A stretch of 64,000 nucleotides of DNA from Hanleya hanleyi. Lineage: Eukaryota > Mollusca > Polyplacophora > Lepidopleurida > Hanleyidae. A program made the translations under genes and the position numbers. Positions 1 to 64,000 of this stretch are shown piece by piece. The DNA lies in NCBI GenBank assembly GCA_036873755.1, contig JAVTVY010025309.1, positions 52,375 to 116,374 of the forward strand, written 5' to 3'. Under the pieces are notes generated by a model. The model saw nothing but the letters and a program-made list of their open reading frames with translations. It searched no databases and was not told the origin of the DNA. Position 1 is the stretch's first letter, and each line of letters begins with the position of its first letter.

Positions 1-2578
1 TGATATTGTGTTAGCAACGTTGAGTTCAGACATCTTACTCAAATTTCTGGTCAATTAACACAAAAATCTGTGGTATAAATTAGCTGTATTCCGTATAGAG
101 ATATCATGTTAATAGCTTCGAATCTATATTCAACATGTAATCTGACCTAGATAAATATAGGTCAACATCGTTCATCTTTAATAGGCATCTGGTCCATCAC
201 CAGCTGCAACTGTTGTATGCACTTAAGTGCCTGACTATAGTCCTCGAAGAGTTATCGTGGTAAAATTTAATATAAAGATATGGATGGACAAGACGAAACC
301 AAAATGTGCCGAGGGGTAAAATTATAGCGGAATTTTTCTGTCAAACTGCTCTACAAGCTTATTTTGCGCCACGCATGAATCAAAGGAACTTTCATCTCCC
401 GAAATTGAAGAATGGCAATTTAACATCTGTCCTCTCATTTCAACTTGCGCGAGAGATAACTGAAGTTAACTGTAAGTTCGATGAATGGCAAAGTCCACAA
501 GGATTAAATTCTCCTAAATCTGGCAATCCAACAACTGCTCAATATAAACAGTAAGTGATATTACAAATCATAATATCAAGACACATGCACATTCTCAGTG
601 TTCGCAATCAAGAAAATCGTCGATAAATATCCATATTACTTCTGTTAAATTTGGTCATTCAGCATGCCATCGAACTGTTCTGGAATTCATGTCCCTCCTT
701 GGAAAGCGAAATAGACCACTAATACCAACCCAGTTACCCACGAAAATCAATAACTTGAATAACGAAAGGCTTACTTTAACTGTTCCTTCACTGACAACAA
801 TACCAATGCTTCAGCCGTGACGAAATATGTTGTCGCTGAGGTTTTATTAATTCATCATACCTTGATGGAAATCCCGAGTCCAGTCAAACAGTTACGGTAT
901 ATTCCAGTTTGTGGCTGGTCTTGTCTTCTGGACAAAAAAACCTTGTTCACATATCCAGTAGAGGCCGGTGCAAGAAGCTAGCAGCTGGTCACGATCATAT
1001 CAAACCCACTCGATCTGTGAGAGATTAGACATAAAGTACACGATTTTGCATAGGCGTATTACTCTCACTTTGCCAATGCGAAAGCGGGGATACATTGTGA
1101 TACATTCACTCACTCACAGATATTAATAATGCAGAAGAATCTGTCCATTGCGCATACATGACTGGCCTAACAACAGCTATTTCCCTTCTGTAGATACGAT
1201 CGAATAAATCGACGCAACTTATGTTCTACTTAATATTACTGCTTATTTTATCAGATCAAACTTTTTAACCGCTTCCCATTATGCTACTTCAAACAGTTTC
1301 CGGAACTCAAGTGTTGATTGACGTTAACCCGGGTGGTTGACCCTCAAGTCATGTCTCTGCATATATAGGTGTTGAGAAGTTATCAAGCTTCCGTATATTC
1401 TAACCAGAAAATTATCTTTTCAACACGTTTCGACGTGTAATGCATATTTTTAAAAGTATTCATATACACACCGCCCACAAATCGGATAGTCAATGAAATA
1501 GACATCAAAATTCCCGAACAAAATGCAGAATTATTTCAAGCATTCATTTGAAACAGATTTCTCCAGAAATCATTTCTTTATTTTGCAATTCAATTAAATG
1601 AGGAACAGTCTTTTCATATTTCCGGGCTTACTATTATCGCAATATCTTCATACAAAAACAAGGCGCCCATGGATATTGTGAAGACAGTTCGATCTCACGA
1701 TACAAAATTGTGTACCAGTAAAATTTTATGATGTCTTCAAATTAACTCTGCCGCCGGTACATAATGTTTATGTATCCCTTTGGTTCTAATGTAGCATATT
1801 TAGCGTACTCAGGGAAAAGGCCTCCTTTTCGACCGCGCCCCTCTCCCCACCTATTTGAACCTTAAAAAACATATCATTTGTTCTGAGATAGTCTCATATT
1901 CGTCGTCAATGGTCCAAATTTTCCAGGTTTATAGGGAAGCTGTTAAATTAAATATTAACATCGTAAGCCTCTTCAATACACCAAATTGCGTAAAATGAAA
2001 AATACAATTCAAAAGTAAAAGATCGCAATTAAGAAAAACCTAGTTACACCCATGAACCATACACAGATAGTGTGACAGCTCAGAAGAGTTGAAAATCGAT
2101 ATAATATAACGCAAAGCAAGATTTGTGGTTGGGATTTATATAACTCAGTGTGGGGACCTGCATCAAAATATGAAAGATGGAATGTTTTACTAAAAATTCC
2201 TTGTTCGACGACATTTGGCGATTCCATAGAAATTATATTGTTGTGATACGATCATATCAGTCCATGCTCCTTTTTCCGAATACGCTCATTTTCTAATACG
2301 AATATTGCTAATTATAGGTCAGTGGGGTAAACTATATTTAATTCCTCGTTGGAAGCAGAATTTTTTTTTGTCATGTACATTTTTGTAGGAGGTAAGTGAA
2401 ACCGGATAAGGAAGCCGTCCAAGAAATTTGTCCGGAATAATCTAAGCCTATATAACCAAATTCTTGACATTGATTCTGACAAAGAAAGATCGGCAGCATT
2501 GGTATAAAGCAACAGTGGAAAGCTTACGAACATTAGCAATTGTTTTATACTATTCGATATAATTATTAGTAGAGACAA

Positions 2579-5500
2579 ATGGATATCACAAGAGAAACAT
2601 TAGGTAAGCTTATTTCTGATATCAAGAACAGTCATCCGCGGTTTGTCAGCACTGAAGGCATCCCTCCGGAGTACGGTTCGAATTATTTTATAGTAGCAGC
2701 CCATTCGAATACGACTCCAGTTAGACAGAATGTCAATGTAAGCCGGATAGGACATTCGTCAACTGTATGCGATTCCCACCGTTTGATTTATCTCGTTGAG
2801 AAGAATTGACCCATGTAACAAAGCAATTTATCACAGAATCTGTTTGAGACCAGTTAATTTTTTTGTAATTATATAGAACCATATTTCCGTTCAGTGTATA
2901 AACTCAAACATGTTCGTCTAAACATTCCAATCCACGTGCCGTATGATGTATTATATGGACTGTTGATTACATTGTAGTTCCGTCACGGGATTCTATTTGA
3001 TTATAGCGATGCCTTAATGCATTAAGACCTATACTGATTTGCACGAATTATGGGAAAGTTAATGATGTGGATTCTTCACGATCCGCATTCATCGTTACGA
3101 ACAGGATATACAAGACGACGTGAACATGAAGATTCAGAGATAAGCTGTCACGTTGACCAAATTGCACCATAATGCAATAGTTCAATTGAGCGAACCAGAT
3201 TCGATATATTATTCATAATTTCTGTTTGCCGTTTTACCGTACTTGATAATTTGTTCCAAATTTGTTCTTCCTCACTTTAACCAATATAACCCTGTTAACT
3301 CGCATAGGCCTTTTTGTACCATAAAAGTAAGAGATCTTATTGAAGGAAAACTATTTTAGATCTTGTGATCGAATATTATTCTGTTAGTGTACTACAAACT
3401 ATTTTAGATCTTGTAATCGAATTTTATTTTGTAAGTGTACTACAACTTTCTTATTAATTGCTATTTTTGTCGAACTCGCGGAATTTAACAAAGATTCGTA
3501 TATAACAGTGTATGTATTTTTACAGTCCGGCAGGTGGTGTCGATCGCTTTTCTTCTCACTTCAAATTTGGTTGGCTGTCATTGCTATCCAATCTTCACGA
3601 CGGACAACCTTGGTGTGGTTCAATCACTTGTGGGACAAACCATGCGAGCAGTAAACGGTAGTCTGGGACAGCTGGTAAGTTATCAATAGCAAGAGTATCG
3701 GGATTGTCTAATAATGAGCGAATTAATGCGGTATTTAGATTGTCGACACGGTTGGTCGATCTGACTTTTTTTATCACAAACGATAGCTATCCCTTCCGCC
3801 AGCTATAGGTTATCTGTATAGCATCCAACTGTATCCACCTTCTAACGCCTAGTTGGGAAATACTTCCCAAAAATCGAGCTAAACGAAAAATAATCAATAT
3901 CAAATTTTGTACACTGATCGTCTCTGAACAAGACTGCTATACTCTATTATTTGAATTGCTTGAAAGTAATCTTCTTGAAGTAATGCGAATCATTTCTTGC
4001 TCAGAGAGATCAATATGACATATCGATAAAGAGGGTAGCCAATTTAATCAGCATTGTACACAACTATTAGCGTCAGATCCAAAATTCAATAGCTAATAGT
4101 TATATTACTCACTGTGTATGAAGACTCCAGAGTACAATTTTCAATCAAAGTAGTACGATCACGTTTGTAGTATAGAGACGAAAGGTTGAGCCTTTCTTTA
4201 TCACTGATATTCATTTGCTATACTTGTATGGTATTTGTTGAATGAGAGAGAGACAGTGAGAGAATTAAGGTTCGAAATGGCTCATTCCTCTACAATATCC
4301 ATTTGGATAAAATCGTTTCGCCTTCAAACGACCTCTGGGTCCTGGTTAAGCGGAGTTAAGCTCTCGACAATGATGAGATTAGAAGCAGACTGGTGTACTT
4401 TCATTTGTAGAATGTTTTCTGTCTACAGCGGCTTTCAACAATTTATGGCAAATCTTTTATAACTAATATAATTGATTTTTTTTTCAGTGCCCCGTGATTG
4501 AGTATCCTCAAGAATACAACGAATCTACCTGCTTTCTTTACGCGGATGCGATTGTAACCAGGCATACCAGCGAGATAGGCGATGATAACATGACTGTGAA
4601 CTATTTCCGTGGACAGTCTCTATCTATTGACGAAGTACAGGTAAGGCTTTATGAGAATACAGTGGCTCCGCAATGGGCCTTTCCCGGCATCAGACGGAGT
4701 GCGCAGGCGTAATCCTGTCGGAGCCTCGCCTGCAAATGTCTGGGTAGTCAAAATTTGGTAAATATGCACCAAATTGTCATACTATATAAAGAAAGGACCA
4801 TTATGTTTGTCCTAATGAATATTTGGCAACTTTAAGTGAAATATCTATTTCGAGATATCGCTCCAAGTCAGAGCACAGAGAGAAACCAGAAATTTTGCAG
4901 GCGAGTCTCCGACAGGATCTCCTCATTGCGCACTCGGACTGAGGTCGATATCGGGAAGGGCTCAGTGTCCTAAGATAAAATCCCGATAGTATTATCTACA
5001 CGGCTTGTCATTGACTCAAAACAGAAATATATGCGGTCAGAAGAATTTATATTGGGCGAGGCGAGGCGTCGACGAATTTATGAATATCCCGTTTAAGACA
5101 TTTTCTGAACATCTGAATGTCCCTGGGAAGAATTCGGGATTAAATGATAGCTTGTGTACATCTTAGGCCCTATGTTGTTGCTGATCAAGTAGCAAGAACT
5201 GCATGTAAAGTCACACCTTCGTAATATTCATCAATGCTCAAAATCGTTGATTACGATGAAATAGGAACTACAGCTGTCCTTATAGTCCTTGTCACAAATA
5301 TCCTATACCTCACATTACACTCTTAGCATCCTAATTCAAGCAGAAATACAATGGAAATATATAAATATTAACAAAAGCTGGTTTCCTGTGGACACGTTAA
5401 CTGTGATAGCTACGTAATACACTAGTTTGTGGCCATTATAAGATGTTTTCCAACCACAACTATAACACTGTTGTTCGTAATAATCCACTGATAAGCTTGG

Positions 5501-6320
5501 CATAATGCAAAAGCAAAGTATCTCTGAATAAACTTAGTAAACGCATGGTGACAGTCTCAATATTCCGAAAAATGTATTTGTCATCATCAGGATGTGAGTG
5601 GTATGTTTATGCCACTGAGTTTATTCGGAGTTACTTTGTTTCTGCATAGTTCGTGAGGCCATTAACGGTTATTTTTTTTTTAACCAGGTGATCCTTGACG
5701 AATCGGTACAACTCTTGAAGCTTCAATTCAAGCTCCTAGCAACAGTGGAAGATCTTATGGATAAAACATCCAACCCTGGATTGGCATTATGTCGACAAGC
5801 AAAGACCTATGTGTTGAACGTTTTCAGCAGACCGGAGTTGCCACAAGTTGTGAGTAACGAAAGTGCATTTTTATCGGCATACTAATGGTAGTAATATATA
5901 TATATATATTTTTATTTTTTTGCAAATCGTCCTGTTGATCATGTTTTTTCAGTCATGCAGTCCGATAAATTAATTGATTCACGTCACAGTCAGTTTGATA
6001 CAGTTTTCGCAGAATGGATTCGTCTCAATAATTATTAGACATAGTAATAATAAAAGAGTTGAGAAATGTAGACCTATGCACCGTGAGCCCAATTAATTTA
6101 ACGATACAATGCCTTTAAATTCTCTCAGCTTGAAGCCCTTGGGTCTACTACAAACATCAGTGTCGTTGTGCCACCATCCCTGCATCCGGTCGGCGATATC
6201 GCGAATTGGCATTTGGGCGCCCTGAAGAAATCATTGGATGGATTTTCTGACTTGAGTTCGGCTCTGGAGAGAGTCAGGGATTTTATAGTCCAACCGACCG
6301 AGCAGTCAACCTCATCATAA
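2579..6320 (+). CDS. Candidate long-chain class I helical cytokine, copy A (5 exons)
   Basis: Coding exons are 2579-2603, 3526-3674, 4488-4640, 5688-5849 and 6129-6320, giving 226 residues. All junctions are GT..AG. Intron phases are 1, 0, 0, 0. Residues 1-28 form a signal peptide (MDITRETL, then a core around VVSIAFLL). Predicted helices are A (about 32-58), B (about 104-133), C (about 141-156) and D (about 187-217). The A-B and C-D loops are long and the B-C loop is short, as in up-up-down-down cytokines. Cysteines are C26, C28, C59, C73 and C144; sequons are at N52, N69, N92 and N172. Established knowledge: GH, prolactin, EPO, IL-6, IL-11 and G-CSF genes have five coding exons with phases 1-0-0-0 and a very short first exon. 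That this is a homologous cytokine acting through a JAK/STAT-type receptor is inference. It could instead be an unrelated secreted helical protein. The gene model itself is strong because it is intact in both copies. Confidence 0.7.
2604..2737 (+). other. Possible alternative extension of first coding exon (copy A)
   Basis: The first exon can be read past its 2604 donor to a second good donor at 2738 (GTAAGC), giving 53 open codons from the same ATG. Joined in phase 0 to a downstream acceptor at 3533/3534 (CGGCAG then GTGGTG), the frame continues into the same protein. That would make a 268-residue form with the hydrophobic segment internal rather than N-terminal. Both alternative sites are also present in copy B (31924 donor and the CGGCAG acceptor near 32716). 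Which form is made cannot be told from sequence; the short form has the cleaner signal peptide. Confidence 0.35.
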
Positions 6321-6738
6321 TCGCCATGGACCGTACTTATTTATGCATACTCATCGCAAAAATGATAAGAGGACAATACTCCCATTACTGGCTCTGATTT
6401 CATTATATATATATAAGGCCGGTAAATTATCGTCCACATTTGACCCGTCTCAGTAGATATGGAAATTGCAAAATGCAAGCTTTTTCCTTCGAGACATTTG
6501 TATTTTACCTGATGTGTTGGGGATAATTAAGATGTTTAATAGAGAATATTACTGCCATTGGATTGTCAGATTGATCACCAACGGTGCTTCAATACAGACT
6601 GTCCTCCATCACACTGGTTTAATAAAGGCATATTGATTACATCCACAATGTTCCCCCATATCAACGGTAAAGGATTGTAAGGCCCAAGGTCTTCTTTAAT
6701 TCATATTTTTTACTTATATATGCTATTGGTATGGAAGA

Positions 6739-6744
6739 AATAAA
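6739..6744 (+). terminator. Putative polyadenylation signal, copy A
   Basis: An AATAAA hexamer lies about 420 bases after the stop codon and is conserved in copy B at 35947-35952. An earlier AATAAA at 6621 is altered in copy B, so the conserved one is the better candidate. Confidence 0.35.
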
Positions 6745-6954
6745 TAACTGATTTCAAATAAATTTATCACGCATTGGAAATTCATACTGAGTTCATCGTC
6801 AACCTACAGCATATCATGATGTACACATTCATTATTTTCTAATCAATTTGATCTATTATTATATCCATAAGTCACAAGACTTTATGGAGTTACATATTTA
6901 TGCGTACGACGTTGCACTAAATGTACCTTCGGCTTCACCATGTAATACAGGATA

Positions 6955-7426
6955 ATGGGTTATTATTTGGCGAAGCTGAATGCACATTCAGCGAAACGTC
7001 GTATGCCTGACGAAACGTCGTATGTAAATAAGGAAAGTCTCGTCAATTATATTACATCACTGCTATGCCATGTAAAAAGTTATGTATTATATTATATCAT
7101 TCCTGCAGTGATGCTTAAATGTATATTTATTTTTTTCCAAAATTTTACAATAAACAGTAATATTCTTCCATACACGTTTGTTTCCGTGTCGGTGCTTTGG
7201 CGCAATAACGCTAAAAAATCTCAATCCAAAATTTTTTTTAACCACATATAGTTCGATCTTCATGACGTTTCTTTATAGGATTAGTGAACCACAATATGCA
7301 ACATATATTCAGGAGTGTAAACGATTTCAAGAGACAACGGTACAACCCTTGAAACGCCAACTATACAGAAATATGTCTTTCGTAGAGAAAAATACCCGAG
7401 TTTTTACTGTAAACGTCCGCAATTAA
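6955..7426 (+). other. ORF-bearing conserved stretch downstream of cytokine-like gene (frameshifted in copy A)
   Basis: The reading frame starting at ATG 6955 ends at 7251, and an overlapping frame continues to 7426. In copy B the equivalent stretch (36200-36661) is one open frame of about 153 codons. The two differ by a one-base length change in a T-run near 7230. The last part (7279-7426) follows a plausible acceptor (TTTATAG) and differs at only two bases between copies, both changing an amino acid (T to A, V to A). No domain is recognised. It may be a terminal exon of an unknown gene or simply chance-open 3' flank; copy B lacks a matching ATG. Confidence 0.2.
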
Positions 7427-7794
7427 AAGTGACTTATCACCAGAGTTGTTGAACTTTTGAAAATGGCTATGAGTTTACAAAACTATATAATATTTTCATT
7501 ATCACCATATCTGCCGCTAAACTGCATCAAACTATTATCACAAGGTATCATGTTTTAGTTATATAGAAAAAACTATGCTAATAGGTATACGAAATAGCCA
7601 AAGGCAGACGAAATCCTAATTATAGACGTCTGTCGACACTGTTTCAATTCTCTTTCACAAATTCTATAAAGAAGAGTACAAAATAAAAGCTGGATAAATT
7701 TCTGTATGAAGTACAGCTTTCCCAGCAAAATTGAAAAATAACTTTTTGGTTTCACAAATGGTACATATCCCAGGATTTGTTCTTGGTAACGAGC

Positions 7795-7990
7795 GTCTGG
7801 TCCGTCTTTCATTATTCAGCCGTCGTCCGTTAAAGAACCTCTGCGTCCATAATCCAAAGACCTATTCCATATAACAGCATTAGCACCAAATTAAAAAAAA
7901 GTCATTATACATAAACATAGGCTAGTTTCCTGCAAATAGAAACGGTCAATAATTGTCAATGATGCCGGCAAGACATCGTGATGTTCCAAA
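7795..7990. repeat. Dispersed repeat fragment shared with 20625-20830
   Basis: This stretch matches 20625-20830 in the same orientation: CGTCCATAATCC, CCATATAACAG, then CCTGCAA and GATGCCGGCAAGACATC. Copy B keeps only its first part (about 37035-37091). The - strand frame at 20 kb (residues around DVLPASL and VDRFSL) is mirrored here. It is probably a fragment of the tyrosine-recombinase element and marks the right edge of the duplicated segment. Confidence 0.6.
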
Positions 7991-9060
7991 TATATTAAAT
8001 CCGTATCGCTGATCAGTATTCTTAATCCGTGATATTCGTAGTAAAGTCGTCATCTACAGAATTATGTATCTCAGTCACGCTTTGATTGTGACTGTTCATA
8101 AAGCACCATGAGGATCTTGGAGTACATGTACATGGGTTCTTCCGGTCCCTAGCCCCGGGTTAAGCGGAATTAGACACAAGTTGCGAAACGCAAAGCCATA
8201 GATCTTGCACGCTACGTTCGTATTTTGCTATCAGCATGCGAGATGTATCGCCAAATTTGAGAAATTTTAAGTTGAGGCGCTTGGTGATATATCCCTGTTT
8301 CATAAGTTTCTGTATAATATTTTGTGACGTTGACTAAAATCGTCACATTTAACAACAGGATCTAGCAAATGCTATTAGACGAGATATGTATACACCATAT
8401 GCAGATCCCACTAGAATATTGCTTTCCAGAAAGTGACAGTTTACGATGTCGAAATTGTAATCATCTCTTTTGTCGACGAGAGAGAATCTCCGCTGCATTC
8501 TTGTAGAGATATAGGTCTAAATATGATGTGCCGTTAGGGATATTTGTAGTTTCCTTCATATCCAGTGGAGGTGGGTTTATATCCTTCATTGAACACTGAA
8601 ACTGTCTCCAACCCAAGTACCCGGAACACAAAGGCTGGATAATCCTATTTGAAACGTTTAAGTGTGTTACCATCAGCAGTGTAAAATGCTGTTATATTTG
8701 TAATGCATGGAGAATTGAAGTAAACAGATTTTCTGAATTTTTTTAATTCTCCATCATATCTTTCGTGTTGACCTGTGTTTTACTGTTTTAATACTAGCAA
8801 TGTCTTACCATGTCATACAACTTGGACATGGGCGAGAAATTTTGTGCAAATATATTCTAGTGTTACTACTATAAATGAGAATAAAGACTGTCAAGGTGAG
8901 ATTGGCATAACAAACCCCTTTGTTTATTGCTTTAGCCATCACTAGAATAAAACATATTTATCTTATCTGTGTAGTCTCTGCGTTATGCGGTTAGCCTGTA
9001 GTATTCAAGGACCCGCCTGATAATACTCCGTGTTGAGCGGCGAACTCGCTTGTGTAGGAC
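7991..9060. other. Intergenic stretch, nothing recognised
   Basis: AT-rich sequence with only short open frames on both strands. The - strand frame 8461-8673 (70 codons) has no recognisable motif and no convincing splice context. No RNA gene or tandem repeat was seen. Confidence 0.5.
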
Positions 9061-9065
9061 GTATA

Positions 9066-9272
9066 ATTGTCGAGATAATTTTGCATTTTCATTGATCGAT
9101 TATCTCGGGGTTCGAGATAATTATCTCGGGGTCAGAGATAATTCTGCATGCTCACTGAAAGATTGTCTCGGGGTCCGATATAATTCTACATTTTCATTGA
9201 TCGATTATCTCGGGGTCCGTACTAAATCTGCATCCTCATTACACAATTATCTCGGGGTCCGAGATAATTTTG
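9066..9272. repeat. Minisatellite with TCTCGGGGTCCGAGA-type palindromes
   Basis: About five degenerate units of 40-55 bp alternate a box like GATTATCTCGGGGTCC with GAGATAATTCTGCATTTTCA. The core ATTATCTCGG-GGT-CCGAGATAAT is a near-perfect inverted repeat with a 10-bp stem, so each boundary could fold as a hairpin. The 86-codon + frame across it is a by-product of the repeat (LGVRDN-like repeats), not a gene. Confidence 0.8.
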
Positions 9273-10633
9273 CAGAAAAAAAATCCATGTCCCTTCTGTG
9301 CCACCACTAATTTCTAACTTATTTCTCAATGTCGAAACAGAATAGAGTATTTCAAAACTGGGCGACCGATTATCAGGTGCTGCATTGAATCTAGAATAAA
9401 AGATTTTCGGGGAAATAGATCATGAATATCTGTTAAGCTCCATTGTTTACTTGCCGATTGAAGGAAACTAGTCCGTTTCATTATTACAGTCTCGACCAGA
9501 ATGGTTGGTGCATTGCTAACAAATTCGAAACTTTAACAGAACAGTGTTGTTCTGGCTAATTTGATTGACTCTTAAGTATTTCTTTCGACTTTTCGTGAAT
9601 CCCCGAAGGATTACCTGTTTCCTCAAACTTTGTTGGCCAACCTGCCTGTATTAGAATTCGAATAGTGTACCATTTCAGATGAACTATCATATGCAAATTC
9701 CTGGGAACGGCAAAGCGAATGAAAAGCAATTTCCCCCCTGAGAGAGTAACACTTGTACCCATTTAGAATTAAAATCTGTTTGCGACCACATCGTAGTCAT
9801 TCAATGTTACTTGGTATGCTGGCTTATTGCTTTGGGCGTCACTTGTTGGCGTAAAACGCCACGGTATGCTTGTCGCAAGGTTTTGTAATGCATAAATGAA
9901 GAAATTGTCTCATTCTCTCGCAACAGCATCTTCAATTTGCTTCAAGAGAATAGTGTGAACACTCATTGACATACATATACGGTCTGACCGCTCGAATACG
10001 TGTTCTCTGGTGTTTGATCAGGGGATTTAGGAGGCTTGGTCAGACCTCGGTTTGAGCTCGACGTAGTGTGCCATGAAGGTGTAGAGTAAACCATAAACAC
10101 AAAAGAAAGTTGTCAGTTGAGTTGGCTGATTCAAAGTGTCGACGGCAATCATTTCTTGTGGTAATCTAATCTTACCTCTCAACAAAATGCCACTAGGGCG
10201 CGTCTCTCTTTTTGCGTTAGAACAGCGTTTGATGATTAATATGCAATCCTGATAGAAAATTAATACACCTATTCGTCAGAGTCGCATGTTGAGGAATTTT
10301 CTTTAATCCATTCTGAAAACACCACAGTCCTTCATCCCAGCGCCTTAGATTTCAAGTTCATTGAACACTTGTTGAAGGCGATGGATCGTGTATTCGCGGC
10401 AAGAAAAGTTCACACGATCTGGAACAAGTTTGACAATAACCAGATTCCTTCGTAACAGAACCTCGTAAGTAGCATATCATGGCGTCTGACGTCAATAATG
10501 GCGTTCAACGTGGAAACGCAGCATACCAATGAATATCGACTGACTACAACGTGGTTACAAGCATTTATCAATTCCAAAAGATTTCCATTGATAATAAAAC
10601 ATAGATAAAATAGGATTCACCAGTCAACCAAAC
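9273..10633. other. Intergenic stretch, nothing recognised
   Basis: No exon-like frame, RNA gene or tandem repeat was recognised. Short frames occur on both strands without codon bias or splice sites. A small inverted pair (GTCTGACC near 9983 and GGTCAGAC near 10040) flanks a putative short palindrome. Confidence 0.4.
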
Positions 10634-11050
10634 GAGAGAGGACTGTGTGTTACTTTCCGCGATGAAAAGTGGGCAAAAACTATTTTATTTCACATCACAT
10701 TAATATTTACTAACTTATCATGCAGTTTTTGCGCAGAAATTGCATTAAAAAAAAATCGGAAAATCTGACCGAAAAATCGACCAAAAAATGTCGTTTTTGA
10801 AAATGACGTCACTGTAACGTCATCAAAGCGGCCATGTTGCATTTTTTTTTACATTTTCTGGTAGAGCTTGATCCAAAGGTATAGTTTGGTAAGTTTCAGC
10901 CCCCTAGCTCGAGGGCTAAGGAAAATAATTAGGGGGGAGTGTTAACCCCACCCCACCCGGCCTGGACAGGTCCCAAAATGCCCAGGCCATATAGGGTTAA
11001 GTGAGAATGAGCGGCTTGACAGAAGGAATATACATGTTCCGTGACAAGTG
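10634..11050. repeat. MITE-like dispersed repeat, copy 1
   Basis: It starts at GAGAGGACTGTGTGTTAC and is repeated in direct orientation at 11722-12069, with a more diverged relative at 28405-28720. It contains runs such as ACCGAAAAATCGACC, a full cAMP-response-type palindrome TGACGTCA followed by ACGTCAT, then GCGGCCATGTTG and CCCAGGCCATATA. There is no coding capacity. Copies 1 and 2 also share their right end (GTTCCGTGACAAGT / GTTCGGTGACAAGT). Confidence 0.7.
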
Positions 11051-11721
11051 TTAATAAATGTGAAGAGGGTCGATATTCTTTGATAAGAATGTGGGGATTG
11101 CACAGTATCTACATGACACTGACAAGAGGGATCATTTGTCAAGCGGGTTGAGGAAAACGGGTTGCACGGCGTGTTCGCAGGACCAGTGCCCACAGCGGTT
11201 CGATGGAATGCCCAGGTAGATTCATCCGTGGGTAGTTTGGTAGGTTGCGAAGGTTTTCTTTAAAAATAGTAGTGCGTTATCTGCTGTGGCCATTCAGTGA
11301 CTTTTCGTGTACAAGCCAGATCAAACTACAAACTTTCTCTGTCGAAAGTTTGCTCAATGGTTTTCTTATATACAGAGATGTGTGCGAACTACAATTGCAC
11401 TAAAATTTGGCATTACATACAAGTTTAACGCGACATCCAAAATGACGCCCCGAAAATGAATCTCTAAAATATGTGTACTATAGCTAATTGTATCTGAAAT
11501 GTCATTCTCCTTTAGCTAATTAAGAAAAATGGAGCTTATTTTTCTAACGTTAAGGCCTTGATCTCAGTCAAGATACATCACTTTTAATATATAATTGGTA
11601 ATTATCAGACAATATGAGATAATGAACAATATCAGTTGAATAAAACCAATATTATTACTGCAGGGAAGATATGGATATTAGCTCACGAATACATGTCATC
11701 ATGGTCGCAGTGATAAGAGAG
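11051..11721. other. Spacer between two MITE-like copies
   Basis: This 0.67-kb AT-rich spacer separates the two direct copies. No gene-like frame or RNA was seen. Confidence 0.4.
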
Positions 11722-12069
11722 GAGAGGACTGTGTGTTACTTTCCGTGATGAAAAGTGGCCAAAAACTATTTTATTTCACATCACATTAATATTTACTAAT
11801 TTATCGTGCAGTTTTTGCTGAGAAATTGCATAAATAAATAAATCGGAAAATCTGACCGAAAAATCGACCAAAAAATGTCGTTTTTGAAAATGGATTATTT
11901 TTTGGTAGAGTTTGGTCCAAAGGTATAATGTAGTAAGTTTCGGCTCCCTAGCTCGATGGGCAAGGAAAATAATCCCCCGACCTGGACAGTTCCCAAAAAG
12001 CCCAGGCCATATACGATTAAGTGAGAATGAGCTGCTTGACGGAAGGAAAATACATGTTCGGTGACAAGT
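11722..12069. repeat. MITE-like dispersed repeat, copy 2 (host of the Gypsy insertion)
   Basis: Second direct copy of the 10634-11050 repeat, lacking the TGACGTCA block. It runs into the Gypsy LTR at GTGACAAGT / TGTGGAATTC, so the retrotransposon appears to have inserted at its right end. Confidence 0.7.
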
Positions 12070-12134
12070 TGTGGAATTCAGTATAAATTCAGTAAAGAAC
12101 ACTAGGCCGATGATACTGGATAAAAATCAGATGT

Positions 12135-12745
12135 AACCCAATAAACGCTCGGTTTCGATGTTTACCGCCTTTTTCTCAGATTACAGCTCAACGAGACTTG
12201 GCCGCGCGTGCGCACTAGTATCGTGACCTTTCTGATCACACGTGGTTTTGGCAGTTTTAGAGCAGTACAAGAAAGGGCAAATGAACGTTGATTTTAAATG
12301 AACAACTCCTCTTTTATAGTTGTATGACATGGAATTTATATGCGTGATTTCAAAATAACTGGATTACGAGGTAAATTGACTATGGTGAAATGGACGAGTC
12401 ACGTGGTCAGAAAGGTCAATCGCGTTGGAAATCTCGTTCTCTCAACGAGACTGAAAATGGCGGCAACTTGACGAGTTTGATGACAAAATTAGAGTTTGGA
12501 AGGAGATTTCGTCTAACGGAATGAGTCATTAGTTGATTATCAAAGTTTGGAAATGCCAAATCATATATTTATTCGATAAAATGCTTTTTGTGCCTTCGTC
12601 TCAATTCCCCCACGCCGTGTGCAATTAAAGATCTCGAGCGACTGACGTCTTATTTATTTTTTTCCTTTTCGGTCTGTATTAGTGATTCGGGCTAAAGGGG
12701 GCAGCAACAATAACCAAAAATAAAAAAAATAGATTCCTTAGCCGA
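12135..12745. other. Unassigned insertion between Gypsy integrase and LTR remnant
   Basis: The integrase frame breaks off just after a D-Y-Y-S-K-W motif (near 12760), and LTR similarity ends at 12134. The sequence between matches neither. It contains paired motifs (AACGAGACT at about 12192 and 12448; AATGGCGGCAAC), T-runs near the integrase junction, and no gene-like frame. Confidence 0.4.
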
Positions 12746-12755
12746 TGTTTTCGGA

Positions 12756-13208
12756 CTATTCAAGCCACTTGCTATAATAGTCAATGATCGTGATGGCAAA
12801 CCTTGGCTCATGTGACGCATAGGGTCCAACTATACCTAAGCCAAGTTTAGACCACTGAGTTTGAACTGAAACTGGTTGTAGGGGACGGCAAGCGGTTTTG
12901 TCATTCATTTGACAGACATAGCGGTCGCGTGTGGTGTGGTGAACTTCAACGTCCATTTTTGGCCACCAAAACAACTGTCTAAGTCGCTGTTTTGTACGCA
13001 CATCACCTTAGTGTTCTACATGGGCTAAACCAATCAACCTGGCGGTGAGAGATTTGGATTTACATGGCCAACCATCTGACATATATTGTTTCACCAGCCG
13101 ATACGCCTCGTCTGTGTTTATAGCTTCTCTCAACTCTTGGGTGGAAAGAGAAGCGTCGTCCAACAAGATGTGACAGACGCGTTCAACATCGCTTTCCACC
13201 CTTGACAC
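12756..13208 (-). pseudogene. Gypsy integrase N-terminal (zinc) region, degraded
   Basis: Two adjoining - strand frames (13208-13008 and 13001-12756) give an H-x-x-x-H pair (AHVEH), then after a stop the typical LFWWPKMDVEVHH and C-Q-M motif, then GPYASHEP and IDYYSKWLE. That order is the HHCC zinc module leading into the start of the integrase core (established family knowledge). The first cysteine of the CC pair reads R here. The D,D-35-E core is absent. Confidence 0.75.
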
Positions 13209-13232
13209 ATCATCAGCTGACTTATCAGCGGG

Positions 13233-14424
13233 TTATCGAGATAACGCGTCGAGAACCGTGTTTTGTGATCCAGGTTCATACTGGACCGTGTAATCATAAT
13301 ACAACAAACGTGCGCCCCAACGAGCAATGCGCATAGGCCTATGACCTTTTCCAGATGTAGAGAGCAGTGTCATCAGAGCCTGGTGATCTGTTCGTAAAAT
13401 AAACTTTCTTCCCCAGAGATAAGCATGCCATCGTTCAATCGAAGAGAGGCAACTTAATGCTTCCCTTTTGCTAGTACTGTAACGCTTTTCACAACCCGTC
13501 AGTTTTCTATAAGCACAAGCAACCATAACGTCATCACCCTGGCAATTAATTTGACTCACTACTGCGCCTATACCGTAGCCGGACGCGTCAGTTGTCACAA
13601 TCGTTTGGAGTTTGGGGTCAAACAAAGCCAAGGCAGGCCTGTGAAGAATAGCTTGTTTGACAGCCAGGAATGCTGTGTTAGCTTCAGCCGTCCATCTAAA
13701 TGGAACTTTAGTTTGCGTATCTCTAATCGATTGTACTAAATCAGAGAACTGATGGACAAACTTGGCGTAATATGCAGCCATACCAATGAATGAACTGACC
13801 TGATCGGGGCTTTCTGGGGGGGGGGGGGGCTTGCAGCAGCAATGCCTTGTACGAGTTCGGGGTTGGGACGTATACCGTCACTACCAAGCACGTGTCCAAT
13901 TACTTGTATTCTCGGAACACCGAACTCGCATTTAGTATTCAGTTTGATGCCTTTGTCAGACAAACGACGGAGAACACGTCTCAAATTTTCATCGTGCTCT
14001 GGCTTCGTCTTTCCGGCAACGAATACGTCATCGAAGTAACAAATCACGCCTGGAAGGTCACCAAGTACAGAATGCACCAGACACAGAGTCTTTGAAAACA
14101 TGCGGGGGGCGGGCGGAAGCTAGACCAAAACAAACGCGTTTATACCTGTAAGTTCCTGCGATACTTATGAAGGTCGTGAGGTCACGGCTGTCTTCCGTAA
14201 GCTCAAGCTGATGATACGCAGCTTTGACATCGAGTTTTGAAAACACAGTGGAACCGCGCAGCTCACAAAGTAACTCATCAGTGTTGGAAACCGGGTATTT
14301 TTCGACAACAATCGAGTCATTAACCTTTCGAAGGTCGACACAAACGCGGATACTGGAAAAAAATTCCCCGTGCTTCTACTATGGGTGAGACCCATTCAGA
14401 AGCTTCCACTCGTTCTATTACATC
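13233..14424 (-). pseudogene. Gypsy reverse transcriptase and RNase H, degraded
   Basis: On the - strand, RT runs from the junction at 14424 (NDVIERVEASEWVSP) through FSKLDVKAAYHQLEL and the catalytic YFDDVFVAG (near 14030). It continues to GHVLGSDGIRPNP, then RNase H with TTDASGYGIGAV, KREALSCL and RTDHQALM, ending in the DALSR spacer. Several frameshifts split it (around 14350, 14250, 14100 and at the G-run 13815-13830). The catalytic residues are mostly still visible but the frame is broken. Confidence 0.85.
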
Positions 14425-14439
14425 ATTATCTTGGAGACG
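14425..14439. repeat. Target-site duplication of LINE insertion (left)
   Basis: ATTATCTTGGAGACG here is repeated exactly at 24431-24445, directly after the LINE poly(A). Removing the intervening DNA restores the Gypsy RT reading, which establishes the insertion boundary. Confidence 0.92.
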
Positions 14440-15125
14440 CTAGAGAGAGGGTCTTAGAATTAAAAGAATATTATGATTTGGTAGATCCATGGCGGGAATT
14501 TAACCCGGAAGTAAAACGATACACTTGGCGACAGCCGACCCCACTCAAACAATCGCGTCTCGATTTCTTTTTGACATCTCGTAATTTGCTGCACGGAGTG
14601 AAATGTTCTAACATTCACCCCAGTTATAGATCAGATCATTCACTCATCACTTTAACATTGTCGTTTAAAAATTATAAAACAGGCAAAGGGTTTTGAAAGT
14701 TCAACAACTCACTGATAAAAGATAAAGACTATGTAGAGATTGATAAAGGCACTATTAAAGATACAATAGAACAATATACTAGAACTGACAAAACAAGCTC
14801 AGCAGAAGCATCGGAGTTCACTATTAATGATCAGTTGTTATTTGAAATGATATTACTGAGTATAAGAGGCAAGTCTATATCATACTCATCCTACAGGAAA
14901 AGGGAACTAAAGAAAGAAGAAACAAACTTGAAATATGAATTAGTGAAGATGGAAACTAAATTAGACGAACTGATTGACTACGATGAGAAACGGAGCGTCC
15001 TGAATGACATAGACGAAACTAAAGCAAAATTGAAATCCATTTTCAAGACTAAAGTAGAGGGAATTATGACAAGGGCGAAAGCCAGGTGGTCAGAAAAGGG
15101 TGAAATACCATCAAAATATTTTTAG
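14440..15125 (+). pseudogene. LINE endonuclease C-terminus and linker
   Basis: The frame gives RYTWRQPTPLKQSRLDFFL, then a conserved RSDHSLI, which are the last two blocks of apurinic-type LINE endonucleases (SRLDFFL and SDH). After a stop near 14694 a lysine- and glutamate-rich linker follows (14835-15125, coiled-coil-like), ending WSEKGEIPSKYF, typical of the stretch just before the RT domain. The N-terminal endonuclease is missing through 5' truncation. Confidence 0.75.
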
Positions 15126-15225
15126 AACACAGAAATTACTTGAATAAGGCAATAATAAGAATCGAAAACTCAAAACATGAAGTTTTAACAGGCCATTAGA
15201 GGAAACAAAATATTTTTACAAAAAA

Positions 15226-16200
15226 TTGTACACTAAGAAAGACACGAGTTCGGTAGATTTGGACGATTTGTTAGGCGATACTGTTCCGAAACTTAATCCT
15301 ATTCAGACAGAATCTATGGAAGGGGATATGAAAAATGACAAAAGTCACGGACCAGATGGTTACACAGCTGAGTTTTTCAAATTTTTCTGGATTGATATCA
15401 GTCGGTATTTCATAAAGTCGCTGAACTTCGCATACTATGATGGTGCACTGTCTGTAACGCAACGACGAGGAATTATAACCTGTCTCCGTAAAGAAGGAAA
15501 ACCAAAACATCTACTGAAAAATTGGCGGCCTATATCACTCCTGAATATCACCTATAAAATTGCATCCGCGGCTATTGCACGAAGAATAAAAACAAGTTTA
15601 CCATATACAATACACGAAGATCAAAAAGGTTTCATGGCTGGTAGATTTATTGGGGAAAATACAAGGCTGGTATATGATATAATGCAATATACGGAGGATC
15701 ATCATATACCGGGATTATTAATGTTAATAGATTTCGAGAAAGCTTTTGACTCGGTGGATTGGTCGTTTATACAAAAATCATTGGATTTTTTCCAATTTGG
15801 CCCTTCTATACAAAAATGAATAAATATATTCTAAAAAATGCCCAGACATGTGTTTTAGTCAATGGTTATGCTTCCCAATTTCTTTATATATCACGCGGCT
15901 GTCGCCAAGGGGATCCATTATCACCATACATTTTTCTTATATGCGCCGAAATTTTAGCTGCAATGCTTAGAGGTAATAAAAATATTCGAGGTATCATGAT
16001 CGGAGATGAGGAATTCCTTTTGTCACGATACCTCGACGATACTACAATTTATTTAGATGGTTCTATCAAAAGTCTAAATTATTGCCTTGAAACATTAGAA
16101 CATTTTGCAAATTTTTCAGGTTTAAAAATGAATGTAGACAAAACAAAAGTTATTCGAATAGGTTTAAACAAAACATCTAGCACAACACTGAAAACAAAAT
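15226..16200 (+). pseudogene. LINE reverse transcriptase (fingers/palm)
   Basis: Frame 15226-15819 contains KSHGPDGYTAEFFK, the LKNWRPISLLN block, QKGFMAGRFIGEN and LIDFEKAFDSVDW. A one-base frameshift near 15780 leads into frame 15759 onward with GCRQGDPLSPYIFLICAE and the catalytic box SRYLDDTTIYLDG (YLDD in place of the usual YADD/FADD), then SGLKMNVDKTK. Block order and spacing are those of an L1/Tx1-like RT. Coding similarity stops at 16200, where the minisatellite begins. Confidence 0.85.
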
Positions 16201-16675
16201 GGCATTTGGACTCTCGACTTCTCGATTTCTCGTTTTGGCGACTTGTCGATTTCTCGTTTTGGCGACTTGTCGATTTCTCGTTTTGGCGACTTGTCGATTT
16301 CTCGAGTTCTCCACTTCTCGTGTTCCCGACTTCTCGACTTCTCGCGTTCTCGACTTCTCGTGTTCTCGACATCTCGACTTCTCGCTTTCTCGACTTCTCG
16401 CGTTCTCGACTACTCGACTTCTCGCGTTCTCGACTTATCGCCTTCTCGCGTTCTCAACTTCTCGACTTCTCGCGTTCTCGACTTCTCGGTTTCTCGTTAT
16501 GGCGACTTGTCGAGTTCTCGCATTCTCGATTTCTCGTTTTGTCTACTTCTCGTTTTGGCGACTTCTCGACTTCTCGTTTTGGCGAGTTCTCGTCTCGACT
16601 TCTCGTCTCGATTTTTCGACTTCTCGCCTCGATTTCTCGACTTCTCGACTTGTCGAGTTCTCGAGTTATCGCGTT
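16200..16675. repeat. TTCTCGACT minisatellite inside LINE ORF
   Basis: About 475 bp are built from a 9-bp-type word (TTCTCGACT, with variants TTCTCGCG, TTCTCGTTTTGGCGACT and TTCTCGTCTCGA). It replaces the stretch between the RT palm and thumb. All three + frames stay open through it (for example repeats of SRLLDFS and RLLVFST), because the unit has no stop codon in any frame. The LINE sequence resumes by about 16720. Confidence 0.9.
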
Positions 16676-16727
16676 AAATTGGGGCCGAAAAGAGTAGAAC
16701 TAGCATGGCCACATCCGGCTTCCATAA

Positions 16728-17306
16728 TTGAAAGATGTTTATGCGGCCATGAAAGTATGGTCTAAACGTGGTCTAACTCCGCTAGGTAGAGTTGTTATCC
16801 TAAAAAATCTGCTGCTGTCAAAACTAAATCACATCTTCTCATCTCTCCCTAATCCACCAGAAACTATGATACAGGAATTTCATAAAAAGTGCTTTGAGTT
16901 TGTGTGCAATTCAAAACCAGACAAAATTTCCAGGAAAACGTCAATTAAAACTATGGAGGAAGGAGATCTTAACATTCCGGTCATCAAGTTTGTCATTCAG
17001 GCCCAAAAAATATCATGGATGAGGAGATTACAGGTAAATAACCCTAAATGGGGAAAAGTATTGAAAATGTATATGCCAAGAACCCTGAATCCAGTGGAAG
17101 TAGGATCTGCCTTTTTACGGAAATATGTTATATCTACTATTGAAAATCAATTCTGGAAAGTCGTTCTTGTTGCATGGGCCGACTTTCAAGTGGAAGTAGT
17201 TTATAAGGAGAGTGAAATCTTTCCCAGCGAAAAAATATGGTATAATGAGAACTTCGCCTTAAATAACCAACCTTTTTGTGTACGCTACAAGATCGGTCAG
17301 AGATGA
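16728..17306 (+). pseudogene. LINE RT thumb / connection region
   Basis: The frame gives VWSKRGLTPLGRVVILKNLL, SKLNHIFSSLPNPP, then CFEFVCNSKPDKI and SWMRRLQVNNPKWG. This is the W-x-x-R-x-LT-x-x-GR-x-x-x-K block followed by the usual tryptophan-rich tail of Tx1/L1-like ORF2. It breaks off at YKIGQR (about 17304) where foreign sequence starts. It resumes at 23115 with IYLPHWNESGVRFVNDLL. Confidence 0.75.
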
Positions 17307-17639
17307 AGCTCAGTTTGCTAACTAATACAAAAACAAACACAGAAGTTTGTGATAAGGTCATTTATTATAAATGACAGAGCAGGTCAAACAAATAATGACC
17401 GACAAGTAATGGGGGCATATACCAATGAAATAATCCAATAAAGTGTCGAGATCAAGACATGCCCCCAAAGAGAGAAATTTTGAATAAAGTTTGTACCCAG
17501 CAAAGGTGGGGGCAGAAAAAGGGCCACAAAGGATAACAGTGTGAAGCTGTTATCACGCCCCACCCGAAATCTCTGACCAATCTTTCACAGATAAAAGTGC
17601 TGCAGGTGAAAAAGGGGTATCCATAAGTAAACATACATG

Positions 17640-19160
17640 TTCAGGCGAAGAACCGGGAGCAGTCTTTGCTGGACTCCTGTGGAACAGAAATACATAAGAT
17701 AAAGCAATTACTAGCATGTACCAAGAGATAGAGCAAGTTGGTAAATTCTGATAGCCTATGAAAAAGAAGAGATGACATAATCATTGTGAAACATTACGAA
17801 CAAGAACATAGAATCAATATGACACCAATTAAGCCGTATTTCACACAATGAGTAGACATGTAAATCAGGCAATACTACCCTTCCATATCTACAATATGTA
17901 ACCATAGACATTCAAGCTATATAACATATGCAATATGTAGCATGAATTGGAGGTGTACAGTAAGGTAAGTGCCATGAGAACAGGCAGTGCTGACATCTCT
18001 TCTGTATTCAATATCCTTTTTTAAACCACCATCATGCAGACCTGATTATGACACACAGGTTAGCAAGAGCAGGCAATGCTGGACTCTTTGCAAGAAGAAT
18101 ATCACATGTGTGGGGAAAGACACATGGACATCTGGATGGGAGGTTATAAAACTGGACACTTATTTGTCAGATAAATTCTTAGAAAATATGAATTCTGATA
18201 ATGTCTCAAAGCACCCCAATTGTCTTACAACTGCTTCAACGACCCCATGTGACACAGCTGTCATTGACAATTACTGATATCTAACTAATTCTTTTCCTAT
18301 AACATAGTTTATATTCCTAAGTTACTGGAAATAATATTTTGGGGGGTTTTATTCCACTTTTATGAAATGTCGTACAAAATAGCATAAAATTCTATGTTCA
18401 TCAGAGGATAGATTTGTCATCCTGTCTACTCTTACTTTACTGAATAAATCTTTATCTTTTCTCCACAATACGTTGTAATAATCATATACTTTAACAAGAA
18501 AATCTAGGTAGCTGGAATTCCTTTTTAGTCCATGCAGCACACAAACCGAAGTCACGTGTGATCTCGTTAAATGTAATGCAAAGAAAATAACTAACTTTGC
18601 AGCTGTATGTTAAACTACTACATTTGTATTGATCATACACAATTGATGTTGGAATTTTGATCAGTTATATTGTGATTCTTTTGACTTTCAAATACGACTA
18701 TACACATTTGTGCATGATATGCTTATTTGGGATTTTGTTATGTGTGGTACATGTACCACTGCACCTTGGAGATTAAGAGTTGGATTGTTGAACTCTTTTC
18801 TGTGTTGACATGTACATTTGTCTTCGAAAGAAGATATAAACTACACCAATTGATAATGAGGACAGTAGATTCAACATACAATGTACAGAGCAAATCCTCT
18901 CAAGAACTGGTATTAGTTTGGGTTGTCATATTTGTTATTTGCATTTTGATTCTTTGTGTGCAATACATGTATGTGCTTGCATAGGCCTACATAAGTTCTT
19001 CATGTGTTTATTGATCTGCATATACATCACATTGAAGTGTTTCTTTTGAATTGGTCTTAGTGATTGAGTCCTGTCAGGCATTTAAAATACTACACATAAT
19101 GTGTACCACACCATGATACTGCAGTGATGGGGTGATACGGTAATAATAAACATAAAATGA
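17640..19160. other. Unassigned DNA within the insertion
   Basis: AT-rich, with scattered ACATGTA words. The + frames at 17987-18277 (96 codons) and 18727-18984 (85 codons) have no recognisable motif, no codon bias and no clear splice sites. Nothing else is supported. Confidence 0.4.
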
Positions 19161-19164
19161 TAAA

Positions 19165-19745
19165 AAAAGCTGTGTATTCTATCCAAGCACATTTAGAATT
19201 ATCATACAGCATTGTTCAGTATTACTAGTGTTGCATATTCTGTATTGAATAAAGGTTTGTGTCCAAGATTAGATTCGGACAAACTGTAACCTGAGTCACG
19301 GTAACCTGAATCACGCTGTCTTCTATAAATTATCTTCCTGTTGCTATTATTTTTCAAGTTCAATATTGCACAGATATTTTGCAATGGATGTACTTTGTTT
19401 AATCAATGATTGATGAACTCTCTCACATAATTAATTTGAAGAGAAATCTCATTTGAACTATAATGGTCTGGAAGTCATGAATAAACATGATAAAAAGCTG
19501 CATATTCTACCCAAGTACATTTAGAATTATGATATAGTATTGTTCATTTATTGTTAGTGTTGCACAATTCTGTTCTGAGTAAAGTTTTGCATCAACGTTC
19601 AGCCACGGACAAACTGTAACCCGAGTCACAGTACTAGTAACCTGAGTCACGCTATCTTCTTTGATTATCTCCCTATCAACTATTATATATCAAGTTCAAT
19701 ATTGCACATATATTTTGCTATGTACTTTGTTTAATGAAAGTTGGA
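19165..19745. repeat. Tandem duplication of about 330 bp
   Basis: The segment 19165-19400 is repeated in direct orientation at about 19490-19740. It shares ATAAACATGATAAAAAGCTG-type starts, CATTTAGAATTAT, GTAACCTGAGTCACG and TCAAGTTCAATATTGCACA. Divergence is moderate. Both copies carry the TGAGTCACG motif (an AP-1-type word). It lies just 3' of the recombinase relic on that gene's strand. Confidence 0.65.
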
Positions 19746-19828
19746 TAAATTCTCACATAATTATTTTGTCATGCTCTTGCTTTTGTACATCAGCAAGGCA
19801 GTCAACTGGTTGTGTAATTGGTTAGGTC

Positions 19829-20530
19829 CTACCCTGAAGTAAATAACTGAAGGATGGGGGTTATTACATGCCATTTATATGAAAATCTGAGCAAAATGAA
19901 TTTGCTTTGGGGGCTCTGAATGTAACCCGAGTCACGCTGGAATTGCCCTGGACATATCGTTGAGTCCCGATACAGTGGAATACTTATGGTCATGGGGTGC
20001 ATGTCACTGTGTTTGAAATGTTTCAGAATGAATGTTAGGCCGATAACATCAGTGGAATTAACCTGAAAGTCAAGGTCTTTAACCTGCAGGACATGTTCGA
20101 TTTTGTTAGTTTGAGATACCGTGAATTCCCCAACCCGGAGGAAAGCATGAAAGGCAATCAAAAACGTGGCATTGCACATGGATTTTTGAAAATATGCAGG
20201 CAAAACCTTATCCACTGAATTCACCAGGTTTTTAAGAATTGCAAAGTAATAGGCATCCGAATATCCTGTGTAGATTTAAGATTTTTAACACCCTTCAGAA
20301 CTTCACAGAGGAGAAAGTTATTGGTGACATCCCCCAAACCCTCTAGTTTGTGGACTAAATTAAAATTAAAAGGAATGCAACATAATTTGCCAGCACTAGT
20401 GAAGTGGCTGGGAAAACCTGGGTAATTATTTTTGTGGAGGGATAAGAAATGGATAAGTATACAGTATGCGGCGGTATTAAAGGATTGTGCTGTTAGAAAT
20501 CGAAGAACAAAGCAAATGTGTTACTATAGA
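19829..20530 (-). pseudogene. Tyrosine recombinase (Crypton/DIRS-type) relic
   Basis: Reading the - strand, 20530-20230 gives AAYCILIHFLSLHKNNYPGF, then LCEVLKGVKNLKSTQDIRMP. After a frameshift near 20240, the frame 20224-19829 gives SVDKVLPAYFQKSMCNATF, FHAFLRVGEFTVSQ and LTFILKHFKHSD. The FLRVGEF block carries the first catalytic arginine of tyrosine recombinases, and the preceding D-x-R-x-P segment is the usual linker in eukaryotic members. The C-terminal H-x-x-R and catalytic Tyr are not recognisable before the stop at 19829. It is therefore a truncated, frameshifted relic; Crypton versus other families is undecided. Confidence 0.65.
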
Positions 20531-20660
20531 TTGTAAATCTGTGCAGGAATTTCCACTGGATTGTTGGACAGTCAAGGTGCTAGAGATTTTGCCTCCTGCA
20601 TGGTTGACATGTGTAGATTACAAGCGTCTAGTCCGTCATTCATAATCCAGCCGTCGTCCA

Positions 20661-21023
20661 TTAGAGAATATCCGCGTCCATAATCCAAAGACCTATTCCA
20701 TTTCCATATAACAGTATTAGCACCAAATTCAAAAAGACAAAGGTATACATAAACATAGGCTTGTTTCCTGCAAGAGAGAAGCGGTCAACAATTTTCAATG
20801 ATGCCGGCAAGACATCAGTGGGATTGGCCTCCTTCCTGGCATCTAGGATTTTCATACCTTCCAAGGCCACCTCCAATGCAGAAGGACATCTGTGAGGAGC
20901 ATCTGTGACATTGCCTCTTGCCTTTTTGGATGCAGGGGCACTAGGCAGTGAAGAAGTCCTTAGGCGTTGTGGGACAAACCGCTTATGAGATCGTCTTGGC
21001 ATCATGAGCAGCTGGAATAACAA
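20661..21023 (-). pseudogene. Possible N-terminal exon of the recombinase element
   Basis: The open - strand frame starts near MPRRSHKRFVPQRL and runs through a basic, serine/proline-rich head (PASKKARG) into ALEVALEGMKILD and DVLPASLKIVDRFSL. The second half lies in the repeat also seen at 7795-7990. Position and strand fit an N-terminal part of the recombinase ORF, since long disordered basic heads are usual there. That link is inference; no domain is visible. Confidence 0.4.
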
Positions 21024-21104
21024 AATTGCAAACGGAGGAGAGCAAACTACTTGTATACATAATTGTTAAAAACATGACACACTTTGACATGTAAATTCAG
21101 CGAA

Positions 21105-22140
21105 ACATATGGCACACCACCATATGTGGATGATTAAAAGCATGTGACACACCTCCGCATGTAAATAAATGCAACATATGGCACACTCTCCATATGTGCA
21201 TCAACAAAAACATATGGCACACTGTCCATATGTAAATACAAACACATCATATGGCACACTGTCCATATGTAATACAATCACATCATATGGCACACTGTCC
21301 ATATGTAAATACAATCACATCATATGGCACACTCTCCATATACAATCACATGGCACACTCTCCATATGTAAATACAATCACATCATATGGCACACTCTCC
21401 ATATGTAAACACAATCACATCATATGGCACACTGTCCATATGTAAATACAATCACATCATATGGCACACTCTCCATATGTAAATACAATCACATCATATG
21501 GCACACTGTCCATATGTAAATACGATCACATCATATGGCACACTCTCCATATGTAAATACAATCACATCATATGGCACACTCTCCATATGTAAATACAAT
21601 CACATCATATGGCACACTCTCCATATGTAAATACAATCACATCATATGGCACACTTCCATATGTAAAACAAAAACATCATATGGCACACTTCCATATGTA
21701 AATACAATCACATCATATGGCACACTCTCCATATGTAAATACAATCACATCATATGGCACACTCTCCATATGTAAATACAATCACATCATATGGCACACT
21801 CTCCATATGTAAATACAATCACATCATATGGCACACTTCCATATGTAAAACAAAAACATCATATGGCACACTTCCATATGTAAATACAAACACATCATAT
21901 GGCACACTCTCCATATGTAAATACAATCACATCATATGGCACACTCTCCATATGTAAATACAATCACATCATATGGCACACTCTCCATATGTAAATACAA
22001 TCACATCATATGGCACACTCTCCATATGTAAATACAATCACAACATATGGCACACTCTCCATATGTGCATCAATAAAAACATTTGGCACATTCCCATGTC
22101 AAACAAAATATATGGCACTCTTCCATATGTAATACCATCA
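21105..22140. repeat. 37-bp tandem array of CATATGG...CCATATG hairpins
   Basis: About 26 units have the form CATATGGCACACTCTCCATATG plus a short spacer (TAAATACAATCACAT). Each unit is an inverted repeat with a 7-bp stem (CATATGG / CCATATG) and a loop of about 8 bases. A higher-order period of about 182 bp is visible: 21572-21753 is repeated almost exactly at 21754-21935, including the variant spacer AAAACAAAAAC. Edge units (21060-21175 and 22070-22260) are more diverged. Open frames over it (MAHSPYVNTITSYG-type) are repeat artefacts. Confidence 0.92.
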
Positions 22141-22199
22141 AGAGATGACACACTTGTCATGTGTAATAAGGAAACACCTATTGTGGACTTCCACAGTGA

Positions 22200-23040
22200 G
22201 TGAATTATAATTAATCAAGGCAATTAAAATGTATGGCACTCCAACATGTAAAACACATAGGACTAAATGAAAACTATGTCATGTAACTCATGATTAGGAA
22301 AATACATGTACACCCTTCCTCTTGAAATTCCCAATGGCGACTATTTTTGCATTTCAACTGTCTGAACATGATTAAGATGGACCCCCGTCTGAAGGCAAGC
22401 AGGAACTCATTGTGTCTTTCCAGAAACCCCTATGATGCCATAAAGCTAGTTGAGTCGAGCCCAAGGTGTTTGGCGTATCATCTGTTCAAGCTCGCGATCA
22501 ACGACGTTGTTGTTGTAATTGGAAGGCAGATTTCAGGAGAAACGGGGTATTAAATAATTGACCAATAAGGTCGTGAGCATACTGTGTATTAGAAAATGAG
22601 TGAATAATAATAGGTCGGTTGCAAGGTTTTGTGCATTAGTTGAATGAAAACCGCCCCTGGGTTGTACGAAGAAAAGTACGGCGAGTTTGCTCGCCTGCCG
22701 GGTCGAAGCGTAGCCCCATCAGGCAGGCCGTGAAACTGGACTTGAATGTTCGTGCCATAAAAAACCCTCGGTGCGAGGATGAAAATTTCTCAAGCCGACT
22801 AACGAAGCTGGAGTGACCCATTACCAACACATGTGATACCATAATGACGTGAGAAAATGATATATACAAACTGTTTTTCCAGTACCAAGAATGGTGAATA
22901 TTCTTTGCATCTTGTCAGTATGGCATCCAGCATCTAAAAGGCTGAATAGCTGATGCAATCGATTGTTGCTATGGGTACCTCGTGCAAGGGTGTCTAGGTG
23001 CACCGGAAGAAGGTTAGGGGCAGATAACTCAATTATGAGA
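22200..23040. other. Unassigned DNA at right of the insertion
   Basis: The stretch contains a + frame at 22347-22553 (68 codons, no recognised domain) and a GC-richer patch at 22670-22770 with an imperfect inverted pair around CGCCTGCCGGGTC / CAGGCAGGC. Nothing else is recognised. Confidence 0.35.
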
Positions 23041-23114
23041 GAGAGAGAGAATTAAGGTTTAATATCGCAACTCAATTATAATTGTACATACACAAATAAT
23101 ATTATTTGACAATA

Positions 23115-23865
23115 ATTTTCATTTATCTTCCCCACTGGAATGAAAGCGGTGTTAGATTTGTTAATGACCTTTTGGAGACCGACGGAACTTTTTTGTCATT
23201 TAATGCATTTACGAAAAGATTTTCGTGCAGATCAATTTTTGGGGAATATCTGACTGTATGTCAGGCAATTAAAAGGGCAGCAAACAAAAAAAGAATTCAA
23301 CCATTACAGAAACAAACAATAACACCCCTGATCCCACCCCAAATTTCTTATTTGGCTGTAAAACTTATTACAAAACTTTATTGGATATGAAGTTCAACAA
23401 GTCGAACGCTCATGTAAAGTGGGAAACCGTTCTTGGGGAATCTTTTACTGAAAAAGAGTGAAGAATATTTAATATGCATGTGGCAAAATACAGCGACGTG
23501 AAGTATAAATGGTTCCAATATAGCGTGATAAACAGAATTTTGACCACCAACATTCTTGCGCAGAAAATCGATCCGAATGTCAGTAACATGTGTACGTTGT
23601 ATAACAGATACCCTGAGACAATCCTCCATCTGCTGTGGCAATGTGAACACATAATTCCCCTTTGGCGACAATAGAACAGTGGTTCGCCTCGATGGGGATT
23701 GCCATTTGTTTTACACCTACAAAAGTAATATTTGGACTTTTGGAACGAAGAAACAAACCACTTGATTATTCTCTGTCAGTCATTAAGCTTTCAATCTACC
23801 GGATGAAGGCAGCCAAGAAAACGCCATGTCTCAACAGCATTCAAAGTGATTTAAAATCCGCATAA
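23115..23865 (+). pseudogene. LINE ORF C-terminus with Cys/His module
   Basis: The frame resumes as FIYLPHWNESGVRFVNDLL and LSFNAFTKRFSC. After a stop near 23390 it continues 23474-23674 (YKWFQYSVINRIL, then C-T-L-Y-N and ETILHLLWQCEHI), then 23674-23865 after another shift. The C-x-x-C...H-x-x-x-x-C pattern around ETILHLLWQC is the zinc-type module common at the C-terminus of L1/Tx1-like ORF2 proteins. Confidence 0.75.
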
Positions 23866-24105
23866 TGAAATAGATAAGTACATAACATATAAAAAATGTG
23901 AATGGCGTAGTTTTGACCAATATTGGTCGACATTACATTTATTACTGAAATCATAAATATTTATAATGATACCATAAATAATGGCCCTTATTGGCCGCCA
24001 GATTCCTGTATTGTTAGTCCTCTTTTATTTGCTGTCCTTTGCGTCACAACTGTTGAAGCTAGGTAATATGGTTTCATATTTGTGGACTTACGATTATTAT
24101 ATATA

Positions 24106-24259
24106 CAGTGAAACCTGTCTGAACCGGCAATCGTATAAAACGATCAACCGTAATGTATCGGCATTTGTTTTTTGGTACCAATGGATCACTTACTACTGAT
24201 TTGAACTTTGTAAATCAGAACCCTGTCAAAACCAAGGTCGGAGTATACAGGTTTCACGG
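24106..24259. mobile_element. Short MITE with CAGTGAAACCTGT ends
   Basis: The 154-bp element begins CAGTGAAACCTGTCT and ends ACAGGTTTCACGG, giving inverted ends of about 13 bp, with TA on each side (ATATA before, TA after). The TA target and terminal CAGT fit a Tc1/mariner- or pogo-type MITE. It sits in the 3' untranslated part of the LINE, so it inserted after, or was carried by, that LINE copy. Confidence 0.7.
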
Positions 24260-24430
24260 TATTCTATGTGAACAGCTAAACTGGACTATTATTAGATGCT
24301 ATTTTATTATTCACTGCACAATATTAATGGTGTTTTTTGCTTCTCTGGCTGCACCGAAGAACTCATATTTATATATAGGAATATGTCCTCTTTATGAAAA
24401 TACAAATAAAATATCAATTATAAAAAAAAA

Positions 24431-24445
24431 ATTATCTTGGAGACG
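24431..24445. repeat. Target-site duplication of LINE insertion (right)
   Basis: Exact 15-bp copy of 14425-14439 that follows the LINE A-run. Gypsy RT sequence continues to its right on the - strand. Confidence 0.92.
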
Positions 24446-25006
24446 TTTTATCTCTCTGGCGACTTCTTCTCAACTTTTGTTGCACTGGGACAGCATTTGG
24501 TTTAAGCCGTATTCTGTGTTTAAAGCCTTTCACCAACCCTAACTCGCCTGTAGAGAGTTCGGGAAATTCTGATGGTACAGTGCAAGTACTGTCAGCAAGG
24601 TGTACGGTAGGGGAGCGTGCGGTAGGTGTAACTAGTGTACGCGTGTCAAGTGTCAACTTTGACGGATGGCTAGTTGATGTTTTAGGGGCATCGGCACTGA
24701 GGCCTGCACTCTGTGGTACATTAGAATCAGTACAATAACATGTAAGATCTTACCTTCAATGTTTATACACAAACTTTGCATGAGATCCTTTCCAAGTAAG
24801 GTTGAACCTTTTTTAACCACATACCACGTAGCAACAACTGTGTTGCCTTTGAAACTAACAGGGGCATCAAAACAACCAATAATTGCAATATTATCAGACG
24901 TGTTAGACTGATTCGAATGGTTCTTTGCATGGTCTAAGAGCTTCATGCAGAAAGTTCTTCCGAAAATGTTTCTCATTCTTGAGAGAGCCATCTGAGGCAG
25001 AGTCAA
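24446..25006 (-). pseudogene. Gypsy protease C-terminus and start of RT
   Basis: - strand frames give GCFDAPVSFKGN, KKGSTLLGKDLM (end of the protease-like domain), then ELGLVKGFKHRIRLK and AVPVQQKLRR, the well-conserved lead-in to a Gypsy RT. The frame is cut at the LINE target site; the next residues are found at 14424 leftwards. Internal stops mark it as dead. Confidence 0.75.
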
Positions 25007-25906
25007 CTACCACCGTCATACCAACGTTGTTGACCGACACTGTACAGGTCACTTTGGATTTTACTGGTAACTGGTCAAAGTCAAGCTGTTCGTCGTCTGA
25101 ATAGTCCACCTGTTGAACCGTTCTCGAACTTCGGCAAACTGGCTGGGTATGGCCAATTTTCCCACAAACGGTGCACTTTTTATTAGGCGCTGGGCAGGTC
25201 TTGGAGTTAGCCAGGTGAGATTCCGATCCACATCTATAGCACTTTCTCGGACCCTGATTACTTCGGTTGGGCGCCTTGAAAGTAGCCCTTTGGTAATTCC
25301 GGGGCTGTCGTCCGCGGCTAGGGAGTTGTTTAACATTATTCACTGATCTCAGTACTTTATTTTCGCCGGTAAGGGATCTTGCTTCTTTTAGTGCCGTTTC
25401 TACCCGACGTGCAAGTTCCAAGGCTCTATTCAAGGTGAGATCAGCTTCCATTAGTAAACGTTCACGGGTACGCGAACAATTGGTTTTCTCGACCAACTGA
25501 TCCCTGACCATCTCATCTGCACGGTCTTCAAACTGGCATGTAGATGAAAGTTCACATAAGGCCGTAATGTAAGAATCAATTGACTCACCGTGATGTTATT
25601 CTCTTTTGCGAAAGCGGTACGCTCAGCTACAGCGTTTATTGCTGGTTGGAAGCGAGTTTGCAGGGCGGTCATGGCCTTTATGTACGCATTACCTCCAGCG
25701 ACGGCTGGCAAGGTGTAAAATATACGTTGGCCTTCAGCACTAAGGGTATGCAGTAGTATTGCACTCTTACTCACAGCATTGGCACCTGTAAGTCCTGCAG
25801 CAAGTATATAGTTTTCAAACAAACGCTGCCATTGTACCCACGGCATGCTTGGTGTACCTGGAGTAGGTAAAAACGCAGTTGGAGCTGGTAAATCCGAAGT
25901 TGCCAT
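24903..25906 (-). pseudogene. Gypsy gag with two zinc knuckles, and protease start
   Basis: The ATG at 25906 opens a gag frame (MATSDLPAPTAFLPTP, WVQWQRLFENYILAAG). A frameshift near 25580 moves to frame 25511-24903. That frame carries a charged segment, a CCHC knuckle (CYRCGSESHLANSKTC) and a second one (CTVCGKIGHTQPVC). The acidic stretch DYSDDEQLDFDQLP then leads to VVVDSASDGSL, where the retroviral-type protease active site D-[ST]-G should be; here the glycine is missing (D-S-A-S). So the gag fold is recognisable but both frame and active site are damaged. Confidence 0.85.
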
Positions 25907-26019
25907 TGTATCAGAAGGGCGTAGAAGTATTCAATATTTATCCTCGTTGCCAATGTGGAATTCAGCATAAATTCAGTAAAGAACACTAGGCAGATGATAC
26001 TGGATAAAATTCAGATGTA

Positions 26020-28404
26020 TTATTCGAAGTGTATGTACCTTTATACAATGCTCAGTGTCTAATTCTGTCCGCATCTAATAGTGGGGACCCTTTAAGTACT
26101 CATGGCACGTGATCAGTGGCATGCATATTCATACATACATATTCATACAGTGAACACCACAGGCTACAATAAAGCGTTGCTGAGATACAAATCAGCACAG
26201 AGATCATTTTGTCCCCTGTGATGTTTTTAGATATGCTATCAGAATACTGGCCTGAGTTCATATGCCTATTTGTCATTACGTCGGCATATGCTGCGTTTAA
26301 ATGCCATATGATGATATGATGGTGAGATTCGGCTGATGGACGTTTCATCACCGAATCTTGCCCTCCATACGATTCTTTGTGATTGTAGTTGGTGACTGTG
26401 GTTAGCATGGTGGAGAATGAAGCGCATAATCGGCGTCGGGCCTAACAGACTTGAGATCTCTATGAGAAATTACATTCTACTAATTAATATTTTCCCGTTT
26501 GGACGGTTTCTTCGATCTAACGGTCACAGTTCGTTTTCCATCAGCTGACTCGATAGAGCTACCACATCATTGGTTGAGATACTGAGATACAATATTGGCC
26601 CGTGACGTCATATGACTACTTGTCAGTACACCGGTATTCTTATACATCACCTTGATATGTTACATTCAATTTAGCTCAAAGACAGGGTTGGGTTTGTGTA
26701 GAACCAACAATGTATCTTGCTTCACATGGTGTTGTTTTTGCATTTTATGTGTCCAGTACACTTTGGGTATGTCGGTGTGAATGGTCAACGGGAGAATATC
26801 TTTTTCCTTGAGAAATTCGATTTTTATATAGAACTTTCCTGTAGAATAAATACATACACGTTATAAATTAATAAGCAGACGCATTCGCAGACGGCATAAA
26901 TAGGCTGAATTGCTTAACCACCATTTGGTGATACATTATATGAGACTTTTTCAGCTTCGGTCAAAAAAGTCCATGTGTGAAGCGAGATAAAAAAGTGATT
27001 ACTTGCCTCGCGAGATACCCATGCCCTCTCACATTTACACACATTCAAACATTGGACTGTAAAATAATGAAAATTCCTGTACTGAATGTTGAAATTACCA
27101 TAGCTAGCGAACATTGTATTGTGCCATATACATTTAACATATCAAAACGCAACCAGTTCTAAATGCTATAATTTTAAACCAATCAACTTGGAAATTACAA
27201 GCTACTCCAGAATTCCATCGGTGTTTATGAAACAATTCAGCTTAAACAGTAAAACAATACATCTCAGAAATTAATGTTGACTTTCTATCCCATATTCATA
27301 TACCATATACTATATTGGAAGAAAAACATTCTCAAAATTTCAACCAACCAAATTGAAATTTAGAAACTCTTTGTTCATGAAACAATTAAAAGTTTGAAAA
27401 GTAAAACAAAGGCTTCTTGGATTGGATGTTAACATTCTACCTTCTTTAGCCAATAGTGTATTTTCTGATATGCATTTATCCCATTGAAATAAAGTTTAAG
27501 CTAGTGAAATTTAACCAATTAAATGCAATTTCCAATTCTCTACAAACTGTTGTTTAAGACCCCATCTTCAAAAAAGCTAGAAAACCTTTGTCTCTCCCAG
27601 GATTGCACCGAAGAGCGAGACAATTGTGGTTTGCACCGGTCTCATACTTGGTAAATATTGCCCGAACCTTTAGTAAACAGTTGGGTTTGGGCGCTATCCA
27701 TGGCAAATATTATTCTAACAAATCAGCACAATATTGGTAGATGTTGGATTTACATGTACCGAACATCCTCAAACATATATCTCGGCAAGAAAAAATAATG
27801 TTAAATATAGAAGATTGGACCTTCCAAAAAATTCCAGCGATATCAATATCTGAAGAACAGGAAATTGCTCGGTTGCTGTTCACGACATTTCTCTGATAGC
27901 GGCGTGTATATCAAGATGCAAACGCGTGGGCTGTCCGAAAGCGAAGTCAACCAGTGGAAGATAAAACTAGAAATAATGAAATATCCTGGCTTAAAATATC
28001 TGCCAATTTCACCTATAATCCTTGAACAAAATTTCCACACCGAGTCGATTAAAATATGAACGCGATATCTTCAAAACTTGTCACAAAAAGAAGGAAGTTA
28101 GCCTCACACCTCCTCATCATCGGACATGTGCGGATAAAGGTTAAAAATCCGATCAAACTTTGCCCTTGCCTAATCTGGAGATCAGGTTTCCGGAAAGCTT
28201 ACGACCACCATGTGTCTTACTCCCATAATCATGATAATAGTGATATGACGTCAAGTATGTTATTATAGACAGGGAATACAGTACTAGTACATATTAACCC
28301 TGCCAGGACTGGGGGCATTATGAATTGAGAGCTGACATTCCCTGGCTTTGCAGTTTATCATACTGGGGTCATTTTGTGACTATTTGCATAACCCCCTGCG
28401 TAAT
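26020..28404. other. Intergenic stretch left of copy B
   Basis: The remainder of the Gypsy right LTR probably occupies the first part, but its outer end is not identifiable. The rest is AT-rich with short frames only (for example 26408-26100 - and 27865-28059 +), none with motifs or splice context. TGACGTCATATG at about 26604 is a cAMP-response-like palindrome. No RNA gene seen. Confidence 0.4.
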
Positions 28405-28720
28405 GGATCGTGGGAAAATTCAAAATGGCGGCCATGTAGAGTTCCAGAAAAAATATATTTTCGTTATTTTTTCCTCAACATTCCTGCTTTTCTCCGAGGA
28501 AAGTGGGTAAAACTATTTTATTTCTCACTATTATTTTATTATTTACAAATTTTTATGTGGTTTTCCGAAGAAAACGCATAAATAAAAAATTCGAGAAATT
28601 GCCGGAAAATCCACCAAAAAATGCCTCTTTTCAAAATGATAAATGATGTCACTGTGACGTCATCGTAGCCACCATCTTGGATTGTTTACCTTCAAGGGTA
28701 TAGTGTGGATAAGGAAAATA
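28405..28720. repeat. Diverged third copy of the MITE-like repeat
   Basis: It shares AAAACTATTTTATTTC, GTGGTTTTCCGAAGAAA, CGGAAAATCCACCAAAAAATG, then ATGATGTCACTGTGACGTCATC and GCCACCATCTTGGAT with the copies at 10634 and 11722. Divergence is clearly greater than between those two. Confidence 0.55.
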
Positions 28721-29478
28721 TTGAGAAGGAGGGGTGCCTGGGCACGATCCAAAGAACGTTTTCGCATTGATAAACATCATGGGTATTCACAGTATAAATA
28801 TAACGGTAGAGTTCACCGGAGAAAATGTTTATCCCGCGGTCCAAGTTAATAGGGTACTGGTCCAGAGTCAGATTGATGTATAATTTACATAGATGGAAGG
28901 GCTGGCGAAGATTCGTCTTCATGAGATATTGTTCTTCCTTGATGAGGTTAACTCAGTTTGCAAACCAGTTTACACATGAGCTGATTGAAAATTGATCATC
29001 TTCAGTGTGCTGCCATTCCTGGTTCATCGATAGCTGCAGCACTGGTTGCGGATACGGACTGCTATGATTCAAGGAATATTGTGATAACATCAGTGGTGGA
29101 CAGACAAACTTACTTTGATCTAATGAGATAGGTCACCCAATAGGGTTGCGACCAAGGAGCAGGTCTGTTGTGTTAATCTAGATAATTTAGCTGTAAAGCT
29201 AGAGATATTGTGATCAATGCAGTACCAAATAATTTGACCTTGGAAAATAGGTCACAAGGTCAGTCACGTTCAATGAGATTTTGGTCAATGAGCATACACA
29301 TCTGTACTGGGCATTTGGAAAGGATAGCTCTAATCCTTCTAGAGATGTTCTAGCCGTTTTTGAACGTGGCATTTGACTTGGGGAAATAGTTCAAGGTCAG
29401 ATATCTTTGATAGGCTTCTAGAACATCTATTGCTGCATATATGGTAAGAATTTAGAAAGACTGGATATAATCCTTCGA
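28721..29478. repeat. Dispersed repeat family with ATAATCCTTC / GATATTGTG motifs
   Basis: It carries repeated phrases such as GGTCACAAGGTCAGTCACG, CTCTAATCCTTCTAGAGATG and ATAATCCTTCGAGTGATATTG. These recur in diverged form at the start of both duplicated segments (about 200-290 and 29660-29720) and at 55180-55260. No coding potential. Confidence 0.45.
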
Positions 29479-31764
29479 GTGATATTGTGTTAGCAACGTT
29501 GAGTTCAGACATCTTACCTAAAGTTCTGGTCAATTAACACAAACATCTGTGGTATAAATTAGCTGTAGTCCTTATAGAGATCAACATGTAATCTGACCTG
29601 GATAAATATAGATCAAAATCGTTCATCTTTAATACGCATCTGCTCCATCACCAGCTGCAACTGTTGTATGAACTTGAAGTGCCTGACTATAATCCTCCAA
29701 GAGTTATCGTGGTAAAATATAATATGAAGATATGGATGGACAAGACGAAATCAAAATGTGCCGAGGGGTTAAATTACAGCTGAGCTTTCCTGTCAAACTG
29801 CTCTACAGGCTTATTTTGCGCCGTGCATGATTCAAAGGAACTTTCGACTCTCGAAATTAGTCCTTCAGCATGCCATCGAGCTGTTCTGAAATTCATGTCC
29901 CTCCTTGGGAAGCCAAATAGACCACTAATACCAACCCAGTTACGTACGAAAATCAATAAATTTACCAAATTGAATAACCAAAGGCTTACTTGAAATGTTC
30001 CTTCACTGACAACAATATCAATGCTTCAACCGTGATGAAATATTTTGTTGCTAAGGCTTGATTATCAATTCAGCATACCTTGAGTCCAGTCAATCAGTTA
30101 CGGTATATCCCAGTTCATGGCTTGTCTTGAAAAAAACCTTATTCACATATCCAGACAGGGCCGGTGCAAGTAGCTAGCAGCTGGTCACGATCATATCAAA
30201 CCCACTCGATCTGTGAGAGATTAGATATAAAGTACACGATTTTGCATAGGCGTATTACTCTGACTTTGCCAATGCGAAAGCGGGGATACATTGTGGCGCA
30301 TTTACCCACTCACCGAGAGTAATATCACAGAAGAATCCATCCATTGCGCATACATGACTGGTCTAAGAGCAGCTATTTCCCTTCTGTAGATACGATCAAA
30401 TACATCGATGCAATTTATGTTCTACTTAATATTACTGCTTATTCTATCATATCAAACTTTTTAACCGCTTCCCAGTATGCTACTCCAAACAGTTTCCGGA
30501 ACTCAAGTGTTGATTGACGTTAACCCGGGTGGTTGACCCTTAAGTCATGTCTCTGCAGGTGTTGAGAAGTTATCACGCTTCCGTATATTCTAACCAGAAA
30601 ATTATCTTTTCAACACGTTTCGACGTGCAGCGCATATTTTTGAAAAGTATTTATATACACACCGCCCACAAATCGGATAGTCAATTAAATAGACATCAAA
30701 ATTCCCGAACGAATGCAGAATTATTTCAAGCATTCATTTGAAACAGATTTCTCCAGAAATCATTTCTTTATTTTGCCATTTAGTTAAATAAGAAACACTA
30801 TTTTCATATTTCCGAACTTACTATTATCGCAATGTCTTCATGCAAAAAAGACGTCCATGGATGTTGTGAAGACAGTTCGATCTCACGATATAAAATTGTG
30901 CAACAGTAAAATTTTATGATGTCTTCAAATTAACTCTACCGCCGGTACATAATGTTTATGTATCCTTTTCGTTCTAATGTAGCACATTTGGCGTACTCAA
31001 GGAAAAGGCCTCCTTTTCGAACGCGCTCCTCTCCCCACCTATTTGAACCTTAAAAAAATATCATTTGTTCTGAGATAGTTTCATATTCGTCGTCAATGGT
31101 CCGAATTTTCCAGGTTTATAGGGAAGCTGTTAAATTAAATATTAACATTGTAAGCCTCTTGAATGCACCAAATTGCATAAAATGAAAATACAATTTAAAA
31201 TTAAAACATCGCAATTAAGAAAATCCTAGTTATATCCATGACCCACACACCGATAGTGTGATAGTTCTGAAAAGTTGGAAATGGATAGAATATAACGCAA
31301 AGCCTGATTTGTGGTTGGGATTTTATAACTCAGTATTGTGACCTGCATTAAATATGAAAGATGGAATGTTTTACCAAAAGTTCCTTGTTCGATGACATTT
31401 GGGCGATTCCATAGAAATTATATTGTTGTGATACGATCATATCAATCCATGCTCCTTTTTCCGAATACGCTCATTTTCTAACGCGAATATTGCTAATTAT
31501 AGGTCAGTGGGGTAAACTATATTTAATTCCTCGTCGGAAGCAGAATTTTTTTTTGTCATGTACATTTTTGTAGGAGGTAAATGAAACCGGATAAAGAAGC
31601 CGTCCGAGAAATTTGTCCGGAATAATCTAAGCCTATAAAACCAAATTCTTGACATTGATTCTGACAAAGAAAGACCAGCAGCATTGGTATAAAGCAAACA
31701 TTGGAAAGCTTGCGAACCTTACCAATTGTTTTATACTATTCGATATCATTATTAGTAGAGAAAA

Positions 31765-34700
31765 ATGGATATCACAAGAGAAACATTAGGTAAGCTTATT
31801 CCTGATATCAAGAACAGTCATCCGCGGATTGTCAGCACTGAAGGTATCCCTCCGGTGTGCGGTTCGAATTATTTTATAGTAGCAGCCCAATCGAATACGA
31901 CTCCAGTTAGGCAAAATGTCAATGTAAGCCAGCACATTCGTCAACTGTATGCGATTCCCACCGTTTGATTTATCTCGTTGAGAAGAATTGCCCCATGTAA
32001 CAAAGCAATTGATCACAGAATCTGTTTGAGACCAGTTAATTTTTTTGTAATTATATAGAACCATATTTCCGTTCAGTGTATAAACTCAAACATGTTCGTC
32101 TAAACATTCCAATCCACGTGCCGTATGATGTATTATATGGACTGTTGATTACATTGTAGTTCCGTCACGGGATTCTATTTGATTATAGCGATGCCTTAAT
32201 GCATTAAGACCTATACTGATTTGCACGAATTATGGGAAAGTTAATGATGTGGATTCTTCACGATCCGCATTCATCGTTACGAACAGGATATACAAGACGA
32301 CGTGAACATGAAGATTTAGAGATAAGCTGTCACGTTGGCCAAATTGCACCATAATGCAATAGTTCAATTGAGCGAACCAGATTCGATATATTATTCATAA
32401 TTTTTGTTTGCCGTTTTACCGTACTTGATAATTTGTTCCAAATTTGTTATTCCTCACTTTAACCAATCTAACCCTATTTAACTCGCATAGGCCTTTTTGT
32501 ACCATAAAAGTAAAAGACATTATTGAAGGGAAACTATTTTAGATCTTGTAATCGAATATTATTCTGTTAGTGTACTACAAACTATTTTAGATCTTGTAAT
32601 CGAATTTTATTTTGTAAGTGTACTACAATTTTCTTATTAATCGCTATTTTTGTCGAACTCGCGGAATTTAACAAAGATTCGTATATAATAGTGTATGAAT
32701 TTGTTCAGTCCGGCAGGTGGCGTCGATCGCTTTTCTTCTCACTTCAAATTTGATTGGCAGTCATTGCTATCCAATCTTCACGACGGACAACCTTGGTGTG
32801 GTTCAATCACTTGTGGGACAAACCATGAGAGCAGTAAACGGTAGTCTGAGACAACTGGTAAGTCATCAATAACAAGAGTATCGGAACTCTCTAATAATGA
32901 GCGAATTAATGAGGTATTTAGATTGTCGACACGGTTGGTCGATCTGACTCTTGTATCACAAGACAATAGCTATCTCTTCTGCCAGCTATAGGTTATCTGT
33001 ATAGCATCCAACTGTATCCACCTTCTAACGCCTAGTTGGGAAATACTTCCAAAAAATCGAGCTAAACGAAAAATAATCAATATCAAATTTTGTACACTGA
33101 TCGTCTCTGAACAAGACTGCTATTCTCTATTAAGCTCCCTATTTGAATTGCTTGAAACTAATCTTCTTGAAGTAAGGCGAATCATTTGTTGCTCAGAGAG
33201 ATCAATATGACATATCGATAAAGAGGGTAGCCAATTTAATCAGCATTGAACGCAGCTATTAGCGTCAGATCCGAAATTCAATAGCTAATAGTTATATTAC
33301 TCACTGTGTATGAAGACTCCAGAGTACAATTTTCAATCAAAATACTACGATCACGTTTGTAGTATAGAGTCATCCTGTTGAGCCATTCTTTATCACTGAT
33401 AGTCATTTGCTATAGTTGTATTGTATCTGTTGAATGAGAGAGAGACAGAGAGAGAATTAAGGTTCCAAATGGCTCATTCCTCTAAAATATCCATTTGGAT
33501 AAAATCGCATAGCCTTCAAACGACCCCTGGGCCCTGGCTTAGCGGAGTTAAGATCTCGACAATGATGACATTAGACGCAGACTGGTGTACTTTCCTTTGT
33601 AGAATGTTTTCTGTCTACAGCGGCTTTCAACACTTGATGGCAAATCTTTTATAACTAATATAATTCATTTTTCTTTTTAGTGTCCCGTGATTGAGTATCC
33701 TCAAGAATACAACGAATCTACCTGCTTTCTTTACGCTGATGCGATTGTAACCAGGTATACCAGCGAGATAGGCGATGGTAACATGACTGTGAACTATTTC
33801 CGTGGACAGTCTCTATCTATGGACGAAGTACAGGTAAGGTCTTATGAGAATACAGTGGCTCCATAATGGGCCATTCCCGATATCAGACGGAGTGCGCAGG
33901 CGTGATCCCGTTGGAGCCTTGCCTGCAAATCTGGATACCGCTAGTCGAAATATGGTAAATATGCATCAAATTGTCATACTATATACAGAAAGGACCATTA
34001 TGTTTGTCCTAATGAATATTTGGCAACTTTAAGTGGAATTTATGTCAGTTATATCTATTTCGAGATATCGCTCCAAGTTAGAGCACAGAGAGAAACCAGA
34101 AATTGTGCAGGCGAGTCTCCGACAGGGTCACCCCTCATTGCGCACTCGGACTGAGGCCGATATCGGGAAAGGCTCGGTGTCCTATGGTAAAATCTCAATA
34201 TTAATAGTATTAGTTACACGGCTTGTCAGTGTCTCAATTCAGAAATATAGGCGGTCAGAAGAATTCATATTGGGCGAGGCGAGGCGTCGACGAATTTATC
34301 CCGTTTAAGACCTTTTCTGAACATCTGAATGTCCCTGGGAAGAATTCGGGATTAAATGATAGCCTGTGTACAACTTAGGCCCTATGTTGTTGCTGCTGAA
34401 GTAGCAAGAACTGCATGTAAATTCACACATTCGTAATATTCATTAGGGCTCAAAATCGCTGATTACGATGAAATAGGAACTACAGCTGTCCTTATAGTCC
34501 TTGTCACAATTATCCTATACCTCACATTACACTCTTGGCATCTTAATTCAAGCAGAAATACAATGGAAATATATAAATATTAACAAAAGCTGGTTTCCTG
34601 TAGACACGTTAATTGCGATAGCTACGTAATACACTCGTTTGTGGCTATTATAAGCTGTTCTTTTCAAACCACAACTATAACACTGTAGTTCGTGATAATC

Positions 34701-35527
34701 CACTGGTACGCTTGGCATAATGCGGAAGCAAAGTAACTCTGAATAAACTTAGTAAACGCATGGTGACAGTCTCAATATACCGAAAAATGTATTTGTCATC
34801 ACCAGGATGTGAGTGGTATGTTTATGTTACTAGATTTATTCGGAGTTACTTTGATTCTGCAAAGTTCGTGAGGCCTTTAACCGTTCTTTTTTTAACCAGA
34901 TGATCCTTGACGAATCGGTACAACACTTGAAGCTTCAATTCAAGCTGCTAGCAACAGTGGAAGATCTTATGTATAAAACATCCAACCCTGGATTGGCATT
35001 ATGTCGACAAGCAAAGACCTATGTGTTGGACATTTTCAGTAAACCGGAGTTGCCACAAGTTGTGAGTAACGAAGTGCAATTCTATCCGCATACTAATGGT
35101 TGTAATATATATATATATATTTTTTTTTTGCAAATCGTCCTGTTGATCATGTTTTTTCAGTCATGTAATCTGATAAATTAATTGCTTAACGTCACAGTCG
35201 GCTTGATATAGTTTTCACAGAATAGATTCGTCTCAAAATTATTAGATAGAGTCATAATAAAAGAGTTGAGAAATGTAGACCTATGCACCGTGAGCCCAAT
35301 TAATTTAACGATACAATGCCTTTAAATTCTCTCAGCTTGAAGCCCTTGGGTCTACTACAAACATCAGTGTCGTTGTGCCACCATCCCTGCATCCGGTCGG
35401 CGATATCGCGAATTGGCATTTGGGCGCCCTGAAGAAATCATTGGGTGGATTTTCTGACTTGAATGCGGCTCTGGAGAGAGTCAGGGATTTTATTGTCCAA
35501 CCGACCGAGCAGTCAACCTCATCATAA
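31765..35527 (+). CDS. Candidate long-chain class I helical cytokine, copy B (5 exons)
   Basis: Exons are 31765-31789, 32709-32857, 33681-33833, 34900-35061 and 35336-35527. Exon lengths (25, 149, 153, 162, 192) and phases (1-0-0-0) are identical to copy A, and the product is again 226 residues. All donors and acceptors are intact. By my codon-by-codon reading the two coding sequences differ at 23 positions, 16 of them amino-acid changes. Changes are V13A, V24I, C26S, G56R, H84Y, D91G, I105M, V110M, L118H, D134Y, N153D, V154I, R157K, D200G, S206N and S207A. The four sequons and cysteines C28, C59, C73 and C144 are kept, so C26 is unlikely to be structural. Helix D is nearly unchanged. Absence of any stop or splice damage argues that both copies are functional genes. 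Confidence 0.7.
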
Positions 35528-35946
35528 TCGCCATGGACCGTACTTATTTATGCATACTCATCGCAAAAATGATAAGAGGGCAATAATCTCATTACTGGCT
35601 CTGATTTCATTATATATATATAAAGCCGGTAAATTATCGTCCACATTTGACCCGTCTCAGTAGATACGGAAATTGCAAAATGCAACCTTTTTCCTTCGAG
35701 ACATTTGTATTTTACCTGATGTGTTGGGGATAATTAAGATGTTTATTAGAGAATATTACTGCCATTGGATTGCCAGATTGATCACCAACGGTGCTTCAAT
35801 ACAGACTGTCCTCCATCACACTGGTTTAATAGAGGCATATTGATTACATCCACAATGTTCCCCCATATCAACGGTAAAGGATTTGTAAGGCCCAAGGTCT
35901 TCTTTAATTCATATTTATTACTTATATATGCTATTGGTATGGAAGA

Positions 35947-35952
35947 AATAAA
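35947..35952 (+). terminator. Putative polyadenylation signal, copy B
   Basis: AATAAA conserved in position with 6739-6744 of copy A, about 420 bases after the stop codon. Confidence 0.35.
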
Positions 35953-36062
35953 TAACTGATTTCAAATAAATTTATCACGCATTGGAAATTCATACTGAGT
36001 TCATCGTCAACCTACAGCATATCATGATGTACACATTCATTATTTTCTAATCAATTTGATCT

Positions 36063-36084
36063 ATTATTATTATTATTATTATTA
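36063..36084. repeat. ATT microsatellite specific to copy B
   Basis: About seven ATT units where copy A has only two or three (near 6855). It is a simple length change between the duplicates. Confidence 0.8.
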
Positions 36085-36199
36085 CATGTATTATATCCAT
36101 AAGTCACAAGACTTTATGGAGTTACATATTTGTGCGTACGACGTTGCACTAAATGTACCTTCGGCTTCACCATGTAATACAGGATAATGGGGTTAGTAT

Positions 36200-36661
36200 T
36201 TGGCGAAGCTAAATGCACATTCAGCGAAACGTCGTATGCCTGACGAAACGTCGTATGTAAATAAGGAAAGTCTCGTCAATTATATCACATCACTGCTATG
36301 CCATGTAAAAAGTTATGTATTATATTATATCATTCCTGCAGTGATGCTTAAATGTATATTTATTTTTTCCCAAAATTTTACAATAAACAGTAATATTCTT
36401 CCATACACGTTTGTTTCCGTGTCGGTGCTTTGGCGCAATAACGCTAAAAAATCTCAATCCAAAAGTTTTTTTTTAACCACATACCGTTCGATCGTCATGA
36501 CATTTCTTTATAGGATTAGTGAACCACAATATGCAGCATATATTCAGGAGTGTAAACGATTTCAAGAGACAACGGTACAACCCTTGAAACGCCAACTATA
36601 CAGAAATATGTCTTTCGTAGAGAAAAATACCCGAGTTTTTACTGCAAACGTCCGCAATTAA
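36200..36661 (+). other. Open stretch downstream of copy B gene (153 codons)
   Basis: Counterpart of 6955-7426, here uninterrupted. It contains a hydrophobic middle (VLYYIIPAVMLKCIF) and ends in QPLKRQLYRNMSFVEKN and a stop. It has no ATG at its start (an in-frame TAG lies two codons upstream of the first TTG). Only two bases of the last 148 differ from copy A. No family recognised; coding status doubtful. Confidence 0.2.
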
Positions 36662-38093
36662 AAGTGACTTATCACCAGAGTTGTTGAACTTTTGAAAATG
36701 GCTAGGGGTTTACAAAAATATATAATATTTTCATTATCACCATATCTGCCGTTAAACTGCATCAAACTATTATCACAAGGTATCATGTTTTAGTTATATA
36801 GAAAAATCTATGCTAATAGGTATACTAAATAGCCAAAGGCAGGCGAAATCCTAATTTTAGACGTCTGTCGACGCTGTTTCAATTCTCTTTCACAAATTCT
36901 ATAAAGGAGAGTACAAAATAAAAGCTGGATACATTTCTGTATGAAGTACAGCTTTCCCAGCAAAATTGAAAAATAACTTTTTGGTTTCACAAATGGTACA
37001 TATCCCAGGATTTGTTCTTGGTAACGAGCGTCTGGTCTGCGTCCATAATCCAGACCTATTCCATATAACAGCATTAGCACCAAATTAAAAACAAGAGCCC
37101 AAGGGTCTTCAATATACGCCCGTATATCTGGAATCACATTGGTCCAAATTTCAAGGTTGTTTAATAGCCTTGATTCCAATTGATAGCTAGCAATCCAGAA
37201 AAAGGTTACAATTTTGTGCTTCAGAAAATGTAACATATATCACATCTTATATATTGAATCATAATCTAAAATAAGCTTAACTCTTGGCAACTAGTTGACC
37301 TTGGAGCAAGAGCCGAGAGCTCACATATCCCACAATGGAATTGACAATAGTCAAACACAAGAAAATAGTAGTTTTTCTGCAAATGGATTTCTCTCAGACG
37401 AGAAAAAATTTCATGAAGGAAGAAGAAAGTGATGAAGTAAACCTTTGTTCTTCACTTAATATGAAGGTCATAAAAGACCCATCTCTCTGTTAAATTATTA
37501 ATTGTATGGTTTTTATTTCACAACAGTTTAACTAAATGTATCTGTTTCAAACATGGCAGGCAACTCCACAGGACAAATGCTATATACATGTAGGGGAGAG
37601 AACTCTGAATATTCCAACCTAACACATATAGTCAGCTAAACTTGATTCGGGTTTGGAGGACTGTGACCTTGACCGTTGACAAATTGATGTATGGTTCCTC
37701 TTTGCCATGCGAGTAAGGTATACTCTATATTTGGTACCAATCCATACCTTGAAACTAGAGATATCGCATGAACAACAAATGTTAACGGATAATGGACAGA
37801 ACCCAACATCGCATTACATGACCTCGTCTTGGACAGGCATATGAAAATGTGACTTGTAATGATTTCCTGATTTTGAGGTCACAGTGACCTTAACATTTGA
37901 CCTAAATTTTGGTACAAGACACATCGTCTTCCCTCAATGTATCAATGGACACAAAAATCATGATTTTTATGAATTTCATGCGTTTGGGGGTCACAGTGAC
38001 CTTGACGTTCGGCCTTGACCTACATTTTTGTACGTGACACATCATGTCTCCCTAATGTATCTACTGACACAAAAAAAAGTTATTTTCAAAGAT

Positions 38094-38106
38094 TTCTGGA
38101 ATCCGG
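38094..38106. repeat. Target-site duplication of 5S-SINE (left)
   Basis: TTCTGGAATCCGG, repeated exactly at 38345-38357. Confidence 0.9.
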
Positions 38107-38344
38107 GTGAGTGAGTGAGTGAGTGAGTAGGATTTAACGTCGTTTTCAACATTGTTTCAGTCATATCACGACGGTGCCTACATGTGCCAGAACACGAGAG
38201 TGTCCACAGTTCCTATTATTCTGGACACTGATCAGCCCAGCCAGTACAGCACTCGGTCACCCATCCAAGTATTGACCGAGCTCAACGCTGCTTATCTTCG
38301 GTGATCTGACGAGAACCGGTGTGCCCAACGTGATGCGTCGTACC
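38107..38344 (-). mobile_element. 5S rRNA-derived SINE
   Basis: On the - strand the element starts with about 90 bp that read as 5S rRNA: CACACCGGTTCTCGTCAGATC, AAGATAAGCAGCG (A-box region) and ACTTGGATGGGTGACC (C-box). An unrelated body follows (GTCGTGATATGACTGAAAC), then a short tandem tail that reads CTCACTCACTCAC. It is flanked by an exact 13-bp target-site duplication, so it is a full-length insertion of 238 bp. Established knowledge: SINEs with 5S heads form the SINE3 class and use the internal 5S promoter. Body fragments of the same family occur at 55271-55322 and 55414-55462. Confidence 0.85.
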
Positions 38345-38357
38345 TTCTGGAATCCGG
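38345..38357. repeat. Target-site duplication of 5S-SINE (right)
   Basis: Exact copy of 38094-38106, after which the nuclear-receptor-motif repeat resumes. Confidence 0.9.
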
Positions 38358-39975
38358 AGTCACAGTGACCTTGACTATTGACCTTGACCTAAATTTTGGT
38401 ACATGACAAAACGTCTCTCCATAATTTCTCAAGGGACACGATAAAATCATGATTTTTAACAATTTACCGATTTTGGGGTCACAGTGACCTTGACCTTTGA
38501 CCTTGACCTACATTTTGGTATGTGACACATCGTGTCTCCCTAATGTATCTACTGACACAAAAAAAAAGTTATTTAATTTCCTGATTTTGGGGTCACAGTG
38601 ACCTAAGTTGACCTTGACCTAATTTTTGGTATGCGACATTTCATTTCCCCCTATTGAATCCACTTACAATTTTTTTTTAATTTTTAATTATTTCCTAATT
38701 TTTAGGTCACACTGACCTTTGACCTTGATTCTGGGGTCACAGTGATCTTGACTATTGACCTCGATCTAAATTTTGGTACATGACAAAACAGCTACCCGTA
38801 ATTTCTCAATGGACTAAAAAAATCATGATTTTTAACAATTTCACGATTTTGGGGTCACAGTGACCTTGACCTTTGACCTTGACCTACATTTTAATATGTG
38901 ACACATCGTGTCCCCCTAATATATCTACTGACACAAAGAAATGTTATTTTTAATAATTTCCTGATTTTGGGGTCACAGTGACCTAAGTTGACCTTGACCT
39001 AATTTTTGATATGCGATACTTCATTTCCCCCAATTGAATCCACTTACAATTTTTTTTTAATTTTTAATTATTCCCTAATTTTTAGGTCACACTGACCTTT
39101 GACCTTGATTCTGGGGTCACAGTGATCTTGACTATTGACCTGGATCTAAATTTTGGTACATGACAAAACGGCTACCCGTAATTTCTCAATGGACTCAAAA
39201 AATCATGATTTTTAACAATTTCACGATTTTGGGGTCACAGTGACCTTGACCTTTGACCTTGACCTACATTTTAATATGTGACACATCGTGTCCCCCTAAT
39301 ATATCTACTGACACAAAGAAATGTTATTTTTAATAATTTCATGATTTTGGGGGCACAGTGACCTTTGACCTTCGACCTTGACCTACATTTTGGTATGCGA
39401 CACATCATTTCCCCTATTTGAATCCACTCACATAATTAGAAATTAGAAATTTTTAATGATTTCCTGATTTTTCAGTCACACTGACCTTTGACCTCTGACC
39501 TCGACCTACATTTAGTATGCAACACATCGTTCTCCCTAGGGCATCCACTCACCAAAAATTAGAACTGTAGATAGAAAACTGCCAACGATCAATGATTTCC
39601 TGATTTTAGGCAACAGTGACCTTTGACCTCTGGCCTCGACCTCAATTTTGGTACGCGACACATCGTCTCCACCTAGCATATCCACTCACAAAAAATTGCA
39701 ACTGTGAATAGAAAACGATCACAGATATAGACCGGACACGAACACTTCAGTGATTTCCTGTTTTGTAGGCCTGTGACCTTTGACCTTTGACCTCGACCTT
39801 CATTTTGGTATGCGACACATCGTCTCCCCGTAGGGTATCCACTCACCAAAAATTGAAACTATAGATAGGAAACTGTCCCAGATATAGACCGGACATGAAA
39901 ACCGGCAGACGGTACAGACGGACAGACGGACGGAAACCGCCATCACATAATACGTCCGCTTTTGGCGGGCGTATA

Positions 39976-40328
39976 AAAATGGATGATAAATTTCTGATAG
40001 CGTATTTGATTTATTACAGGAATTATCATGACCAACCATGCTAATTGTTTTAGTGGGATAACAGCCAATATGTACCTGTCTTCAGCCTCTGTAAATACAA
40101 CTTTCTGATTGGCACTCAAGTTACGACAGCGAAACCCATAAGATGGGAGAAGTTGAGGGAATATAAATACTGGATTGGTCCACATCAGCTCTTTGATCTC
40201 ATCTGTCAGCTTTGGTCCAACTGCAAATCGGAAATCATGATGTAACTGTCAATGAATTGAAACTTATCCGGGCTAAAGGTGAAATACAGAGGTTAACTTT
40301 TCCAATATTTGATTTAATGAATTGTAAA
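39976..40328. other. Short unassigned stretch
   Basis: Nothing recognised between the two repeats. Only short frames on both strands. Confidence 0.4.
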
Positions 40329-40640
40329 ATAAAAAATTTGAAAATCAATTTTCCTATTTCTAAGCTTAAACTTACCTTCACATACTTTATTGCTATCCTG
40401 TTCTTATGCGATTGCCCTATTGAAATCTATTACCACAGAACCAAAAATAGTCCCTGTAATGCCCACTGTCCATGCATGAGTACCCAGTTCCAATCTGTCC
40501 GACCACATCACTCCCTTCTTCTCTATTCAACGCAGAGTGAATAACCCATCAGCCATGTCAGCGGGGAGGCCGGGAGGGCCATCACAGTATGTGAAGGTAA
40601 GTTCAAGCTTAGAAATAGGAAAATTGATTTTCAAATTTTT
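40329..40640. mobile_element. MITE with inverted ends of about 55 bp
   Basis: The left arm (AATTTGAAAATCAATTTTCC, TATTTCTAAGCTTAAACTTACC, TTCACATACT) recurs as a near-perfect inverted copy at about 40587-40637. The arms enclose about 200 bp, including CCACAGAACCAAAAATAGTCC. The loop is also shared with the right-hand inverted arm at 47047-47222, tying it to the larger interval. Confidence 0.75.
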
Positions 40641-41520
40641 CATATTTCTTGCGCTGTAAAACTTACCTTCACATATTTTATTGCTAGAATATCAAAGCAG
40701 GACGGAGGGAATGAGTGGTCGAAAAGAGAAAGAATCTCAAGCACAGGCGAAGGGAAATACAGGACTCAGCGATGTAATCACAGGCCAGCAGTCCCAGGGT
40801 GTAGCAATCCCGTCTCAACAGCGTCCAATCCCAGAGGTGGTGACAGACAAACGTATCGCAAACCTCCAGATTACGGTCCTCAAATGTCGTCCACGGAAAT
40901 AACAGTCCAAAGGAATCAGGATGTCAGTACAGCCCTGATCCAATGAAGCAAAACCAACGAGAGTGAAACTGCCTCCGCAGGTACGTCCATGTTTGCGAAA
41001 TCAGAAGACTTGGAAAGCCAAAAGGTGAGGAACCGAACGGGATAAATTGACGCCGGCCCTGAAGTAGAACGAAAAAAAAAACACGTGCCTGCACGAGAGA
41101 GCTCTAACAGGGTCGATAACTCTGTCATCATTCATGATAAAATGTAGGACAGATTTGGGTTGACGAACTTCCGGAAGATTAAGTCATAAGGCGATTGGTT
41201 CTAAATGACAAAACTCCGGAAGTGTAGAACCCGTAGACCCGCTGCGATGACGAACTCCGGTTCAAAGTCCATGTATCACACGACAATGCATACACAAGCG
41301 AAGTCTGAAAAAAAAAATGACTTGAGAGACCATCAGCTGCACGAAGACATAGACAAAAGTCTCCCACATGAAGTATCTGCCGAACTTTCGCTGTAGCAAG
41401 GCACACAAGTTTGACAGTAAGCCGAAGTATAACACTCCGTCATCTATGATCACTGATGGTTATAAATTGATGTCACAGGCTGAAATACCATCTCAATGAC
41501 ATTGCATTGCCCAAAACAGC

Positions 41521-41985
41521 TCAGGAAATGCAACGTCGGAGTGGATCTCTATATATCCATCGGAAAAAGACGGAGTGTACAAACGACTCCATCCATCCAT
41601 CCTTCTCCAGGGAAGTGAAGAAAGATTTACGTGGTACGAAGGGTTGACACCTGAAACAATCGAATAACCCGAGAAATCGCATATAATCATACATACGTTG
41701 ATCGCTGAACAAGACATCCGCTCCTAACCGATACATATAAATCGGTTTCACGGTGAGGAGAAGAACTAGTTTGTATGGCGTCCTCGATGAAAACACCCGA
41801 GATGGAAGGACTTCTTTGTTCTGGTAGACGTATTCTATGAAGATGCTCTGAAGACAAGCCAAATCGTTTTGGAAAAAGACAAACCTGGCTGAGGAGGAAA
41901 CCGGAACTGGGTCAGATAACATATACTGATGTAACTGATCGTAACCGGTCACCGAATAAGTTGTCATCAGAGAAGCAGCGGCCAA
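41521..41985 (-). other. Unassigned 154-codon frame in inverted-repeat interval
   Basis: Open frame without recognisable domain. It includes SSARFVFFQNDLACLQ and TPYKLVLLLTVKPIYMYRL. A weak resemblance to the first arginine block of tyrosine recombinases was noted but not accepted. No start context or splice evidence. Confidence 0.2.
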
Positions 41986-44900
41986 AGAATGTGTCCTTCA
42001 GCAAGGTTGCGCCATGAAGGAAGCCAGACACTGCCAGTGGCTGCTGGGATCGTAATATGAGAATATAAACCGGAATCAGATGGTCCCTGGAATTTCCCAT
42101 AATTAATGCATCCGAGCTGGAGGTCTACGAGTAGCTTTCACCCGGTCCTAACTACCTGATCATGCTGATAGGGGGTCAGAAAAACCGGAAACGTTACAAG
42201 CTTGTAGTGACGATCCCTAAAAGCAGAAGCCACTGCAGAACAAATTACTGCTCCCCATGCTTGTTTATGAAGGTCAAAAGCAATGATAATGTCCGACACA
42301 AAAAAAGCGTTGGTTCTAGAGAACCTTGACTTCCGCAGTAACGAGATGACAGTCAATTCTCGAACCAACTATGTTCTTCAGCCTTCCCAGACGCAGACTT
42401 ACAAGGATGGCTTACACAGAGAAAGGAACACCGGTCAAAATTTTCTTCATGCAAATTTGAGCAGTACAGGTGAGATTTGACCTCCAAAATCCATTTAGGT
42501 GAATACTGGGATGAACACGTAAACACCACCACAATGATACCTCAGTCTCGGAAGAAGAGAACAGTAACACTACCGCCGGAATGAAGGCTCTTGTATATTA
42601 TCATCCGCTTAGAAGAGGAAAGACGGAATAGAAAAATAGATTCTGTGCTAATACAGAAACTGAAAATGTCTGGGAAAGCTCGATATGTGACAACCGTTCA
42701 TGTTGCTGAACTATCCCACTGCAAACTGAAGGAAACGATGACGAAGCGACACAGTCTCATACACCACTCTGGATACTTCCAGAGATCCGTCAAACCCGAA
42801 TTAGCCCTCCTCGTATAGAAAGAACGGAAATGACGAGGCCAGGGGTAGCGTATAGCAGCGATGGGGATGTAACCTCAAAAAGAATAGATAGAACGTAGTT
42901 TCTTCTGGTTACGTAACATCGGAGATGGTGTCCCCAAACCGCGGTGTTAGACTACGTCACCGTCGCGGAAAAGTCTGTCATCAATTCCACATTCTCTACC
43001 ACAAGTAGAGAAGATGAGCGAATACGATTTAAACATGAAAGGGTTTGAAAGAAACCAATCCGTGTCACACTGAGTCAGATAACATTTCCTGGTGTAACTC
43101 GAAGTGGAATACCAAGAGGATCGACCAAGATCCCAGAGGGAAAAAACTGTAGAAGATCACGTATTCTCAGGCAAGTACGATGTCTCCTCGTTTCATTAAG
43201 ATGACCAACTCAGCGAGCATTGTCAGAATTTTTTGGGGTATAGATGTGACGTACAAATAGTTGAACGAAACAAACCCAAAATTTTGGTTCAAAGTCATAT
43301 CCGGAGATGATGCTCCGTTCATGACATAACAGCAACACCCAATCGTGACGGTCTAAATAAATCATATGGACCAACGAGGAACCGGCTTGGACGGTAAAGG
43401 AATGCGCATGCACAAGGTTCGCTGCGGGCAGCCACTCACGGAGCCACCGTGTAAACTGCGGTAGGCCATGCTCTAGGGCTCGAGCATGTCTGTCTATGCC
43501 AGTACGGCGAAGTACCATTATCTAAAATCGATAATTTCAAATTTACCATGCATGAAACCTAATACAGACCAAACATATATTGTCAGCTAAGTCTGTCTTG
43601 ATTTCCTGGATGTAAACTTCATATTCTGTCTCAGAATAGCGAAGTCGGGAGGAAGAAATAAAAATAAAAAATAAAATAAAATACCGCGAGTGCATGGAGA
43701 TTTCCATAAAACATTGTCGAGAAGCCGCACGGAAAATATAAAATACTTACAGAAAATCCCTTCAAAATATATGGTTTTTTGGTATAGTTGAAGTACAGAA
43801 GCTCAGTTTATATTTCCATAGTGCGGATTACAATGAAATCATCGCAACAAACTTTATTTTTACATTTCTGTCGACCTGAACGCCACGTAATTCTTGGCGA
43901 TGACAGAAAAATGGCGTCTTCACTAGAACAGCTTGACCCAGTTGAAGGGCTCTGGCCAATGATCGCTTCGATGTAGGTCACGAGACCACGCTTATCCAAT
44001 CAAGGTAACCGATATCTCGATCAGCTGCTAGCATAACTAGAGAAACAGGAAAACCCCTCTTGCATATTTTCGATGTTATCGTCTGTTTGATTGGCCATCG
44101 GACGAATTCAAGGCTCTAATCAGAAACTATAAGGAATTCCCTTTCCAATGAGACGTCACACGCTACCAATGGCGGACGAAAAGTTGGAAAAGACCCGGGA
44201 GAAAGGTAGCTGAAAAAACCAGATTTTCTGCTGTAATTCCTCATAATTCGTCATTTCCAACACCGCAATTAACCAAAATACTGCAGTCTCTTCCAATAAA
44301 TTTTATTTACGCTGACAATTTGATATATTTCGGCATAAAATGAAATCAAATAAATGTTGACCGAACTATTATGGACCAGCTGCTACGTGAGGCAAATCTT
44401 GGCACACATGTATGAATGATATTTTCGCTTATGAAACCTGGGTTTAATAGTGTAATACATCGTAAAAATGAGAACTTCTGCAGTGCACCATAAAGAAGAA
44501 TCCAGAAACACTGACTGGACGACCCGGGTGAGGCTGTGACACTGCAAAATGAGTTATAATCTAGAGTGAAAACCGGAATGGACATCATACTGCTTACATG
44601 TAGCTGCAAAGTAATACAACAAGGTACCAAACTTGCTAGTTGATAGAAGTTGTAGACAAGAAGGAATGCTCTATGTAAGATAAGCAGAACTTCAGGCAGC
44701 TAGATTATACGAATAAACCACCTGTGGTCTCGAAACGGTAATAATAAAGTAGAGAATCGAAGTACCGTTATAACGTTTCTATACGCAATGTATTGCCAAA
44801 TTTGCCAAAGCAGAAACCATTGAAGCAATTAATGGAGTGGTCAAAAATCTGAATCCATAAAACAACAGTTCCGTTGTGACCAAAGTAGGCGTTTGCATGG

Positions 44901-45639
44901 TCGAAACCATTACGTAAAACTCCGTAGACGATGATCAGATGTCTTCACAACTTACGATAGTAAGTTAAGAGTGAACGAACGGAAATAACAAATGCCCCAG
45001 GGACTATAACTGACGAGCATAAAGTGAAGACGAGATACTCTCAATAGCTGCGTAATTGTCACCATAAAGTTGTTAATAGGGATCAGCAATATGGTGACAT
45101 AATCTGTACTTAACCTAACAGGACCGAAATGGAAGCGAAGATCTGCATAACCAGGAGTCAATTGTGATGTAAGACCAGCTGACTGATAACATTCCGAGTT
45201 GCCGGAAGTGGACAAGCAACCGAGACAATAGCAAACGATGAGCCCTGTAGCACCCCCCCCCCCCCACCTTCCGTAACGGACAGGTATGGGAGGATACAAG
45301 GCTGAGTAGGCAAGTTATTCTTATCGTAGAATAAACAGCCCGATAGAGTAGGCAGTTATTCTTTATCGTAGAATAAATAGCTCGGTGATACATCGTATAA
45401 TGTCAGTACAACCGGAAGCTGATGCCACGCAAGTTGAAACATGCGCCGCAGATAACTGGGCCGCAGATGCGGGGCTGTAGCCTTAACTTCCCATCTCGGA
45501 ATCGGTGCGTGGTATGACATAGAATACCTCACGGGTGGGTGAGAATGGAAGAAACACCCATCGTACCGGAAGACGAGTGTGACATAACAGGAGAAGTCAC
45601 ACGATGAGGTACATAATAGGAAGTAACTGCAACCGTAGG

Positions 45640-46357
45640 TGGAGCTTGCGCAGAAACAAAAGCGGAAGCCCCGTGATATAACGATGATACCGGAAGGTAT
45701 GTAGATACCGGGAGGTACAACGTTAATGGTTGCATGTAACTATCCGATGAAATCGGAATAAACGCAGACTGAAAGACGAGCCTACGTTGTTCCGTACCGG
45801 TTTAGCAGAATGAGGGGCGCTGATGATGTTAGATGTAGCAGAGCCCTCGATAAGTTCGGCACATTCAATAAATAACGGCGAGTTCCTGCAAACCCCAGCC
45901 CACACAATTCACCTCAGCAATCAGCAATTGCTGAGATAAATGCTGTGGCATAATTAGTTCACCTCAGCCATATTTAACATGGTGTTAAATAGGAATATTT
46001 TAATATGACATTATTTTTGCCGAGGTGACCTTTCTGAATTGTGAGGGCTGAAAACCGGAAACTGGAGCAATAACGACCGACCAGAGTGGTGTTATAACGT
46101 GTAGGTGCAATAAGTAGAGGTAGCTTGCGCCGGAACAGAAGCAAAAGTACCATTACATAATGACGATACCGCAAAGTATGTAGATACTGGAAGGTATGAC
46201 GTTAATGATTGCATGTTTCTATCCGCAGAGGTCGAGATAGACGTTGACCGAGAGACGAGCCTACGTTGTTCCAGTTCCGATTTAGCAGAACGAGGGGGGC
46301 GCTGATGATGTTAAATGTAGCAGAGCCCTCGATAAGTTCAGCATGTTCAATAAAGAA
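45640..46357. repeat. Duplicated 235-bp segment, copies about 480 bp apart
   Basis: 45640-45875 and 46120-46357 share GATACCGGAAGGTATGTAGA-type sequence, GACGAGCCTACGTTGTTCC, TTTAGCAGAA and GCAGAGCCCTCGATAAGTTC in direct orientation, with moderate divergence. A small palindromic element (45897-46049) has since inserted between them. Confidence 0.75.
45897..46049. mobile_element. Small palindromic MITE
   Basis: It starts AGCCCACACAATTCACCTCAGC. It ends GCCGAGGTGACC...GAATTGTGAGGGCT, an inverted copy with a 7-base gap. It contains a further CAGCAATTGCTG palindrome. It lies between the two duplicated segments. No target-site duplication is clear. Confidence 0.55.
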
Positions 46358-46744
46358 CAGGGATTATCCGCATAATCAGAAAGCGGATTAATAACAACCG
46401 ACGAGTGTGGTGTTATCACAGGTGCGGCAGACGTATACCTGTTAGATGGTAACGTGCGCTGATTAGTTGTTAAATTGTGTGAAAATGAAGAATCCTTGAC
46501 AGAGGTATTAGTCAAAAACTCTGAATTTACTAACCTGTATGAAAGGCCCGATGTAGGAAGTGACGTCACAGTTGTAGGGTCCAAGGTGGTCGTCAAGGTG
46601 AAGGTTGTCTCATCGACAAGACGACCACCCTCTTTGTCCCCCAACTCGGCCGTAACAATAACAGAATCAGCAGGAGGCGGGGATACGTTAACAACAATCG
46701 GCGAAATATTCAACAGAATAACAATCTTGAAATATGTTGTCGGG

Positions 46745-46833
46745 CCATGTTTCACATTCTGAACATTTGGCGTATTTGTCACACCAAACCCCCTGACACA
46801 GCGGACAGGCGGAGTGGGGATCTGTTGTCTGCT
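46745..46833 (-). pseudogene. Cysteine-rich zinc-finger-like fragment
   Basis: The - strand frame reads ACPLCQGVWCDKYAKCSECE, with the next cysteine only after TWPDNIFQD, then ends at a stop. The C-x-x-C...C-x-x-C arrangement resembles small zinc fingers found near the N-terminus of transposon-encoded proteins. It sits just inside the right inverted arm, where an element's first ORF would be expected. Family not identified. Confidence 0.35.
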
Positions 46834-47229
46834 TTTGACTTAGCACAAACTACGCAGAAGACAGAAGCCAACTTGGTTTTATTAGATTCTCAATCGAGAC
46901 TCCCTGATACGTGGTGAAGTCCAGGCCAGAATCAGAATTACAGTAAATCCTACATAATATCCAAGGTAAACTCCCAGGTAAATATCCAAGGTAAACACGT
47001 AGGTATTCTGTGGTAATCCAGTGGTAGAAGTAAAAATTTTCGGAATGGGAAGAAGTAAGTGACGTGGTCGATCACATGGGATCTGGGTACTCCCGCATGG
47101 GCATTGGGCAGTACAGGGACTATTTTTGGTTCTGTGGTAATAGATTACAATAGGGCAATCGCGTAAGAACACGATAGCAATAAAGTATGTGAAGGTAAGT
47201 TTTACAGCGCAAGAAATAGATGAATTCAT

Positions 47230-48022
47230 TCAGTAAACAAATTTGGAAAGGAAAATCGGAAAGATGACCAATCCTGAAAACATCTATGTCCCTTGATTTG
47301 GTACTGTGTAGTAAATTATGACGTCATCTAGGCTCCGGTTCATTATTTCAAAACTACTAACCCATGTTTTATTAAATATTGAAATTCTTTTGCATTTCAC
47401 CTTTAAGAAAATTCCAGTTGATAGATCAAAGTGCAAACAGCACCTGCTCATCTGGCAGTAGGAAGAACTGAAAGTAGCGCAATTTATTTCGGTGAACTGT
47501 AGTATACTTTCTTTTCGTGAACTGTTACACAACATAATTCATGATAATGACTCAACTGCAAAGAGGAAGACACAATGTCAACCTTATCAGTAGGAAATAT
47601 GGCAAACTCACGTCGCCTCGCCCTTGGCCTGGAATGTTCACTGGCACTGTGGGTTCGCGGTGGTGATCTGTCAAGCAGTTTCAGTGCACTGGGCAGGTTA
47701 CTCGTGTGAAAGGTAGAGTTGGTGCCTAATGGCATACATTGCCCAAATAAATGCAGCTCTCGCTATAAATACAATGAGGTAAAAAGTAATAGTCAATTTA
47801 CATATGTCTACAGTAATAAGTGATTGAACAGATTTCATGAAAGGTGAAAAGTAGTAATCGAATGATTCACTATTGGCTGAAACGTAACACAATAATAGGC
47901 AATACACATTTGCAATACAGATTTCTCTGAGCAATTATATTTCAATCCCAAGATGGAATTGTCTTTTAAAATTCATTGAAAATAAACCATCATGTGTTCT
48001 TGATCTTGATGAAATTCAAACC
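47230..48022. other. Unassigned stretch with weak membrane-type frame on the - strand
   Basis: The - strand frame 47934-47698 has a hydrophobic run (LTITFYLIVFIARAAFIWAM) after a possible acceptor (TTACGTTTCAG). An overlapping frame 47735-47484 (serine/arginine-rich, SPPRTHSASEHSRPRARR) ends at a possible donor GTGAGT near 47611. These could be exons of a membrane protein on the - strand, but frames do not join convincingly. Confidence 0.25.
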
Positions 48023-49256
48023 CAGGCCTGTGCTGTTATGGCAAACGGTCGAACACGTTCACCTGTCAGTCCAAACGAATTTTTAGGAGACCTAAAACAG
48101 GTTACCTAAAGTAATGCATATCGTTCACCTGGCCCGAAAATGTAGAAATAAATGTTAAAATCTTTAATATGTTCAAGAAAAATGATCGGGTCTCCAGTTC
48201 AAGTGAATTCCGGTGTCCTGATGAAAGAGATAACATATACCTTGTCGCAACCGCATGTAACAAGATGAGTACATATACAACTTCTGCAATAGCGTAATCC
48301 AAGCGAAGGACAGCTTGTAACTGAACTGACCAATAGAATCCGTGATTGTATAGCTTGTGCAGCATGAGCAAACTCTTACCTCTCAAACGAACAACAGATG
48401 TCGAGCATGTGATCAAAACTTTGACAGTACCATAAACCAAAAGAACGAAACAGATAGACATAGTAATTTTTAGAGTCACTAAATACGAAAGAATTAAAGA
48501 GATTTTGAAAGCACAAACTACCCATGATGTTATAAAAAAATGTAAAGATATCTCTCGCAATCTTTTATTTCCACGGACACGAAGCACATGACATTGGCAT
48601 GGTCGGACATGGCATCAAAATGTCAGTGTGACGGAAACTGTGTCTGAACATACGTTCAAGAGCTGACCCTCTGTGAGTAAATTTACATACAGTGTCAAAA
48701 AAGAGGGCAAAGTCGATCCTGTCGTTTGTGTGGCTTGCAGTGACCAGTGGGAAGCTTTGCAGAAGGAAGACAAAGGCCGCAAACTGCGCGGCGTGAGTTT
48801 AAACAGTTTAAAGCAGTATGACGATGGTGTCCATTATACATGCATCATTCCAACTTAAGAGAGGCATATTGCCGGAAAATACCACCGGTTGCCGGAAAAA
48901 CTCATGATGCCAGTTCCTGAATCCTCTTCTATAAGTGCTTCAGAAGATGTTCGTCAAACACGCATTGACCGATTGTTGGTGGACAAGAGTGATGTAATGT
49001 ATACAAGATTGTTGTTGTTATGAAAACGAAAAGTTAAGAATTCCGAAAAACTTTTGATAATTCATGATAATTTGTTTATTTTCTTTTCTTTCAAAGGAAT
49101 TTGTTAATTAGATGCCATCAATCAAACAGCTCAGGTTAACCCAGGTGAACATAGGTTACCCTAATTTTCTCATTAGGGGACCTATTTCAGGTTACCATAG
49201 AAGATTTTAGGTAACCCCTAATAGGTTTCCACAGAAAATATTACAGCACAGGCCTG
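48023..49256. mobile_element. 1.2-kb element with 14-bp inverted ends CAGGCCTGTGCTGT
   Basis: The left end CAGGCCTGTGCTGT and right end ACAGCACAGGCCTG are perfect inverted repeats. Subterminal GGTTACCTAAA-type words occur near both ends (48099-48110; several at 49140-49215). The CAG...CTG terminus is hAT-like, but I could not see an 8-bp target-site duplication. Internal frames include the hydrophobic - strand frame below. Confidence 0.6.
48102..48587 (-). other. Hydrophobic 161-codon frame, unassigned
   Basis: Open - strand frame with several hydrophobic segments (SLILSYLVTLKITMSICFVL, then AEVVYVLILLHAVATRYML). A consensus donor (GAGAG/GTAAGA) falls inside near 48383. It could be a partial exon of a multi-pass membrane protein or chance coding in AT-rich DNA within the inverted-end element. 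No family recognised. Confidence 0.25.
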
Positions 49257-49766
49257 AAATCAGTCACATCGGATTGGCATGATAAGCTGGCTGAGCGCAC
49301 TTAATGATTGGTTCGATTTAGAGAAACCTCTCGAGCTATTTATATCCAGAACCGCTACGGGTAACGAACCAAACCAGTATATCGATCCCAACGGATCAAT
49401 CGATAAACTGGCTCCGCTCGCAAGGATGGTTGCAAAACACTCGACTTTTTCAGCAATGAATAGCAGTTGTATCCTTCTGCAGAAAAATTGAGTATGGGAT
49501 ACATTGCCCAATATATAAATCCTTTTGTGTTATGTGTATATATCATCAGATGGACTGATTGGAGCTATTGGTGCATTCTCATGGCATCAGATTGTATACA
49601 TAAACGTGTATCTCCTGCTGTTGGTACACCCACAGTTTGGGTGGTTACCAATTCTGACAATGGTAGAATGACACGTATATTCGGGAGAAGTTCGTGATGT
49701 AAGGATCTTCAAACCGGGAACACAGTGTGCAATACAGCTTGTCGGGTAGCTTTTCCAGGTTTAACA
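49257..49766. other. Unassigned stretch between two elements
   Basis: The segment 49279-49491 is open on both strands (+ 70 codons, - 83 codons) with protein-like composition (for example DPNGSIDKLAPLARMV on +, IDPLGSIYWFGSLPVAVLD on -). Neither has recognisable motifs or splice sites. Possibly a fragment of another repeat. Confidence 0.25.
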
Positions 49767-50064
49767 AGGTTCCCAGGGCTTTATATTACCGTAATTTGGG
49801 GATCCCCTGTATATTTGCCGAGCGAAGCGAAGGGTTTTGGACCCTTTTTTAGGCCGGGGGTCCGGGGGCCCCCGGCCGCCGGAGCCCCCAGACGCCCAGA
49901 GATTGATTCTAAGCGATTTTGGACCCTTTTGAAGGTATATTTTATGTCCAACTATTCATCATTTCTAACCAAAATTTTGAAGTATAAAACCAAGTTGCAA
50001 TCAACATCTTCAGTCCATGTCTGGAAATAGGTGCCTGTCATATTGACCACCCTTTTTGGTATAA

Positions 50065-50481
50065 TCATGGATTAACCTTTGGCCTATATAGTATGAGTAA
50101 ACTGAACCGTACCACTTTATTCACAGGGGTGATTTCAAATTTGACTGTTGTTGTTGTTATACACGTCTGATCAGGTTTCTTAGTAGAACATTCTAGATCA
50201 GTAAACTTAGGAAGTTTTGCAGGAGGCGGCCTTTGATCTTGTTCAGATAAATTGTCAATCTCTCCCGAATCAGTATCTGAGTCCGATGTTTGGATCGCGA
50301 CAGTTTCACTTTCTGATGGCGTAACAACGGCACGTGGAGCAAAGAAATGTCTGATTCCAAAGTTTGTCACAGTCTCAGTTGGTGCCGACACATTCCCGTC
50401 ATCTCGTTTTGTAGTATACGTCGAGCTAGATTTGTTATGGGACTTCCCAGTACTCCTTGGGCGGCCGCGACGTCCAGACAT
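50065..50481 (-). CDS. AT-hook protein, N-terminal part, inside a transposon
   Basis: The ATG at 50481 (ACAATGTC) opens 138 codons. Residues 3-10 are GRRGRPRS, an AT-hook core (R-G-R-P) for minor-groove DNA binding. Near residue 40 is NFGIRHFF, which fits the PCNA-binding pattern (N/Q-x-x-I-x-x-F-F). Next comes an acidic serine-rich stretch (TSDSDTDSGEIDNLSEQD), then a proline/lysine segment. The C-terminal part after about residue 115 looks like read-through into intron or non-coding sequence. It lies 5' to 3' toward the left end of the 49775-53594 element, so it is probably element-encoded or a captured exon. Function beyond DNA association is unknown. Confidence 0.45.
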   Translation of the reverse strand: MSGRRGRPRSTGKSHNKSSSTYTTKRDDGNVSAPTETVTNFGIRHFFAPRAVVTPSESETVAIQTSDSDTDSGEIDNLSEQDQRPPPAKLPKFTDLECSTKKPDQTCITTTTVKFEITPVNKVVRFSLLILYRPKVNP

Positions 50482-51013
50482 TGTTCAATAACTGAGTTTC
50501 GACGACCAAAACACAAACTAAAACTTAACTAACTCGTCAAGTTATGCCGCCATTTGTATATGTCAAAGTGCACGTGAAGGGAGAGAACTCTTTCACAGAT
50601 TTTCGTCTGCTAGTCGGGAGAAAATACATCTCGACAGTGAAGATTTTTTTTCAAATAGCGATAAATACACCTGATTTCATTCCGGACAGGGTTTATTATA
50701 TTTATGAAGTAGCAGATATATATACTCGCGCAATCTTAACATGTAAATGTTCGCCAGGTGAACAAATATACTTTTGAATTTGAATTTGTCATATGATGGA
50801 GTGAAGGAAGCACATGGGCCAAAACAGACCTGCGATGATCACGTGGCCTATTTTGATCAATCACATTTCCTAAACGTATGGGGTCAAATGCACTGGGAAT
50901 TCCCCCAGGATAATTTTGCGTCAACATAAGACACAGAAACAATGCACTTTGAAGAAGTTTTGAATCCAATCTCGGAAAATCATTTGATACGTACGACAAC
51001 TGCTTTCTGTTTA

Positions 51014-53485
51014 GGGCTGTTCCAGATAAATATATGTACCCCCCCCCCCCCCGGACGTAGTCCAATACAATGGGTGACTGACAGCCTTTCTTTTATTATT
51101 TGGATGTTTGATTGGGCCGTACAGTCCCATTGGTAACGAAGTCAAGTGCAGGTGCAGAAATCTTCCTCCAGAACGACCATTGAAAAATAGAAGATTTTGG
51201 GAAAATAAAGAACTGACAAGCACACTCACCAGTATAAATGAATTGCTCGTGTTTCAAGGCACAAAATAACACCATCTACGCAACTGAGCCGCTCTATGTA
51301 AAGTTGCACGGAGACCACAAACTTTCACATTTTCCAGAGCATCGAAAATCCGTCCAATAATGGCACCTATGGCTTCTTTCTAAAGCATTATGGGAAGTAA
51401 TCACATGATCCCTCATGTCACATGGTGTACACAAACGCACGTGTACAGAAAGGGACCTTTCAAAAATTACCTAACAGTGAACACAAACCGTGTGCGTTAG
51501 TCAGACAATTCGAGAAGACCCCGTATCTCAGAGTATCACATGATTCGTTCACATGTGTTGGTGTGTGCCTACGTCACTTCCATTCATGTGTCAGTAGGTA
51601 AGCCGCCTAATTTTTTTACGCTGATCGGACAAGATTTATCTGCCTATGGCTTAATGAGAGATCGATGGATGCCTGGAAGCTGCACGGATGCATTCAAACC
51701 GGTCAGTAATCATGTCAATTAATTATTGCATCACAATTTGACAATTTCCGAGGTCCGAAGCCCTGCCCCTTGAAACAATATGGCAGCCTATGTGACTGTG
51801 ATACGGACATGGTAGACATCAACATATTAGAGGAGGACGTATTCCAGTCACATTATATTGGACTACCCCGGACGGCAAAGAAAAAAAAATATGTGGGTGG
51901 GTGTCGTCGTAAAAATATTGCTGGTCTAGGTGGGTGTATCTTGGAATAAACCACTTCTCTGGGTCGTTGGATTCATTACTTGTAAAATGCTTCTGTGTGT
52001 GGGCCCTCAACTCCTTTTGAGGCATATAGTATTCATTATTTATGTATCTAGATAAACTAATTTTAATCCTCGAATCTTGTCCCGAGTTCGCGACCAACGT
52101 CTGTGGTCGTTGTTGTTGTTAACTGGCGCACTGCGACTCCACACAAAGGTGATTTGAATACCGTGTTTTTTCATTGGACAGGCGTCCATGTCAAAGATAT
52201 TTCATCCAACGAAATACCACGTTACGAAGATCTTTGTCAAGTGGCAGTGAATTCTCTACGAATGGAGATTTTTCGGCAATCTCTGTCCACTGAAAGCAGG
52301 CAACGATAAGTGCCCGTCGCACCGGAGAAAACGAAACTAACGAGAGTGGCGACACTGTCACCACGAGTTATCTCCCTTCGTCGACGACCGAAGGTCGGGA
52401 ACCCTCAGCAAGCTACTGTGGTACCGATGACAGGTTTCCGAACGGTTGGGCCCCCAAGTCATCAATTAGATTTTCTCGCGTGTAGATGACGAACATGATC
52501 GCGAAGTTTGGTGAATGTTCACTGAAACTATAATTTATGAAACCAATAATTGATGATAGTTATAATATTTAACTACTGAATGACTTACTTAAAATAAATA
52601 CTTTTAAAGACAGTTTTATTGAAATTAATTGATGGGGAGTGATTGTTTTCTCAACTTTTTTTTTAAACTAGACCCAGTTAAACCGACGTTTTTTTATTAA
52701 TCAATGATTCAAAATAGACAACTTTTGTACATTTCATGTACACAGATCATATTCAAATATTTAAAATAAAACATCATTAGTTGGCCTAAATAATTCGAGG
52801 TGAACACTGGCTGTGAACTGTTACAGAAACAGATGTATCCCTTTGATAGTTGGAAACAATAATATTTTTATGTAGTTTGCATCTGTTCATCCAGTCTGAA
52901 CTACAATGTAGTGCAAATTTCGAAATATGCTTATATGTGTGTGTTTTGAATGAAAACTTGACATGCATAATTTTTTTTCTCCAACCTCAATCTTGCAGAC
53001 TGGCCCAGGGGAAACATTTTTGCCAGGCCCATCCTCCGTAGTGGAAAAATCCTGCAGTACCTTCGATAATCCAGAAATAAAAAAATGCCTGGTCTTCATG
53101 TTAAATTATAATATGATATCTGCTTTCACCATGATTAAACTTACTATCAGTGGCCAGGGCAATCCCATCATTTAGCTGTTGGTGTGCTCTTGATCTATTG
53201 GTGGGTACCTTGAGGATTCTCATTTAAAAAAAATGTGGGTGGGTGGTCTCAGGTTTTAACTTTTCATAAAAAAAATGTGGGTGGGTGGTCTCAGGGTTTC
53301 TCATAAAAAAAATGTGGGTGGGTGGTCTCCAGCTTCGAGAAAAATTATAGGTTATTGGTGGGTCTATGAATCCTTTTTCCGCTGTTGTGGGTGGTTACAA
53401 AAACTGAAAAATCAAATATGATGGTGGGTGGGTGCTAACAGAAGTGCCTTCCTGGGGGGGTACATATGTTTATCTGGAACAGCCC
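51014..53485. mobile_element. Harbinger-like element 1 (TTA target), nested
   Basis: Inverted ends GGGCTGTTCCAGATAAA and TTTATCTGGAACAGCCC extend into C-runs/G-runs (CCCCCCCC at 51041; GGGGGGG at 53454). TTA lies on each side (51011-51013 and 53486-53488), a 3-bp target-site duplication typical of PIF/Harbinger. Near the right end are three repeats of AAAATGTGGGTGGGTGGTC (53225-53335). An interior + frame 52103-52309 (68 codons) is unassigned. No transposase domain recognised, so probably non-autonomous. Confidence 0.6.
53215..53440. repeat. GTGGGTGGGTGGTC subterminal tandem repeat
   Basis: Three close copies of AAAAAAATGTGGGTGGGTGG plus TCTCAG, spaced about 50 bp apart, and two diverged ones (GTTGTGGGTGG, GGTGGGTGGGTG). 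They lie just inside the right end of element 1; reverse-complement equivalents (ACCACCCATAGAA) lie just inside both ends of element 2. Confidence 0.75.
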
Positions 53486-53602
53486 TTATGTTCAAACTTA
53501 ATTTTATTTTTTTTTAATTTGGGGGCGCTAATTTGGGGGCAGCTAATTTGGGCACGACGTTTACCGTCGTGAAAAGCATGTAATATAAAGCCCTGGGTTC
53601 CC

Positions 53603-54545
53603 TACATGTAGCCACCTATTGTGTTTTCCTTACATGATGAATATTCGGGGAGCAGGAGTCCCCCATAATACATTGCATTGGACAGGATCCGGTCAAGTTC
53701 ACAAGACGAGAAAAATGTAAATAGTACTATTGTTGTTGCTTCAACACATATCTCCTCTGAAAGTATATTCCATGCAGTATGCGTACACATTAAAATAGTA
53801 ACGAACGCCGACTTCACGGGAAAGGACAAGACTGCGAGAGTGTTGAAAACTGGGGTCTTCATAAACCCAGAACCGCAACCTGTCCAGTAAGAGCGAACGA
53901 GATTTGCAACATCTGCTCAGCGAATTATGCAGACCAACTAACATCAGGCTGAAATCTAAACGAGTTTACATGTACAGAATTGACTATCCATCTGTTCTGA
54001 ATATGCAGCAGCATTCTACATGTACGTCCAGGGCAGAGCTTCGATTTTGTTCCATACCAGTTGAATTGTGGAGGGGGATGAGATTTGGATTGATGTAACA
54101 CAAGAGGTAATTCCACTCTGACATATGGTGACAGCCAGTTTGGTTAGTGGAGGAAGCCGGTGTACCTGGAGAGAACCACTGCCTATCAGCAAGTAACTGG
54201 CAAACTTTCACACATGCACCACTCCAGCCGAGTAGTGATAAGTAGGTCAGTTCGGTTAACTCACTAGCAGGATAATCTATGTCTGGAATTTAAAGTTCAA
54301 TTGAGCCTATCCAGCCAAATGAACTAAGTCAATGACCCAAGTCATACATATTCACTGCAAAGATCTGGCTTAGAGTGCATTCAGCTGCAAAAGTATGATG
54401 GCAGTGATTTTTGTCTCACTTTATGGTGAACATGTTCACAGGTTTTACTTACCAATAGTTGTTTACACGTACATGTCAGGTCCTGGTATGATTTATGATT
54501 GACAGACAACAGGTACACCTGAGCTAATAGCTGGGTATGCTGAAA
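53603..54545. other. Intergenic stretch, nothing secure
   Basis: Short frames on both strands (for example 53678-53890 + and 54116-53925 -), without motifs. No RNA gene seen. Confidence 0.4.
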
Positions 54546-54684
54546 AAGTATGAACATGAACTCACCATTACATATATTTGACTGATATCTAAAGTATGAA
54601 CATGAACTCACCATTACATATATTTGACTGATATCTAAAGTATGAACATGAACTCACCATTACATATATTTGACTGATATCTAA
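54546..54684. repeat. 46-bp tandem repeat, 3 copies
   Basis: Three essentially identical units of AAGTATGAACATGAACTC + ACCATTACATATATTTGACTG + ATATCTA. Very low divergence implies a recent expansion. Confidence 0.92.
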
Positions 54685-54689
54685 AATGC

Positions 54690-55090
54690 AACTGTTTTGT
54701 AAAATACATGTAATTGTGCTACTCCATTTGACAACTATGACAAATCGCAAGATTGATGTGTGGTGCACATATGGAAGAGATAGCTTAGATTCTACATGTA
54801 CTATTGTTGCAATATAATTGGACCCATTTTATCTTCTGTGGGAAGAGGAAGTCAAGGTCATGCAATGGTTGTGTGATCGAAGACAATCATCCCAGTCAGC
54901 TAATTCATTCAGTTGAAAATGCATCCAGCTACTTTGAGTGACTGAGTGAGTGGGGTTTTTTTTGGCAGAAAATGGCAATAAAAAGGTTTAGGGCGCTGGT
55001 GGGGGGGTGAATGAACAGTTTGGTGGAACATGAAAAACACTTAATGAAATCTTTCAGCCTAATCAGAAGGGATCTGCCATATAAAATATA
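54690..55090. other. Unassigned stretch
   Basis: Contains a GACTGAGTGAGTGGGG remnant near 54941 that resembles the SINE tail, and G-runs near 55000. No gene-like frame. Confidence 0.4.
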
Positions 55091-55092
55091 AA

Positions 55093-55260
55093 TCAATCTA
55101 CTGTTTCTGGATAATTTGATGTTGAAGATTGGTCTGTGACAGGCTTATTGTCCATCACTAGCTGTGTGAGAGTTATGGATTTGAAAGTCAGACTATAATC
55201 CTCTATGGGATATTGCGCTAGCAGCATTAAATCAAATTCACCATATAATTTGATCTTGGA
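55093..55260. repeat. Dispersed repeat fragment (family of the window start)
   Basis: Shares CATCACTAGCTG, GACTATAATCCTC and GATATTGCGCTAGCAGC with phrases at 195-290 and 29640-29720 (CATCACCAGCTGCAACTG, GACTATAATCCTCC) and with the GATATTGTGTTAGCAACG at position 2. Confidence 0.5.
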
Positions 55261-55270
55261 AAAAATAGGT

Positions 55271-55462
55271 GAACAGTGAATAGGATTTAACGTCGTTTTC
55301 AACATTATTTCAGTCGTATTGCTATGAACCAACTAAGTATCACCCAGCCAAGTTGCGTTTCTGCTACTTTAAAGAGGAAATCTTTGAAGCAGCATGGAAC
55401 CAGGCACCCTCCATCCACCTTAACGTCGCTTCCAACATTTTTCCAGCTATATCACGACAGGG
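55271..55462. repeat. Two fragments of the 5S-SINE body
   Basis: 55271-55322 (GGATTTAACGTCGTTTTCAA, CATTATTTCAGTCGTATT) and 55414-55462 (CCTTAACGTCGCTTCC, TATATCACGACAGGG) match the body of the SINE at 38107-38344 in the same orientation. No 5S head is attached. A G-rich run (55463-55490) follows. Confidence 0.6.
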
Positions 55463-55469
55463 AAGGGAA

Positions 55470-56060
55470 GGGTGGGGGAGGGGCGGGGTATCTACTTGTA
55501 ACAGAGCAGATCTAATGCTGCCATTTTATGACCGCACACAAGACAGAGACAGGACGCTTACATGGTGCAATAAAGTGATATTAGAGTGCAAGACATCACA
55601 TTATAAAGTTCCTGTTGCTTCTCAGCAAAATGCATTGAAGCAACAGGAACCTGTGCCCACCGGACATGTAAGTTAAGAAAGGCTAGCTTTAACCTTCAAC
55701 ACAAATCCTGCTGATATCATCAAATCATGTCCATCATGCGAATGTCTAATATGGACAGACAAACAAACAGACAGACAGGCGATGCCCATAATGACAATAA
55801 TATAGGACAAGGGGTAGGGGTGAAAACACATTTTTGAAAATACACTACTTATTACAGACAGCAGGAAAATTTTATGTGTTTTTTTTAACAATACATATAT
55901 ATGTGTATAGAGAAAAGTGACATCTCAGTAAACCGACCAACCTCTAAATACCAACATTATCCATGGTCCCAATACTCAAATTGTAAGTATGGTCGGTATA
56001 CACAGGTTTGATGGATATGTGTGTTTGTGGCAATTATTGTTTGTGTCTTTCAGGACGATA
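55470..56060. other. Stretch 3' of the last visible GON4L exon
   Basis: No exon continuing GON4L was recognised here. Frames are short. An ACATATATATGTGT palindromic run occurs near 55892. Confidence 0.4.
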
Positions 56061-56063
56061 GAC

Positions 56064-59000
56064 TCATCCATGGCAGCACAGGCATTCCATAGTCATTTCA
56101 CCCACTTTTTTCATTTGGTCATCAAGCTGTAGTTTCTCAACTTCTGACAAGACAGGGATGAGAGAGATGGTAGGTTTGGTCTGCAGGTCGATAGCCTCCA
56201 GTAGCTGAGACTTAGCCAGAGTGGTGATGGAGGGTAGCCTGTAAAAACAACATCAGATATAGTAAACAGGGGACAAGGGCTAATTCAGACAATACTCTTG
56301 AAGTGTCTGGAATCAGCATACATAAATTTAAGTAGACTATTTATCAAGGTTTGGAATACTAGAAAATCTTGAGGAAGTTTTTAATAAACAAGTAACACTA
56401 CACGAGACCTAAAGAATGACAGATGGTATAAAAACTGGTCACTTTTGTTTTATATTTCTCAGGTCTCTATTTATAAATCATCCATATTCTTTATCTGACA
56501 AATATACAAACTTTTAAATTCTATATACATGAGATATTTATGCAAGGTACTCTAATGAATTAAAAGTTACTCAGGTTATATTCTGGTACTTACTTCAAAG
56601 GAGGTCTCTTCTTTGGCTCAGCATCATCAGCTTCTGCATCACCATAGGCCTCTAGTAATTCATCCATTAGCTCATTTACCTCCTTTTCTGTTCAGTTCAA
56701 CATAAACATATTAATCCAAAATAAACAGGTTAATCCACAGGATTAGATATACATGTACCCAGGACAGAAGTACTATCATGAAAAAATTCTGGTTTCCGAT
56801 TTGTGCTGCACTAACTACTAGCTCTGGGGAATAAAATTATTGGTCCAAGGGAGAGAACTCATTTTCAGAAAGAACCAACATCATCAAGTCAGGGCTATTC
56901 CAGAAAAAAAGGTATGGGGGGGGCGGATGGCAGATTTTTTTACTACCCACCACCCATAGAAATGAATTTACTGCCACAACAAGGACCCACAGAATTCAAT
57001 TATCTAGGCATCCCACCACCCATAGAAAAAAAACAAAAAAACAGTTGGCCTCCTACCATGGTCGTCGTTGTTGTTGTTTATGGAGATCACTTCGCGGGTC
57101 AATATTTTTTATTTTTTCATGGTTCGCACGGGTCCATAAAAGTTTGTAAACGTGTTTAATTTTTATATTGAAAATTCAAGGCCTTGAAAGTTAGAATTTT
57201 TTCCCGTACGTCCTTGAAAGTGATTGAATTTTACTGTAATGGGTAAGTATGGTTGGCAGTCCAGCAAAATGGAATAAAAACTCCGACGATCGTTGTTTCT
57301 GTCTCCTGTTGTTTTTCCCCTTTCCATCCGTCGCTCCTGTACAAATGCTCTGGCCTACAATAGTATATTGCAGAGGTCTATTTATAGCGCTGTTGCCTGA
57401 GATACATGTACACGTGATCCACTGGCAGATCTGACGAGTGTAACTTCACCAGGAACGGCACGTCGGACAGCTGTTGTTTTTTCAGTGACAATTTGTTTGA
57501 GGCTAATCTGTTCTGTGATATCAAAAACTGAAAACGTCTGGAAAGTGCAAATTTAACGATGAATGGCTGACTTTGCCAGATTTTAAAGACTGGATAAAAG
57601 AGAGCTGACGTGAACAAGTCAACTGAAGTGGAAATCGGAATGGAAATACATATACGGTTTTTAATAAACTAAATTTCTTTTGCAATAAAATAACGTAATT
57701 GAGGGGAGTTTTTTTTTTACAGTATTAGTGAAGATATTACGGTACTTCTGATCTGATTATTGACACAAAAGTTGAATGTCGGAAGAGACGTTTACGTAAG
57801 ATAGCCCGAGATTATAGGCCGTTTAATAAATGGAATAGGCCTACATTTATTCTACTATATTTTCAAATGAAGCATATGGATCTGAAACAGATCGATCCAA
57901 TTTTCAGATTAATTAAAACATAGATCGTGAATTGATGCGGATCATGTTAGGCCAAAATATACTTGAATAAACCTGGGTAAACAGGTGAGTGTATGACCAA
58001 TAAATGACAGAACAGCTGCAGTCAAGCCATATTTCAAGCCAGAATAACGATCGGGGAGAGGTAAAAGGGAATTCTTTTTCAGGTTTGGAAACGTTTTTAT
58101 TTTCATGAGTCATGATCCCACTTTTACGAAGGCATAATTGACGTTGTGTTAGCTGAATATATTTTGAAGCGGGAACCGTGAACAAACGCAAGTTTGGCCC
58201 ACGTGCCATGCTAGACAAGGATCGATCACGTGATGTTATTGCAACTCCGTGTGGCGGGAAAATGGTCAACCAACACGTGGCATGTTGAAACTTTCATTCT
58301 ACAGACCCCACCCAATTCTATGAAAGTATTTTAATACATCTGCTAATCAAGGAACGAATGGATACAGTGAATTGTTAGAAAGGTCAAGCAATTCATGTCT
58401 TTCGTTTAGCCGATATTACCGGGCGGGATGAGCTCGTTCCAGCTGGGAAGATTGTATTTCTCAGATCAGTTGGCCCTGATATGGGCCTTGGATGAGTTGG
58501 CCCCGATATGAGTTTAAATAGTGTCAGGCGCTTGATTAATTTGCTGTTCGTTTTATTGACCTGTGAAAAGCCCTTCCACAATATTTCCCTATGAAGACAA
58601 ATCTATGAAGAGCAATCAAGAAATTATTAGGTTTGATTCTCAATCTGAAAACGACGTAATCTGTGTTTCTTCATTAGATCGTTTATATATTTTCCCCTTT
58701 GACATCAATGGCGAAACCGGGATAGTTGGGCATAGTCTTGTCGGCCGTGACAAAAATTCTGCAAGGTTTCAAGCATGTACTGCAGAGAAAATAAAGAAAA
58801 TATAAGAATGTCTAAGTGACAGAATATGCTCTTGTCGCGTATGTACTAATGTACGCGAATTTGTGATTTTAAATTTGCCCGGTGTCGGGTGAAGCTAATA
58901 TCTTCATTGTCAGCCGATCATTGCGGTCAATTACTCGAACCTAATATAATGGTTAAAGAGCGGGGAAGAATGCATTGCTCTTCAAAGAGAGAAAATAATG

Positions 59001-61882
59001 ATAGGAAATGCAAGAGGCGATGGATAATTCACTAAAAACGATCAAAGATGAAGAAGTCCGCCATTTAGCTTCTTGCGTCAAAAGTTACCGTCAAAAAAAG
59101 ATAATTCGAACACGTCCGCTTTCCTAAAATTGGCTTGAATTGGGTACTTGAATAATCACTGTAGGACCATGAAAAGTCATTAAATTTAATGCAAGAAAAG
59201 GCATGCGAACCCTGGTTTTTTGTTTTGCGTTTTGGTTCATCATTATCATCATTTGCTGCTGATGCCGCCAGATCAACAGGTTCGGAGTTATTCACTGTGA
59301 CCGTGCCGACCGTGTCAACTGCTTTTTTGAAGCGTAAATAATGTCCTAGTTTTTTCGGAACACTTATCGCGGAGAAAACAAAGTTCTTCGTCGTTCAGAT
59401 TTTTGAGTTGATCCATGCATATCGTCAAAACCACTGGTTTGAAAATTATCGTCAGCAAAGTCGCAAGAAAATGGAGGCAAAACTTCGCCTCGGTACGCAA
59501 CGGCACATTTGTATATATCGCCACATTCGAATATACGACCAGTTTTCACATTATTTTGTACTAATACAATTTTTAAGTTTCTGGGAACCAATTTAATTCG
59601 TAAAACGAACAGGGGGCACAACTCTGACAAGACCTCATTCTTCCGAAGAGGGCGCTTTTCACGAAGGTGACTAAATGAGATGATCAGGAACTTCCAGGAA
59701 GCTACGAGGGTTGCCAGCGAGAAATTACACATACAGAAGAACAAAAGAACAGACAACACAACATTGCGGGTAGTGTTTTAATAAATAAATGAATGAAAAC
59801 AACGACCAGACATTGACACCATTGGTTTTATTTACCCACCACCCATAGAATCCATTTCTTTATTAAACCTACCACCCACAGAATCGGATTTCATTTGAAC
59901 ACGACCACCCATAGAAAAAAAAAAGGCTTCCCATCCGCCCCCCCATGCCTTTTTTTCTGGAATAGCCCTCAGTAATGATCAAGTATGTCATGCAAACATA
60001 CAAAAGTGACATTATTGAAGCAATAGAATTTCTTCACAGATTTAGAGCAGATGAAAACTATGGGCTGACAGTAAGTAAAAACAGGCAATTATTCTATAGG
60101 GTCTAATATTCCTTACTGGTGATGCGGACTGCCCGGTCATTTCTCAAGTCCTCAGAGTCCGGCTCCTCATCTTCCGCCAGGAAGTTGTACTCTGGGTCAC
60201 TCAACTCCGCATCATCATGGTTATCAATCATGTCTCCACCCTCTGGAAGAATAACCAAGATTGAACATTCCATGTTGTCACTTATATGTACATAGGAGGA
60301 TAATTTTGAAGTTGTTTTTCAAATGCAGCTTCGTGCACCAGAAAACACTTTAAACTGAGTTTCCAAAAAGAAGAAAAACAAGGGTGAGTAGAATGAAGCA
60401 CCAACAGGAACACATACTTAACAGAAATACAAAATAGTTGGCAAAAACTTAACGAACAATTCTGAAATTAATCTTGTTAAGAAATCCTTACAGTCTTTAC
60501 AGTGACAGTGTAACTGTTCTTCTTCCAAATGTCAAAGGTATGAACAGAGTTACATTGTACCTGTTGGAGCATTGAGGCAGGTGAGGAAATCTGACCAATC
60601 ACTATCATCCAGTTCAGTCTCGTACAAGTCTGCAGTGATATCAGGAGCGACGAATGATGCCTCCAACTCAAAGAGGGATGTGCTCGTCAACGGCAACTTT
60701 GACCTAGTTCTGTGCGCGATGGTTCCTGTTCCTATCTGAATGACAGACACACAACATATGAATAATGATATTAAATTAATTTAAATGCATAACTGCATTT
60801 CATAGTTTCATGATAGACATAGAAAATTTGGAAAATGAATTAATAAATTGTGAATTTACAAACCTATTTCGGGAAATGTAGTCTTGAAATAATATCAAAT
60901 TTGGCTACTTTCCAGCATTACTGAAGATATCTTTGAATTAAGGATAATCAGTGTTTGCAGTACATGTAACAATTTCATTCTGGCACATTTAAAGAGAGCA
61001 ATCAACGAATCTGTTTTGGGAAAGGTACTAAAACATGTGATCAGTGTTACCCTGCAAGGCAGAATTTATGTTCATGCATTTTAATATGTTAAAGATAAAG
61101 AACTGTCCATGCAAATGGGAGTAATGTAAAAACACTGGGTTTCAGGGTTTCTTGTGTTTACTCTAATTTAGGTACCAGTTAACGGTGTGAATTTGGGCCT
61201 AAATCGGCCTGTTCACTCACTCTAACAAGCAGCCTATTACAATCGACACTTGTCCTCTTTTTATATTCACTCAATGTCAGTGCACTTGAGATTGTTAGTT
61301 GTGAAGAGTAAGTGAGTGTTGTAACAAGGATGTACGTGTACACACCTCTGTGGAGTCCGCCTTGTCCATGGCCTGCTGATACTTCTTACCCAGCTGTCTG
61401 GCTGAGGATAGGGCTTTACTGGGGACAGGTGGAGGATCCATTGGACTCTGAAAGGTCTATAACACCACCACAATCTGTGATATCAGCTTTATCAAATATC
61501 CCATTCAGGTTAGCGAAGGATACAACAAGCATGAAAGTTTTGGGCACTGAAGTGATGTGTATTCCCATTTATGTTGCTATACACATATAATGAGTGATAG
61601 ACAGACAAATATGAATTATAAATTTAATTGATTAGTTCAATCACCCTCTGATTTAGCTTAATTTCATCCGATCATCGAATAATAAAAAATCTAGTCTAAG
61701 GGAGATAACTCATTAACAGTTAATAATACCAGAGGCTCCTCAGATTCCATCTTTATCTCAGACTCCGAGGCCAGTTTGGGGGTGGAAAACGGTGTCTTGG
61801 GGGTGGATGGGGTGGAAGGACAAGGAGAACCAAAGTCACTCATCTGTGATGATACCACACTGTCCTCGTCACTATCAGCGGT
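56064..61882 (-). CDS. GON4L: GON4L orthologue, partial (6 exons)
   Basis: - strand exons, 5' to 3': 61882-61730, 61447-61346, 60735-60561, 60242-60117, 56687-56594 and 56238-56106 (or to a stop at 56064). Junction phases fit throughout (0, 0, 1, 1, 2). Exon 1 is acidic and Ser/Thr-Pro-rich ([18 protein letters not shown]); exon 2 has [11 protein letters not shown]. Exon 3 carries [24 protein letters not shown] and ELDDSDW; exon 4 [14 protein letters not shown] and RNDRAVRIT. Exon 5 has [15 protein letters not shown], and exon 6 [17 protein letters not shown] and LDDQMKK. The APDITxDxY, DPEYNFL and RAVRITKKEVNELM blocks are diagnostic of GON4L, a nuclear transcriptional cofactor. The N-terminus lies beyond the window. 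The PAH-like and Myb regions that should follow QMKK were not found to the left, so either a long intron follows the GTGGGT donor at 56105 or the gene is truncated. Confidence 0.88.
56892..59968. mobile_element. Harbinger-like element 2 (TCA target) in GON4L intron
   Basis: Inverted ends of about 40 bp are nearly identical (GGGCTATTCCAGAAAAAAAG at left, its complement at right, then G-runs and CGGATGG). TCA flanks both sides (56889-56891 and 59969-59971). Subterminal ACCACCCATAGAA words occur at both ends. The ends are clearly related to element 1 (GGGCTGTTCCAGA). The interior has no recognisable transposase; a second pair of imperfect inverted ends lies within (57118-59214). Confidence 0.65.
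57118..59214. mobile_element. Possible inner element with GGTTCGCA / TGCGAACC ends
   Basis: The left end CATGGTTCGCACGGG and right end GGCATGCGAACCCTG are imperfect inverted repeats. Both are followed by TTGAAAGT/AAAGTCATTAAA-type words, in a pattern seen in hAT-like repeats. Flanks are T-rich, so a target-site duplication cannot be judged. The interior contains short frames (58563-58805 +) without motifs and GGGCC/GATATG duplicated words near 58470-58510. Confidence 0.35.
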
Positions 61883-63173
61883 CTGCAAGGAAAGATAATA
61901 AATACTATCAGCACCATAATACATAGCTTTTGGCAAAATACAGCTGGGAAAACACACCTTGTCATCAACCAGCTTTGAAGGAGAATAACAGGCTAATGAA
62001 ACTTTTCATTCTGTAGTCATGTACATTAATTACATTTAGATATAACCGAGTATTTCTAGCTATCAACACTATATCCCTTCCTCAGAAATAGAAGTGATCT
62101 GGCTGCAACTTTGGAAGGGACTTTTTTTTCACAAATTCGATAAGAAGTTTCTTCTCCAACAGTTTCAAATAAGCCAGAAGATAATATTATTTCCATGAAG
62201 TTATGCTACATTCACTATGGGTCACAGTGCTATTTTGGACATTTCTAAGAGGTGATTCCCGTGTAATTTCCAAGATAATGGACCTTTTGGGATGAGACTT
62301 GGCATCAGACATCTGCTACTATGAACTGATCTTTGACATATTATTCATGTTTATTGACACTTCCATCTTCGCATTCGGAGCATTGGGAGATCAACAGAAT
62401 TAGCCTGTCCGCAGTACCAGTGAGGAAGATATTTTTGACGCTTCAGAATCTAACGGTATTATTTTTTCAACTGCAGCTATAATTTGATCAGGTAAGTCAT
62501 GAACTAATTATTCATATACTGTTTATTTCATAATCGGCATGTTTATGAAATTAAAATAGTTTTACTGCGAAAAATCAGAGGATATTCTAGGTACCCTACA
62601 GCACCAAACAAACCAGCAAGTGCCATTGAAAATGCATGGAGGGCAGGGGCACCCTTGCTGCCGATTCCTTGGGCATTTAATACACGTAGCACCAATTGCC
62701 AAAATTGAGACAGAGAATTGAAAAAGAGCATCACCTTCATAAAAGCAAGGTATTTTGAACACATTTGATACATTTGTGCGCTCAGGAAATTTGGAGGAAA
62801 ATAGTTGATTTTTTTTCAAAGTTGATATTTTGATGGGAAAAGATGGTCTAGATGGCTGCAATTTCTAACACTGATGAGTTTCCATATCCATGAACGCTCA
62901 TGGAATGGCAGGAAGTGTCCAAAATAGTACCCGCCCAAAATACCTCTCTCACCCGTATTGATTCAAATCACATCCAATCAATATTCAATCACATCAATAT
63001 TTGATCACCTCCAAATCTGGGATCAAACTATGATCAGTGTACCTAATAAATTTAACCACCCTCTAAATTTAGAAGAAAGTAAATAGAAGTTCTTAAGACA
63101 TTTTTTTTTCACCATCAAATATTCTAATACATTTGACAACCCAATAGTTTTGACTGAAACAAATTATTAGAGT
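61883..63173. other. Upstream GON4L intron or flank, nothing else recognised
   Basis: No further GON4L exon was found between 61883 and the tandem array. The - strand frames 62773-62543 and 62861-62562 overlap each other and lack motifs. Confidence 0.4.
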
Positions 63174-63945
63174 ATGATAACAGACCTCAGCACCAGGATC
63201 ATACATGTATTAGAGTTAGTGTATGATCACAGACCTCAGCACCAGGATCATACATGTATTAGAGTTAGTGTATGATCACAGACCTCAACACCAGGTTCAT
63301 ATTAGAGTTAGTGTATGATAACAGACCTCAGCACCAGGTTCATATTAGAGTTAGTGTATGATCACAGACCTCAGCACCAGGTTCATATTAGAGTTAGTGT
63401 GTGATAACTGACTCAGCACCAGGTTCATATTAGAGTTAGTGTATGATCACAGACCTCAGCACCAGGATCATACATGTATTAGAGTTAGTGTATGATCACA
63501 GACCTCAGCACCAGGTTCATATTAGAGTTAGTGTATGATAACAGACCTCAGCATCAGGTTCATATTAGAGTTAGTGTATGATCACAGACCTCAGCACCAG
63601 GTTCATATTAGAGTTAGTCAGTGTGATAACAGACCTCAGCACCAGGTACATATTAGAGTTAGTGTATGATAACAGACCTCAGCATCAGGTTCATATTAGA
63701 GTTAGTGTATGATAACAGACCTCAGCACCAGGTTCATATTAGAGTTAGTGTATGATAACAGACCTCAGCATCAGGTTCATATTAGAGTTAGTGTATGATA
63801 ACAGACCTCAGCACCAGGTTCATATTATAGTGTGTGATAACTGACTCAGCACCAGGTTCATATTAGAGTTAGTGTATGATAACAGACCTCAGCACCAGGG
63901 TCATATTAGAGTTAGTGTATGATAACAGACCTCAGCACCAGGTCA
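63174..63945. repeat. 42-bp tandem array, about 18 units
   Basis: Units read CAGACCTCAGCACCAGGTTC plus ATATTAGAGTTAGTGTATGATAA, mostly 42 bp. A longer variant of about 49 bp contains ATCATACATGTATTAG. Variants alternate (GGTTC / GGATC; GATAAC / GATCAC), suggesting unequal exchange. It ends about 50 bp before the window edge. Confidence 0.92.
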
Positions 63946-64000
63946 GGGCATGAAATGTTTTTTTCAGTCCACCTGTCAGATGTGGGTAAGATTTTTTTCT

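Follow-up and report, generated by a model that had tools for sequence, protein, structure and literature searches.

The vertebrate genes for GH, PRL, EPO, and IL-6 consist of five coding exons separated by introns in phases 1-0-0-0. In EPO, GH, PRL, and IL-6, exon 1 is tiny and ends in phase 1, helix A ends before the end of exon 2, exon 3 encodes the A-B loop, exon 4 encodes helices B and C, and exon 5 encodes the C-D loop and helix D. Membership of the long-chain class I helical cytokines is not defined by sequence or profile similarity. Some helical cytokines have been found through gene structure combined with helix pattern, and the authors, in the part of their account used here, warn of many false positives (PMC2654155).

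In the cited sections of a survey from 2026 that covered 18 phyla or subphyla of metazoans (PMC13203501), IL6R, JAK, and STAT occur together first in Mollusca, IL6 is reported from vertebrates only, and the molluscan ligand is left open. The BLAST limits given there (E ≤ 1e-5 and identity ≥ 30%) would put a mollusc family as divergent as the one described below beyond the reach of that survey. CRLF3 is described as a conserved class I receptor, and an endogenous Epo-like ligand for it, as yet unidentified, is expected in invertebrates, in insects in the hemolymph (PMC8063046, in the passages cited). The family described below is a candidate counterpart of that ligand in molluscs. With insect Unpaired (Upd1-3), the ligands of Domeless, it shares the proposed role of a protostome JAK/STAT ligand, and it matched no Pfam model. 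An interferon-like protein, CgIFNLP, has been reported from oyster (PMC9756803); it and the present family are both mollusc proteins proposed as helical cytokines, and CgIFNLP is set apart by its description as class II-like in the portion of the report drawn on.

The window is a 64,000-nt stretch of DNA from contig C20666 of a 2.48-Gb host genome. A first-pass annotation had placed in it a mollusc-type gene for a secreted protein of 226 residues, and the gene model proved exact in the sequence. Copy A has five exons of 25, 149, 153, 162, and 192 nt (681 nt in total), introns that are GT..AG throughout, and phases 1-0-0-0. Five coding exons in these phases, with a tiny first exon and helix D in the last, form the layout of the vertebrate genes. 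The four retained cysteines and four N-glycosylation sequons of the annotation are also present. Cysteines occur at 26, 28, 59, 73, and 144, and sequons occur at 52, 69, 92, and 172; since Cys26 falls where the signal peptide probably ends, with Ser or Phe in its place in the remaining nine copies, four cysteines would be left in the mature protein of copy A. A hydrophobic core at 12-25, in the signal-peptide region, is kept in all ten alignment rows; the protein is of a putatively secreted type. The mature protein of copy A has a pI of 4.7, with 13 K+R against 23 D+E. When 20 long open reading frames in the rest of the window were compared with Pfam, they gave only reverse transcriptases, RNase H, a zinc knuckle, and one chance-level match. 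Tandem functional units of the PF14830 type mark molluscan hemocyanin, and ten PF14830 matches stand in a row on one contig of the host genome (107 to 147 bits), which supports the assignment of the host to the molluscs.

A second, tandem copy lies in the window. The segment that bears it is 92.5% identical to window positions 1-7901 over 29854-37095 and 85.5% identical over 29480-29858. Copy B (31765-35527) retains the five exons with every splice site and reading frame and differs from copy A by 16 amino acids. A search of the host genome with the spliced protein returned 53 exon-sized matches at E ≤ 10, and these resolve to ten complete or near-complete genes on seven contigs (Table 1). There are also fragments or decayed copies (L042, L046, L047, L049, and L051), which were excluded from the ten-row alignment of copies A to J; the family thus has at least ten members. 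A second genome search, with J, the most divergent of the ten, as the query, turned up no contig on which a further member was convincing. Identity among the ten members ranges from 35 to 93%. The borders of exons 2 to 5 (AG..GT, phase 0) are kept in all ten; in E, I, and J, the start of exon 5 was picked among three, four, and two in-frame AG sites, respectively. Exon 1 is exactly 25 nt long and starts with ATGGATAT in nine of the ten copies (A to I), is followed by a phase 1 intron in all nine, and has a GT donor in eight, the exception being copy E (AG|TT), whose row includes this exon with its non-GT donor. For copy J, exon 1 was not found within 1.9 kb upstream. In the J row, the exon 2 donor was set 12 nt early (the true GTAAG, also in phase 0, lies further on), so that this row is without four residues in the alignment and in all later profile work. 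A TATA-like motif precedes exon 1 in all eight copies with sequence there (TATATAA in seven and TATAAAA in copy B); copy F has no sequence there, and copy J is outside the count. The alignment has 37 invariant columns, among them Cys28, Cys59, Cys73, Trp190, Gly193, and Gly201, and Cys144 is kept in eight of the ten copies.

Table 1. Features of copies A and B, given as positions in the window, and contigs of the family members
Feature	Position	Strand	Contig	Remark
TATA-box-like motif, copy A	2449..2455	+		130 bp before ATG
Copy A exon 1, 25 nt, start codon, then phase 1 intron	2579..2603	+		Same exon in copies A to I
Copy A exon 2: signal-peptide core, Cys28, helix A	3526..3674	+		Helix A periodicity 98 degrees, p=0.004
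Copy A exon 3: long A-B loop, invariant Cys59 and Cys73, start of helix B	4488..4640	+		
Copy A exon 4: helices B and C	5688..5849	+		AF2, exon alone
Copy A exon 5: C-D loop, helix D, stop codon	6129..6320	+		AF2, exon alone; invariant Trp190, Gly193, Gly201
Tandem duplicate of window 1-7901, about 7.3 kb, bears copy B	29480..37095	+		
TATA-box-like motif, copy B (TATAAAA)	31634..31640	+		
Copy B exon 1	31765..31789	+		
Copy B exon 2	32709..32857	+		
Copy B exon 3	33681..33833	+		
Copy B exon 4	34900..35061	+		
Copy B exon 5 with stop codon	35336..35527	+		
Copies A, B	In window		C20666	
Copy C	16 kb before window		C20666	
Copy D			C1904	
Copy E			C19928	
Copy F			C22316	
Copies G, H			C33036	
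Copy I			C33703	
Copy J			C1350	

The five-exon gene is real, and a fortuitous string of open frames is rejected, as is shown by the intact tandem copy and by the family in the host genome. The ten relatives there, which share the exon borders, are the weightiest evidence and bear out the first-pass annotation on this point. The period-3 signal of the copy A exons was matched by 0.6% of 3,000 same-length non-exon stretches of the window (p=0.006), and the codon score of copy A was equaled by 4% of 5,000 random chains of four open AG..GT segments each (p=0.04). Between copies A and B, there are no indels in the 681 coding nucleotides, where 3.1 would be expected from the 14 indel events in 3,043 aligned intron nucleotides (probability of none, 0.044). 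The two copies differ at 23 of 656 sites in exons 2 to 5 and at 156 of 2,125 sites in introns 2 to 4 (p=0.0003), a contrast that weakens to p=0.005 with all four introns because intron 1 is also little diverged. The 3' flank of the two copies is, like intron 1, little diverged. The 23 substitutions give 16 amino-acid changes against a neutral expectation of 16.6, with no excess of silent changes in the A/B pair taken alone, and so this young pair would not by itself settle whether there is constraint. Over the 45 pairs formed by the ten copies, dN/dS (NG86) ranges from 0.37 to 1.43, as expected of cytokines, and is 0.37 to 0.45 in the A-D pairs across the AB/CD split. The family shows fast, birth-and-death evolution.

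In the first-pass annotation, four amphipathic segments had been proposed, A and B being separated by a long loop, as were C and D, and B and C by a short one. Hydrophobic periodicity on the ten-row alignment places the segments in exons 2, 4, 4, and 5 (A, 98 degrees, p=0.004; B, 102 degrees, p=0.024; C, 94 degrees and weak, p=0.076; D, 102 degrees, p=0.017) and is absent from three loop segments (p=0.53, 0.47, and 0.35), these p-values being uncorrected for seven segments picked after the limits of that annotation. The loop pattern stood, and the limits of the segments shifted (A about 36-58, B about 106-135, C 139-157, and D 184-217). Periodicity of conservation was found in C (p=0.004) and D (p=0.018), is weaker in B (0.058), and is absent in A (0.125). 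A scan of the mature protein in 18-residue windows gave low p-values only at about 34-66, 124-147, and 193-222, with helix B at 0.05 to 0.2. Most changes in length lie in loops, and they fall mainly at 29-32, 59, 74, 85-89, 135-137, 168-177, and the C terminus; inside helices, copy J has an insertion at 50 and lacks 144-145, and copies G and I have gaps at 211-214. For exon 4 alone (copies A and B), AF2 predicted helices at 111-135 and 139-156 with a three-residue turn between them (mean pLDDT, 78.8). For exon 5 alone, it predicted, at low confidence, helices at 184-200 and 203-217 (mean pLDDT, 58.7). The hydrophobic faces of these two halves of helix D are 46 degrees apart, which is compatible with one kinked helix without proving it, and helix D is probably broken near the invariant Gly201.

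Set against the exons, helix A ends with exon 2, exon 3 is the A-B loop, helices B and C lie in exon 4, and the C-D loop and helix D lie in exon 5. The family, putatively secreted, has the same plan of exons, phases, and predicted helices as vertebrate EPO, TPO, GH, PRL, IL-6, IL-11, and G-CSF. It also shares with EPO a cysteine just past the border of exons 2 and 3 and a sequon nearby. The mollusc exon 3 is longer, with 51 amino acids compared with 29 in EPO and 40 in GH, and its conservation equals that of helices B and D and exceeds that of helix A.

Sequence or profile similarity to the vertebrate long-chain class I cytokines was undetectable. Copy A matched nothing in Pfam, and searches of Pfam with each of the ten members gave four families at chance level (E=0.046 to 0.16). 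In the PDB, a sequence search with copy A gave no match above chance, and the family profile gave four chains at E=0.29 to 1.7, the best of which was bacterial yibL and the third interferon gamma (E=1.3). Among 5.8 billion proteins, the sequence search yielded 218 candidates and the profile search 2,877, none of them at E ≤ 10, and no relative appeared in 12 stretches from viral contigs or 29 from prokaryote genomes; the absence of relatives says little, since the collections searched include no animal collection. In pairwise comparison with 12 human cytokines, of which the sequences of EPO and LIF were verified against the PDB, none scored above exon-wise shuffles (lowest p, about 0.1, with LIF, EPO, and CLCF1), while the control, myoglobin, reached p=0.03. 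A visual likeness to EPO, TPO, and LIF in helix A and around Val95-Tyr97 is not significant. HMM-HMM comparison with 16 proteins gave probabilities under 1% for all of them, GH being highest at 0.7 with the control, ferritin, at 0.4. The kinship to GH, EPO, IL-6, and CNTF suggested by the first-pass annotation thus found no footing, every sequence and profile comparison being at chance level, and its CNTF/IL-6-like motif in helix D was not above chance, with CNTF scoring below the shuffle mean in both modes. However, human EPO finds TPO at only E=0.49 in the same PDB search, and missing sequence kinship is for this reason weak evidence against a cytokine. In the PMC literature, outside whose scope most subscription journals lie, no paper on a molluscan class I cytokine ligand was found by title or abstract.

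The host genome contains two matches over the cut-off to JAK-type FERM domains, one open frame that matches TYK2 and JAK1, and a STAT domain. The IL6Ra-bind model, as a single model in an exon-blind search, gave five matches, none over the cut-off (best E, 3.2).

The gene family is real and helical, its products are probably secreted, and its layout resembles that of a long-chain class I cytokine. That its members are molluscan long-chain helical-cytokine-like ligands is a reading to which we give an even chance. Several points count against it, namely, the lack of any above-chance match to Pfam, structures, or cytokines, the low-confidence and apparently broken helix D in the AF2 prediction, the length changes within helices, the lack of a receptor domain over the cut-off, and the well-conserved exon of the A-B loop. 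The main rival is a fast-evolving helical secreted protein of other function, a mollusc-specific glycoprotein with a reproductive, mucosal, egg, or defense trade, in which the 1-0-0-0 phases match by chance or through the early phase 1 intron common in small secreted genes. We regard this as a real possibility, if a rather doubtful one. In many pairs, dN/dS approaches or exceeds 1, which would suit reproductive proteins as well as cytokines, sequence comparisons gave no homology to cytokines, phases of 1-0-0-0 are expected in about 3% of five-exon genes from phase frequencies alone, and no relatives turned up in collections of which none is an animal protein collection. However, the match goes beyond phases to the tiny first exon, the assignment of helices to exons, the short B-C turn, and the long A-B and C-D loops. 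Among the helical, fast-evolving proteins of gastropods, the best known is abalone sperm lysin, which does not fit either; it is strongly basic and without cysteine, and kinship to it is rejected on the mature pI and the three invariant cysteines found here.

A class II-type helical cytokine of the interferon or IL-10 kind is improbable and was rejected as a first choice. Five exons occur there too, IFNL2/3 have an extra, sixth, tiny phase 1 first exon (PMC2654155, in the part cited), and an interferon-like molluscan protein is on record in CgIFNLP (PMC9756803); interferon gamma was the third-best match of the family profile in the PDB, but at chance level. The four introns of fish type I IFN genes are all in phase 0 (PMC4929537), and the introns of IL-10 family genes split no codon (PMC2654155), as far as the sections cited describe them, whereas intron 1 here is in phase 1 in all nine copies with exon 1, and a 0-0-0-0 pattern is thus not that of this family. 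There are also five rather than six coding exons, and the four amphipathic segments contrast with the six helices of class II proteins. Far less probable still is a set of decayed copies or a spurious gene model. It would draw on the stops in L049, the lost acceptor and stop in L046, the AG|TT donor of copy E, the neutral substitution ratio of copies A and B alone, and the chance that copy B is one haplotype that entered the assembly a second time. On the other side, eight of the ten copies pass all checks of splicing and frame although their synonymous distances reach up to 0.5, dN/dS is low in the A-D pairs across the AB/CD split, and the TATA motif is kept in every copy with sequence there.

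On the reading of the family as cytokine-like ligands, the likeliest mechanism is a ligand role in JAK/STAT signaling, which we would accept about as readily as doubt, the steps from fold to receptor being inferred. The signal peptide would be cleaved near residue 26, and the mature chain would fold into an up-up-down-down bundle of four helices with long A-B and C-D crossovers, held by up to two disulfides, one of them probably Cys59-Cys73 in the A-B loop. The product would be a small secreted glycoprotein released into the hemolymph, where faces of helices A, C, and D may bind a transmembrane receptor akin to Domeless/IL6R or to CRLF3. The receptor-bound JAKs could then pair, and STAT would be activated in hemocytes or other tissues. 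It is also possible, somewhat short of an even chance in our view, that the long-chain class I gene plan is ancestral to molluscs and vertebrates and was expanded in molluscs to a fast-evolving group of at least ten ligands of IL6R/JAK/STAT or CRLF3, which surveys of the BLAST type would miss.

Once a molluscan family that has the class I exon plan is named, the questions of the molluscan ligand and of the CRLF3 ligand become testable. Such a family would date the gene plan of the helical hormones and cytokines to before the protostome-deuterostome split, and it may represent a kind of immune messenger thought absent from molluscs.

Divergence is uneven between the two units of the tandem duplication, each with one copy of the cytokine-like gene (648-7901 versus 29854-37095): the 5' flank and introns 2-4 differ by about 7%, intron 1 and the 3' flank by 2-3%. 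Such patchiness would be expected from gene conversion or staggered exchange.

The window also contains broken retroelements and three large minisatellite arrays. The 5S rRNA-like sequence that adjoins one of these arrays may be a gene that has degenerated, or else a SINE of 5S origin.

Repeats, retroelement remains and 5S-like sequence in the window
Feature	Position	Strand	Details
RNase H and reverse-transcriptase pieces	within 13233-17306	minus	
LINE-type reverse transcriptase	within 13233-17306	plus	interrupted by repeat array
Array, 8-bp unit	16212-16664		splits the LINE-type reverse transcriptase
Gag-like ORFs	24903-25906	minus	CCHC zinc knuckle in one (E 0.00037)
Minisatellite array	21106-22140		unit 37 bp
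Minisatellite array	38359-39716		unit about 118-137 bp; 380 in higher order
Minisatellite array	63167-63943		unit 43 bp
5S rRNA-like sequence	38241-38345	minus	50.4 bits; adjoins the array at 38359-39716

On a separate host contig (G000:C43406:171855-191861), ten consecutive matches to the molluscan-type hemocyanin beta-sandwich lie on one strand; this row may represent at least two tandem genes or a single very long hemocyanin.

Elsewhere in the host genome, the family loci L042 and L051 share a similar exon 2, in which helix A carries additional repeats of an SxxNxT-like stretch (up to 65 residues); their remaining exons are partly absent or on the opposite strand. Three other loci are decaying: L046 shows a lost acceptor and a stop, L049 contains in-frame stops, and in exon 1 of L041 the GT donor is replaced by AG|TT. 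This is birth-and-death evolution in the cytokine-like gene family.
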